42,422 nt of DNA from Oscillospiraceae bacterium (GTDB taxonomy: Bacteria > Bacillota > Clostridia > Oscillospirales > Acutalibacteraceae), in NCBI GenBank assembly GCA_015065725.1, contig SVPV01000019.1:1-42422 (forward strand), in the 5' to 3' direction. Shown one piece after another: positions 1-42,422 of this stretch. Each line of letters opens with the position of its first letter. Within the stretch, counting starts at the first letter, position 1. The notes under the pieces were generated by a model, which ran no database searches, had not been told where the DNA came from, and saw only the letters and a program-made list of their open reading frames with translations. The position numbers and the translations under genes were made by a program.

Positions 1-59
1 TGAAATCCGGCTCCACGATTGAAAGCATTATCACCGGTTATAAAAATTCTCTTAAATAG
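1..59 (+). CDS. 3' end of an unidentified gene (partial)
   Basis: The third forward frame is open from the window edge to a TAG at 57-59 and encodes a C-terminal tail, KSGSTIESIITGYKNSLK. A strong hairpin follows at 92-119, which is what one expects behind a real gene end. Only 18 residues are visible, so I cannot name the protein. The window edge truncates it. Confidence 0.5.
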   Translation, partial: KSGSTIESIITGYKNSLK

Positions 60-91
60 ATTTTAATGTGAATTAGTGAAAGAATATAATT

Positions 92-119
92 AAAAGCGAG
101 GTGAAATCACCTCGCTTTT
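92..119. terminator. bidirectional hairpin terminator
   Basis: A perfect inverted repeat has 12-13 bp arms (AAAAGCGAGGTG and its complement) around a tiny loop, flanked by A and T runs so that it can end transcription from either strand. It closes the gene ending at 59 on the plus strand and the SpoVT-like relic at 107-187 on the minus strand, whose stop codon lies inside the hairpin. A second hairpin of the same design lies at 958-987, with the same GTGAAATCAC centre. Confidence 0.8.
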
Positions 120-187
120 GCTATGTAAATCTTTGGTGTTTTAATAACACCAGCATCTATTCTTCGAACTATTCCAGTTGCTTTCAT
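107..187 (-). pseudogene. SpoVT/AbrB-like N-terminal relic, copy 1 (26-codon ORF)
   Basis: An ATG at 185-187 sits behind an AAGGAG site (around 198-203) and opens a 26-codon frame starting MKATGIVRRID, then AGVIKTPKIYI, ending at TGA 107-109 inside the terminator hairpin. The first eleven residues match the start of SpoVT-type AbrB regulators, which continue LGRVVIPKEIRR. Here the DNA-binding swapped-hairpin is collapsed by deletions and the rest is missing. It is probably a decayed gene; alternatively it is a real micro-peptide. The second copy at 1020-1131 differs from it in five of the first eleven codons, all silently. Confidence 0.5.
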
Positions 188-251
188 ATATACATTTCTC
201 CTTAAATTACAAATTGTGTTGTTAGTATTTGTAATTGGAGGGGATTTATAC

Positions 252-280
252 TTGCAACGCATATTTAAAAAATGTATAAT
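252..280 (+). promoter_or_regulatory. sigma-A-type promoter for the SGNH hydrolase gene
   Basis: TTGCAA (252-257) and TATAAT (275-280) are separated by 17 bp, about 33 bp ahead of the ATG at 314. The RBS (AAAGAGG) lies around 294-300. A motif reading only; no other promoter is evident between 204 and 313. Confidence 0.65.
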
Positions 281-313
281 TATAAAAAATTTTAAAGAGG
301 CAGGTTAATTATA

Positions 314-955
314 ATGAAAAACAACACCTTAATTTTTGGAGACAGTTATTCAACCTTTAACGGTTATATTCCCGAAGGTTATGCAGTATATTACTCTGAA
401 AATGAACGTCCAGAAACAGACGTAACAAAAGTGAATGAAACATGGTGGTATCAAGTCGTTGAAGAGAAAAACTTAAATCTTGTTTTAAATAATAGTTGGT
501 CGGGTTCAACCATCGGATATACTGGTTATAATAATACTGACTGTTCCAAATCATCTTCTTTTATATATAGATTAAAACAACTAATAGAGAGCGATTTTTT
601 TGAAAAAAATCAAATTGATACAGTGTTTGTTTTTGGCGGAACAAACGATAGTTGGTCAAACGCCCCCTTGGGAGAAATAAAGTATAGCGACTGGGAAGAC
701 AATGAATTATATTCCGTATTACCTGCAGTATGTTACTTTCTGAATTTTTTAAAGGAAACTTTACCGCAAGCAGATATTTACTGCCTGATAAACACCGAGA
801 TCAAACCTGAAATTGCTTCTTGTATGAAAGAGGCTTGTGCAAAATATAACATAACATCCATAACTTTCGACTCAATTGATAAAAGATGTGGTCATCCTAC
901 AATACAAGGAATGAAAGATATAAAAAAAGGTGTTTTAAGTGTTTTAAACGGTTAA
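314..955 (+). CDS. SGNH/GDSL-family hydrolase
   Basis: This 213-residue protein has the SGNH hydrolase layout: block I GDSYS with the candidate nucleophile Ser11, block II NSWSGS (about 60-65) with the oxyanion glycine, block III GGTND (108-112) with Asn111, and a late histidine, His194, in DKRCGHPTIQGM. Asp189 lies five residues before His194, so the usual DxxH spacing is stretched. No signal peptide is present, so it is probably cytoplasmic, acting as an esterase or deacetylase on an unknown substrate. It is a single-gene unit with its own promoter and a terminator at 958-987. It lies between two related SpoVT-like relic/hairpin units on the opposite strand, which suggests the region was rearranged or duplicated around it. 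Confidence 0.8.
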   Translation: MKNNTLIFGDSYSTFNGYIPEGYAVYYSENERPETDVTKVNETWWYQVVEEKNLNLVLNNSWSGSTIGYTGYNNTDCSKSSSFIYRLKQLIESDFFEKNQIDTVFVFGGTNDSWSNAPLGEIKYSDWEDNELYSVLPAVCYFLNFLKETLPQADIYCLINTEIKPEIASCMKEACAKYNITSITFDSIDKRCGHPTIQGMKDIKKGVLSVLNG

Positions 956-957
956 AC

Positions 958-987
958 AAAAAGCGGAGTGAAATCACTCCGCTTTTT
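958..987. terminator. bidirectional hairpin terminator
   Basis: A perfect inverted repeat (AAAAAGCGGAGTGA and complement, two-base loop) starts three bases after the SGNH stop codon. On the minus strand it lies downstream of the second SpoVT-like relic and of ktrA. It matches the hairpin at 92-119 in design and in the adjoining TGCTATGTA, with compensating changes in the stem. Confidence 0.8.
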
Positions 988-1019
988 GCTATGTATAGGT
1001 CAAATATGCTTTTTTTATC

Positions 1020-1131
1020 AATTTTTTTGTTCAAAAATATCCCGAAAATCCTAGTGTTTATAGGGCTTTATAACTCTTGGTGTTATTATACCTCATTCAT
1101 CTATTCTTCTCACAATTCCTGTTGCCTTCAT
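1020..1131 (-). pseudogene. SpoVT/AbrB-like relic, copy 2 (nonsense-interrupted)
   Basis: Behind a good RBS (AAAAGGAG, around 1141-1148), an ATG at 1129-1131 starts MKATGIVRRIDE and then hits TGA at 1093-1095. Reading on in the same frame gives GIITPRVIKPYKH, a stop, then DFRDIFEQ. This tracks the SpoVT pattern GRVVIPKEIRR...REGDPLEIF, with a nonsense codon where Leu is expected and a missing Arg codon. It is therefore a decayed AbrB-type gene. It lies about 105 bp downstream of ktrA on the same strand and could be transcribed by read-through, since no terminator is visible after ktrA. A TATAAT near 1191-1196 on this strand may be its old -10 box. Confidence 0.55.
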
Positions 1132-1236
1132 ATATAAAAACTCCTTTTCACTATTTAATGGTGTGGAGTTAGTATATGGAACATTGCCATTATTATACTC
1201 AAACGGAAGCACGCTTTTTAATTCTTACTCACCACA

Positions 1237-1887
1237 TTATTTCAATTTTTTCAATTTTAGGGTATTAGCAATAACGATAAGCTGCATTCCTTTTTCAAGA
1301 GGGAGTGCTGGATCAACTGTTGTGGTGATTTTATCATCGTTTCGTATTGCAACTACATTAATGGAATATTTTTTACGAAGACTAAGTTCTATCAGTGTTT
1401 TGCCGACCCACTCATCTCTTACGTCGATTTCTACCATAGACACTTCATCGGAAAGCTCTATCATTTCTGAAAATCCTGATGTAAGCAAATTTTTGGCAAG
1501 TCTTATTCCCGATTCTTTTTCGGGGAAAATCACCCTGTCGGCACCCACACTGCTTAAAATCTTTTGGTGCATTTCATTACCGCATTTAACAATAACGGTG
1601 GGTACGCCCGCTTCCTTACAGAGCATTACCGCCATAACGCTTGCTTCAAGATTACTAGCCATCGCAACAATGACAACGTCGATATTGGATATCCCAAGTT
1701 TTTTTATCGCCTCCGGCTCAGTAATATCAGTGCATTTGCAAACCGGTATAGTTTCGATTGCGTTGTTAACATTATTTTGGTCGATATCAACAGCCAGAAC
1801 TTCTACGCCATTATTTACAAGTTCTTCTGCAACGGCTTTGCCATATCTGCCAAGACCTAATACGGCATATGTTTTATTTATACTCAT
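1237..1887 (-). CDS. ktrA: KtrA/TrkA-type potassium uptake regulatory subunit
   Basis: This 216-residue single-RCK protein is the cytosolic gating ring subunit of a Ktr K+ channel-transporter. The N-terminal Rossmann RCK_N domain (1-130) shows the nucleotide-binding motif GLGRYG near residue 11 and an acidic residue at the end of the second strand (VDID). A TrkA_C domain follows (about 135-216). Members of the family bind ATP/ADP through the Rossmann fold, and many Firmicute homologues bind c-di-AMP through TrkA_C. It has one RCK unit, unlike the double-length E. coli TrkA, hence Ktr-type. The gene follows ktrB by 15 bp in the same operon. Confidence 0.92.
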   Translation of the reverse strand: MSINKTYAVLGLGRYGKAVAEELVNNGVEVLAVDIDQNNVNNAIETIPVCKCTDITEPEAIKKLGISNIDVVIVAMASNLEASVMAVMLCKEAGVPTVIVKCGNEMHQKILSSVGADRVIFPEKESGIRLAKNLLTSGFSEMIELSDEVSMVEIDVRDEWVGKTLIELSLRKKYSINVVAIRNDDKITTTVDPALPLEKGMQLIVIANTLKLKKLK

Positions 1888-1902
1888 AAAATTTATCCCT
1901 TT

Positions 1903-3261
1903 CTATCCCACACTGATTTCTTCGATGGGGTTTCTTACGATATTCTGATTATCCTTGCTACGCTTAAATGCAACGGCAAGCGATATTGGACCTACTCTGC
2001 CAAGGTACATTGTTATGATAATTATAAGTTTACCTGCACTACCGAGAGATGCCGTAAGATTTCTTGTAAGTCCCACAGTTGCGGTAGCACTAACCGTTTC
2101 ATAAACAATATCCAATGCATTTGCATCCGTCGTCGCAGAGAGCAAAACCGTTGAAGTAAACATTATAATAAAAGACATGCAGGTAACAGCAACTGCTTTG
2201 CTAACAGCCTGTTTTGTGAGCTGTCTGCCAAACACCTCGGTATCCTCTTTATTACGAATAGAAGCAATCGCTGCCACAATAATAACAGCAAATGTGACCG
2301 TTTTAATGCCTCCGGCTGTGCCAACGGGTGAACCGCCGATAAACATCAAAAGCAAACATACAATAGCACTTGCATTAGTGAGGTTTTCCTGCGGCACTGT
2401 CGCAAAGCCAGCGGTTCTCGTTGTAACCGACTGAAACAGGGACACTTCTATTTTTTGAAGCAAAGTATAGTCTCCCATTGTTTGCGGATTATTATATTCA
2501 AACGCAAAAATGAATGCTGCACCCACAAAAATCAAAATTAAAGTTGCTGTAATAGCAATTTTACTGTGTAGGGTAAGATCTCTAAAAAATCTCACTTTCT
2601 TCGTTCGTGACTTTTTCAAGCACTTTAGCACGTCCCACCAAACGACATAGCCGATACCGCCCAAGATAATTAAGGTACAGGTAACAATATTGATTATGGG
2701 ATTGAGTGCATAATCACAAAGGCTGTTTTCGGCAATAATATCAATACCTGCATTGCAAAAGGCAGAAACGGAGGTAAACACCGATATCCATATTCCCTTT
2801 GCACCAAATTGAGGTATAAAAACCGTCATATAGAGCAGAGCACCTATACCTTCTACCATAAATGTTCCAGTTACAACCTTTTTTACAAACCGAACAAGTC
2901 CCGAAAGCGAATTTAGATTAAATGCGTCTTGCAAGAGCAGTCTATCACCTATACCCATTTTCTTGTGCAGAAGTATCATTAAACCTGACATAATGGTGAT
3001 AACACCAAGACCACCGATCTGAATCAGTATCAAAATCACAATCTGTCCAAAAACACTCCAAGAGGAAACGGTCGGTATTACCACCAAGCCCGTAACGCAG
3101 GTGGATGTCGTTGCGGTAAAAAGTGCATCTAAAAAAGAAACAGGTTTTCCATCGGCAGAACTTATGGGAAGTGAAAGTAATAATGTGCCTATCAATATTG
3201 CTATCAAAAAACTAAGCAATATGATGTGTGTTGTAGATACTAGAGGTCTTTGTTTTTTCAT
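1903..3261 (-). CDS. ktrB: KtrB/TrkH-type potassium transporter, membrane subunit
   Basis: This roughly 452-residue polytopic membrane protein belongs to the TrkH/KtrB superfamily, which moves K+ through four membrane-pore-membrane repeats and is often Na+-stimulated. Visible landmarks are the N-terminal segment LLSLPISSADG followed by DALFTATTSTCVTGL (first pore loop), SVSAFCNAG (second), FQSVTTRTAGFATV (third) and ETVSATATVGLTRNL (fourth). I start it at the ATG at 3259-3261 (MKKQRPLV). The frame is open further upstream to a TTG at 3309, but that extension overlaps the conserved leader RNA. It is transcribed from the promoter at 3356-3384 together with ktrA. Confidence 0.92.
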   Translation of the reverse strand: MKKQRPLVSTTHIILLSFLIAILIGTLLLSLPISSADGKPVSFLDALFTATTSTCVTGLVVIPTVSSWSVFGQIVILILIQIGGLGVITIMSGLMILLHKKMGIGDRLLLQDAFNLNSLSGLVRFVKKVVTGTFMVEGIGALLYMTVFIPQFGAKGIWISVFTSVSAFCNAGIDIIAENSLCDYALNPIINIVTCTLIILGGIGYVVWWDVLKCLKKSRTKKVRFFRDLTLHSKIAITATLILIFVGAAFIFAFEYNNPQTMGDYTLLQKIEVSLFQSVTTRTAGFATVPQENLTNASAIVCLLLMFIGGSPVGTAGGIKTVTFAVIIVAAIASIRNKEDTEVFGRQLTKQAVSKAVAVTCMSFIIMFTSTVLLSATTDANALDIVYETVSATATVGLTRNLTASLGSAGKLIIIITMYLGRVGPISLAVAFKRSKDNQNIVRNPIEEISVG

Positions 3262-3288
3262 AAATTCATCATACACCCTAATTTTACT

Positions 3289-3349
3289 ATAAAAACAAAA
3301 AGGAATCAACTTCCTCTACAGACAGCTGGTTCCATTCGTATTTATCTCC
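3289..3349 (-). promoter_or_regulatory. Conserved leader RNA of ktrBA (candidate cation-responsive riboswitch/attenuator)
   Basis: The predicted 5' UTR (start near 3349) contains a block at 3289-3336 that is almost identical to the leader of the V-ATPase operon (17065-17114). The invariant core reads CUGUCUGUAGAGGAA, preceded by GGAACCAG. The 5' GGAACCA can pair with the downstream UGAUUCC (one mismatch), while AGGAA-GUUGA-UUCCU can form a competing short hairpin directly followed by UUUUUGUUUUU. That is the layout of a transcription attenuator. The ligand is unknown. Because it precedes K+ uptake here and a probable Na+ pump elsewhere, an alkali-ion sensor such as the DUF1646/Na+ riboswitch class is my first candidate. 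Confidence 0.65.
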
Positions 3350-3355
3350 TCGGTC

Positions 3356-3384
3356 ATTATAACACGCTCTATTATTTTAGTCAA
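3356..3384 (-). promoter_or_regulatory. sigma-A promoter of ktrBA
   Basis: On the minus strand TTGACT (3379-3384) and TATAAT (3356-3361) are exactly 17 bp apart. The same pair with the same spacing precedes the V-ATPase leader at 17134-17162. The predicted transcript begins near 3349, giving a UTR of about 88 nt. Confidence 0.8.
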
Positions 3385-3453
3385 GTTTTGCAGAAATCTT
3401 TTAAAACACTCATATATGTTACTTTCTAAATATTTGTCCTTTTTACCATAAAA

Positions 3454-3494
3454 ATATGCACCTCCAAAAGTGTCTGACTTTTTGAGGTGCATAT
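3454..3494 (-). terminator. Terminator of the diol dehydratase operon
   Basis: An inverted repeat (ATATGCACCTC and complement, extended by an AAAAG/CTTTT inner stem) lies about 20 bp after the pduO stop and is followed on the minus strand by TTTTTAT. It separates the pdu operon from the ktrBA promoter. Confidence 0.8.
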
Positions 3495-3515
3495 CATATA
3501 TGGGTGTGGTATTTT

Positions 3516-4016
3516 TTAATTTTGGAAATCAATATATCTTGCAAGAACATACAAATAATCGGAAAGACGATTCATATAAACTATCGCTTTATTGTCTGCA
3601 CCGTATATTTGGGCAACCTTGCAAAAGCGTCTTTCTACTCTGCGAGCTATAGCCCTTGCAATATCTATATGAGCCGAGGCTTCACACTTGCCGTACAACA
3701 CAAATTTGTGTTCTCTTGGAAAAAGATTTTCCGTTTTATCTATTTTACTTTCAAGGGTTGCTATCATACTGTCGGAAACCTTAAAATCACTATTAGAAGA
3801 ATCCGCTATGCCCGACATAATCTTCATTAAATCCTGTTGGATAATTTCTATATTTGCCTTGCCTTTATCGCACGAAAGCGACTTCACAAGACCGAGCTGA
3901 CTATTAAGCTCATCTATATTACCCATAAGCTCAACTCGTTCGTCAAACTTCGGAACTCTGGCTCTGCCTATTAGCGATGTTGTACCGCCGTCACCTGATT
4001 TTGTGTAAATTGCCAT
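3516..4016 (-). CDS. pduO: PduO-type cob(I)alamin adenosyltransferase
   Basis: This 166-residue enzyme transfers the adenosyl group of ATP to cob(I)alamin to make coenzyme B12, the cofactor of the dehydratase encoded upstream in the same operon. The N-terminal ATP loop TKSGDGGTTSL (5-15), GNIDELNSQLG (32-42) and the C-terminal RAIARRVERR and MNRLSDYLYVLARY motifs are the family signatures. Only the adenosyltransferase domain is present; the heme-binding domain of Salmonella PduO is absent. It is the last gene of the operon, 15 bp after the small reactivase subunit, with a terminator behind it. Confidence 0.92.
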   Translation of the reverse strand: MAIYTKSGDGGTTSLIGRARVPKFDERVELMGNIDELNSQLGLVKSLSCDKGKANIEIIQQDLMKIMSGIADSSNSDFKVSDSMIATLESKIDKTENLFPREHKFVLYGKCEASAHIDIARAIARRVERRFCKVAQIYGADNKAIVYMNRLSDYLYVLARYIDFQN

Positions 4017-4031
4017 AACAGATACTCCTTT

Positions 4032-4361
4032 CTATTTAAATGATACTTTTTTTATTGCCCTTGCACTGTTTGCACCGATTATTCTGCTCTGCTTTGGTGT
4101 TGGGTTTTCGTATTGCTCTACATTTTTTCCATACTTTACGCCGCGAATTTGAAAAGCCACACTACTGCCCACAATTCCTATTCCCGAGCCTAGCATAGAA
4201 TCGTTTGCGGCGTCAAATGCCAAGCGGTTTAACTCGGTATCATTTCGTTCTATTATTTCGTAGAACACGCCCTCTTCCTCTATACCCGAATACACTTCCC
4301 GAAGTAAATTTCCATCGGGATTATTAACGTATATATAAATGGAAGGTCTATTTACTGTCAT
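4032..4361 (-). CDS. pduH: Diol/glycerol dehydratase reactivase, small subunit (PduH/DdrB)
   Basis: At 109 residues it matches the small subunit of the dehydratase-reactivating factor, an alpha/beta protein related to the dehydratase medium subunit that swaps with it to release damaged cobalamin. Visible signatures are SIYIYVNN near the start, YSGIEEEGVFYEI, ANDSMLGSGIGIVG and a C-terminal GANSARAIK. It follows pduG by about 20 bp and precedes pduO, the usual operon logic of reactivation followed by cofactor regeneration. Confidence 0.88.
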   Translation of the reverse strand: MTVNRPSIYIYVNNPDGNLLREVYSGIEEEGVFYEIIERNDTELNRLAFDAANDSMLGSGIGIVGSSVAFQIRGVKYGKNVEQYENPTPKQSRIIGANSARAIKKVSFK

Positions 4362-4382
4362 TATACAACTTCCCTTTGGTTG

Positions 4383-6185
4383 TTATTTTCTGTATGATAG
4401 CACAAGTCCTGTCGCAACCGCGTTTCTAGGACCCTCGCTACCGCGAATATTACCTCTGCCGCAGACTATCATATATTTTGCAAATTCTTCCATAAGCATT
4501 TCGGGAATTTCAAAATCCGCAGCCGAGCCGCCAACCAAAACGACATTTGAAATCTTCTTCAAATCGTTTTGCGGTGCCACCTCGCGTAATGCTCGTATAG
4601 CATTGGTTATAAAGACCTTTTGTTTAACCTCACGACGAACCTGAACGATTTTTTCCATAGGAATATCCTCTTCGATTCTCACCAGTCCGTTTTCGGTTAA
4701 AAGCACTACTCTGCCAAAAAAACGTGGGTCTATAGAATCTTCAACAAATGTAATTTGTCCGTTTTCCATTCGCATATGGAAAAGACTTTCAACCTTTGCT
4801 AAAGGATATCTCTTTATTTGCTCGGCAGTGTGTCTGTCGCCCAGACCTAACTCTGTTTGTATGAGCATAGAAACAAGCTCGCCGGCACCTGCCTTATGGG
4901 TGATTGAAATATCGCCCTCGCTTGTAATAATTGCGGCGTCGGTAGAGCCACCGCCCATATCAACAATAGCAAGAGGAAGCTTTGTACCAGGTGTTGTAAG
5001 TGCACCGAAGCTAGCCATAATTGCCTCAACCCCTGCAACAACCACCTTGACGTTTAGCTCGTTCTCTAGCTTCTCTGCAATTTTTTCCATAGGAAGCTGT
5101 TGGGTTTTTACCATTGCGGCAACGCCCACCGCCTTTTCAAGACAGGTTTCGCCCGCCAATGCACCCGATATTAAAACCGGAGCCATTGTATCAACCGCAA
5201 GAATGTCGGTAATGTGTACCTGTTCTTCCGATTCATCTATCTGCTTCATACTGTTACGTATATTTTTAAACATATTGCCGATATTAGTGCCGTCTTGACC
5301 CAGAATATCCTGAATATTCCTTGCCTTTGTTACAGCCTCCATTATTTTATCGGCACCCTCGTCTATATTAACGTTTCCACCGTATTCTGCCTTTAAATAT
5401 ATTTCACCTGCAGGAAGTAGGTTTTCCTGCACATTTCCGCCCGGTGTTTTTAATACAACCGCACTTCTTTTTCCTATAAGACTCTTAGCGATAGGGGTTA
5501 TCATACGGGTTTCTTCCGCATTTAAGCCAAGCAGAGTTGCTATACCGTAAGGATTTGAAAGCATTCTGATTGTCTGACCTGCAGATGCTACCTCGATTGC
5601 TGCCATAACGCCCTTTGGTATCTTGTCTATTCTCGCTACCTCGTCTACAATCGGTATTTTTTTATCTAGTCGGTTTTCAACAAGCACCGCTTCATCCGCT
5701 TGAAGAATAACACCGACAATATCAATAACCTTTGAAATTTCGTTTATTATCTGTGCCACTGCCTCGTAAGGATATTCCTTTGGCACGGCAAGTATGTAGG
5801 GTTTTCCCTCTTTAACACCCGAAAGGTTATTAATAAGCAATATCTCGCCCACCGCCTGACCAAAGCCTGCCGGTGTTGACGGATTGTGGCCTATCATAGA
5901 AGAGTCGGTAATAATTGTTTCGGTCAAGGTTTCCATAGCGGTATCACCTATAACGGGTGCCGCTTCGTTTAATCTTATTAAATCAAGGTCAGATACTTCT
6001 TTGCCGATACTGCTCATAGCTTCTTTAAGAGCAGATTTTATTGCGTGAGTATTTGCGATAGTTCCCTTTGTGCCGGTTGTAGCACAAGAAGTGCTTGCCA
6101 AAAAGACTACCTCATTGTTTAAGGTAATCTGGCCTATACATACTTCAGTTGTAGAATTACCGATATCTATTCCAGCAATATACAT
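4383..6185 (-). CDS. pduG: Diol/glycerol dehydratase reactivase, large ATPase subunit (PduG/DdrA)
   Basis: This 600-residue protein is the chaperone-like ATPase that exchanges inactivated cobalamin for fresh coenzyme in the dehydratase. It has an actin-like (ASKHA) ATPase fold, with phosphate-1 motif GIDIGNSTTE at 5-14 and phosphate-2 motif DMGGGSTDA at 409-417, and a C-terminal glycine-rich VLVGGSAADFEIP. The length agrees with Klebsiella DdrA (about 610). The start codon overlaps the pduE stop by one base (TAATG), so translation is likely coupled. It is followed by its small partner pduH. Confidence 0.93.
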   Translation of the reverse strand: MYIAGIDIGNSTTEVCIGQITLNNEVVFLASTSCATTGTKGTIANTHAIKSALKEAMSSIGKEVSDLDLIRLNEAAPVIGDTAMETLTETIITDSSMIGHNPSTPAGFGQAVGEILLINNLSGVKEGKPYILAVPKEYPYEAVAQIINEISKVIDIVGVILQADEAVLVENRLDKKIPIVDEVARIDKIPKGVMAAIEVASAGQTIRMLSNPYGIATLLGLNAEETRMITPIAKSLIGKRSAVVLKTPGGNVQENLLPAGEIYLKAEYGGNVNIDEGADKIMEAVTKARNIQDILGQDGTNIGNMFKNIRNSMKQIDESEEQVHITDILAVDTMAPVLISGALAGETCLEKAVGVAAMVKTQQLPMEKIAEKLENELNVKVVVAGVEAIMASFGALTTPGTKLPLAIVDMGGGSTDAAIITSEGDISITHKAGAGELVSMLIQTELGLGDRHTAEQIKRYPLAKVESLFHMRMENGQITFVEDSIDPRFFGRVVLLTENGLVRIEEDIPMEKIVQVRREVKQKVFITNAIRALREVAPQNDLKKISNVVLVGGSAADFEIPEMLMEEFAKYMIVCGRGNIRGSEGPRNAVATGLVLSYRK

Positions 6186-6577
6186 TAAAGTAAAATTCCT
6201 CTTTTCTCATACACTTCTGCCGCTTCAAGCACAAGCTTCGCACAGTTTTTTGCATTGTACTTTTCAATAAGTTCCTGTGCCATTGTTACAAGCTCTAACT
6301 TTGTAGAACGGTTTGGACGAAGCTTATCATACATTTTCAAAATAATGTCATCAGGAACGTCTACAAGCTCTGCTGCCCTTTCAAAATTCTTTTCCATAGG
6401 TGCATTGCCGTTTTCCTTTGCAACCTGACCCTGTGCCTTTAGCATTTCCTTTGAAATTTTTATATCATCCGAAGAAACATGCCCCTTCATTACCTCTTCT
6501 AAAGTAATATCGGTCAGCTTCTTGCCTGTTTTTGAAGTTATACTGTCTTTATTATGTACGCCTAATGGGTATTGCAT
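6185..6577 (-). CDS. pduE: Diol/glycerol dehydratase, small subunit (PduE)
   Basis: The small subunit (130 residues from the chosen start) contains the typical LEEVMKGHVSSDDIKIS, FERAAELVDVPDDIILKMYDKLRPNRST and C-terminal YEKRGI segments. I chose the ATG at 6575-6577 because it has GGGAGGG eight bases upstream and overlaps the pduD stop by one base (TAATG). An in-frame ATG five codons earlier lacks an RBS and falls inside pduD. The stop likewise overlaps the pduG start by one base, so D, E and G form a tightly coupled series, fitting the 1:1:1 complex. Confidence 0.9.
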   Translation of the reverse strand: MQYPLGVHNKDSITSKTGKKLTDITLEEVMKGHVSSDDIKISKEMLKAQGQVAKENGNAPMEKNFERAAELVDVPDDIILKMYDKLRPNRSTKLELVTMAQELIEKYNAKNCAKLVLEAAEVYEKRGILL

Positions 6578-7248
6578 TATTTTCCCTCCCATTCAATTAT
6601 ACCGAGTTTCGGGTCTAATTGCTCTGTTTCTGCTATGTGCATAAGTGCAGCCTTAACCTGATATTTCGGTCTTGACATAGGGTCGTTTGTACACGGAATA
6701 GGTACAACCTGCTCACCCTTAACATATTTTGCAGCATTTTTTCCTATTTGTCTGTATGTTTCAAGTGTCATTAATGGTGCCTGTGGAAACAGCTCAAGAT
6801 TTGAAAGCGGATATAAATCCCTTTGGTGAATTACGGTTGTTCCCTTTGACTGAATACCGACACCAAAGCCCGAGCCGGAAATTTTAGCCGCCTCTAAAGC
6901 CATAAAGCATACGTCAGAGGTATCAAGAATTTTAACAACGCGTGCTACCATTCCCTCTTCCTCTATGCCTGCTTTAACATTTTTTATAACGTCGTCTAGC
7001 GGTATATTGCAAATAGTTCTTTTAATTTCTCTTTGGAATGCCGCACCTACACCTATAACAATTTCTTTAGGGTTCGTACCCTTTTGTGCTTTAGGATATG
7101 ACGAGTAGTCGGACTTCTTTTCGTTTATTCTGTCGCGTCCCAGCATTGAGGGTGCAGAGCTTCCGCCTTGATTTTTTTCACCGATAGCCAACAGCTCTTC
7201 GGTTACTATTTGCGAAATTTTTTTAATTAATTCGTCATTAATTTGCAT
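6577..7248 (-). CDS. pduD: Diol/glycerol dehydratase, medium subunit (PduD)
   Basis: This 223-residue subunit forms the cobalamin-binding beta part of the dehydratase. The conserved body starts near residue 62 (EIVIGVGAAFQREIK) and includes GFGVGIQSKGTTVIHQRDL and the C-terminal LMHIAETEQLD. The first 20 or so residues, MQINDELIKKISQIVTEEL, form a predicted amphipathic helix closely resembling the encapsulation peptide that sends Salmonella PduD into the Pdu microcompartment, followed by a loose Gly/Ser/Lys linker. No shell genes are in this window, so the targeting helix is either used by shell proteins encoded elsewhere or is a vestige. Confidence 0.92.
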   Translation of the reverse strand: MQINDELIKKISQIVTEELLAIGEKNQGGSSAPSMLGRDRINEKKSDYSSYPKAQKGTNPKEIVIGVGAAFQREIKRTICNIPLDDVIKNVKAGIEEEGMVARVVKILDTSDVCFMALEAAKISGSGFGVGIQSKGTTVIHQRDLYPLSNLELFPQAPLMTLETYRQIGKNAAKYVKGEQVVPIPCTNDPMSRPKYQVKAALMHIAETEQLDPKLGIIEWEGK

Positions 7249-7260
7249 ACTGTTTTCTCC

Positions 7261-8925
7261 TTATATATCCTGCGGATTGATAATATGAGGAATCTTCTTT
7301 ATTTCTTCCCATCTGCTGCCCTCTACACGATAACCCGTTCCCGGTCCCATATAGTCGTTCGGAGTATTTACGCCCGATAGTACGTTGAAGTCCTTATCAA
7401 GAATTGCAGATGTCTGCATATAGTCACCCACAACCCTCTGCTTTAACATACTTAATACATTATCGGCTATATCCTCATAGCCCGACTCTGCAAGAGCACG
7501 AACAATATCAACGCCTGTAATGCCGCGTTTAAGCACATCTTCGGCTGACATAAGGTCGGCTGTAACATCTCTTGCGGGGGTGTCCTTACTGCCGTGTGCA
7601 TAGGTAACCCTTTCAACCTGCTCATCAGAAACAGGAGATAAGCCAAGATTATTAAATACCGCTTGAACAGCCTTTGCCGCCTTGTTTCTAACCTTTATAA
7701 CCTCTTCTTCGGTTACGGGTCTTAAACCGCCGTCAACCTGCATATCTCTTTGCAGTACATTGTAGTCGTCAAAATCTTCGGCATCGAAATTCGAGCCTGC
7801 AAACATATTGTCATAGTTAGGCTCTGCCGCATAACCCGAGAATATAAAATCAGTACCCGGTAGAAACTGTAGCATTGTTCTAGCCGTTCTACGCATATCT
7901 GAATTTGAAAAGCTTTGGTCGTTTGAAGATGCACACTCAAGTCCCAAAAGTGCGGCTACTAAATTTTCTGCAATAACCTCACGAATACCTGCAGGTACCG
8001 CACCGGGAATACCGATACAGCTTACAGAACCGTTTTGTATACCTTGGCTTCCTGCACCCTTTGTAACATACAAGCAACGGCATTCAAGATAAAGCATAGA
8101 TTTCTTTTCACTGCTGCCCATTAAAACTTCCGAGCCCGCACCCGATGTAAATCTAACCTTTAAGCCCCTTGAAGCATAAGCAGAGTTCAAAAATGCCTTT
8201 GAGTAGGGTGTATCGTCACCGTCAACAAATACGTTTTCTGTTCCGTATACCGACAAGGTTTCAGCGTATGTAGTAAGACCTCTTATTCCAAGCTCAAGCT
8301 CGGTTGCTTCTTCAGCAGAGCATTGGGTTAAAACGCCGGGTCTACCAACCTGTGAGCCGATTAAAAGAGCAATTGCACTAAGCGGTGCATATCTTGCAAC
8401 ACCCATAGTGGTTTCTTCTTCAGCAAATCCACGTAAAGCACCCTCTGCCGCATCAGCAGCGATTTGTACCGGATCGTCCTTTAGGTTGGTTATATGTGCT
8501 TGGTTTCCAGGTGTTTTTCTTGCACGGATTTTCTGCATACCCATCATAAGCTCAACAACATTAAGGTAATTCATAACCTCTACCATTTTGGCAGGAGTTA
8601 TACCCGAAATCAGCTCAATAACGTCTTTTCTTGATACATTTATATCAACAATCATTCTAGCTATCTCTAAAGACGATACAGCCATAGATGCCTCTGTTTT
8701 GTCGATATCTATAGCATAGTCAGCGATAAACTGGTCTATAAAATCAAAATCGCTTCTCTGCTTTCCGTCAAGCTCTACTATTTTTCCGTTCAAAACTTTA
8801 ACAGACGGCTTTGGGTCATAAGGACTGCTCATAGCAACAAAACCCATTTCGGGCCATTCGTTTATAAAACCGTCAAGATTAACCGGTCTTTTATCCAGTG
8901 CTTCTATTCGTTTTGATCTCTCCAT
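7261..8925 (-). CDS. pduC: Coenzyme B12-dependent diol/glycerol dehydratase, large subunit (PduC)
   Basis: The catalytic alpha subunit (554 residues, the usual length) converts 1,2-propanediol or glycerol to propionaldehyde or 3-hydroxypropionaldehyde. All active-site residues known from the Klebsiella oxytoca enzyme are present one position later: Gln142 and His144 in GNQAHITN, Glu171, Glu222, Gln297, Asp336 in SSNDQS and Ser363. Ser302 and Gln337 are also present, so the sequence does not let me decide between diol and glycerol preference. It is the first gene of the operon C-D-E-G-H-O, behind a promoter at 9067-9095. No aldehyde or alcohol dehydrogenase for the next step is in the window. 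Confidence 0.95.
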   Translation of the reverse strand: MERSKRIEALDKRPVNLDGFINEWPEMGFVAMSSPYDPKPSVKVLNGKIVELDGKQRSDFDFIDQFIADYAIDIDKTEASMAVSSLEIARMIVDINVSRKDVIELISGITPAKMVEVMNYLNVVELMMGMQKIRARKTPGNQAHITNLKDDPVQIAADAAEGALRGFAEEETTMGVARYAPLSAIALLIGSQVGRPGVLTQCSAEEATELELGIRGLTTYAETLSVYGTENVFVDGDDTPYSKAFLNSAYASRGLKVRFTSGAGSEVLMGSSEKKSMLYLECRCLYVTKGAGSQGIQNGSVSCIGIPGAVPAGIREVIAENLVAALLGLECASSNDQSFSNSDMRRTARTMLQFLPGTDFIFSGYAAEPNYDNMFAGSNFDAEDFDDYNVLQRDMQVDGGLRPVTEEEVIKVRNKAAKAVQAVFNNLGLSPVSDEQVERVTYAHGSKDTPARDVTADLMSAEDVLKRGITGVDIVRALAESGYEDIADNVLSMLKQRVVGDYMQTSAILDKDFNVLSGVNTPNDYMGPGTGYRVEGSRWEEIKKIPHIINPQDI

Positions 8926-9066
8926 ATTTTAATTCTCCTAACAACAAAGAATAACCTTAAAATTTATAAATATTAAATACGGCAATACCACACTAAAAGG
9001 CGGATAAATTCACAGTGACCTTTTTAAAAGGGTGCAAAACCACACATAACATTATTAGTCTATCTT

Positions 9067-9095
9067 ATTATAACTGATTTCTATTCAGTAATCAA
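9067..9095 (-). promoter_or_regulatory. pduC operon promoter with palindrome in the spacer
   Basis: TTGATT (9090-9095) and TATAAT (9067-9072) are 17 bp apart on the minus strand. The whole spacer reads ACTGA-N7-TCAGT, an inverted repeat lying exactly between the two boxes, which is where a repressor or a spacer-twisting MerR-type activator would bind. No regulator gene for this operon (such as PocR) is adjacent. Confidence 0.65.
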
Positions 9096-9182
9096 CCTTT
9101 TTCTTTAAAAAAATGTTGAATTTTTTTGTTTTTTCTTTGTTTTTCTTTAATTTTGGATAAATAAAACTGTTTTTTAGAGCAT

Positions 9183-9210
9183 TTTACATCTATTTTTTAA
9201 CGATTATAAT
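9183..9210 (+). promoter_or_regulatory. Putative promoter of the SOD gene
   Basis: TTTACA (9183-9188) and TATAAT (9205-9210) are separated by 16 bp. The RBS (TAGGTG) precedes the ATG at 9265. Confidence 0.5.
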
Positions 9211-9264
9211 TGCAAATCACAAAGTCACATTTAAAAACATACATTGTAATTAGGTGATTATAAT

Positions 9265-9708
9265 ATGAATTGTAATTTTTGTAAACCTCAAGCAATAGCC
9301 TTAATCGGCGGCGGAAATTCCACACCGACCGTTAGTGGCATAATTAAATTTTACCAAAAACAAAGTTGTGTCCTAATAGTTGCCGACATAAAAGGTCTGC
9401 CAAATACCGACACAGGCTTTTTTGGCTTTCATATACACGAGGGCGGTGATTGCGGCGGAATAGATTTTTCAAACACTAAAAGCCACTATAATCCAGACGG
9501 TACTCCCCATCCCAAACACGCGGGTGACCTACCGCCATTAATGCTTTGTGGCGATACTGCACATTCATCAGTTTTAACCGACCGTTTTAAAGTCTCAGAT
9601 ATTATTGGCCGTACCGTTGTTATTCACGATATGGCAGATGATTTTACTTCTCAACCTTCGGGAAATTCGGGAGAAAAAATTGCCTGCGGCATAATAAAAA
9701 AGTTATAA
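9265..9708 (+). CDS. sodC: Cu/Zn superoxide dismutase family protein, no signal peptide
   Basis: The 147 residues follow the Cu/Zn-SOD pattern: copper ligands His56 and His58 in FHIHEGG, bridging His74 (HYNP), zinc-site candidates His82, His85 and Asp88 in HPKHAGD, and the last copper ligand His121 in VIHD. Cys63 and Cys141 match the conserved intrasubunit disulfide. Two oddities stand out. The active-site arginine (human Arg143) is replaced by Lys138 (GNSGEKIACG), and the zinc loop is about six residues shorter than usual. Bacterial SodC enzymes are normally exported, but this one starts MNCNFCKPQA with no signal sequence, so it may act in the cytoplasm or not be a true SOD. It is monocistronic with its own promoter and terminator. 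Confidence 0.85.
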   Translation: MNCNFCKPQAIALIGGGNSTPTVSGIIKFYQKQSCVLIVADIKGLPNTDTGFFGFHIHEGGDCGGIDFSNTKSHYNPDGTPHPKHAGDLPPLMLCGDTAHSSVLTDRFKVSDIIGRTVVIHDMADDFTSQPSGNSGEKIACGIIKKL

Positions 9709-9710
9709 AA

Positions 9711-9757
9711 CAAAAAAGCAGCCCTACATTCAATAAGAGTGTAGGGCTGTTTTTATA
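9711..9757. terminator. Bidirectional terminator between sodC and the V-ATPase operon
   Basis: CAGCCCTACA (9719-9728) pairs with TGTAGGGCTG (9740-9749). It has T's on the plus side and A's (U's on the other strand) before it, so it can end both sodC and the converging V-ATPase operon. Confidence 0.85.
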
Positions 9758-9781
9758 TATTGCCTTAAGTATCTAGAGGAC

Positions 9782-10207
9782 TTATCCCAAAGCAACCATG
9801 CTAAATACTAGTGCGAACAACGCAACGGTTTCGCAAAGACCTACAACGGTAATATATTGCGAAAAGCCTTTTCCTGTTTCGGCTAGTGCATCTGCACCTG
9901 CGGCACCTGCTTTTCCTTGATAGATAGCAGAAAGTGCCATAGCTACACCTGACGCAATTCCAAGACCCAGCAAGAATGCAGGGTCAGCGTCAGACGCTTT
10001 CATCTGTTGCATTAAAAGGAAGCCGTAAATGGTCTGAGTAAGCGGTGCACCTGCAAAAACTGTCAATATAAACGGTGCTGCTTTATTATTCATATAACAC
10101 TTTTTCCAAGCACCGATTGATGCCTGACCTGCAATACCGATACCGATAGCCGAGCCGATTGCGGCAATACCCATAACTAATGCTGTTGATAATAATCCTA
10201 AATTCAT
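9782..10207 (-). CDS. ntpK: V-type ATPase subunit K (proteolipid rotor ring)
   Basis: This 141-residue, four-helix proteolipid consists of two tandem hairpins (GSAIGIGIAGQA near 18-29 and GLGIASGVAMALSA near 81-94). It forms the membrane rotor that carries the coupling ion. Residues that bind Na+ in Enterococcus hirae NtpK (Thr64, Gln65, Gln110, Glu139) appear to match Thr57, Gln58, Gln97 and Glu126 here, which predicts Na+ rather than H+ coupling. Only the second hairpin carries the acidic residue, as in E. hirae. It is the last gene of the operon, 22 bp after subunit I, with a strong RBS (AAAGGAG). Confidence 0.93.
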   Translation of the reverse strand: MNLGLLSTALVMGIAAIGSAIGIGIAGQASIGAWKKCYMNNKAAPFILTVFAGAPLTQTIYGFLLMQQMKASDADPAFLLGLGIASGVAMALSAIYQGKAGAAGADALAETGKGFSQYITVVGLCETVALFALVFSMVALG

Positions 10208-10229
10208 AACTATTCTCCTTTAAATTGAT

Positions 10230-12143
10230 TTATTCCTTAAAAGGCTTAAATTTATGTCCGCTCCAGGACATATCTAAATGTGACGAAAACTCTAGTGTGT
10301 TAAGTCTTATTCCGTGAACGATTACCGACAAAACATTTAGTATCATATTAAGTCCGTGACCGAACACCAACAGAACAATCGCAACTATCATAAACAAGAA
10401 ATTGCCCAAAAGCGGTCCTGCCAACTCGTTAACGGTTGCTGATATTGCCGCACCTGCAAGTCCTACTGCCCAAAGGCGTATATAAGAAACGATATCCGAA
10501 AATACATTTACTACACCAAGCAAGACAGAAACTATATTAGTAAGGCTTGAAAGTATAGATTTTATAACACTTCCCTCGTAGTTTGAAAATACAAAGCTTA
10601 AAAGGAAGCCTACTGCTATAAACACAATAGCTACAGTGCCAACAGGAATACCGCCTACTACCAAACCAAAGCTGAACACCTGTGCATTTACAACAAGACT
10701 AAGCACTATATAGTAGATGCCTGTTAGCTGTAATATAGAGCCTATATCTCCAAGCATTTTTAAAGATTTTCTGTTTCGTACAGCCCCCTTAATGTGTGCT
10801 ACAGTAAGTTGAATTAGTGCTAGAGAAAAACAGAATATCTGTAAATTTTGTGCGGTAGTAAGACCAACACCTCTAGAAGTCCAAGGTAGTTGCCAAATCT
10901 TATCTGCATAGACATTTGAAATTACGGGTATCGATAGGCTTTTAAGCCATTCGGGCAGTTGCTCGGGAGAAAGCCCAAACCATGTACAAGTAAGAGTACC
11001 CCACACAACCGTCGATAAACCGAAAAGCAGCACGAGCAAAAACATTGGCGAAACTGTCTTTTTTGAAATGAGCGACTTAATAATCGGAATTGCCGCAACA
11101 CTTGAAATCAACAATCCGTATCCACCGTCACCGAAGATTATTCCAAAAAAGATAAGAATAAATGCTAAAAACCAACCCGAAATATCATACTCGAAATATC
11201 CAGGCACCGTACCCAAGAAGTCGGTTAGCGGATAAATAAGACTTACAAACCTATTGTTTTTAAGCTTAGTAGGAACATTGTCTTCCTCGCTCGGCTCTTC
11301 TAAAAGAAGTCCCCAAGAGTTATTAGCGGCGGTTTCCTTTAGTCTTTCTGCATTTTCCGCCTCAATATATCCTTTAAAATAGGATACACAAATGGCTTTG
11401 CTGTTATCGTCCGACAGGCTTTCGTTTTCCATGCCCGTAGCATAGGTTTCAAACTCAATTTCCTTATGGTACTCGTTTATAGCTTTTTTAAAGCTACAAA
11501 CAAAGCTTGCGTAACTTGAAAGCTTGTCGTCTATTGTTTTAATTCGATCATTTGCTTCGTCGATTTTTTGCCTCATTTCATCAGTAGACATCTGAGGTAA
11601 TGCTAAACGATAGCCATTTAAAGAGTCTAAAGCTAAAGCCTCACTCTCAAAATCGGTTTTAAGCAACAAGAATTTAACCGAAGATTTATTTTCACAAAGC
11701 TTTACGGTTTTTAAATCGCCACAAAGCTTTTTATATTCGGCTTTGGGCATTTCGTAAAACGAAATATCAATTCCGTTTAAAGCTAGCTCGCCGATACTGT
11801 CCGGCTCAAGCTCGCCCCAGTCTTTTAACCGCTCAAGCTCTGTATTAAGTGAAACCAATTCGGACTTATACGCCTTTTTTTCTTCGGCAAGAGCCGCAAT
11901 CTCGGTTGCAATAGCCAAAGATTTTACAGTGTCTATCTCCTTAGACTCAGCTTCCTTGTTTTTTCCTACTGCGAAAATTGCATTTTCAAGTAAGGAGATA
12001 TTACTTTTAAGCTCTAAAAGCCGTTCGCCCGAGCCCTCGGTTATTTCAATGTGAATAATCCCTAATTTGCGAAGTTCTTTTAGTGTTTGTTCTTTTTTGT
12101 CTCCCATAGTTATGAGGGAAACTTTTTTCATAGGTACTATCAT
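10230..12143 (-). CDS. ntpI: V-type ATPase subunit I (stator, a-type subunit)
   Basis: This 637-residue subunit has a cytoplasmic, coiled-coil-rich N-terminal half (to about 330) and a C-terminal membrane half with several helices, the first beginning near FLAFILIFFGIIFGDGGYG. The motif SYIRLWAVGLAGAAIS carries the essential arginine that faces the rotor ring. It provides the half-channels for ion passage. The length is near the family norm. The start overlaps the end of subunit D by 4 nt, so translation is coupled. Confidence 0.92.
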   Translation of the reverse strand: MIVPMKKVSLITMGDKKEQTLKELRKLGIIHIEITEGSGERLLELKSNISLLENAIFAVGKNKEAESKEIDTVKSLAIATEIAALAEEKKAYKSELVSLNTELERLKDWGELEPDSIGELALNGIDISFYEMPKAEYKKLCGDLKTVKLCENKSSVKFLLLKTDFESEALALDSLNGYRLALPQMSTDEMRQKIDEANDRIKTIDDKLSSYASFVCSFKKAINEYHKEIEFETYATGMENESLSDDNSKAICVSYFKGYIEAENAERLKETAANNSWGLLLEEPSEEDNVPTKLKNNRFVSLIYPLTDFLGTVPGYFEYDISGWFLAFILIFFGIIFGDGGYGLLISSVAAIPIIKSLISKKTVSPMFLLVLLFGLSTVVWGTLTCTWFGLSPEQLPEWLKSLSIPVISNVYADKIWQLPWTSRGVGLTTAQNLQIFCFSLALIQLTVAHIKGAVRNRKSLKMLGDIGSILQLTGIYYIVLSLVVNAQVFSFGLVVGGIPVGTVAIVFIAVGFLLSFVFSNYEGSVIKSILSSLTNIVSVLLGVVNVFSDIVSYIRLWAVGLAGAAISATVNELAGPLLGNFLFMIVAIVLLVFGHGLNMILNVLSVIVHGIRLNTLEFSSHLDMSWSGHKFKPFKE

Positions 12144-12772
12144 AATGAATAAACCTCCCCGTCGGAAGCCTCAGCATTACGAAGGGCTATTTTGCGTTTG
12201 GATATTTTAGAACGCACTACGGCACTGACCTGTTGGTCTGCCATATAAATAGATATTTTTTTGATATTTTCCTCTGTTTCAGGGATTTTAACCTTTTCAA
12301 ACAGATTAACTCTTTGCGAGGTTGAAAGCAACTCTTCCTCCAAAAGCCTTACCTGTTCATCGAGTACCTCAGCCTCTAAATCAAGTGATATTGCCTTTTC
12401 CATATGGTTTGCAGCTATATCCACCCAAAGCGGAGTTTCATATAGGTTGTAATCTCCTCTTTTAAAATCCGCTCCCTCAAAGGTAGGAATATCAACACCC
12501 GCAATATTTGCTTTTCCTTTACGGATATTGCTAACGGTGATAATTCCTTCGGGAAAAGCATCCTTTTCACTAAAAACAGCAATCCAATCCATAAAACCGT
12601 TTTCGATTCGCTCTTTTTCCTGTCGCACGGCTTTTGCTTTCGCCCTAATTGTGCGAATTTCCGAATGAAGCTGCTGTTTTTTAAGTGTCAGAGTAGGCAA
12701 ATATCTGCGGTACATTTTAAGTGCGTCTTTTTGTACCTTTAACTCGTTTTTAGTTAGTTTGATTTTTGCCAA
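12140..12772 (-). CDS. ntpD: V-type ATPase subunit D (central stalk)
   Basis: This 210-residue subunit is rich in charged residues and predicted long helices, with the family N-terminal pattern KIKLTKNELKVQKDALKMYRRYLP and a C-terminal helix with RVNLFEKVKIP. It forms the coiled-coil shaft that transmits rotation from the A3B3 head to the K ring. It lies 15 bp after subunit B and overlaps subunit I by 4 nt. No F subunit gene, its usual partner, is seen in the operon. Confidence 0.9.
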   Translation of the reverse strand: MAKIKLTKNELKVQKDALKMYRRYLPTLTLKKQQLHSEIRTIRAKAKAVRQEKERIENGFMDWIAVFSEKDAFPEGIITVSNIRKGKANIAGVDIPTFEGADFKRGDYNLYETPLWVDIAANHMEKAISLDLEAEVLDEQVRLLEEELLSTSQRVNLFEKVKIPETEENIKKISIYMADQQVSAVVRSKISKRKIALRNAEASDGEVYSL

Positions 12773-12787
12773 AACTACCGTCCTCCC

Positions 12788-14089
12788 TTACCCTTTAGGC
12801 CAAAATTCTTCAGTAAGGTCTGACTTAATTCCGGTTTCGTCCCTTTCGAAGCACTCGGCTAAAATATCCCAGCCTAAATCAAGTGCATCTTCAAGCGGTA
12901 GATTGACCGATAAATCCATTAATTTATTTTCAAAAAGCTCACCGTATTTTAATAGCTTTTCATCCCAACGGTTCATAGAAAAGCCCATGTTTTTCTTTTC
13001 GAGCGTTTCTTTATAAGAAGAATACATACGAATCATTGCATCCATAAGTGCTCTATGGTCTTTTCTTGTTTTTCCGTTTACGTTTTGCTTTAGTCGTGAA
13101 AGAGAGCCAAACGGTTCTATACGGCCGCCTTTTAAATAATACTGTCCCTCTGTGATATAACCTGTGTTATCGGGAACGGGGTGTGTTACGTCGTCACCGG
13201 GCATAGTAGTAACCGCCAAAACGGTAACCGAGCCTGAATTCGCAAAGTCTACAGCCTTTTCGTAACGTGCTGCAAGCTGTGAATAAAGGTCACCGGGATA
13301 TCCTCGGTTAGAGGGCACCTGTTCCTGTGTAATTGCTATTTCCTTCATAGCATCGGCGAAGTTGGTCATATCGGTAAGCAGCACCAATACGTCCTTGTCC
13401 TCCAGAGCAAACTGCTCGGCTGTAGCCAATGCCATATCGGGAATCATCATACATTCAACAGTCGGGTCCGAAGCGGTATGAATAAACATAACCGTCTTAC
13501 TGAGTGCCCCACCCTTTGAAAGTTCATCCTTAAAGTATAGGAAATCATCGTATTTAAGTCCCATACCGCCAAGCACTATTACGTCTGCCTCTGCCTGCAT
13601 TGCAATACGGGCAAGAAGTTGGTTATAAGGCTCACCGGAAATAGAGAAAATCGGTAATTTTTGAGATACAACCAGTGTGTTGAACATATCAATCATCGGA
13701 ATATTCGTTCTCATCATTCGATTAGCAAGAATACGTTTGGTAGGATTAACGGACGGTCCGCCTATAGCTTTCATATTTTCTGTAAGTGCGGGGCCCTTAT
13801 CACGAGGCTCTCCCGATCCGTTAAAGATACGGCCTAACAAATCCTCACTAAAAGACACCCGCATTTCGCGACCTAAAAAGCGTACCTCGTCGCCTGTAGA
13901 AACACCTTGACCGCCGGCGAAGACCTGCAGAGATACAACATCTCCCTCAATCTTGTTAACCTGTGCCAACGATTTGCCGAAGCGTGTGTTGATTTGAGCC
14001 AATTCCTTATACTGCACACCGCTTGCCTTTACGGTTATAACATTACCGGTGATAGATTCAATTTTGTTATAAACTTTATTCATTCTCAT
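12788..14089 (-). CDS. ntpB: V-type ATPase subunit B (non-catalytic head)
   Basis: This 433-residue regulatory nucleotide-binding subunit shows [49 protein letters not shown] and [23 protein letters not shown], all typical of V/A-ATPase B. It has no Walker A lysine, as expected for the non-catalytic subunit. The ATG at 14089 overlaps the TGA of subunit A by 4 nt and has AAGGA about 8 bases upstream. Confidence 0.94.
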
Positions 14090-15855
14090 TCACCGTCCTT
14101 CAATAATCGTTCTGCCGTGCTTTCTAATTTACCGTCACCCTCGCGGTAGAGCTTATCAATTTCAGCCTCTGCCTTTTTAAAGGCGTCGCTCTCGAACTCG
14201 GTATAATTCCAGTCGATAAATCTCTGTCTCATACGGTTGAAGAATACGCGTGCATCATCCTTGCTCTCGAGTGCGTACTCACTGCCTAAAACAGTAATAA
14301 GCTTATCTGTAACATACCTTTGACGTGAAGTTCCGCAATTAGCTTCAATCAAATCAAAAGAGTTTTGCTGTAAATATACGGCATCTAGCATTTCGGATTT
14401 CAAATAAACAACATAGTCCGAAATTGATGTACCCTCTTCACCTACAACCTTCATCATCGAGCCAATCTCGTCACCGTGATGAAGAATGCCTTTACAAAAA
14501 TCAGATTTTTCGGTATCTATTACACTTTTATATTTTGACCAAGAAATAAGCGGGTCTATTGCGGGATATTTTCTTGCATCCGAGCGTTCACGGGAAAGTC
14601 CGTGGAATGCTCCTACAACCTTGAGGGTTGCCTGTGTTACAGGCTCCTCAAAGTTACCGCCTGCAGGGGAAACGGTACCGCCGATTGTAACAGAGCCTGT
14701 CGTACCGTCTAGCAAACGTACATAGCCTGCTCTCTCGTAGAATGATGCGATATAGGATTCCAAATATGCGGGGAAAGCCTCTTCACCGGGAATTTCCTCA
14801 AGTCTGCCCGACATTTCACGAAGTGCCTGTGCCCAACGGGATGTAGAGTCGGCAAGCAGTAGAACATTAAGGCCCATTTGACGATAATATTCGGCAAGGG
14901 TTACCGAGGTGTACACCGAAGCCTCACGGGAAGCTACCGGCATTGAGGAAGTGTTACAAATAATTATGGTACGTTCCATAAGAGAACGTCCTGTTTTAGG
15001 GTCGGTAAGCTCGGGGAACTCGGTTAGTGTTTCAACAACCTCACCCGCACGCTCACCACAAGCCGCAATTATTACTATATCAACATCTGCATATTTTGAT
15101 GTGGTGTGCTGTAGCACAGTTTTACCCGCACCGAACGGTCCTGGGGTACAATAGGTACCGCCTTTAGCTACAGGAAAAAAGGAGTCAACAAGACGTACCT
15201 TGGTTTCCATAGTTTCCACAGGTGCCAATCTCTCACTATAGCATCTAATAGCTCGTTTAACCGGCCATTTAAAAGACATACTAACCGAAATGTCACGTCC
15301 ACGCTCATCGGTTATAACCGCTACGGTTTCCTTAACGGTATATTCGCCCTTTTGTGCTATTGATTTTAAGGTATAGTTGCCAAGCAAATAAAAGGGTATA
15401 AAAATTTTGTGTGTAAAGGCACCCTCGGGGACAGTTCCTATATACTCACCCGCACGCAAGGTATCTCCTACCTGTGCTGTAGGTGTGAACTCCCATTTTT
15501 TATCGGAATCTAGTCCGTCAGCATAGTTACCACGCTCTAAAAACCAACCTGCCTGTTCTGCTAATACAGGAAGCGGATTTTGCAGTCCGTCGTATATTTG
15601 TCCAAGCAAACCGGGACCTAGCTCTGCCGACAGCATATCGCCCGTAAATTCAACCTCATCACCGCATTTTATACCGTCGGTCATTTCATAAACCTGTATT
15701 TGTGCGATATTTCCTTTTATGCGGATAACCTCACTTTTAAGTGCGGTATCAGCCACCAAAACATAGCATATCTCGTTCATTGAAACATTGCCGTCGAATT
15801 CAACCGACACCAAGTTTCCGTTTATGCTTACAACCTTTCCTTTATTTTCGGTCAT
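14086..15855 (-). CDS. ntpA: V-type ATPase subunit A (catalytic head)
   Basis: The catalytic subunit (589 residues) has the Walker A loop GPFGAGKTV near residue 235, [12 protein letters not shown], Walker [17 protein letters not shown] and the V-ATPase-specific non-homologous insertion in the first third (about 110-190). It overlaps the preceding DUF2764 gene and the following subunit B gene by 4 nt each. The length matches A-subunits of bacterial V-ATPases (580-600). Confidence 0.95.
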
Positions 15856-16409
15856 TGTTTAGCCTCCAACCTATCTCCGTTTAAAATGGAGTTATAAATA
15901 TTTTTGTACGCCGTTTCGCCCGACTGTGTATCAAACAGTCTTTTACGTAAAAGCAGTTTGAGTTTTATGCCGTAATACAGAATATATTCCTCTGAAAAAA
16001 TATCCATCGGCCTTAGTGCTTCTAAAATACTGAGCCTATAGCGGTTAAGATATTCCTCCGCTTCCATCGGATTTTCCATTTCTGCCGCAGTGCTTGCAGC
16101 CCTCATATATTCAACAGGCAAAATAACATTTCCAACATTAAACGGCTTGTTCATTTTCTCTGCCCTGACTTTACCGAGAGCCAGTCTTAAATTTCGTTCA
16201 CTTTCATTCCAAGCATTTATTAATGCCGAATTTGCCACCTCAAGATTTATGGGTGGTACAAGTGTCATTTGTTGTATTTCTTTTTGTGCCTTTTTAACCA
16301 AATGCTGATTACACAGTTCTAAAAAACGTTCTTCAGTAATGGGAAGCGGCGTATTTTCACCAACCGCATCCAAGGACGGCAACTGAGATACTAAATAATA
16401 TTCAGCCAT
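15852..16409 (-). CDS. DUF2764-like V-ATPase-associated subunit
   Basis: This 185-residue helical protein (start AEYYLVSQLPSLD) sits between subunits E and A. It matches what I know as DUF2764, found at this position in the V-ATPase operons of spirochaetes, chlamydiae and Bacteroidetes. Those operons lack a recognisable subunit C, and DUF2764 is thought to take its place in linking the stator to the rotor shaft; that role is an inference. It has no membrane segment or catalytic motif. It overlaps subunit A by 4 nt and follows subunit E by 5 bp. Confidence 0.8.
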   Translation of the reverse strand: MAEYYLVSQLPSLDAVGENTPLPITEERFLELCNQHLVKKAQKEIQQMTLVPPINLEVANSALINAWNESERNLRLALGKVRAEKMNKPFNVGNVILPVEYMRAASTAAEMENPMEAEEYLNRYRLSILEALRPMDIFSEEYILYYGIKLKLLLRKRLFDTQSGETAYKNIYNSILNGDRLEAKQ

Positions 16410-16414
16410 TCTAC

Positions 16415-17020
16415 TTACGCCTCTTTCAAAAGCTTAGTAACCTTAGGACTAAGATAATTTGAAAGCATATCTACAACCGCCTCGGCAGAATAATCATAAT
16501 ATGCACCGCCGTTGTTAAGGGCTATACGGAAGCCACCATCAAAATTATCATTTGCCTTTAAGGTAATGCCCTTTAACATTCTTTCTTTAAGAGCCGAAAG
16601 CACAGCTTTTTCAAGCGAATTCAAATCATTGCTATTTAAAATCACCGTTATATCTTCTGCATCAGAATTGCCTGCCCAACCCTCAACAACCTTTACAATC
16701 AGTTGTGCAAATACTTCGGATGAGTACACTTCGTTAACATTTTCACCTATTATTAAGTTTAATTCTCTTGTTACGCTTTCCCTAAAATATATCAGCAGAT
16801 TACGTCCCGCTTGACGAATGGCATCCTCGCTTGACTTTACCATACGTTCGTTTTCAGCTTTAGCTGTTGACAAAATTTTATCTGCCTCTGCTTTCGCTTC
16901 AGCAACAATTTTCTGAGCCTTATCCTTTGCTTCATTAATTATAGCCTCAGCCTCAGTTTCGGCGGCCTCTACACCGTCTTTTTTAATTTGGTCAATAAGC
17001 TCTTGGAGTTGTATTTCCAT
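16415..17020 (-). CDS. ntpE: V-type ATPase subunit E (peripheral stalk)
   Basis: The stator-stalk subunit (201 residues) begins MEIQLQELIDQIKKDG, followed by a long Ala/Glu/Lys-rich coiled coil (about 18-75, with INEAKDKAQKIVAEAKAEADKI) and a globular C-terminal part. I start it at the ATG at 17018-17020, preceded by AAAAAAGGAG. An in-frame upstream ATG at 17074 would run into the U-rich part of the leader RNA and has no RBS. It is the first gene of the operon, as in the spirochaete-type arrangement. No separate G/H stalk subunit is visible. Confidence 0.88.
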   Translation of the reverse strand: MEIQLQELIDQIKKDGVEAAETEAEAIINEAKDKAQKIVAEAKAEADKILSTAKAENERMVKSSEDAIRQAGRNLLIYFRESVTRELNLIIGENVNEVYSSEVFAQLIVKVVEGWAGNSDAEDITVILNSNDLNSLEKAVLSALKERMLKGITLKANDNFDGGFRIALNNGGAYYDYSAEAVVDMLSNYLSPKVTKLLKEA

Positions 17021-17064
17021 AACACCTATCTCCTTTTTTAATCTTTCTATATCATATTTTAACC

Positions 17065-17127
17065 ATAAAAACAAAAAAGAACCAACGTTCCTCTACAGAC
17101 AGCTGGTTCCTTTCAACATTTTTATTT
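17065..17127 (-). promoter_or_regulatory. Conserved leader RNA of the V-ATPase operon (candidate cation-responsive riboswitch/attenuator)
   Basis: The predicted 5' UTR (about 107 nt) contains a block at 17065-17114 matching the ktrBA leader at 3289-3336. The core CUGUCUGUAGAGGAA and flanking GGAACCAG are unchanged, and the tail UUUUUUGUUUUUAU is kept. GAACCA near the 5' end pairs perfectly with UGGUUC, while GGAAC-GUUG-GUUCU forms an alternative short hairpin just before the U-tract. Stem bases differ from the ktrBA copy in ways that keep the short hairpin paired. This supports a structured attenuator rather than a protein site. The ligand is not determinable from sequence alone. Confidence 0.65.
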
Positions 17128-17133
17128 TTTGTT

Positions 17134-17162
17134 ATTATATCACTCTTTGATTTTTAAGTCAA
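17134..17162 (-). promoter_or_regulatory. sigma-A promoter of the V-ATPase operon
   Basis: TTGACT (17157-17162) and TATAAT (17134-17139) are 17 bp apart on the minus strand, identical in both boxes and in spacing to the ktrBA promoter. The start is expected near 17127. Confidence 0.8.
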
Positions 17163-17210
17163 GGTTTTTTGAATATTACATTCTATTCTTTTATTATATC
17201 TAATAACACT

Positions 17211-17250
17211 AAAAACACAAGCGAATTATAATTACTCCGCTTGTGTTTTT
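17211..17250 (-). terminator. Terminator of the TRAP transporter operon
   Basis: AAACACAAGCG pairs with CGCTTGTGTTT across a loop of about 14 bases, starting 11 bp after the permease stop, with a T-run on the minus strand. It may also work in the other direction. Confidence 0.8.
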
Positions 17251-17260
17251 TATATACTAA

Positions 17261-19213
17261 TTAATTCATAGCCTTTTCTTTTTTAGCTGAAATATATTGT
17301 ACAAGGAATACTATTAGAACTAATGCAAAACCGATTGCATCTGTAACGATGCCCGGAATTATAAGCAAAAGTCCGCCGATAATACTAACAATACGTTCAT
17401 ACCATTTCATATTACGCATAAAATATCCTTCGAGTGCCGCACCAACTGCAAGAATTCCCACTATGGACGAAACAGCAATTAGGATAACACTCCATACTGT
17501 AACACCCTCGCCAATAAATAGCATTTCGGGACTTAATGCAAAGATATAAGGCACAATGAATGCGGCAATTGCAAGCTTAGTTGAGGTAAATGCCGTTTTT
17601 ATTGGGTTTGCCTGAGCAATAGCCGCACCTGCATAAGCTGCCAGAGCAACAGGCGGGGTAAGGTCGGCAACAATACCAAAGTAAAACACAAAGAAGTGTG
17701 CCGCAATCATAGGAACGCCCATTTGTACAAGAATGGGGGCACAGGTTGCCGCCATAATACAGTAATTCGCGGTTGTAGGAACACCCATTCCAAGAACAAT
17801 ACAACAAAGCATTGTGAGGAAAAGTGCTATTATAACCTGATTACCCGCAAGGGCAACGATTCCGTTAAAGAGCATATATGCAAGGCCTGTAACACCTATT
17901 ACACCTGCAACAATACCTGCAATACCGCAAGCTACTGCAACTGTAATCATACCCTGACCGCCTGCCGCCAAAGCTTCTACGAAACGCTTAGGCGTAATAC
18001 GGTGTTCTTTGTCGAACATACTAACAACTATTGCAACAACAATAGCGATAGCGGCAGCGTAGGCGATTGAACGCTTGCTTGTACCCACAAGATATATTAA
18101 AAGAATCAAAGGAAGCAGGAGATAGCTTTGCTTTAAAAGCGGCAAAAGCTTCGGACGTTCCTCTTTTGTAAGTCCGCGAAGTCCCTCTTTCTTTGCCTCA
18201 AGGTGAACCGTAATAAATACGCCCGCAAAATAAAGTATAGCGGGAAGAATTGCACGAAGAACAATATTTGAATAAGGAACGCCTACTGTTTCTGCCATAA
18301 GAAATGCAGCGGCACCCATTATAGGCGGCATAATCTGTCCGCCGGTAGAAGCAGCAGCTTCTGCAGCAGCCGCAAACTCGGGCTTGTAGCCTGTTTTTTT
18401 CATGAGCGGAATTGTAACGGCACCCGAACCTACAGTATTAGCAACCGAGGAGCCTGAAACCATTCCCTCAAGAGCGGAGGCAACAACCGCAACCTTTGCA
18501 GGACCGCCCGAAAAACGTCCCACAAGAGCATTTGCAATGTTTATAAAGAAATCCGCAATTCCCGTTCTTTCAAGGAAAGCACCGAAAATTATGAACATTA
18601 CAATATACTTTGAACAAACATTAACAGGGGTTGAGAGTATACCCTCTTTAGAATAGAAAAGAGTTTTTACGATATTAGTTACTCTGGCCCACATATCAGG
18701 GTTAGTAGAGCCCCAAATAAGTGCATATACAAGTAATGCACCTGCAACACAAAGTATCGGAAGTCCAACACTTCTTCTGCAAAGCTCTGCCAAGCATAAA
18801 ATACCTACTATACCGATTGCTACCTCAAGATTATTAATTCGGCTAAGCGAAATAATTGATTTTGCATTAACGGTAAAGTATAAAAACGCCCCTGTACCTA
18901 AAACTAAAAGAATAATATCGTACCAAGGCATATAATTTACCTTTTGTTTACCTTTTCTTGCAGGAAACACAATATAACCTATAAAGACAATAAATGCCAT
19001 AAAGGTTGTAAGCCTTACCTCGTCAAGCCAAGTAGCAAAAAGCGTTACATAAATACAGAACGCCGAAAACAAAGCAAGAATACCGGTAACAACCGTCTTA
19101 GGCACACCCTGCCATACCCTCGTGTTAGATTCTCGGTCATATTTTTTCATAACCTCTTCAACATTCATTGGCTCTGTACTTTGAAGCACTGATTTTTTCT
19201 TAAATAAACTCAT
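17261..19213 (-). CDS. TRAP transporter, fused permease (TAXI type)
   Basis: This 650-residue polytopic protein fuses the small (DctQ-like) and large (DctM-like) TRAP permease subunits, the arrangement seen with TAXI-type binding proteins. Large-subunit landmarks are GAFLERTGIADFFINIA, SALEGMVSGSSVANTVGSG and LGMGVPTTANYCIMA. TRAP systems use the Na+ gradient to import small organic acids and similar solutes; the substrate here is unknown. The C-terminal region (about 580-650) adds two more hydrophobic segments. The partner receptor gene is immediately upstream (88 bp). Confidence 0.92.
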   Translation of the reverse strand: MSLFKKKSVLQSTEPMNVEEVMKKYDRESNTRVWQGVPKTVVTGILALFSAFCIYVTLFATWLDEVRLTTFMAFIVFIGYIVFPARKGKQKVNYMPWYDIILLVLGTGAFLYFTVNAKSIISLSRINNLEVAIGIVGILCLAELCRRSVGLPILCVAGALLVYALIWGSTNPDMWARVTNIVKTLFYSKEGILSTPVNVCSKYIVMFIIFGAFLERTGIADFFINIANALVGRFSGGPAKVAVVASALEGMVSGSSVANTVGSGAVTIPLMKKTGYKPEFAAAAEAAASTGGQIMPPIMGAAAFLMAETVGVPYSNIVLRAILPAILYFAGVFITVHLEAKKEGLRGLTKEERPKLLPLLKQSYLLLPLILLIYLVGTSKRSIAYAAAIAIVVAIVVSMFDKEHRITPKRFVEALAAGGQGMITVAVACGIAGIVAGVIGVTGLAYMLFNGIVALAGNQVIIALFLTMLCCIVLGMGVPTTANYCIMAATCAPILVQMGVPMIAAHFFVFYFGIVADLTPPVALAAYAGAAIAQANPIKTAFTSTKLAIAAFIVPYIFALSPEMLFIGEGVTVWSVILIAVSSIVGILAVGAALEGYFMRNMKWYERIVSIIGGLLLIIPGIVTDAIGFALVLIVFLVQYISAKKEKAMN

Positions 19214-19301
19214 TAGTGATTATATCCTCAATTCAAAAATTTTGGCTGTAATTGAAACCAATTACAGCCAATAATACTAATCAAAACAAAACCGATAGTT
19301 T

Positions 19302-20276
19302 TTATTTAACTGTAATTCCCTTTTCGGCAAAATACTTAATTGCACCGGGATGGAAAGGAGCTGTCATACCGTCTGTGGCATTTTGGAGAGAAAGCTCTGA
19401 ACCCTTTGCGTGAGCCTCCTTGATATCATCAATATTATCAAAGATAGACTTTGTTATTTCGTAAACATCGTCTTCGGTTGCTGATTTGCTTACAATAAGA
19501 GTAGCCTTAACTGTAACGGTTGTAACATCTTCTGTTTGACCGTTATATGTATTTGCAGGAATCTTAAATGTTGTGTAGTAGGGAGAATCCTCCATAAGCT
19601 TTTCTGCAATAACACCGTCAATAGGAATTAAATATGCCTTAGAAGTTGTGCAAAGCTCCTGAATAGCAGGGGTAGGTGGACCTGCAACGATAAATGCAGC
19701 ATCGATTTTGCCGTCTTTTAGTGCATCAGCAGACTCAGCAAAGGACTGATACTGAGGCTTAATGTCGGTTTCTTTAAGACCTGCGGCAGCAAGAATATCA
19801 ATAGCGTTAAAGTAAACGCCCGAGCCTGCTGCACCTATAGAAACCTTTTTGCCCTTTAAGTCAGCAACGGTTTTAATATCGGGATTCATTGTAAGAAGCT
19901 GAACAGCCTCTGCATAAAGACCGCCGATTACGCGGAAGGTATCTATCTTACCCTCAACCTCAAAAGAGCGGCTGCCGTCACACGCATAAGCCATAACGTC
20001 AGACTGAACAGTTGCAAGCTGATAGTCGCCTGTATCAATACCAAGAATATTTGTTTTAGAACCGTCGGTAGAAACAACCTTTACAGTAATTCCAGACTCG
20101 TTTTTAATTTGAGTTCCAAGAATTCCGCCGTAACCGTAATATGTACCTGCTGTTCCGCCTGTACCCATAGTCATAGTTGTTTTTTTAGCAGAGCTTCCGT
20201 CCTTGCCGCTGCCGCCGCAAGCAGAAAGACCAACCATCATAACTAATGCTAAAACAAGTGCTAAAAGTTTTTTCAT
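19302..20276 (-). CDS. TAXI-family TRAP solute receptor (lipoprotein)
   Basis: This extracytoplasmic binding protein (324 residues from the chosen ATG) has a lipoprotein signal MKKLLALVLALVMMVGLSAC, with the lipobox cysteine at 20, followed by a Gly/Ser/Lys linker. The TAXI hallmark TMGTGGTAGTYYGYGG begins the mature domain; later motifs include VSIGAAGSGVYFNA and DAAFIVAGPPTPAI. I chose the ATG at 20274-20276 because AAAGGAG lies seven bases upstream; the longer frame to 20297 has no RBS. It delivers solute to the fused permease encoded next. Confidence 0.93.
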   Translation of the reverse strand: MKKLLALVLALVMMVGLSACGGSGKDGSSAKKTTMTMGTGGTAGTYYGYGGILGTQIKNESGITVKVVSTDGSKTNILGIDTGDYQLATVQSDVMAYACDGSRSFEVEGKIDTFRVIGGLYAEAVQLLTMNPDIKTVADLKGKKVSIGAAGSGVYFNAIDILAAAGLKETDIKPQYQSFAESADALKDGKIDAAFIVAGPPTPAIQELCTTSKAYLIPIDGVIAEKLMEDSPYYTTFKIPANTYNGQTEDVTTVTVKATLIVSKSATEDDVYEITKSIFDNIDDIKEAHAKGSELSLQNATDGMTAPFHPGAIKYFAEKGITVK

Positions 20277-20310
20277 AATTAATTCTCCTTTAAACAAAGT
20301 ATTTATAATT

Positions 20311-20339
20311 AATATAACATAATTAAACAGTCTTGTAAA
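20311..20339 (-). promoter_or_regulatory. Promoter of the TAXI/TRAP operon
   Basis: TTTACA (20334-20339) and TATATT (20311-20316) are 17 bp apart, inside the 72-bp gap after putP. The TRAP genes can therefore be expressed separately from the symporter gene. Confidence 0.6.
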
Positions 20340-20348
20340 GAGTGGGCA

Positions 20349-21923
20349 TTATGCAACGCCGTTTTTAACCTCGTCAAACTCCTTTTGAATTTCCTCTGAC
20401 GGTGCTTTAGTGAGCAGTGAAACCACCACAATACAAATAGCCGAGAATATAAACGCGGGTAATAATTCATAAATGTTTAGGAATGCCAAAGAAGCATTTG
20501 CTACGCCGATAGGACGAACAAGCAAATTCCAAACAAATACCATTACGCCGCCGCCTACCATACCTGCAACAGCACCCGCTCTCGTAGTACGCTTCCAGAA
20601 AAGTGAGAACAGCATAATAGGTCCGAATGTAGCACCGAAGCCTGCCCAAGCAAAGCTTACGATTTTAAATATAACACTCTTTTCATCAAGTGAAATCAAA
20701 ATAGCTATAAGAGCAATAGCAAGAAGTGTAATACGTGTAACTATCATAACCTGTTTATCAGTAGCTTTTTTACGGCAGATACCTTGATAGATATTTTTAG
20801 CAAGAGCCGATGCCGCAATAAGCAAATAAGAATCGGAAGAACTGATAGTAGCCGCTAAAATTCCTGCCATAACAAAGCCTGCGATTATTGGCGGGAATAA
20901 TTTTGTTGAAAGCAATATAAATATGTTTTCTGCTGTAGACTTTGTTAAAAGCTCTGTAGGATAAAGCGAACGGCCAACAACACCTATAAATACTGCAACT
21001 GCCAAGGATATCAAAACCCAAACAGTAGCTATTCTGCGTGAGCGAGTAAGCTCTTTTTCATCGCGGATTGCCATAAAGCGTAAAAGCACCTGCGGCATAC
21101 CAAAGTATCCAAGTCCCCAAGCTGTTGTGGAAAGAACGGTTAAAAATCCGTAAGCACCTGCCTCGCTAAACAAGGGCTTGCCATCTGCTATCTGCTGTAC
21201 ACCGTCTACAACTTCTGGATTTGCAATACCGAAAAATTCAAAGAAACCAGGTATTGCTTTTGCATTATCAACTACAACACCAAGTCCACCTGCAGAAACA
21301 GTACCAACTATCACAACTAGTGTTAAAGCAACAATCATAACTATAGCCTGCATAAAGTCGGAAACGCTTTCTGCCAAAAATCCGCCTACAAGTGTATAGA
21401 TAAGCACGAATACCGCACCTAAAATCATCATGGGTATATAAGGCAAATTGAAAAGGGTTGAAAACAGCTTGCCGCAGGTAACAAAGCAGCTTGCCGCATA
21501 AACTGTAAAGAATATGAGAATAAACACAGCCGCAATGGTCATTACAACCTTTTTCTTTTCGTGGAAACGGTTAGAAAAATATTCCGGCAAGGTGATAGCT
21601 CCGCCCGCTTTTTCGCTATATCTACGCAAACGCTTTGATACGATAAGCCAGTTAAAATATGTACCTACCGCAAGACCTATTGCAGTCCATGCTGCATCGG
21701 CAATACCGCACCAATACGCTACACCGGGAAGTCCCATCAAAAGCCAACCCGACATATCCGATGCCTCAGCACTCATAGCAGTAACCCATGGTCCTAAGCT
21801 TCTGCCTCCCAAAAAGAATTCACCCGAATTCTTATTAGCACGCTTTGCAAATGTAATGCCGATTATAATTACTGCCGACATATACAAAAGCATTGCAACT
21901 AAAATTTGTATAGTATCTACCAT
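20349..21923 (-). CDS. putP: Sodium:solute symporter, PutP (proline) type
   Basis: This 524-residue, roughly 13-helix member of the SSS family imports L-proline (or a related solute) with Na+. The signature FFLGGRSLGPWVTAM followed by SAEASDMSGWLLMGLPG (about 37-66) is that of PutP. Further support comes from GAITLPEYFSNRF, GGFLAESVSDFMQ and SSSDSYLLIAASALAKNIY. The length fits (E. coli PutP is about 500). It has its own promoter, and the TAXI receptor gene follows on the same strand. Confidence 0.9.
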   Translation of the reverse strand: MVDTIQILVAMLLYMSAVIIIGITFAKRANKNSGEFFLGGRSLGPWVTAMSAEASDMSGWLLMGLPGVAYWCGIADAAWTAIGLAVGTYFNWLIVSKRLRRYSEKAGGAITLPEYFSNRFHEKKKVVMTIAAVFILIFFTVYAASCFVTCGKLFSTLFNLPYIPMMILGAVFVLIYTLVGGFLAESVSDFMQAIVMIVALTLVVIVGTVSAGGLGVVVDNAKAIPGFFEFFGIANPEVVDGVQQIADGKPLFSEAGAYGFLTVLSTTAWGLGYFGMPQVLLRFMAIRDEKELTRSRRIATVWVLISLAVAVFIGVVGRSLYPTELLTKSTAENIFILLSTKLFPPIIAGFVMAGILAATISSSDSYLLIAASALAKNIYQGICRKKATDKQVMIVTRITLLAIALIAILISLDEKSVIFKIVSFAWAGFGATFGPIMLFSLFWKRTTRAGAVAGMVGGGVMVFVWNLLVRPIGVANASLAFLNIYELLPAFIFSAICIVVVSLLTKAPSEEIQKEFDEVKNGVA

Positions 21924-21958
21924 AATTTACTCTCCTTAAAACAAAACAATTTAATGGT

Positions 21959-21987
21959 ATTTTATCACAAAAACACGAAAATGTCTA
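21959..21987 (-). promoter_or_regulatory. Promoter of putP
   Basis: TAGACA (21982-21987) and TAAAAT (21959-21964) are 17 bp apart on the minus strand, about 35 bp before the putP start, with an RBS (AAGGAGAG) close to the ATG. Confidence 0.55.
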
Positions 21988-22008
21988 CTATTTATTACGT
22001 TTTATACA

Positions 22009-22962
22009 TTATTTTTCCTTATAGGTCCTATCTTCTATTATATATCTAGGCCGTTTTTTTACCTCCATATAAATTTTGCCTATATATTCGCCTATAACAC
22101 CTATACTTAAAAGCTGTATACCGCCAAAAAAGCTTATAACCGACAGGGTTGACGCCCAGCCCGAAACCGAATTTCCTGTAAGACGGCATATTATAGACCA
22201 CAATATAAGCAAAAAACCTATTATTGAAACCAAAAAACCAAAAGCAGAAATTATCCTTATAGGCTTAATAGAAAAGCTTGTAATGCCGTCAAAGGCAAGG
22301 GTTAGCATTTTTTTAAGCGGATAATGGGTTTCACCCGCAATACGACCGCCACGTTCATAATAAACACAGGTGCTTTTAAAACCTACAAGCGGTATCATAC
22401 CCCTTAAAAATACATTTACCTCTTGAAATTTTAAAAGCTCTTCTACAGCACGCTTTGACATTAATCTGTAGTCGGCGTGATTATAAACAATCTCACCGCC
22501 CATAAGATTTAAAATTTTATAAAAGCCTTGTGCGGTAGCACGTTTAAAGAGGGTGTCGCTTTTTCGGTTGCTTCTCACCCCGTAAACTATATCTGCACCG
22601 TCAAAGAAAGCTTCTACCATTTCATTTACTGCGTTTATATCATCCTGTCCGTCACAGTCAATGCTGATGATTATATCGGCATAATTTTTTGCTTCTTCAA
22701 GGCCTGCAAGAAGTGCGTTTTGATGTCCTCGGTTACGGCTTAAAGAAACGCCCACAAAATGCTCATTCTCGTTTGACAAGTCCGATATTATTTTCCACGT
22801 ATCATCACGGCTACCGTCATTAACAAACAAAATTCTGCTATTCTTATGGATTTTATCGGCAGTGATTAACTCATTTATTTTGTTTAAAAAAATATCTTTT
22901 GTTTTTACTAAAACCTTTTCTTCATTATAACAAGGGATAACAAGATAAAGTATCGGTTTCAT
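22009..22962 (-). CDS. Family 2 glycosyltransferase, GtrB/DPM1-like, membrane anchored
   Basis: The 317-residue protein has a GT-A domain (1-230) with the nucleotide-sugar motifs VIPCYNEE (8-15), FVNDGSRDDT and SIDCDGQDD, and two C-terminal membrane helices (about 238-260 and 275-298). This is the layout of polyprenyl-phosphate glycosyltransferases such as GtrB, which load a sugar onto undecaprenyl phosphate at the inner face of the membrane. The gene follows the SMP-30 gene by 26 bp, so the two are probably co-transcribed. A GtrA-like flippase is not in the window. Confidence 0.88.
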   Translation of the reverse strand: MKPILYLVIPCYNEEKVLVKTKDIFLNKINELITADKIHKNSRILFVNDGSRDDTWKIISDLSNENEHFVGVSLSRNRGHQNALLAGLEEAKNYADIIISIDCDGQDDINAVNEMVEAFFDGADIVYGVRSNRKSDTLFKRATAQGFYKILNLMGGEIVYNHADYRLMSKRAVEELLKFQEVNVFLRGMIPLVGFKSTCVYYERGGRIAGETHYPLKKMLTLAFDGITSFSIKPIRIISAFGFLVSIIGFLLILWSIICRLTGNSVSGWASTLSVISFFGGIQLLSIGVIGEYIGKIYMEVKKRPRYIIEDRTYKEK

Positions 22963-22988
22963 TCTAAACCACCTATCAAATCTATATA

Positions 22989-23972
22989 TTAGATATCTAT
23001 TTCAGCTAGTGTTGCAGGCAACTCGTGTGCGGTGTTAACTACCCCGTCGCCCGTCACACAGTCAAAGCAAGAAATTATAAGCTTACCGTTCCAAATAATA
23101 GGCTCACCGGGTTGGTCAAGTCCGCCGTCCAAGCCGTCACAGTCGGGACTTTGTGCAATACGAGAAACCTCACCGTCGGGCGATACTTTTCCTATGGCGT
23201 TAGCACTAAAGTCGGCTATATAAAGATTTCCCTCTTTATCCATAATCATTCCGTCGGTAGTGGAAAGATTCTCTATATTTTTTGCCCAAACCGTATTGGA
23301 TTTAACCGACAAATCCTCATTAAAGGTTATTTTATGAACCGCTCCGTCACCAAAATTGCCCACAAGCAGATTGCCCTCGCGGTCAAACTCAATACCGTCA
23401 ACCCCATACTGATTATTCTCGTTTTCTGTAATAAAAGTGGTAAGTATATTTTTATCTTCCAATGTGTTTGTTATATCTATATTCTCATCATCAAGCGAAA
23501 AGCGGTAGACACAGCTTAAAAGCTTGCCCGATGGATGTTTTACTTTATTTAAGGTGCTTTGAGTAACGTAAATACAATTATCACGTATCCTCATACCGTT
23601 AGGATGCTCCATATTTTTTGCAACTACTGTAGTCTTTACTGGCTTTCCATCTTCAAAATGTACCCTCAAAATTCTGCCCTTGCCAACTAACTCCTCTTTG
23701 CCCGACCAACCTTGGTTATCACAAATATAAAGGTCTCCGTCAGGACCAAAAGCTATTCCCATTGGTCTTGCACAGCCCGTTTCGGCAAGCGGTTCAACAT
23801 CAAACCACTTGTATACATTCATATCCTTATCTATCTTTAAAATACAACCTGCCATTTTTTCATCGGCATAATTAGGACATGCAAGTATCAAGTTCCCCTC
23901 GCCGTCTATTGCCATACCGTCAGGAGTAGATACATATTCGGGCAATTTCATAAACAATTTAGATTTTTTCAT
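22989..23972 (-). CDS. SMP-30/gluconolactonase-like beta-propeller protein
   Basis: This 327-residue protein is built of repeated blades of the form DGMAIDGEGNLIL, MGIAFGPDGDLYICDN, DGIEFDREGNLLVGN and DGMIMDKEGNLYIADF, the NHL/SMP-30 six-bladed propeller pattern. SMP-30 relatives are Ca2+-dependent lactonases hydrolysing sugar lactones. No signal peptide is seen, so it is probably cytoplasmic. The substrate cannot be read from the sequence. It sits between a sugar transferase and a glycosyltransferase, which may hint at sugar metabolism but could be chance. Confidence 0.8.
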   Translation of the reverse strand: MKKSKLFMKLPEYVSTPDGMAIDGEGNLILACPNYADEKMAGCILKIDKDMNVYKWFDVEPLAETGCARPMGIAFGPDGDLYICDNQGWSGKEELVGKGRILRVHFEDGKPVKTTVVAKNMEHPNGMRIRDNCIYVTQSTLNKVKHPSGKLLSCVYRFSLDDENIDITNTLEDKNILTTFITENENNQYGVDGIEFDREGNLLVGNFGDGAVHKITFNEDLSVKSNTVWAKNIENLSTTDGMIMDKEGNLYIADFSANAIGKVSPDGEVSRIAQSPDCDGLDGGLDQPGEPIIWNGKLIISCFDCVTGDGVVNTAHELPATLAEIDI

Positions 23973-23991
23973 AATAGACCTCTTTTATAAT

Positions 23992-24030
23992 ATAAAAAGA
24001 TACTTGGATTACCTTTTAGTAACCCAAGTG
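23992..24030 (-). terminator. Terminator after the sugar transferase gene
   Basis: ACTTGGATTAC (24002-24012) pairs with GTAACCCAAGT (24019-24029), with one G-U in the minus-strand RNA, then ATCTTTTTATAT follows on that strand. It starts a few bases after the sugar transferase stop and before the SMP-30 gene. Confidence 0.7.
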
Positions 24031-24034
24031 CCTT

Positions 24035-25438
24035 TTACTTATCGGTATCAACCTTAGTTTCTTCAATTAGTTCTTTTACCAATTTTTCGTTTTCAGCCTG
24101 CTTTTCAAAGCCCTCGGTGCTTTCCTTTTGGAACATAACACGAATAGTGGTAAGTATCAGCTTCAAATCCAAAAGAATAGAATAATTTTCTATATACATT
24201 AAATCTAAACGCAGTTTATCATACGCACTGGTATTATACTTACCGTAAATCTGTGCATATCCTGTAAGACCGCCCTTAACCTTTAATCTATAAACAAATT
24301 CAGGTATTTCCTTTGTGTATTGCTCAACATGCTCAACACGCTCAGGACGCGGACCTACTACACTCATATCACCCTTTAAAATATTAAATATTTGGGGCAA
24401 CTCGTCTATACGGATTGCACGGATAATATTTCCAACCTTTGTAATACGCGGGTCCTTGCCAGTAGCAGGAATAGATTCACCCGAAGCCTCGGCATTAACT
24501 ATCATACTTCTGAACTTCAAAATATCAAAGCACTCGCTGTCGCGTGTAACTCTTTTCTGTTTATAAAACACAGGACCGCCGTCTTCTAGTTTTATTGCAA
24601 GTGCCACTACAAGCATAATAGGAGCCGCAGGAATCATAGCTATAAGACAAAGCGTTATATCTAAAATTCGCTTTAAGGCCTTTTGGGTTATTGTAAGTCC
24701 TGTGCCTTTAACAAGAAAAATAGGTGTGTCAAAAAGGCTCACACTTCTAGCACCCCTTAAAATAACGTCGGTTATTTTAGGAACAACATAAACCCTTAAC
24801 TCATTTTCATAGCAGAACTTTAATATATCGTTTCGTATTTGTGCAGGAACATCGTTTAAAATTACTGCCTCATATTTTACAATTTCTTCACAGATTTTAC
24901 TAAAATCTTCCTCAGCCGAAATAAGCTTTTCAATTTTATACTTGTCACGGCGGGAATCAAGCTTAATTTTTAGACCGACAGCCTCATCGGTTCCGAAAAT
25001 CATAATCATTTTATGCGGAGCATAAGTATTATGATAAATCCTGTTATATAAGAATATAAACGCTATTGCCATAAAGACTTCTGTTACCGTCAGCAAAATT
25101 ATTGGCACGGGGGTTATCATATGGTTTTGAATAAGACAATGCTGAAAATAGGTTAAAAAGTTAGTGATTAATATGCCCACCCACTGTGCAAGGCATAAAT
25201 CAAATTTTCTCAAGTTGCCAAACTGAAATCCGTCCGAATTTTTTACAACTGCAAAAAATATTATTCCGTAAATACCCATGAGGACATATTTTCCCCTTGC
25301 GGTAAAAAAGCTATCAAGATTATATCCGTGACGCCAAAACAAATAATACGTTACACATAAAATTATAACTTCAATGAAAGTTTCAATTCCGCGTACAAGA
25401 CCTTTGGTGCTTTCGCGTCTTTTGCTTTTAGCCCTCAT
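24035..25438 (-). CDS. Polyprenyl-phosphate sugar-phosphate transferase (WcaJ/WbaP-type)
   Basis: This 467-residue protein starts capsule or exopolysaccharide synthesis by moving a sugar phosphate from UDP-sugar to undecaprenyl phosphate. The N-terminal part has several membrane helices (about 15-140) and a nucleotide-binding-like middle. The C-terminal bacterial sugar transferase domain starts near 255 with KRILDITLCLIA and contains GPVFYKQKRV, FDILKFRSM, RIDELPQIFNILKGDMSVVGPRPE and GGLTGYAQI. It stands alone behind its own promoter. The usual Wzx/Wzy genes are not nearby, so it may work with genes elsewhere. Confidence 0.92.
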   Translation of the reverse strand: MRAKSKRRESTKGLVRGIETFIEVIILCVTYYLFWRHGYNLDSFFTARGKYVLMGIYGIIFFAVVKNSDGFQFGNLRKFDLCLAQWVGILITNFLTYFQHCLIQNHMITPVPIILLTVTEVFMAIAFIFLYNRIYHNTYAPHKMIMIFGTDEAVGLKIKLDSRRDKYKIEKLISAEEDFSKICEEIVKYEAVILNDVPAQIRNDILKFCYENELRVYVVPKITDVILRGARSVSLFDTPIFLVKGTGLTITQKALKRILDITLCLIAMIPAAPIMLVVALAIKLEDGGPVFYKQKRVTRDSECFDILKFRSMIVNAEASGESIPATGKDPRITKVGNIIRAIRIDELPQIFNILKGDMSVVGPRPERVEHVEQYTKEIPEFVYRLKVKGGLTGYAQIYGKYNTSAYDKLRLDLMYIENYSILLDLKLILTTIRVMFQKESTEGFEKQAENEKLVKELIEETKVDTDK

Positions 25439-25513
25439 ATTTTTTCTCCTTTTATAAAATGTTATTTATCCATACGATTTTGGACACAAATCGACAACAC
25501 ATTAATTTTGTAC

Positions 25514-25542
25514 ATTTTACCATATTGCTTAGCGGAAATCAA
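25514..25542 (-). promoter_or_regulatory. Promoter of the sugar transferase gene
   Basis: TTGATT (25537-25542) and TAAAAT (25514-25519) are 17 bp apart on the minus strand. About 20 bp further upstream lies a small palindrome, TACTGAA-N7-TTCAGTA (25563-25583), of unknown meaning. Confidence 0.6.
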
Positions 25543-25600
25543 GGAATAATTACTTTTTACAATACTGAACATTTTATTCAGTACATTCACATATAGTATA

Positions 25601-25638
25601 AAACAAGCCCCGAAAGCAATAAATTCGGGGCTTGTTTT
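25601..25638 (-). terminator. Terminator of the ZIP-fprA-rubredoxin operon
   Basis: AACAAGCCCCGAA pairs with TTCGGGGCTTGTT over a short loop, starting 8 bp after the rubredoxin stop. Confidence 0.85.
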
Positions 25639-25646
25639 AAATTTAA

Positions 25647-25778
25647 TTATTCGGCGGAAAACTGATCCTTGCCAACTGCACAAAGCGGACAGGTCCAATC
25701 CTCAGGCAATTCTGCAAATGGTGTACCCTCTGCTTCCTCGTCGTAAACATATCCGCAAACATCGCAAACATATTTCAT
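25647..25778 (-). CDS. rd: Rubredoxin
   Basis: A 43-codon gene starts at ATG 25776-25778 behind GGAGG. It encodes [14 protein letters not shown] near the N-terminus and [14 protein letters not shown] near the C-terminus. The four cysteines (5, 8, 30 and 33) are the two CxxC iron ligands of rubredoxin. It is slightly shorter than the usual 52-54 residues because the loop between the two knuckles is reduced. It lies 64 bp downstream of the flavodiiron protein gene and is the likely electron donor to it. Confidence 0.93.
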
Positions 25779-25842
25779 AATCAAAAGCCTCCTTTTAGTT
25801 GTATTTTATTATTTACCATTATTAAAAAAATAGTCAAATATG

Positions 25843-26991
25843 TTAAATAATCTCTTTTGCCAGAGCTTTAATTTGCTCTATATTTTCATTCTTCACCGAG
25901 GAATGTATGGTAACCGTTGTATCGGTAAAATCAATATTTTTGCTGTTTTCAAGCATTTTCTTAATGGTTTTTGCTGCCACAGGTGCCCAGCTTCCGTTTT
26001 CTATAATGCCGATTTTTCGGTTTTTAAAGCCACGCTCGCTTAGCTCGTGCAAGAACTCACGCATAAAGGGGAAAATCTCGCCGTTATAGGTGGTTGTTGC
26101 AAGAACAAGTTTTCCGTAACGGAAAGCGTCCTCTACAGCCTCTGCCATATCGCACCTTGCAAGGTCGTTAACGCTGACTTTTGGGCATCCGTTTGCCAAA
26201 AGCTCCTTTTCTAAAAGCTCTACAGCCTTTTTGGTGTTACCGTAAACCGAGGTGTAGCAAATAAGCACACCCTCACTTTCAACTCCGTACGAAGTCCAAA
26301 TATTATAAAGATTTAAATAATATTCTAGGTTTTCTGAAAGTACAGGTCCGTGTAAGGGGCATATAACCTTAATATCAAGTCCTGCTAATTTTTTAAGCAC
26401 TGCACCCGCCTGAACACCGTACTTGCCAACTATACCAAAATAGTATCTTCTAGCCTCGCACGCCCAATCCTCATCACAGTCAAGGGCACCGAATTTGCCG
26501 AAAGCATCTGCTGAAAACAGCACCTTGTCACTGCTGTCGTAACTCATCATAACCTCAGGCCAATGTACCATCGGGGCAGTATAAAAGCTCAAATTATGTT
26601 GACCGAGAGATAATGTATCGCCGTCTTTTACCACAATTCTGCGGTCTTCGTAGCTTTCCCCGAAAAACTTTTCCATCATAGCAAACGCTTTGTCGGTAGA
26701 AACTATCAACGCCTCTTTGTAGGTATTTGCAAACTTATCAATATTTGCCGAATGGTCAGGCTCCATATGATGCACTATTAAGTAATCAGGCTTTCTGCCG
26801 TCTAGCTCTGATTTCAAATTATTAAGCCATTCATCACCGAATTTGCCGTCAACAGTATCCATAACAGCGATTTTTTCATCAATTATTAAGTATGAATTAT
26901 ATGCCATACCGTTTGGTACTGTGTACTGTCCCTCAAACAAATCAATTTTATGGTCGTTTACGCCAATATATTTAATATCCTTTGTAATCAT
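25843..26991 (-). CDS. fprA: Flavodiiron protein (FprA/NorV-type oxygen or NO reductase)
   Basis: This 382-residue class A flavodiiron protein has an N-terminal metallo-beta-lactamase-like diiron domain (1-250) with HxExDH at 75-80 (HMEPDH), APMVHWPE, SADAFG and CPLHGPVL supplying the remaining iron ligands. A C-terminal flavodoxin domain (about 253-382) starts at VLICYTSVYGNTKKA with the FMN phosphate loop. In clostridia such enzymes reduce O2 to water or NO to N2O using rubredoxin. The rubredoxin gene follows directly, and a ZIP metal transporter gene lies 13 bp upstream in the same operon. Confidence 0.95.
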   Translation of the reverse strand: MITKDIKYIGVNDHKIDLFEGQYTVPNGMAYNSYLIIDEKIAVMDTVDGKFGDEWLNNLKSELDGRKPDYLIVHHMEPDHSANIDKFANTYKEALIVSTDKAFAMMEKFFGESYEDRRIVVKDGDTLSLGQHNLSFYTAPMVHWPEVMMSYDSSDKVLFSADAFGKFGALDCDEDWACEARRYYFGIVGKYGVQAGAVLKKLAGLDIKVICPLHGPVLSENLEYYLNLYNIWTSYGVESEGVLICYTSVYGNTKKAVELLEKELLANGCPKVSVNDLARCDMAEAVEDAFRYGKLVLATTTYNGEIFPFMREFLHELSERGFKNRKIGIIENGSWAPVAAKTIKKMLENSKNIDFTDTTVTIHSSVKNENIEQIKALAKEII

Positions 26992-27004
26992 TTTAAACTC
27001 CTTT

Positions 27005-27763
27005 TTACTTCATTAAAACATCTAATACTAACATTAGGCAAAAGCCTATTAAAAGCGAGAACGTAGCCGCACGCTCACTTCCGTGGGAATGTGTTTCGGG
27101 TATCATTTCATCGCTTATTACATAAAGCATCGTACCGCCTGCAAAGGCAAGTGCAAAGGGCAAAACGGCACTTGAAAGACTTACCGCAAAGAAGCCGAGC
27201 AGAGTGCCTACAACCTCTATTACACCTGTAACAACGGCGATTAAAAACGCCCTTTTGTGACTAATTCCCGAAGATAGCATAGGTGCTATTATAACCATAC
27301 CCTCAGGAATATTTTGAAGTGCTATACCGCCGGCTATTGTAATTGCCCTACCGCTATCACCCGTACCAAAGCCAACACCTGCGGCAATACCCTCGGGCAG
27401 ATTGTGTATAGCAATAGCAATAACGAATAAAATAACGCGGTTTAGCTGTTCTTGTTTTTCGGGGTGAGCCTCACTGTCTACACCTGTAAGGCGGTGTAGA
27501 TGAGGAACTAATTTATCAATTAAATTGACACATAAAGCACCGCAAAAAACGCCTAACACTGTTACCAACAGCTTAAATTTTCCGCCATAATCCAACGAGG
27601 GCAGTATAAGCCCTATAACAGATGCCGAAAGCATAACCCCCGCCGCAAAGGAAAGCACGATATCACTAAACTTATGGGTGGCTTTTTTGAATATAAAACC
27701 AAAAATCGCACCTATAACTGATGCACCGCCGACACCAAGGGCTGTGAGCAATACTATCTGCAT
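27005..27763 (-). CDS. ZIP-family metal transporter
   Basis: This 252-residue, eight-helix protein carries the ZIP metal-site motifs HNLPEGIAAG in helix 4 and LQNIPEGMVI in helix 5. A His-containing cytoplasmic loop (LVPHLHRLTG) lies before helix 4, and the late ETHSHGSE loop lies before the last helix. It probably imports Zn2+, Fe2+ or Mn2+. It is the first gene of an operon with fprA and rubredoxin; iron supply to a diiron enzyme would make biological sense, but metal choice is inference. An RBS (TTGAGGTG) precedes the ATG, and a weak TTGATT/TAATAT pair lies about 35 bp further up. Confidence 0.88.
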   Translation of the reverse strand: MQIVLLTALGVGGASVIGAIFGFIFKKATHKFSDIVLSFAAGVMLSASVIGLILPSLDYGGKFKLLVTVLGVFCGALCVNLIDKLVPHLHRLTGVDSEAHPEKQEQLNRVILFVIAIAIHNLPEGIAAGVGFGTGDSGRAITIAGGIALQNIPEGMVIIAPMLSSGISHKRAFLIAVVTGVIEVVGTLLGFFAVSLSSAVLPFALAFAGGTMLYVISDEMIPETHSHGSERAATFSLLIGFCLMLVLDVLMK

Positions 27764-27874
27764 ATTTTCACCTCAAAACAATTAATCCTATTTTATATTA
27801 ACACAATTCCACCAAAAATCAATCCGTTTTCTTTAATGTTTTAATTTTTTTCATAATTTTTATTAAAGTATTAC

Positions 27875-27904
27875 TTGACACTAGGGTGACTCTTATAGTA
27901 TAAT
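27875..27904 (+). promoter_or_regulatory. Promoter of rpsU
   Basis: Consensus TTGACA (27875-27880) and TATAAT (27899-27904) are 18 bp apart, about 50 bp before the GTG start, followed by a very strong RBS (GGAGGGAGGG). Confidence 0.85.
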
Positions 27905-27953
27905 AACTCTTGCAAGTATTACCCCTGCAATTCTGCGGAGGGAGGGAATTTAA

Positions 27954-28130
27954 GTGAGTCAGGTAAGAATTAAAGAGAACGAATCGCTCGATAACGCATT
28001 ACGCCGTTTTAAAAGACAAACTGCTAAAGACGGTGTTATTCAAGAGGTTCGTAAGAGAGAGCATTATGAGAAGCCCTCTGTAAAGCGTAAAAAGAAGTCG
28101 GAAGCTGCTCGTAAGAGAAAGTTCCGCTAA
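27954..28130 (+). CDS. rpsU: 30S ribosomal protein S21
   Basis: A 58-codon gene begins with GTG directly behind GGAGGGAGGG. The product has S21 features: [16 protein letters not shown] near the start, then an Arg/Lys-rich helical tail [15 protein letters not shown]. The length is the Firmicute norm (57-58). It is monocistronic, with a consensus promoter and a terminator immediately behind it. Confidence 0.96.
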
Positions 28131-28146
28131 TTTTCATGTAAATAAA

Positions 28147-28182
28147 AGGACGGATGCTTGCAAGCACCCGTCCTTATTTTTT
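28147..28182 (+). terminator. Terminator of rpsU
   Basis: AAGGACGG-TGCTTG pairs with CAAGCA-CCGTCCTT (one internal mismatch) followed by TATTTTTT. The YqeG start follows only about 12 bp later, so some read-through may feed the next operon. Confidence 0.85.
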
Positions 28183-28193
28183 GGTGATTAAAT

Positions 28194-28697
28194 ATGTTTT
28201 TTAGACCTACAATAAAGATACCGAGAGTTACCGATATTACGGTTGAACTCTTAAAAAGGCACAATATAACAGCACTTATATTAGACGTTGACAACACCCT
28301 TTCCACACATCACGGCGAGGTCTTGACCGAGGGGCTTGAAGACTGGCTTTCGTATATGCACAAACAGGGTATAAAGCTTACCGTGCTTTCTAATTCAAAG
28401 GAAAGACGTGTTGCCCCCTTTGCTAAAAAAATAGGTCTTGATTTTATCAGCCTTGGCTTAAAGCCACTACCTTTTGGATATATCAGAGCCGTTAAAAAGC
28501 TAGGTGTTAAGCGTAAAAACGCCGCTATTGTGGGCGACCAGATTTTTACCGATATCATAGGCGGTAATACCGTGGGTGTTAAAACCGTTCTTTTAACACC
28601 TATAAAACTAGAGGACGGTTGGTCCTTTAAGCTTCGCAGAAAACTTGAAAAATTTCTTATAAAACATCTTAAAATTAAAGATACGGAGGTACTGTGA
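28194..28697 (+). CDS. yqeG: YqeG-family HAD phosphatase (subfamily IIIA)
   Basis: This 167-residue HAD protein has motif I DVDNTL at 31-36 (nucleophile Asp31, acid/base Asp33), motif II LSNSKE, the conserved lysine in KPLPFG and motif III GDQIFTDIIGGN. YqeG proteins are conserved in Firmicutes; their substrate is unsettled, and related enzymes act on phosphatidylglycerophosphate. It overlaps the next gene by one base (TGATG), so the two are translationally coupled. Confidence 0.92.
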   Translation: MFFRPTIKIPRVTDITVELLKRHNITALILDVDNTLSTHHGEVLTEGLEDWLSYMHKQGIKLTVLSNSKERRVAPFAKKIGLDFISLGLKPLPFGYIRAVKKLGVKRKNAAIVGDQIFTDIIGGNTVGVKTVLLTPIKLEDGWSFKLRRKLEKFLIKHLKIKDTEVL

Positions 28698-29545
28698 TGG
28701 CAGCCTTGTTTGGACCTGCAGGCAATTCTGAAAGCTTTACAAAAATGGGCTACAAGCACAGCCTTGACGTGCCAGAATATCTGGTACGAATGGGACTTGA
28801 TGCCTTTGAATACCAATGCGGCAGAGGTGTGAATATCGGTCTTGATAAAGCGGCAGAGCTTGGCAAAAAGGCACGTGATAAAAACATACAACTGTCACTT
28901 CACGCACCTTATTACATTTCTATGTCCTCAGTCGAAGAAGAAAAGCGTCTTAACTCTATAAATTATATTCTTGCAAGTGCGAGTGCCGTAAACGCAATGG
29001 GCGGAGATAGAATTGTAGTGCATACAGGCTCGTGCGGTAAAATCTCACGTGAGGAGGCACTAAGCCTTGCTACCCACACAATGCATTTGGCTCTTGATGC
29101 TCTTGATAACGCGGGACTTTCGCATATTCACATCTGCCCAGAAACTATGGGTAAGGTCAATCAGCTTGGCACCTTAGACGAGGTTATGGAGCTTTGCTTG
29201 ATTGACGAAAGGCTTATTCCCTGTATCGATTTTGGTCACCTTAACGCACGAGACCAAGGCGTAATCAGAGGATATGACGATTTTGCTTTTATACTTGATA
29301 CTATAGAAAACAAGCTAGGTCTTGACCGTTTAAAAATATTCCATTCGCATTTTTCAAAAATCGAGTACAGTGCGGGTGGCGAAAAACGTCACCTAACATT
29401 TGAAGATACCGTTTACGGTCCCGATTTTGAACCGCTTATGGAATTAGTTTATAAAAAACAGCTCTCCCCTACCTTTATATGCGAATCGGCAGGCACTCAA
29501 GCCGAAGATTCAAAAGCTATGAAAGACTACTATTGTTCACTTTAG
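28697..29545 (+). CDS. Endonuclease IV-like AP endonuclease (TIM barrel)
   Basis: This protein (about 282 residues) belongs to the AP endonuclease 2/Nfo family of Zn-dependent TIM barrels that cut DNA at abasic sites. Metal-ligand motifs are in order: LSLHAPYYI, VVHTGSCG, CPETMGK, CIDFGHLNAR, FHSHFSKIEY and the final CESAGTQAEDS. I start at ATG 28697 rather than the GTG one codon earlier because GGAGGT at 28685-28690 then has a normal six-base spacing. The length is close to E. coli Nfo (285). Confidence 0.88.
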   Translation: MAALFGPAGNSESFTKMGYKHSLDVPEYLVRMGLDAFEYQCGRGVNIGLDKAAELGKKARDKNIQLSLHAPYYISMSSVEEEKRLNSINYILASASAVNAMGGDRIVVHTGSCGKISREEALSLATHTMHLALDALDNAGLSHIHICPETMGKVNQLGTLDEVMELCLIDERLIPCIDFGHLNARDQGVIRGYDDFAFILDTIENKLGLDRLKIFHSHFSKIEYSAGGEKRHLTFEDTVYGPDFEPLMELVYKKQLSPTFICESAGTQAEDSKAMKDYYCSL

Positions 29546-29569
29546 CAGGTGGGGTTTGTCTATTAAGCC

Positions 29570-29598
29570 TTGCAAAAAATTATTGTGTATGTTAAACT
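29570..29598 (+). promoter_or_regulatory. Putative promoter of the DtxR/MntR-type gene
   Basis: TTGCAA (29570-29575) and TAAACT (29593-29598) are 17 bp apart; a stray TATAAT at 29602-29607 has no partner at suitable distance. GGAGG precedes the ATG at 29637. Confidence 0.4.
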
Positions 29599-29636
29599 AA
29601 ATATAATGTAAAATATGTTAATCGGAGGTTTCCTAT

Positions 29637-29999
29637 ATGTCCTTGCACGAATCTGCGGAGATGTATCTCGAAACAATATATGTGCTTTCAGAAAAATCTG
29701 ATTGTGTGCACAGCATTGACGTTGCCGAATATATAGGTTATTCAAAGCCAAGCGTCAGCCGTGCGGTAAACCTTTTAAAACAGGGCGGATATTTGGTTAT
29801 GGCTGAAGACGGTGTTTTAAGTCTTACCGATGAAGGAAGGCTTGCCGCAAAAAAGATTTTTGAACGCCACACCGTTTTATCACAGTTTTTGGCACTTATT
29901 GGCGTAAGTGATGAAACCGCCGCAAAAGATGCTTGCAAAATAGAACACGTTGTAAGCGATGAAACTATTATGGCTATTAAAAAATTTATAGAAAAATAA
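29637..29999 (+). CDS. DtxR/MntR-family metal-dependent transcriptional regulator
   Basis: This 120-residue protein has an N-terminal winged helix (5-65) with the family start ESAEMYLETIY and recognition-helix region SKPSVSRAVNLLKQGGYL. A metal-binding and dimerisation domain follows, with ERHTVLSQFL and DACKIEHVVSDE, where the ERH and EH residues match MntR metal ligands. It is shorter than MntR (142) and has no SH3-like domain. It probably senses Mn2+ or Fe2+; a ZIP transporter lies about 1.9 kb away on the other strand and could be a target, but this is speculation. Confidence 0.88.
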   Translation: MSLHESAEMYLETIYVLSEKSDCVHSIDVAEYIGYSKPSVSRAVNLLKQGGYLVMAEDGVLSLTDEGRLAAKKIFERHTVLSQFLALIGVSDETAAKDACKIEHVVSDETIMAIKKFIEK

Positions 30000-30007
30000 T
30001 TATATAA

Positions 30008-30045
30008 ACGGGCAGTGAATAAAAATTCACTGCCCGTCAATTTTT
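30008..30045. terminator. Bidirectional terminator
   Basis: ACGGGCAGTGAAT pairs perfectly with ATTCACTGCCCGT around a four-base loop and is followed by a T-run (TCAATTTTT). It closes the DtxR-type gene and the converging GerQ-like gene. Confidence 0.85.
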
Positions 30046-30451
30046 AATAATTGCTTAAAAGACTGTTATAATCGTTATTATGAATTATTGTAACAAATCT
30101 GATTGAATCGCTGTCACAAACTAAGGTTGCATTGTTTTTTGACCGCAAAACTATAAAGCCGGCACCCACCGTCATAAGTATTCCCGTACGGGATATAAGC
30201 TGACCGCCTAATAAATGCTCAACCCTTACAAGCTTTCCTATGTGCTTTAAAAGAAAGGCAGGCATATATGCTGTATTCTTAAGCTCTATGGGTAAATTGC
30301 GGTTGTCTGTCGGTATATATGACATATTACCGTTCTCGACCGTTACAGTAGACACAGTTCCCATATTGTTTCTATCATTCACACTCAAATAGTTTTCATA
30401 ATGTGTTAAATCGGCCTCATTGTTTATTGGCGACGGAAGATTTTCTCTCAT
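30044..30451 (-). CDS. GerQ-like (spore coat) small protein, tentative
   Basis: This 135-residue protein has a polar, Asn-rich N-terminal half and a compact C-terminal domain, FLLKHIGKLVRVEHLLGG, then SRTGILMTVGAGFIVLRS and DSIRFVTIIH. It resembles the beta-barrel core of spore coat protein GerQ and related clostridial proteins. I use the second ATG (30449-30451) because AGGTGG sits six bases ahead of it; the first ATG (30457) touches the RBS. The upstream region has a sigma-K-like promoter (30485-30511), which independently supports late mother-cell expression. Function remains unproven. Confidence 0.55.
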   Translation of the reverse strand: MRENLPSPINNEADLTHYENYLSVNDRNNMGTVSTVTVENGNMSYIPTDNRNLPIELKNTAYMPAFLLKHIGKLVRVEHLLGGQLISRTGILMTVGAGFIVLRSKNNATLVCDSDSIRFVTIIHNNDYNSLLSNY

Positions 30452-30484
30452 AAGCATCCACCTTTCAAAACATTCCGTTCAATC

Positions 30485-30511
30485 TATTTTATGCAAGCCG
30501 AAAACTTTTGT
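30485..30511 (-). promoter_or_regulatory. Candidate sigma-K promoter of the GerQ-like gene
   Basis: On the minus strand AC (30510-30511) and CATAAAATA (30485-30493) are 16 bp apart. This fits the mother-cell sigma-K pattern (AC, then CATAnnnTA). No good sigma-A promoter is seen for this gene. Confidence 0.45.
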
Positions 30512-30554
30512 TATGACTTAAATATAAACAAATTGAAAATTTATAAAAAAATAA

Positions 30555-30583
30555 TGGAAAATTGTTGCTTTTTATAGTATAAT
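30555..30583 (+). promoter_or_regulatory. Promoter of lemA
   Basis: TATAAT (30578-30583) is clear. The -35 candidate TGGAAA (30555-30560), 17 bp upstream, matches the consensus in four of six positions. GGAGG precedes the chosen ATG. Confidence 0.45.
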
Positions 30584-30636
30584 GTTTGTGTCTATAATAA
30601 TTGTAGGCTTTGATTTTTATTTTGGAGGTAAAAATT

Positions 30637-31209
30637 ATGAAAAAGAAAAGTATTATAATATTAGTTGTTGCTATAGTAGCAGTAATTGCAATTATTGGAA
30701 GTGTTATATCTTCATATAATGATTTTGTTGAGGATTATGAAGAGGTGCAGGCGGCATCGTCTGCAATTTCTACACAGCTTCAGCGTAGAGCAGATTTAAT
30801 ACCAAACTTTGTAGAAACCGTAAAGGGATATACAAATTATGAACAGTCAACGCTGACTGCCGTTACAGAGGCTAGAAGCAAGGTTGCATCCGCTTCTACC
30901 GTTAACGAGCAGGAGCAGGCTTCCGATGAGCTTAACCGTGCAATTTCTATATGGGTTAATGCTGTTACAGAGGCATATCCTGAGCTTAAGGCAAACGAGC
31001 AGTACAGAGCTTTACAAGACGAGCTTGCGGGTACCGAAAACCGTATAGCCGTAGCACGCAAAGATTATAATGAAGACGCTAGAGAATACAACACCGAAAT
31101 TAAGCGTTTTCCGGGTAAAATACTAGCTAGCCTTTTCGGTTTCGAGTCTGTAGATTATTTTGAAGCTGATGCGGGTGCCAGTGCAGTTCCCGAAATAGAT
31201 TTTGATTAA
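30637..31209 (+). CDS. lemA: LemA family protein
   Basis: This 190-residue protein has one N-terminal membrane helix (about 5-27, with a short positively charged tip) followed by a long helical bundle. Family motifs are LQRRADLIPNFVETVKGYTNYE, LTAVTEAR, YPELKANEQYRALQDELAGTENRIAVARKDYNE and YNTEIKRFPG. The start is the ATG at 30637 behind TTGGAGG; an upstream in-frame ATG at 30610 lacks an RBS. LemA function is not settled. It is two bases from the TPM-domain gene, a pairing common in bacteria. Confidence 0.93.
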   Translation: MKKKSIIILVVAIVAVIAIIGSVISSYNDFVEDYEEVQAASSAISTQLQRRADLIPNFVETVKGYTNYEQSTLTAVTEARSKVASASTVNEQEQASDELNRAISIWVNAVTEAYPELKANEQYRALQDELAGTENRIAVARKDYNEDAREYNTEIKRFPGKILASLFGFESVDYFEADAGASAVPEIDFD

Positions 31210-31211
31210 TT

Positions 31212-32015
31212 ATGAAAAAAAGATTTTTAAGGGTATTTTGTATTGCGGTTTTGTGTGTTGTTTGCTTCACACTTACAGCTTGTGAACAGACAGCCGTTCT
31301 TACAAGCAATAAAATCGAGCCGACAGAAAAGTTTTTTGTAAACGATTATGCCGACATAATCACCGAAGAGGATGAGCAAGCCATATACCAAAATGGTGTT
31401 CATTTAAACGATTCTACCACCGCACAGGTAGTTGTAGTAACCGTTGATACCGTAGGTGATGAGGTTATATCCGACTACGCTTTAGAGGTTGGACGTAATT
31501 GGGGCGTTGGCGATAAAGAAAAGGACAACGGCATAGTAATACTGCTAGCCGCAGAGGACAGAGATGTTTATATAGCGGTAGGCTACGGTCTTGAGGGTGC
31601 AATGCCCGACAGTAAAACAGGCCGCATACTTGACGAATACGGTATGCCTTATTTTGAGGCGGATGAATTTTCCACAGGACTTTTAAAGGTGTATAACGCC
31701 GTTTATAATGAAGTTCTTATAGAGTATGGTGTTTCTCCCGATGAGGATTATGTGCCTTTGGACCAATTAGACCAAGGTGACGGTAAAAAGGTCCTTATTT
31801 CGTGGATTATTCTTGTAGTTTTAGTGTTACTTTTCGTGACTGTTTTTGGAAGAAGAGGATTTTTCTTTATTGGCGGTCCACGTCCACCGTTTAGTAGCGG
31901 CGGATTCGGCGGTTTTAGCGGCAGCGGATTTAGCGGCAGAAGCTCGGGAGGCTTTGGCGGCTTCAGAGGCGGTGGCGGTGGCTTCGGCGGCGGCGGAGCA
32001 GGAAGAGGTTTTTAA
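31212..32015 (+). CDS. TPM-domain lipoprotein with glycine-rich tail (YgcG family)
   Basis: This 267-residue protein has a lipoprotein signal with lipobox LTAC (Cys24), a TPM/DUF477 domain (about 40-175; VNDYADIITEEDE, VVVVTVDTV, YALEVGRNWGVGDKEKDNGIVILLA, VGYGLEG), one membrane helix near 197-215 and a tail of about 50 residues made almost only of Gly, Phe, Ser and Arg. The TPM domain is named for thylakoid and phosphatase-like relatives and is often paired with LemA, as here. It is probably membrane-associated with the domain outside the cell. The biological role is unknown. Confidence 0.88.
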   Translation: MKKRFLRVFCIAVLCVVCFTLTACEQTAVLTSNKIEPTEKFFVNDYADIITEEDEQAIYQNGVHLNDSTTAQVVVVTVDTVGDEVISDYALEVGRNWGVGDKEKDNGIVILLAAEDRDVYIAVGYGLEGAMPDSKTGRILDEYGMPYFEADEFSTGLLKVYNAVYNEVLIEYGVSPDEDYVPLDQLDQGDGKKVLISWIILVVLVLLFVTVFGRRGFFFIGGPRPPFSSGGFGGFSGSGFSGRSSGGFGGFRGGGGGFGGGGAGRGF

Positions 32016-32053
32016 TTTAATTAATTTAATTTAATTTTTATTTGGGGATAACA

Positions 32054-33193
32054 ATGGAAGAAAGTTTTAACAACAAAGATTACGCTGATTATTTGATAGA
32101 GCTTGAAAAAAGTATTGCTAAGACTGACGAGTACGAGGCAAAAAGAGCCGAAAAAAGAAGAGCTTTATCGGCAGCTCAAAAACGGCGTAAAGAGCAAATA
32201 CTCCGCAGAAGAAAATTTATTTTACTTTTAACAACAGTTTTTCTCATTTTCACTTTGTCTATTGTGGGTATTGCAGTTTTGATATCGGACAGTAGTAGCA
32301 AAGTGGGTGACAACACGCCTACAAATGCTGATATCGGCGAAGTCAACAAAGCACCAAAAAAACCTGCTTACCCCTCTGTTACCAAAAAAACCTTAACCGT
32401 AAGTGAGAATTTTGACAGCCAGCATATCATAGTTATGAATGTAGAAGACCATTCTATTATGGCTATGCGTCAGCCGTTTGAACGTGCCTATCCCGCTTCT
32501 ACCACAAAGATAATGACCTTGCTTACAGCAGTAGATTATATAACCGATTACGACGATACCTTTACTATGACTTACGAAATAACCGACCCACTCTATGTAG
32601 CAGAGGCTACTGTAGCGGGTTTTGCTTCGGGCGAGGTTATAAACCTTAAGGATATGCTTTACGGTATAATTTTGCCGTCGGGCGGTGACGCATCTATTGG
32701 CATCGCCACAAAAATATCGGGTAGCGAGCAAGAGTTTGTTAAGCTTATGAACAAAAAGGCAAAATCGCTTGGATTAAAAGGCACCAACTTTACCAACTGC
32801 ACAGGTCTTTTTGATGAAAACCACTACACCACAGCGGCGGATATGGCGGTAATTTTATCGGAGGCTATTAAAAACCCTCTATGCAGAGAGATTCTTCAAA
32901 CTACTAAATATACAACAAAGCCCACCGAACAGCACCCTGAGGGACTTGAATTTCACTCTACATTGTTTAATTATATGTACGGCGATGAGCCTGACGGTGC
33001 CGAAATATTAGGCGGTAAAACAGGCTTTGTAAACGAGTCGGGCTATTGTATAGCCTCTTTTGGAAAAAAGGATGGCGGCAAGGAATATATAACAGTAAAT
33101 TTTGAGGCATCTTCAAAATGGCCTGCTTTTTATAACCAAATTGACCTTTATACCGCCTATGTAGGTGGAAAAAGTGTTTCAAACAATAGATAA
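32054..33193 (+). CDS. D-alanyl-D-alanine carboxypeptidase (DacF/PBP5-like)
   Basis: This roughly 379-residue penicillin-binding protein trims the terminal D-Ala of peptidoglycan stem peptides. It shows the SxxK motif S149-T-T-K152 in YPASTTKIMT and KTG in LGGKTGF. The second motif reads SGGDAS (Ser209), where SGN is usual, so the asparagine is missing. The N-terminus is a highly charged cytoplasmic segment (about 1-52), then one membrane helix (about 53-78), rather than a cleaved signal peptide. I chose ATG 32054; the TTG four codons earlier is unsupported. The C-terminal amphipathic anchor domain of PBP5 is not evident. Confidence 0.88.
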   Translation: MEESFNNKDYADYLIELEKSIAKTDEYEAKRAEKRRALSAAQKRRKEQILRRRKFILLLTTVFLIFTLSIVGIAVLISDSSSKVGDNTPTNADIGEVNKAPKKPAYPSVTKKTLTVSENFDSQHIIVMNVEDHSIMAMRQPFERAYPASTTKIMTLLTAVDYITDYDDTFTMTYEITDPLYVAEATVAGFASGEVINLKDMLYGIILPSGGDASIGIATKISGSEQEFVKLMNKKAKSLGLKGTNFTNCTGLFDENHYTTAADMAVILSEAIKNPLCREILQTTKYTTKPTEQHPEGLEFHSTLFNYMYGDEPDGAEILGGKTGFVNESGYCIASFGKKDGGKEYITVNFEASSKWPAFYNQIDLYTAYVGGKSVSNNR

Positions 33194-33202
33194 TAGATAA
33201 TT

Positions 33203-33242
33203 AAAAATGCGGTAAAGGGGAAATCCCCTTTACCGCATTTTA
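33203..33242. terminator. Bidirectional terminator
   Basis: AAAATGCGGTAAAGGGG pairs perfectly with its complement around AAAT, with A and T flanks on both sides. It serves the carboxypeptidase gene and the converging small membrane protein gene. Confidence 0.9.
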
Positions 33243-33260
33243 TTTTGCTATAAAACCTGT

Positions 33261-33500
33261 TTAACGGTTACATTTGCAAATTCCTATTACCAATACGGTA
33301 ATAAGCATTACAAGCAGTGATACCGCCAAAACAATTACTGCGGACAAAGCTCCTGTTATTGCAGTTGCAAATACCGCCCCAAGTATTATTCCTATTGTGG
33401 CAAGCAGAAACGCACCGAGAATTGCTGCCGCTATCCAAAAACAACAGCCACAGCGTCTAAAGCAGCCGCCGTTTTCTGTACAATCACTGTAATTATACAT
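33261..33500 (-). CDS. Small two-helix membrane protein with cysteine-rich N-terminus
   Basis: The 79-residue product has a short N-terminus with five cysteines (CTENGGCFRRCGCC), then two hydrophobic segments (about 22-46 and 50-73) and a terminal KCNR. A strong RBS (AAAGGAGG) precedes the ATG, and a terminator lies behind it, which supports a real gene. It is 75 bp downstream of the M18 peptidase gene on the same strand and may share its transcript. I do not recognise the family. Confidence 0.6.
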   Translation of the reverse strand: MYNYSDCTENGGCFRRCGCCFWIAAAILGAFLLATIGIILGAVFATAITGALSAVIVLAVSLLVMLITVLVIGICKCNR

Positions 33501-33575
33501 GTTTTCGCTTCCTCCTTTTTTGACCCTATCGTAAAGAATAGGTCAATACATTATACGAAGAAAGCAAAAGACTTG

Positions 33576-34967
33576 TTACTTCATAAATTCATACATGGCA
33601 CGGTAGCACATATAAACATCAAACTTTGCGGTAGTTTCAAACGGAGCGTGCATAGAAAGTACAGGCACGCCTAAATCCACAACGTCAACACCTAAATTTG
33701 CTATATACATAGCAACAGTGCCGCCGCCGCCCATATCAACCTTGCCAAGCTCACCCGTCTGCCAAACAATGCCTGCATTATCAAGCATAGCACGTACACT
33801 TGCAACATATTCAGCCGATGCATCCGACGTAGAGGATTTACCTCTAGCACCCGTATATTTTGTAACCACAACACCGTAATTAAGGCGTGAAGCATTGCGG
33901 CGTTCAAATACATCTTGGAAAGTAGGGTCAAGACCTGCATTAACATCGGCAGATAGGCAACGTGAATTTCGAAGTGCCACTGTGCCGTCGCCGCCCTGCA
34001 TTTTTGCTAAATCATATATAAAGAAGCGTAAAAAGTCAGAGTTTAGACCTGTGTTACCGTCCGAGCCGATTTCTTCCTTATCAGCAAGAATTGCAACAGC
34101 AGTTTTAAGGGGATTTTCTACATTCAAAATTGCCGTAAGTGCTGGGTATGCACACACCCTGTCGTCCTGACCGTAAGCACCTATCATAGAACTGTCAAAG
34201 CCTATGTCGCAAGCCTTAAAGGCAGGCACCATTTCTAGTTCTGCTGAAAGGAAATCCTCCTCGGTAATGCCGTATTTATCATTTAAAAACTTAATTATAT
34301 TAAGCTTTACAAGCTCACTTCCCTCATCACTCTTAAAGGGAAGACTGCCTATAAGAACATTAAGCTCTTCACCCTTTATGCCCTCACTTAAGGTACGCTT
34401 GCTCTGCTCGGCAGCTAAATGAGGCAACAAATCGTTAACTACAAACTTAGGCTCGTCGTCCTTTTCGCCTATGCAAACATCTATACGGCTGCCGTCCTTT
34501 AGTGCAAACACACCGTGCAGGCTAAGCGGTACTGTTGGCCACTGGTATTTTCTGATACCGCCGTAATAATGTGTTTTAAAAAGTGCAAGTTCAATTTCCT
34601 CATAAAGCGGATTGGGCTTTAAATCAAGACGGGGCGAGTCAATATGTGCTGCAGTTATATTAACACCGCTCTCAACACTTTCCTCACCTATAACCGCAAA
34701 GGCAACGGTTTTATCGCGGTTATTGACATAAACCTTATCGCCCGATTTATACTTTTTACCAATCTCCATTTCAACAAAGCCCTTGCTTTCCGCCATCTTT
34801 ATAGCGGCGGCAACTGCTTCACGCTCGGTTTTAGCGGTATCAAGAAAGCTTTTATAATCTTCACAGTAGTTTTGCATTTCTGAAAACGTACTGTCATCAA
34901 CCGACAAAAGACCGTTTTTACGGTTGTTAAAAAGCTTTTCCTTTAACTCCTTTACAGTATCACTCAT
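33576..34967 (-). CDS. M18 family aminopeptidase
   Basis: This 463-residue zinc aminopeptidase of the M18 (aspartyl aminopeptidase-like) family shows metal-site motifs AAHIDSPRLDLKPNPLY, YGQDDRVCAY, LADKEEIGSDGNTG, ADVNAGLDP and VPVLSMHAPFE in order. The enzyme is cytosolic and releases N-terminal residues, probably acidic or neutral. The gene overlaps coaE by 8 nt and closes the DUF951-prfA-tsaC-coaE series. Confidence 0.92.
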   Translation of the reverse strand: MSDTVKELKEKLFNNRKNGLLSVDDSTFSEMQNYCEDYKSFLDTAKTEREAVAAAIKMAESKGFVEMEIGKKYKSGDKVYVNNRDKTVAFAVIGEESVESGVNITAAHIDSPRLDLKPNPLYEEIELALFKTHYYGGIRKYQWPTVPLSLHGVFALKDGSRIDVCIGEKDDEPKFVVNDLLPHLAAEQSKRTLSEGIKGEELNVLIGSLPFKSDEGSELVKLNIIKFLNDKYGITEEDFLSAELEMVPAFKACDIGFDSSMIGAYGQDDRVCAYPALTAILNVENPLKTAVAILADKEEIGSDGNTGLNSDFLRFFIYDLAKMQGGDGTVALRNSRCLSADVNAGLDPTFQDVFERRNASRLNYGVVVTKYTGARGKSSTSDASAEYVASVRAMLDNAGIVWQTGELGKVDMGGGGTVAMYIANLGVDVVDLGVPVLSMHAPFETTAKFDVYMCYRAMYEFMK

Positions 34968-35544
34968 CCTTGTTTCCTCCGTTATCTAAAATTTCAAGAA
35001 ATTTAGCCTTAAATTCCTCTATGTTTCCATTGTTATAAATTATATAGTCGGCTTTAAGTTTGTAGAACTCGTCCGACTTGCCTGCATTTATACGAAGCTC
35101 GGCTTCCGTCTCTGTTATATTATCGCGGGATATAATTCTTTGCTTTCTTATTTTTTTATCAGCCAAAACAGCAACAGTAAGTTCACATTCGCTGTCTATA
35201 CCGCTTTCAAAAAGGGTGGGTGCGTCAAGCAACACCTTATCGGCTACAATATTCTCATTTACAAGCTTTACTATGTGGGGCAATAGGGTTTTATTTAAAA
35301 GCTCGGTGTTTTCTTTAGAGGAAAAGGCTATTTTCGCCAATTCCTTACGGTTTAGTGTGTCGTCGTTATTTAAAATTTCCTCACCAAAAGCCGCCACCAA
35401 GCACAAAAGTCCGTAACTGCCCTTCTCTGTAGCCTTTCGTGCTATAAGGTCACAGTTAATAACCTGATAACCCTCGGCTTTTGCCACCTCGGACACAAGA
35501 CTTTTACCCGAGCCTGTAGGCCCTGTAAGTCCTATTATTCTCAC
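34960..35544 (-). CDS. coaE: Dephospho-CoA kinase
   Basis: This 194-residue P-loop kinase performs the last step of coenzyme A synthesis, phosphorylating dephospho-CoA at the 3'-OH of ribose. The Walker A loop GPTGSGKS is at 8-15; the substrate motif INCDLIARKATEKGS and the LID-like KKIRKQRIISRDNITE region are present. The length is typical. It lies 23 bp after tsaC and overlaps the peptidase gene. Confidence 0.94.
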   Translation of the reverse strand: MRIIGLTGPTGSGKSLVSEVAKAEGYQVINCDLIARKATEKGSYGLLCLVAAFGEEILNNDDTLNRKELAKIAFSSKENTELLNKTLLPHIVKLVNENIVADKVLLDAPTLFESGIDSECELTVAVLADKKIRKQRIISRDNITETEAELRINAGKSDEFYKLKADYIIYNNGNIEEFKAKFLEILDNGGNKDE

Positions 35545-35567
35545 TTAACCGCCCCCTAACTTAAAAA

Positions 35568-36596
35568 TTAATGAAGTTCTATAATCTTAAATCCTGCAGC
35601 TCTTATAAGCCTGTTATATACCGCAAGACCAACACCTTTTTTGTCGGGTGCGTGTATATAAACAGTCTTAACTTTAAGACTGTCAACCTCACGCAAAACC
35701 GAAAAGAGATTATGTGCTAGAGTTTCGGGATTTTTTATACTGCCGTAGCTTAAATATTTTACCGAAAGATAATCTAAATCCTCATGGAAGCAAACGGCAA
35801 GACTGTCCTTTTTATTGTTTACAAAACTTGAAAATTTATCCACACTGCCCGACACTAAAACAGTTTCAGTCTTTGGGGCATAATGCTTGTACTTCATACC
35901 AGGCGATGCTACCTCTGCGTCCGCCTTAGGCTCGCTTAAAACGGCAGTATCTACAACTAAATCGGGCAATATTTTTAAAAGCTCTTCCACAGTAACACCG
36001 CCCGGTCTTAAAAGACGTGGTGGTTCTGTACAAAGGGTAACTACTGTAGATTCAAGTCCTACTTGGCACTCTTCCCCCATTATAACGGCATCAATTTTTC
36101 CGTCTAAATCGTTTAAAACGTGATACGGTGTAGTAGGACTCGGCGAACCCGAGGTATTAGCCGAGGGTGCCGCAAGCGGTAACCCTGAGCTTTTTATAAT
36201 ATCCCTTGCTACCTTGTCTGACGGCATACGCACCGCTACAGTATCAAGCCCTGCACTAACGCTTTTGGGGATTTTTTCGCCACGCTTTAGCACCATTGTA
36301 AATGGACCGGGCCAAAAGGCTTCGGCACATTTTCGGGCTTTATCATCAAAACCGTCGGTTATATCCGCTATCATATCAAGGTCTGATATATGCACTATAA
36401 GCGGATTATCCTGCGGTCTACCCTTAGCGGTGAATATTTTTTCTACCGCTTTTTCACAGTAGGCTGACGCCGCAAGTCCATAGACCGTTTCGGTAGGTAT
36501 TGCTACAATACCGCCGCTCTCTAGCAATTCTGCCGCACGGCTGATACTGTCTTCGTAACATTCGGCTGAAAGCTCCAACCTTTCGGTTTTCATCAT
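35568..36596 (-). CDS. tsaC: L-threonylcarbamoyladenylate synthase (Sua5/TsaC type)
   Basis: This 342-residue enzyme makes threonylcarbamoyl-AMP for the t6A37 modification of ANN-decoding tRNAs. The YrdC-like domain (about 10-205) shows GGIVAIPTETVYGLAA, KGRPQDNPLIVHI, TVAVRMPS and APSANTSGSPSPT, and is followed by the smaller Sua5 domain (about 235-342). The long two-domain form is Sua5-like. The start codon directly abuts the prfA stop, so translation is coupled. The other t6A genes (tsaB, tsaD, tsaE) are not here. Confidence 0.93.
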   Translation of the reverse strand: MMKTERLELSAECYEDSISRAAELLESGGIVAIPTETVYGLAASAYCEKAVEKIFTAKGRPQDNPLIVHISDLDMIADITDGFDDKARKCAEAFWPGPFTMVLKRGEKIPKSVSAGLDTVAVRMPSDKVARDIIKSSGLPLAAPSANTSGSPSPTTPYHVLNDLDGKIDAVIMGEECQVGLESTVVTLCTEPPRLLRPGGVTVEELLKILPDLVVDTAVLSEPKADAEVASPGMKYKHYAPKTETVLVSGSVDKFSSFVNNKKDSLAVCFHEDLDYLSVKYLSYGSIKNPETLAHNLFSVLREVDSLKVKTVYIHAPDKKGVGLAVYNRLIRAAGFKIIELH

Positions 36597-37673
36597 CTAT
36601 ACCTCTTCTTGATTTTTTAACGCTTCGGTGCGGTAATAGGTTATAAGTGAATCTACAACCTCGTCCAAATCGCCGTTCATTACCGAATCAAGCTTATAAA
36701 GGGTAAGACCTATTCTATGGTCGGTTACTCTGCCTTGTGGGAAATTGTAGGTTCTGATACGCTCACTTCTGTCACCCGTACCCACCTGTGAACGACGGTC
36801 GGATGCAATAGCCTCATCATGCTCACGTTGTGCCACATCAAAAAGACGGGCTCTTAAAATTCTTAATGCCTTATCCTTGTTTTTAAACTGACTACGCTCG
36901 TCCTGACACTCAACTACTGTGCCTGTAGGAATATGTGTTACACGAATAGCAGATGATGTTTTGTTAATGTGCTGACCGCCCGCACCGGAAGAACGGAATG
37001 TGTCAATTTTAAGGTCAGCAGGGTTGATTTCAAGCTCAACCTCGTCAGCCTCAGGCAAAACCGCTACCGTTACGGTAGAGGTGTGGATTCTTCCTTGTGT
37101 TTCGGTATCGGGAACACGCTGAACTCTATGCACGCCGCTCTCATACTTAAAGCGTGAATAGGCCCCACTTCCCTCAATCATAAAGCTTACTTCTTTATAT
37201 CCGCCAAGCTCTGTTTCACTTTCGTTGCTGACCTCAATATGCCAACCTTTTGACTCGGCATACATAGTGTACATACGGTAAAGCGAACCTGCAAAAAGTG
37301 CAGCCTCCTCACCGCCTGCACCGCCGCGAATTTCTACTATAACGTTTTTATCGTCGTTAGGATCCTTTGGTAATAAAAGAATTTTAAGCTCGGCAGAGGT
37401 TACTTCAATACTCTCCTTAGCTTCACGTAATTCTTCTTCAACAAGTTCCTTAAAATCCTTATCAAGACCACCGGCATCCAAAAGCTCAAGTGCTTCCTTT
37501 TCAGCGTTTACAGCCGCCGTATACTCACGGTATTTTTCTACTATAGGGGTAAGCTCGCTATGCTCTTTCATAAGATTTCTGAATCTTTCGTTATCAGAAA
37601 CCACCTCGGGACGAGTTAGCTGCATACCGATTTCCTCGTACCTCGCTTCTACTGTAACCAATTTTTCAAACAT
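36597..37673 (-). CDS. prfA: Peptide chain release factor 1
   Basis: This 358-residue class I release factor reads UAA and UAG. The catalytic GGQ is at 232-234 in [11 protein letters not shown], and the stop-codon-reading PxT tripeptide is PDT at 188-190 ([13 protein letters not shown]), which marks it as RF1 rather than RF2. The length matches the family. The start overlaps the DUF951 stop by one base. The methyltransferase gene prmC, often next to prfA, is not in the window. Confidence 0.96.
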
Positions 37674-37867
37674 TAATTTTTCTCCTCATCAATAGCTTTT
37701 ATGCTCTTTATGTTTTTTTCCGCCTTTGAACGCGGCAACATTATTTCGTGTCCGCACCCAGTACAGCGAAGCTTAAAATCCATACCAATACGAAGCACCT
37801 CAAAACAGAAGCTTCCGCAAGGGTGCTTTTTTTTCATTTTTAGGATATCTCCAACCTTTATATCCAT
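37673..37867 (-). CDS. DUF951 family zinc-ribbon-like protein
   Basis: The 64-residue protein matches DUF951: [28 protein letters not shown] near the start, then [18 protein letters not shown]. The cysteines in HPCG and CTGCG may bind a metal. It is widespread in Firmicutes and often near translation or chromosome genes; its role is unknown. It opens the operon that continues with prfA, with a sigma-A promoter at 37907-37935 and an RBS (GGAGGGC). Confidence 0.9.
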
Positions 37868-37906
37868 TGACAGCCCTCCGCTAGTTGTGGTATATTTATA
37901 CTAGAT

Positions 37907-37935
37907 ATTATATTATAAATCAAATTGTCTGTAAA
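37907..37935 (-). promoter_or_regulatory. Promoter of the DUF951-prfA operon
   Basis: TTTACA (37930-37935) and TATAAT (37907-37912) are 17 bp apart on the minus strand, about 40 bp before the DUF951 start. Confidence 0.7.
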
Positions 37936-37971
37936 GGCAATATTTTTTAAGGTTTTAAATGGGGGATTTAT

Positions 37972-39108
37972 ATGAATTCTGTAAAGGTTCTGCACTGTGC
38001 CGACGTGCATATTGGTGCTTTGAGCGGTATTCTCGGCGAAAACGCCGCAAAAAGACGCTTTGAAACTCTTTTAACCTTTGAAAAAATAATATCGGAAGCT
38101 ATAGAACGCAAAGTTGACTTTTTGTTGATTTCGGGCGACCTTTTTGACAGTAATTCTATTGATAGCGAGCTTATTGACCGCACATTTGAGGCTTTTAAAA
38201 ACACAGGCGATATAAAGGTAATATATTGTGCGGGTAATCACGACCCACTAAACTCCACTTCCCCGTTTTTAACAAGAAACTTGCCCGAAAACCTTTATGT
38301 TTTAGGCACTGAAGACGAGTGTATAAGCTTTGCCGACAAAGGTGTTCGCATATACGGCCGTTCTTTTGAGGATAGCTCGCAGGTAGGCAAAAACCGCTTT
38401 AGCATAACTCCGCCCGATGACGATATAATTAACATTATGGTACTTCACGGTGAGCTTAAAAGTGATTTAAATTCACAGTATAACGCCATAACACCCGAGT
38501 TTGTAAAGTCGTCTAAAATGGACTATATCGCCCTTGGTCACGTGCATAAAAAAAGCGGAATTTTAAAGCTTGAGAATACTAGCTTTGCCTATTGCGGTTG
38601 CCCCGAGGGACAAGGCTTTGACGAGCTTGACGATAAAGGTGTATACATCGGTGAAATTAAAAAGCATTCAGCAGAACTTGAATTTTTGCCCGTATCAAAA
38701 AGACGTTATATTGAAGAAAATATTGATATTTCGGCACTTTCAAATTCTGCCGAAATAGCTGCCGAAATTATAAACAAATTAAAGCTTGCCTACGGTGAGG
38801 ATTACTCACAAAATCTTTATAAAATTATACTTGTAGGTGAGGTTGACGAAAATGTTATAATCTCCAAAGACGAGATATTAAGCAGACTCGACGACGAGCT
38901 TTATTTTGCAAAGCTCAAGGATAAGACCGAAATCCGCATTGATTTAGAGCTTTTAGCAAACGAGGTATCGCTAAAGGGTATTTTTACAAAAAATATGCTC
39001 TCGCTGATAGAAAAGGCAGAAAACAACGAGGAAAAGGAACGTCTTCGTGACGCTTTAAAGTTAGGTCTTACCGCTTTTAAAACGGAGGTTTTTTACAATG
39101 AAGATTAA
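37972..39108 (+). CDS. SbcD/Mre11-like exonuclease subunit (YhaO type)
   Basis: This 378-residue metallophosphoesterase shows the five nuclease motifs: CADVHIG (Asp10, His12), SGDLFDS, AGNHDP, VLHGE and LGHVHK. It is the manganese-dependent nuclease partner of the SMC-like ATPase encoded next, acting on DNA ends or related DNA repair. Its length and its partner make it closer to YhaO of Bacillus than to classical SbcD. The start is preceded by a GGGGG-rich RBS. It overlaps the following gene by 11 nt. Confidence 0.9.
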   Translation: MNSVKVLHCADVHIGALSGILGENAAKRRFETLLTFEKIISEAIERKVDFLLISGDLFDSNSIDSELIDRTFEAFKNTGDIKVIYCAGNHDPLNSTSPFLTRNLPENLYVLGTEDECISFADKGVRIYGRSFEDSSQVGKNRFSITPPDDDIINIMVLHGELKSDLNSQYNAITPEFVKSSKMDYIALGHVHKKSGILKLENTSFAYCGCPEGQGFDELDDKGVYIGEIKKHSAELEFLPVSKRRYIEENIDISALSNSAEIAAEIINKLKLAYGEDYSQNLYKIILVGEVDENVIISKDEILSRLDDELYFAKLKDKTEIRIDLELLANEVSLKGIFTKNMLSLIEKAENNEEKERLRDALKLGLTAFKTEVFYNED

Positions 39109-41455
39109 TAAAATTTACATTGCCGCCTTCGGTAAATTTAAGGATTACACAATAGATTTTAATGACGGTTTAAACGTAATTTACGGTCAAAACGAAAACG
39201 GTAAAACCACCCTTATGGCGTTTATAAAAATGATGTTTTACGGTTCGGGCAGAAACGCCGCACAGCTCTCACGTAATCCCCGCCTTAAATATAGCCCATG
39301 GAGTGGCGAAAAAATGGCAGGCAGAATCTTTTTCGAGCATGGCGGCACAAACTACTGCCTTGAAAGAGAGTTTTTAAAATCCGATAACACAGATAAGGTA
39401 CGCCTCACCAATACCGACCTTGGCACCACCGAAACAGTACCCTCTAATATAGGCACCCGTTTCTTTTCTATTAGTAGTGCCGCATTTGAAAGAACTGTGT
39501 TTATCGGCTCAACAGGTGCATTTTCTACCGATGAAGACGCTAACGGAGAGATAAATTCTAAGCTTTCAAACATAGCACTTACGGGCGACGAGGACACTTC
39601 TTATCAAATCGTGCTAAACCGCATTAATGACGCTAAATTAAAGCTTATGTCCAAAAGCGGAAAGGCAGGCAAATACGATAAGGGTAGGCTTCAGCTTACA
39701 GAGCTTAACAATGCTCTTTTGGTAGCACAGGAAAATGAAGCACGAAAATCTGCCCTTTATAACAGACTGGAAGAAATTAAGACTGAAAGTTTAGAGCTAT
39801 CACGTGAATATTCAGCAGTAAAACAAATTGTAGATAGCGAAAACGATATACGTAACCGCAAAAAATTAGAGGACTATTTGTCACTTAAAGCCGAGCTTGA
39901 CGAGTTGAACGCTAAAACCCGACTTAAAAACGGTGATATCTGCGACGAAACCTTTGTTAAAAAGATAGAGTTTTGCATTTCAAAAGCAGAACTGGAACTG
40001 CAAAAAATAAATGAATATAAAAATGAAATAAGTAAAATTGAGGATAGTATCACCCTTGCGGAAAATTCCAATGCCGATGAATTAACAAATAGAAAATCCA
40101 CCCTTGAAGCCGAGCTTTCAAACACGAAATCCACTTCCCTAGCACTTCAAGAAAATATTTCCGCAAAATCGGCACAGCTAGAAGCCGCACAAAATGAAAA
40201 TCACAAAGCAGCTCTCAAGAAAAAACCTTTCTCGCCAATTCTTTTGGTTGCAGCTTTGTTTGGTTTTTCTCTGACGGCACTGTTTTTCTTGCTTAAATTC
40301 CCCACTCTTGCAATAGTTTCTGCGGTTTTATCTGCTTTGTGTTTAGGCATCTGCTTTGTTATTCGCCCTGTCGACAAAAATGCATTAAAAAATGCTGAGC
40401 AAACGCTTTTAAATCTCCGTAACGAGCTTGCCGCCCTTAAAGACGAAGAAGCACTCAACAACAAAAAAGCCTATGAAATAAGCGAAGAGCTAAACCGAAT
40501 TTTAACCGTAATAAATAGCGATAGAGCCGTTGTTGAACATAGAAAACTAGCCCTTGATGAGCTGATTCTAAAACTCACCGCAGCCGAGGGCAAGTATTCT
40601 GCTGACTGCACCGAGCTTTTAAATGTTTTTGGGGAATACCGCCCCGCATCTAGTGCCGACGAGGTTAAGGCCGCCCTGCCCGAGCTTCAAGCAGATGCTG
40701 AAAAACTAAAACAGTTGAAACTAAAGCTTAAATATATAAGTGACGATTTAGGCGGAATTTCATACGAAACTGCCACAGAGAAGTTGGCTGCTCTGCCCAC
40801 AGATACTGTTAATATTTCCGAGGATTTTGAGGGCAAAAAGAGTGAACTTCAAGCTCTTAACGAAAAAATCACCACACTGAAAGCAGAATTTTCATCGATT
40901 AATACCGAGCTTAAAACCGCCTTTAAAAACAGCCCCGATTCACAAAGTATACAAAATGAAATCGACCAACTAAATACGGTTTTAGCTTCACAAAAATATT
41001 TTTGCGAGCTAGCTGACATTACCACCGCCGTGTTAGAAAAGAGCTTTGCCGAAATACGCCGTAGCTATGGCTCGGCTTTAGAAAAAAAGGCTCTTCTGAT
41101 ATTCGCAGAGCTTACCGATAATTCTTACGGAAATATGAGCATTTCAAAATCGCTTGATATTACGGTTGAAAAGGCAAACGATTTCGGCACAAAAGCACTT
41201 GAATATTTAAGTAACGGAACAGTAGACCAAGCCTATTTAAGCCTGCGGCTTGCCCTCTCTGAACTTATAAAAGGTGACGAAAGCTTACCTGTTTTCCTAG
41301 ACGACGTGCTTTGCCAGTATGACGATAAACGGGCAGAAACCGCACTTAAATTTTTAAAGGATTTTTCAACCGACAGCCAAGCAATTCTCTTCACCTGCCA
41401 TAATTCAATATGCGACTTGGCAAAATCAGAAAACATAACCGTACAGGAAATGTGA
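39098..41455 (+). CDS. SbcC/Rad50-like ATPase with central membrane helices (YhaN type)
   Basis: This 785-residue protein has an N-terminal ATPase half with Walker A GQNENGKTT at 30-38, long coiled coils (about 180-370 and 430-640) and a C-terminal half with an ABC-signature-like LSNGTVDQAYLSLRLAL and Walker B LPVFLDDVLCQYDD. Between the coiled coils (about 377-425) lie two strongly hydrophobic segments instead of a zinc hook, the mark of YhaN-type proteins, which suggests membrane attachment at the coiled-coil tip. It is shorter than SbcC (about 1,050). It works with the overlapping nuclease gene upstream. Confidence 0.88.
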   Translation: MKINKIYIAAFGKFKDYTIDFNDGLNVIYGQNENGKTTLMAFIKMMFYGSGRNAAQLSRNPRLKYSPWSGEKMAGRIFFEHGGTNYCLEREFLKSDNTDKVRLTNTDLGTTETVPSNIGTRFFSISSAAFERTVFIGSTGAFSTDEDANGEINSKLSNIALTGDEDTSYQIVLNRINDAKLKLMSKSGKAGKYDKGRLQLTELNNALLVAQENEARKSALYNRLEEIKTESLELSREYSAVKQIVDSENDIRNRKKLEDYLSLKAELDELNAKTRLKNGDICDETFVKKIEFCISKAELELQKINEYKNEISKIEDSITLAENSNADELTNRKSTLEAELSNTKSTSLALQENISAKSAQLEAAQNENHKAALKKKPFSPILLVAALFGFSLTALFFLLKFPTLAIVSAVLSALCLGICFVIRPVDKNALKNAEQTLLNLRNELAALKDEEALNNKKAYEISEELNRILTVINSDRAVVEHRKLALDELILKLTAAEGKYSADCTELLNVFGEYRPASSADEVKAALPELQADAEKLKQLKLKLKYISDDLGGISYETATEKLAALPTDTVNISEDFEGKKSELQALNEKITTLKAEFSSINTELKTAFKNSPDSQSIQNEIDQLNTVLASQKYFCELADITTAVLEKSFAEIRRSYGSALEKKALLIFAELTDNSYGNMSISKSLDITVEKANDFGTKALEYLSNGTVDQAYLSLRLALSELIKGDESLPVFLDDVLCQYDDKRAETALKFLKDFSTDSQAILFTCHNSICDLAKSENITVQEM

Positions 41456-41485
41456 TTAATAAATTAAAACGCCATATAAACACAC

Positions 41486-41527
41486 AACCCCGAGAGCAGA
41501 GGTGAACTTCTACTCTCGGGGTTTTTA
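41486..41527 (+). terminator. Terminator of the sbcDC-like operon
   Basis: AACCCCGAGAG pairs with CTCTCGGGGTT, extended inward by AGAGGTGAACTTCT, followed by TTTTT, about 30 bp behind the stop codon. Confidence 0.85.
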
Positions 41528-41537
41528 TCCGAATAAA

Positions 41538-41600
41538 ACAGCACTTTATAAAACGGTTAATTAACCCTATTGTGTTTGCAACGGCTATTTTATTATTCAT
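41538..41600 (-). pseudogene. Truncated coding fragment, copy 1 of the IAVANT family
   Basis: From ATG 41598-41600 the minus strand reads MNNKIAVANTIGLINRFIKCC, then passes into the terminator hairpin of the neighbouring operon, so the rest is lost. The 17 codons from IAV to CC match copy 2 (42343-42393) at 46 of 51 bases, and all five changes are in third codon positions. That shows the minus frame was coding when the copies diverged. The frame continues open into the sbcC-like gene, but that part is clearly not coding. I do not recognise the family. Confidence 0.5.
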
Positions 41601-41801
41601 AAAAAAAGATTGTTTAATTTACTAGTTGAGTAATACTATATTATATATTGGTGTCTTTATAAGTATTTATCAATACTGTGTGGTAAATGTTCTAAAAATA
41701 TTATTGTTAGATATAAGAAATAAACATCAAAATTTTAAGAATTGCACTTTAAACGTACAATATATTATGTAGAGATATTAAATAATTTCAGAAAGGGGTA
41801 G

Positions 41802-41840
41802 ATGCCATTTGAAAATGACATCATATACGAAAAGAGGTGA
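41802..41840 (+). CDS. 12-codon upstream mini-ORF (possible leader peptide)
   Basis: An ATG at 41802-41804 behind GAAAGGGG starts MPFENDIIYEKR and ends with TGA at 41838-41840. Its last codons form the GAGG ribosome site of the next gene, whose ATG follows at 41846. Translation of the short frame would therefore cover or open the next RBS. Too short to prove as coding by itself; the evidence is the RBS and the interlocked arrangement. Confidence 0.4.
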   Translation: MPFENDIIYEKR

Positions 41841-41845
41841 AAAAT

Positions 41846-42115
41846 ATGTGTTATACTTATAAATTATCTAATAAAGAATTAGATGTTTTGCGAAACACTG
41901 TTTACCTGTGTTGCTTATGTAAGTGTTTTGGTTTATTAGGTGATAGTATGCTTAATAGATTAAGTGAACTATATATTAAATATTTAGACAATTTACAAAA
42001 TTATTTGCTTAATAACGCAAAGGGGGTATTCCCATATGGGATACCCGTTTCCGCACGTTTTGATGTCGAAACTAATAACCTTATTTTCCAAGCTCAAAAA
42101 TTATTATTTGATTAA
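41846..42115 (+). CDS. Hypothetical 89-residue protein
   Basis: I start it at ATG 41846, with AGAGGTG seven bases upstream; a GTG three codons earlier lies inside the RBS. The product (MCYTYKLSNKELDVLRNTVY...) is mostly helical with a Cys-rich patch CCLCKCF near 22 and no membrane helix or known motif. It resembles small accessory or phage-derived proteins in style only. A hairpin (42024-42046) sits inside the coding sequence near its end. I do not recognise the family. Confidence 0.6.
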   Translation: MCYTYKLSNKELDVLRNTVYLCCLCKCFGLLGDSMLNRLSELYIKYLDNLQNYLLNNAKGVFPYGIPVSARFDVETNNLIFQAQKLLFD

Positions 42116-42170
42116 ACTTTGCTAATACCATAAGTTAAATTCTCCATAAGGCAATTGAAGCAAAAAATTA

Positions 42171-42240
42171 ACGGGCGAACAATGTTCGCCCCTACAATGT
42201 GAATATAATTTTTAACGTAGGGGCGGTTATTAATCGCCCG
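42171..42240. repeat. 70-bp MITE-like palindromic repeat
   Basis: The element begins ACGGGCGAACAATG and ends TTATTAATCGCCCG. Its outer arms (CGGGCG...CGCCCG), inner arms (CCCCTACA...CGTAGGGG) and two small side hairpins (GGGCGAACAATGTTCGCCC on the left, GGGCGGTTATTAATCGCCC on the right) make the whole unit a near-palindrome. Short intergenic elements with GTAGGGGCG...CGCCCG ends are scattered in many clostridial genomes, so this is most likely one of them. Confidence 0.7.
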
Positions 42241-42261
42241 ATTTCAATGTTTTATACCATT

Positions 42262-42408
42262 TTATGTATTGTTGCCAAAAATGTTGTTATACGCCACCTC
42301 TGCAGCGGAAATATCCATATTGCAATGAATTTTCCAAATCGAACAGCAATTTATAAAACGGTTAATCAACCCCATTGTGTTTGCAACAGCAATCGGGTCT
42401 TTCGGCAT
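42262..42408 (-). CDS. Small unknown protein, copy 2 of the IAVANT family (possibly 5'-extended)
   Basis: From ATG 42406-42408 the minus strand encodes 48 residues: MPKDPIAVANTMGLINRF, then a Cys-pair region (INCCSIWKIHCNM) and DISAAEVAYNNIFGNN, ending at TAA 42262-42264. The frame stays open to the window edge (NQVY upstream of the Met), so the true protein may be longer. The region IAV to CC is shared with the truncated copy at 41538-41588, with changes only in third codon positions. I do not recognise the family. Confidence 0.55.
   Translation of the reverse strand: MPKDPIAVANTMGLINRFINCCSIWKIHCNMDISAAEVAYNNIFGNNT
42343..42393. repeat. 51-bp direct repeat, partner of 41538-41588
   Basis: The two copies are in the same orientation 805 bp apart and differ at five positions. 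They flank the mini-ORF, the 89-residue gene and the MITE-like element. The repeat is a piece of a coding sequence rather than a transposon end. Confidence 0.7.
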
Positions 42409-42422
42409 ATATACCTGATTAA

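Follow-up and report, generated by a model that had tools for sequence, protein, structure and literature searches.

The 42,422-nucleotide stretch of DNA analysed here, hereafter the window, raises the question of why a V-ATPase operon and a TrkH/TrkA K+ uptake operon should begin with the same short leader, and what this leader might do. Both units lie on the minus strand, and each is laid out as a promoter with identical boxes (TTGACT and TATAAT, 17-bp spacer), a short A/U-rich stretch, one hairpin, a U-tract and the start of the first gene (Table 1). An earlier note on this DNA had pointed to the common promoter and leader block, which are directly confirmed in the sequence, and had proposed a very small ion sensor whose aptamer overlaps its own terminator.

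Table 1. Genes and leader elements of the two operons in the window
Feature	Positions	Strand	Basis
V-type ATPase subunit E, first gene of the operon	16415..17020	-	NCBIfam NF002424, E 9.5e-64, 214.7 bits (curated cut-off 241)
Remainder of V-ATPase operon: DUF2764, A, B, D, I, K	9782..16409	-	Pfam; K above cut-off of NCBIfam NF005174
-35 box TTGACT, V-ATPase operon	17157..17162	-	sequence; promoter statistics across relatives
-10 box TATAAT, V-ATPase operon, 17-bp spacer	17134..17139	-	sequence; promoter statistics across relatives
Terminator hairpin 5' arm AAAGGAACCAGC, V-ATPase leader	17102..17113	-	fold; covariation
Conserved tip CUGUCUGUAGAGGAA(C), V-ATPase leader; possible apical CUG[UCUG]UAG and purine stretch AGGAA	17087..17102	-	sequence matches, comparison
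Terminator hairpin 3' arm, V-ATPase leader	17075..17086	-	fold; covariation
U-tract UUGUUUUU, V-ATPase leader; conserved UG within the tract	17067..17074	-	sequence
TrkH K+ uptake protein	1903..3261	-	Pfam PF02386; TIGR00933 above cut-off
TrkA-type NAD-binding regulatory subunit	1237..1887	-	Pfam PF02254/PF02080
-35 box TTGACT, Trk operon	3379..3384	-	sequence
-10 box TATAAT, Trk operon, 17-bp spacer	3356..3361	-	sequence
Terminator hairpin 5' arm AATGGAACCAGC, Trk leader	3325..3336	-	sequence, fold, covariation
Conserved tip, Trk leader, 15-mer identical to the V-ATPase copy	3311..3325	-	sequence match
Terminator hairpin 3' arm, Trk leader, C-A and U-U mismatches	3299..3310	-	sequence, fold
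U-tract UUGUUUUU, Trk leader	3291..3298	-	sequence

The rest of the window holds a diol/glycerol dehydratase operon (large, medium and small subunits and reactivase; 4032-8925, minus strand) between the two leader-bearing operons, with a cobalamin adenosyltransferase gene at 3516-4016. The region preceding the V-ATPase operon (17261-21923, minus strand, upstream) encodes DctM, a TRAP transporter protein, together with a sodium:solute symporter, which fits an energy metabolism based on sodium. Near each contig end lies a pair of direct repeats of 60-64 nt, about 0.8-0.9 kb apart (133-192/1077-1136 and 41525-41588/42330-42393; 80% and 86% identity, respectively).

The 15-mer core CTGTCTGTAGAGGAA occurs exactly at 17088-17102 and 3311-3325, and these are its only copies with up to two mismatches in the whole genome. 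With up to three mismatches the window holds five matches, against 0.61 expected from shuffles, the three non-exact ones carrying three mismatches each; a near-match at 37925, found without terminator context, was counted as chance. Around the core, the two leader blocks share 81% identity over 47 nt, with a longest unbroken run of 23 nt, which is less than the almost unchanged block of about 48 nt described in the earlier note. The long hairpin proposed there is real, with folding z-scores of -3.48 and -3.02 in the two window leaders and covariation across relatives. Its changes between the copies had been said to keep pairing; this fails at two places in the Trk stem, a C-A (3329/3306) and a U-U (3334/3301) mismatch, both paired in the V-ATPase copy, and the covariation becomes convincing only among relatives. 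Since the Trk stem carries these mismatches, the window alone gives no proof of covariation.

The suggestion that the leader could belong to a known class found no support in Rfam 15, as the whole window gave no match at gathering thresholds. At E ≤ 10 the two leaders retrieved unrelated families far below gathering and at chance level (best E 0.25 and 0.67), and at E ≤ 1 no match overlapped the motif in nine further loci. Rfam contains models for the HMP-PP, guanidine-IV and c-di-AMP (ydaO) riboswitches; the latter two matched neither the window, nor both leaders, nor the nine further loci, and HMP-PP matched neither the window nor the leaders, whose gene contexts are not thiamin genes. The Na+-I (DUF1646) model RF03071 found nothing over its cut-off in the 70 genomes of the genus, searched with stricter filters; its best score was 27.3 bits against a cut-off of 40.5, at a site that reads as coding sequence. 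By the tests run here, the leader is not a Na+-I member. A description of the motif was not found in the open-access literature, supplements and subscription papers aside, and the hairpin family appears to be an undescribed cis-regulatory RNA.

Homologous leaders do precede related operons elsewhere, as searches of the genus, order, class and family revealed (those over more than 40 genomes used stricter filters). In the genus, a model built from six sequences found 13 places with scores of 41 bits or more, spread over 12 of the 70 genomes; six of the places are its own seeds and seven are new, and all 13 precede V-ATPase subunit E or TrkH. Positive genomes numbered 26 of 216 in family f21 and 21 of 394 in the order at E ≤ 1e-5, the latter including three seed-holding genomes and one false match (L207). 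Across the class, five of 391 genomes were positive (the window's own and four assigned to the same class only), all at V-ATPase operons, and across the phylum the window's genome stood alone among 398 (0 of 397 others). A pattern scan with one genome per species returned at least 117 stretches; these were selected on the 5' arm and tip, so that tip conservation among them exists by construction, whereas the 3' arm, tract and following gene were unselected. Among the matches listed (80 of at least 117), titles name Clostridia, Clostridiales, Oscillospiraceae and bins of a similar kind from metagenomes, chiefly of the guts of hoofed animals. Pattern and model matches overlap, both collections holding one genome per species (L071, for example, is the place in G061); pooled, they yield 142 distinct hairpin sequences, one of them truncated, all in Clostridia. 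The bare 15-mer is not specific by itself: with at most one mismatch it occurs at 31 places in 149 genomes, where only seven of the 30 places fetched have the hairpin, and its reversed control pattern matches 24 times in the same genomes.

That a compact leader is common to V-ATPase and K+ uptake operons is borne out by these same-operon homologues. Four genomes have copies before two operon types, namely V-ATPase and Trk in G000, G101 and G229 (L209 was placed in G101 by deduction from tallies) and Trk and ATP synthase in G1349. The leader is not obligatory for these genes: within the genus, numerous trkH genes lack it, as do some V-ATPase genes. A subunit E match was obtained in 19 of the 70 genomes and 13 are window-like; the leader stands before nine of these, is absent from the 190 nt read in G025, G038 and G055, and in G048 the region is cut off by the contig end. 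TrkH is present in 49 of the 70, with a clear leader before only four and a diverged one before another (G037). Two leaders have unusual arrangements. At about 5012-5070 (minus strand) of L161, a Trk-type leader with an apparent trkH start, as judged by eye, stands before V-ATPase subunit E, which suggests leader transfer between operons. In L092, at about 2129-2208 (plus strand), the conserved tip occurs twice in tandem within one leader, like a partial duplication of the hairpin.

For the comparative analysis, alignments were drawn from 134 sources (100 + 34), omitting duplicates and nine apparent chance matches (L083, L111, L128, L137, L149, L157, L169, L170 and L175); alignment A3 contains one antisense false row (L121:6765-6821), and counts for columns past 28, in which two alignments are mixed, were set aside. 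In 99 distinct rows, 90.9% of the cells of the 12-bp stem are paired, compared with a shuffled mean of 86.4. The covariation expected of the long stem is found: 53 cells are changed on both sides yet remain paired, against 14.8 in shuffles, none of 500 shuffles reaches this number, and the signal is lost when the partner strand is slid. Two of five measures fall within the shuffles (pairs changed on both sides, 107 of 500; further pair types, 84 of 500), and relatedness, which was not removed from these statistics, inflates the others. One pair occurs as AU, UA, GC and GU, and the outer pair beside the tract as AU, UA and GC. Because the long stem covaries, we conclude that it functions as RNA.

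G-U pairs are frequent, reaching 71 of 99 rows at one stem pair and 10 and 5 rows at two others, which argues against a DNA palindrome, as this would not need them. An imperfect inverted repeat near a promoter could in principle be a DNA operator bound by a repressor or an activator. This reading, already disfavoured by such symmetry-breaking pairs, is also at odds with the asymmetric tip and with the position and downstream sequence of the element. In 55 of 57 unique regions, the strand of the element carries a promoter upstream of it that matches 10 or more of the 12 consensus bases and ends 15-31 nt ahead of the stem; its spacer is 17 bp in 54 of the 55, and shuffled regions attain that score in 6%. 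Among the at least 117 pattern matches, 102 of the 106 that are gene-linked have at least seven T in the 14 bases after the stem. We thus regard an operator as extremely improbable. Promoter, stable hairpin, U-tract and gene follow one another as in an attenuator built on an intrinsic terminator, and promoter and stem lie so close together that an additional aptamer or antiterminator would hardly fit upstream. The hairpin itself is most likely the site of control. A UGY element in or near the tract is found in all but eight of 124 sequences, one of the eight being truncated, and we suspect a pause signal. An NUG in the tract could open a leader peptide, as in a leader-peptide attenuator; judged by eye, its frames and stops differ between sequences, and this candidate was provisionally set aside.

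The most striking part of the hairpin is its tip, about 15 nt long, with the near-invariant consensus CUG[N]CUG[Y]AGAGRA. In 56 of the 59 model-found loci (L207, L267 and L281 dropped), the mean pairwise identity of its 13-nt core is 0.87, compared with 0.40 over 22 nt ahead of the hairpin and 0.37 over 30 nt past the tract, a conservation that is partly selection, as the models favour sequences bearing the tip. It nevertheless far exceeds that of the flanks, which speaks against a terminator that is not regulated and serves just to damp a strong promoter. Such a device would have the same tandem of strong promoter and terminator-like hairpin, and covariation occurs in ordinary terminators as well; yet when the lower-scoring genus matches were read (L043-L060, n = 18), 17 resembled ordinary terminators lacking the tip and only L047 proved to be a (diverged) TrkH leader. 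A plain terminator is consequently very unlikely in our view. The L047 leader (1488-1546, minus strand, in G037) has a promoter nearly equal to that of G027, but its tip, AUA[UCUG]UAU, has diverged strongly; the copy may be degenerate or may have an altered specificity. An invariant sequence shared by several operons would also suit the target of a trans-acting small RNA; such a small RNA would have to be conserved to the same degree in many families, and we rate this reading the least probable of all the readings weighed here.

How the tip itself might fold was examined by comparison of the copies; deviants were read from the 142 sequences, with the truncated and mis-registered row L144 discounted. 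The earlier note had placed the core between two mutually exclusive hairpins, and the shorter of these (GGAAC/GUUCU) did not survive the comparison: 74.8% of its cells are paired against a shuffled mean of 77.5%, and all 500 shuffles are at least as good. No conserved structure competing with the terminator was supported in the comparative pairing test. Our lead is an apical CUG[NCUG]YAG helix that may sit directly on the stem, with AGRA as a purine bulge, a model drawn from the few deviant sequences: L047 swaps two of three pairs compensatingly, and L203 and L206 keep the helix and break the alternative. One pair fails in L040, L199, L205, L208 and L283; the helix is missed by RNAalifold, and its thermodynamic probability is at most 0.1 in all eight folded sequences. 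An inner NCU/AGR pairing, two pairs of which are predicted by RNAalifold and which RNAfold gives at 0.79 or more in five of eight sequences, was rejected since it is broken in six deviants (L047, L203, L206, L273, L277 and L284). Pairing of CAG with the second CUG, which would compete with the terminator stem, is broken in L211 and L273, with one compensating change (L203). Two contacts outside the hairpin were weighed as well. A loop-to-tract pseudoknot (GYA/UGY) can form in the majority of rows, but the Y present in the loop is no guide to that in the tract; for a loop-to-tail CUG/YAG pairing, YAG follows the tract in 54 of 92 unique sequences (of 106) against 30.5 in shuffles, an enrichment confounded by relatedness.

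A tip that is short and invariant, carried by a stem that varies in sequence yet stays paired, also suits a protein site. An ion- or energy-sensitive, sequence-specific RNA-binding protein could read the tip and favour or block termination, and the narrow taxonomic spread, confined to Clostridia, would fit such a reader, as would the lack of support for a competing RNA fold. We consider this attenuator read by a protein the main rival of direct sensing by the RNA, and a real possibility, if short of probable.

What the leaders precede bears on the signal. The pattern matches, at least 117, lie before TrkH (53), V-ATPase subunit E (50), the F-type ATP synthase operon (3) or none of these (11). 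Nine of the last have three to six of seven stem pairs and zero to four T in the next 14 bases and were taken as chance, one (L182) is cut by a contig end, and one (L125) resembles L215. The 59 model-found loci lie before TrkH (30), V-ATPase E (21) and ATP synthase (5), leaving three unclassified: the false match L207; L215, before V-ATPase subunit I; and L283, before a calcium/sodium antiporter gene (TIGR00367 above cut-off and Pfam PF01699; one case). The best PDB matches of the ATP synthase c subunit of L107 are 4bem, 3zk1 and 1yce, which we take to be c-rings of the Na+ type, 1yce being listed as sodium ion specific. The V-ATPase K subunit of the window aligns weakly with Enterococcus hirae NtpK (2bl2; E 0.004) and keeps T, Q, Q and E, presumably the Na+ ligands. 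From these resemblances, the rotary ATPases behind the leaders look to be of the Na+ type. The gene set as a whole is one of sodium biology, like that behind Na+-I riboswitches.

A V-ATPase and a Trk system also meet in G054, where trkH begins one base after the V-ATPase K stop codon and I, K, trkH and trkA stand in a row at one contig end, with the leader followed by E, DUF2764, A and B at another; both ends encode the B/D junction, and a single operon from leader to trkA is likely from this arrangement. The copies of the junction (L286 1-240 and L287 6051-6191) differ in similarity to the window proteins, and the bin may hold mixed strains or two copies. Such a unit would be comparable with the E. 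hirae ntp operon, where an Na+-V-ATPase and the TrkH-like gene ntpJ are co-expressed and induced by Na+ and/or alkaline pH (PMC12604602). Unlike in E. hirae, 14 kb separates the V-ATPase and Trk units of the window genome, and each unit has a leader to itself; in E. faecalis OG1RF, ntpJ likewise lies far from the remaining ntp genes (PMC12604602). Our regulon argument depends mainly on the shared leaders.

Membrane energetics is likewise common to V-ATPase, F-ATPase and Trk, and the RNA could directly sense something other than an alkali ion, for instance c-di-AMP, pH, or an energy signal such as ATP/ADP. The known role of c-di-AMP in K+ signalling counts for such a ligand; the absence of a c-di-AMP riboswitch match in the Rfam scans described above counts against it, and the single Ca2+/Na+ antiporter and the Na+-type-looking rotors point to Na+ instead. 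On balance we find a non-alkali ligand unlikely.

Several known systems resemble the leader in form or in targets. In form, the HMP-PP (thiS) riboswitch (PMC6478431) is likewise a terminator stem with a U-run and an abnormally conserved loop, has no separate aptamer domain and leads one functional gene set. Terminator stem, conserved loop and U-run all recur in our motif, which differs in its genes and its lack of an Rfam match, and which is described here as a single predicted hairpin. Terminator hairpins with conserved tip nucleotides are also seen in the guanidine-IV riboswitch, whose ligand-bound tip precludes termination, and in the HRC-8-4 motif (PMC8632094); the latter differs in belonging to Rhodobacterales near cco genes, and our motif matches no Rfam family. 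In targets, the closest system is Na+-I (PMC9337991), found before V-type ATPase genes (in enterococci and clostridia), parts of ATP synthase and cation transporters, and acting by transcription termination, as we propose here. Two extended stems (P1 and P2) and an aptamer competing with the terminator set Na+-I apart from our motif, a single covarying hairpin 15-31 nt after the -10 box. The Na+-II and Li+-I/II (nhaA) motifs (PMC9646797) are RNA sensors of alkali ions as well, those for Li+ mostly before nhaA transporter genes; they differ in their genes, and the Rfam scans of our motif gave no match. The nqrA-II motif (PMC11109978), a candidate riboswitch suspected to sense Na+ or a signal of a cation gradient, has the tie to the Na+ gradient in common with our leader and precedes another gene; the two sequences were compared by Rfam scans only.

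Taken together, we tentatively favour, from the combined analyses and with somewhat less than an even chance, a terminator-embedded attenuator that would be a direct small-ligand riboswitch of the ON type, its ligand most likely Na+. RNA polymerase would start at the near-consensus promoter and, within about 55-70 nt of the predicted start site, would make one hairpin and a U-tract, where it would stop unless the tip is engaged, a termination step that we infer from the observed anatomy, covariation and position. The near-invariant tip would be the recognition domain, perhaps through the apical helix and its purine bulge. A ligand bound by the tip while the 3' arm is still unfinished would block the terminator and turn the genes ON, in the manner of the HMP-PP and guanidine-IV riboswitches. 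The ligand, the sign of control and direct sensing by the RNA are likewise what we infer. As the regulon combines Na+ export or energy coupling with K+ uptake, Na+ would be the most likely ligand, followed by K+ or a linked signal (pH, c-di-AMP). The earlier proposal of an alkali-ion sensor overlapping its terminator thus stands in spirit, through targets that include Na+-type-looking rotary ATPases, TrkH and one Ca2+/Na+ antiporter, and loses its specific second hairpin.

We present the leader as a well-supported cis-regulatory RNA family with coherent target genes. It is possible, though we would lean against it at present, that it is a new class of alkali-cation riboswitch of less than 50 nt, with its aptamer wholly in the tip of its own terminator. 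Such a class would govern an Na+/K+ regulon (TrkH, the V- and F-ATPases and a Ca2+/Na+ antiporter) among gut Clostridia, and the search of their genus detected no Na+-I riboswitch (0 of 70 genomes). To our knowledge, a K+-selective motif would, if true, be the first K+ riboswitch. Should the ion be read by the RNA without a partner, the motif would rank with the smallest ion sensors in nature and would reveal how alkali ions can be told apart by a terminator tip. The family would also offer a handle on the sodium bioenergetics of uncultured gut Clostridia and may serve as a compact element for reporting Na+ or K+ inside cells.
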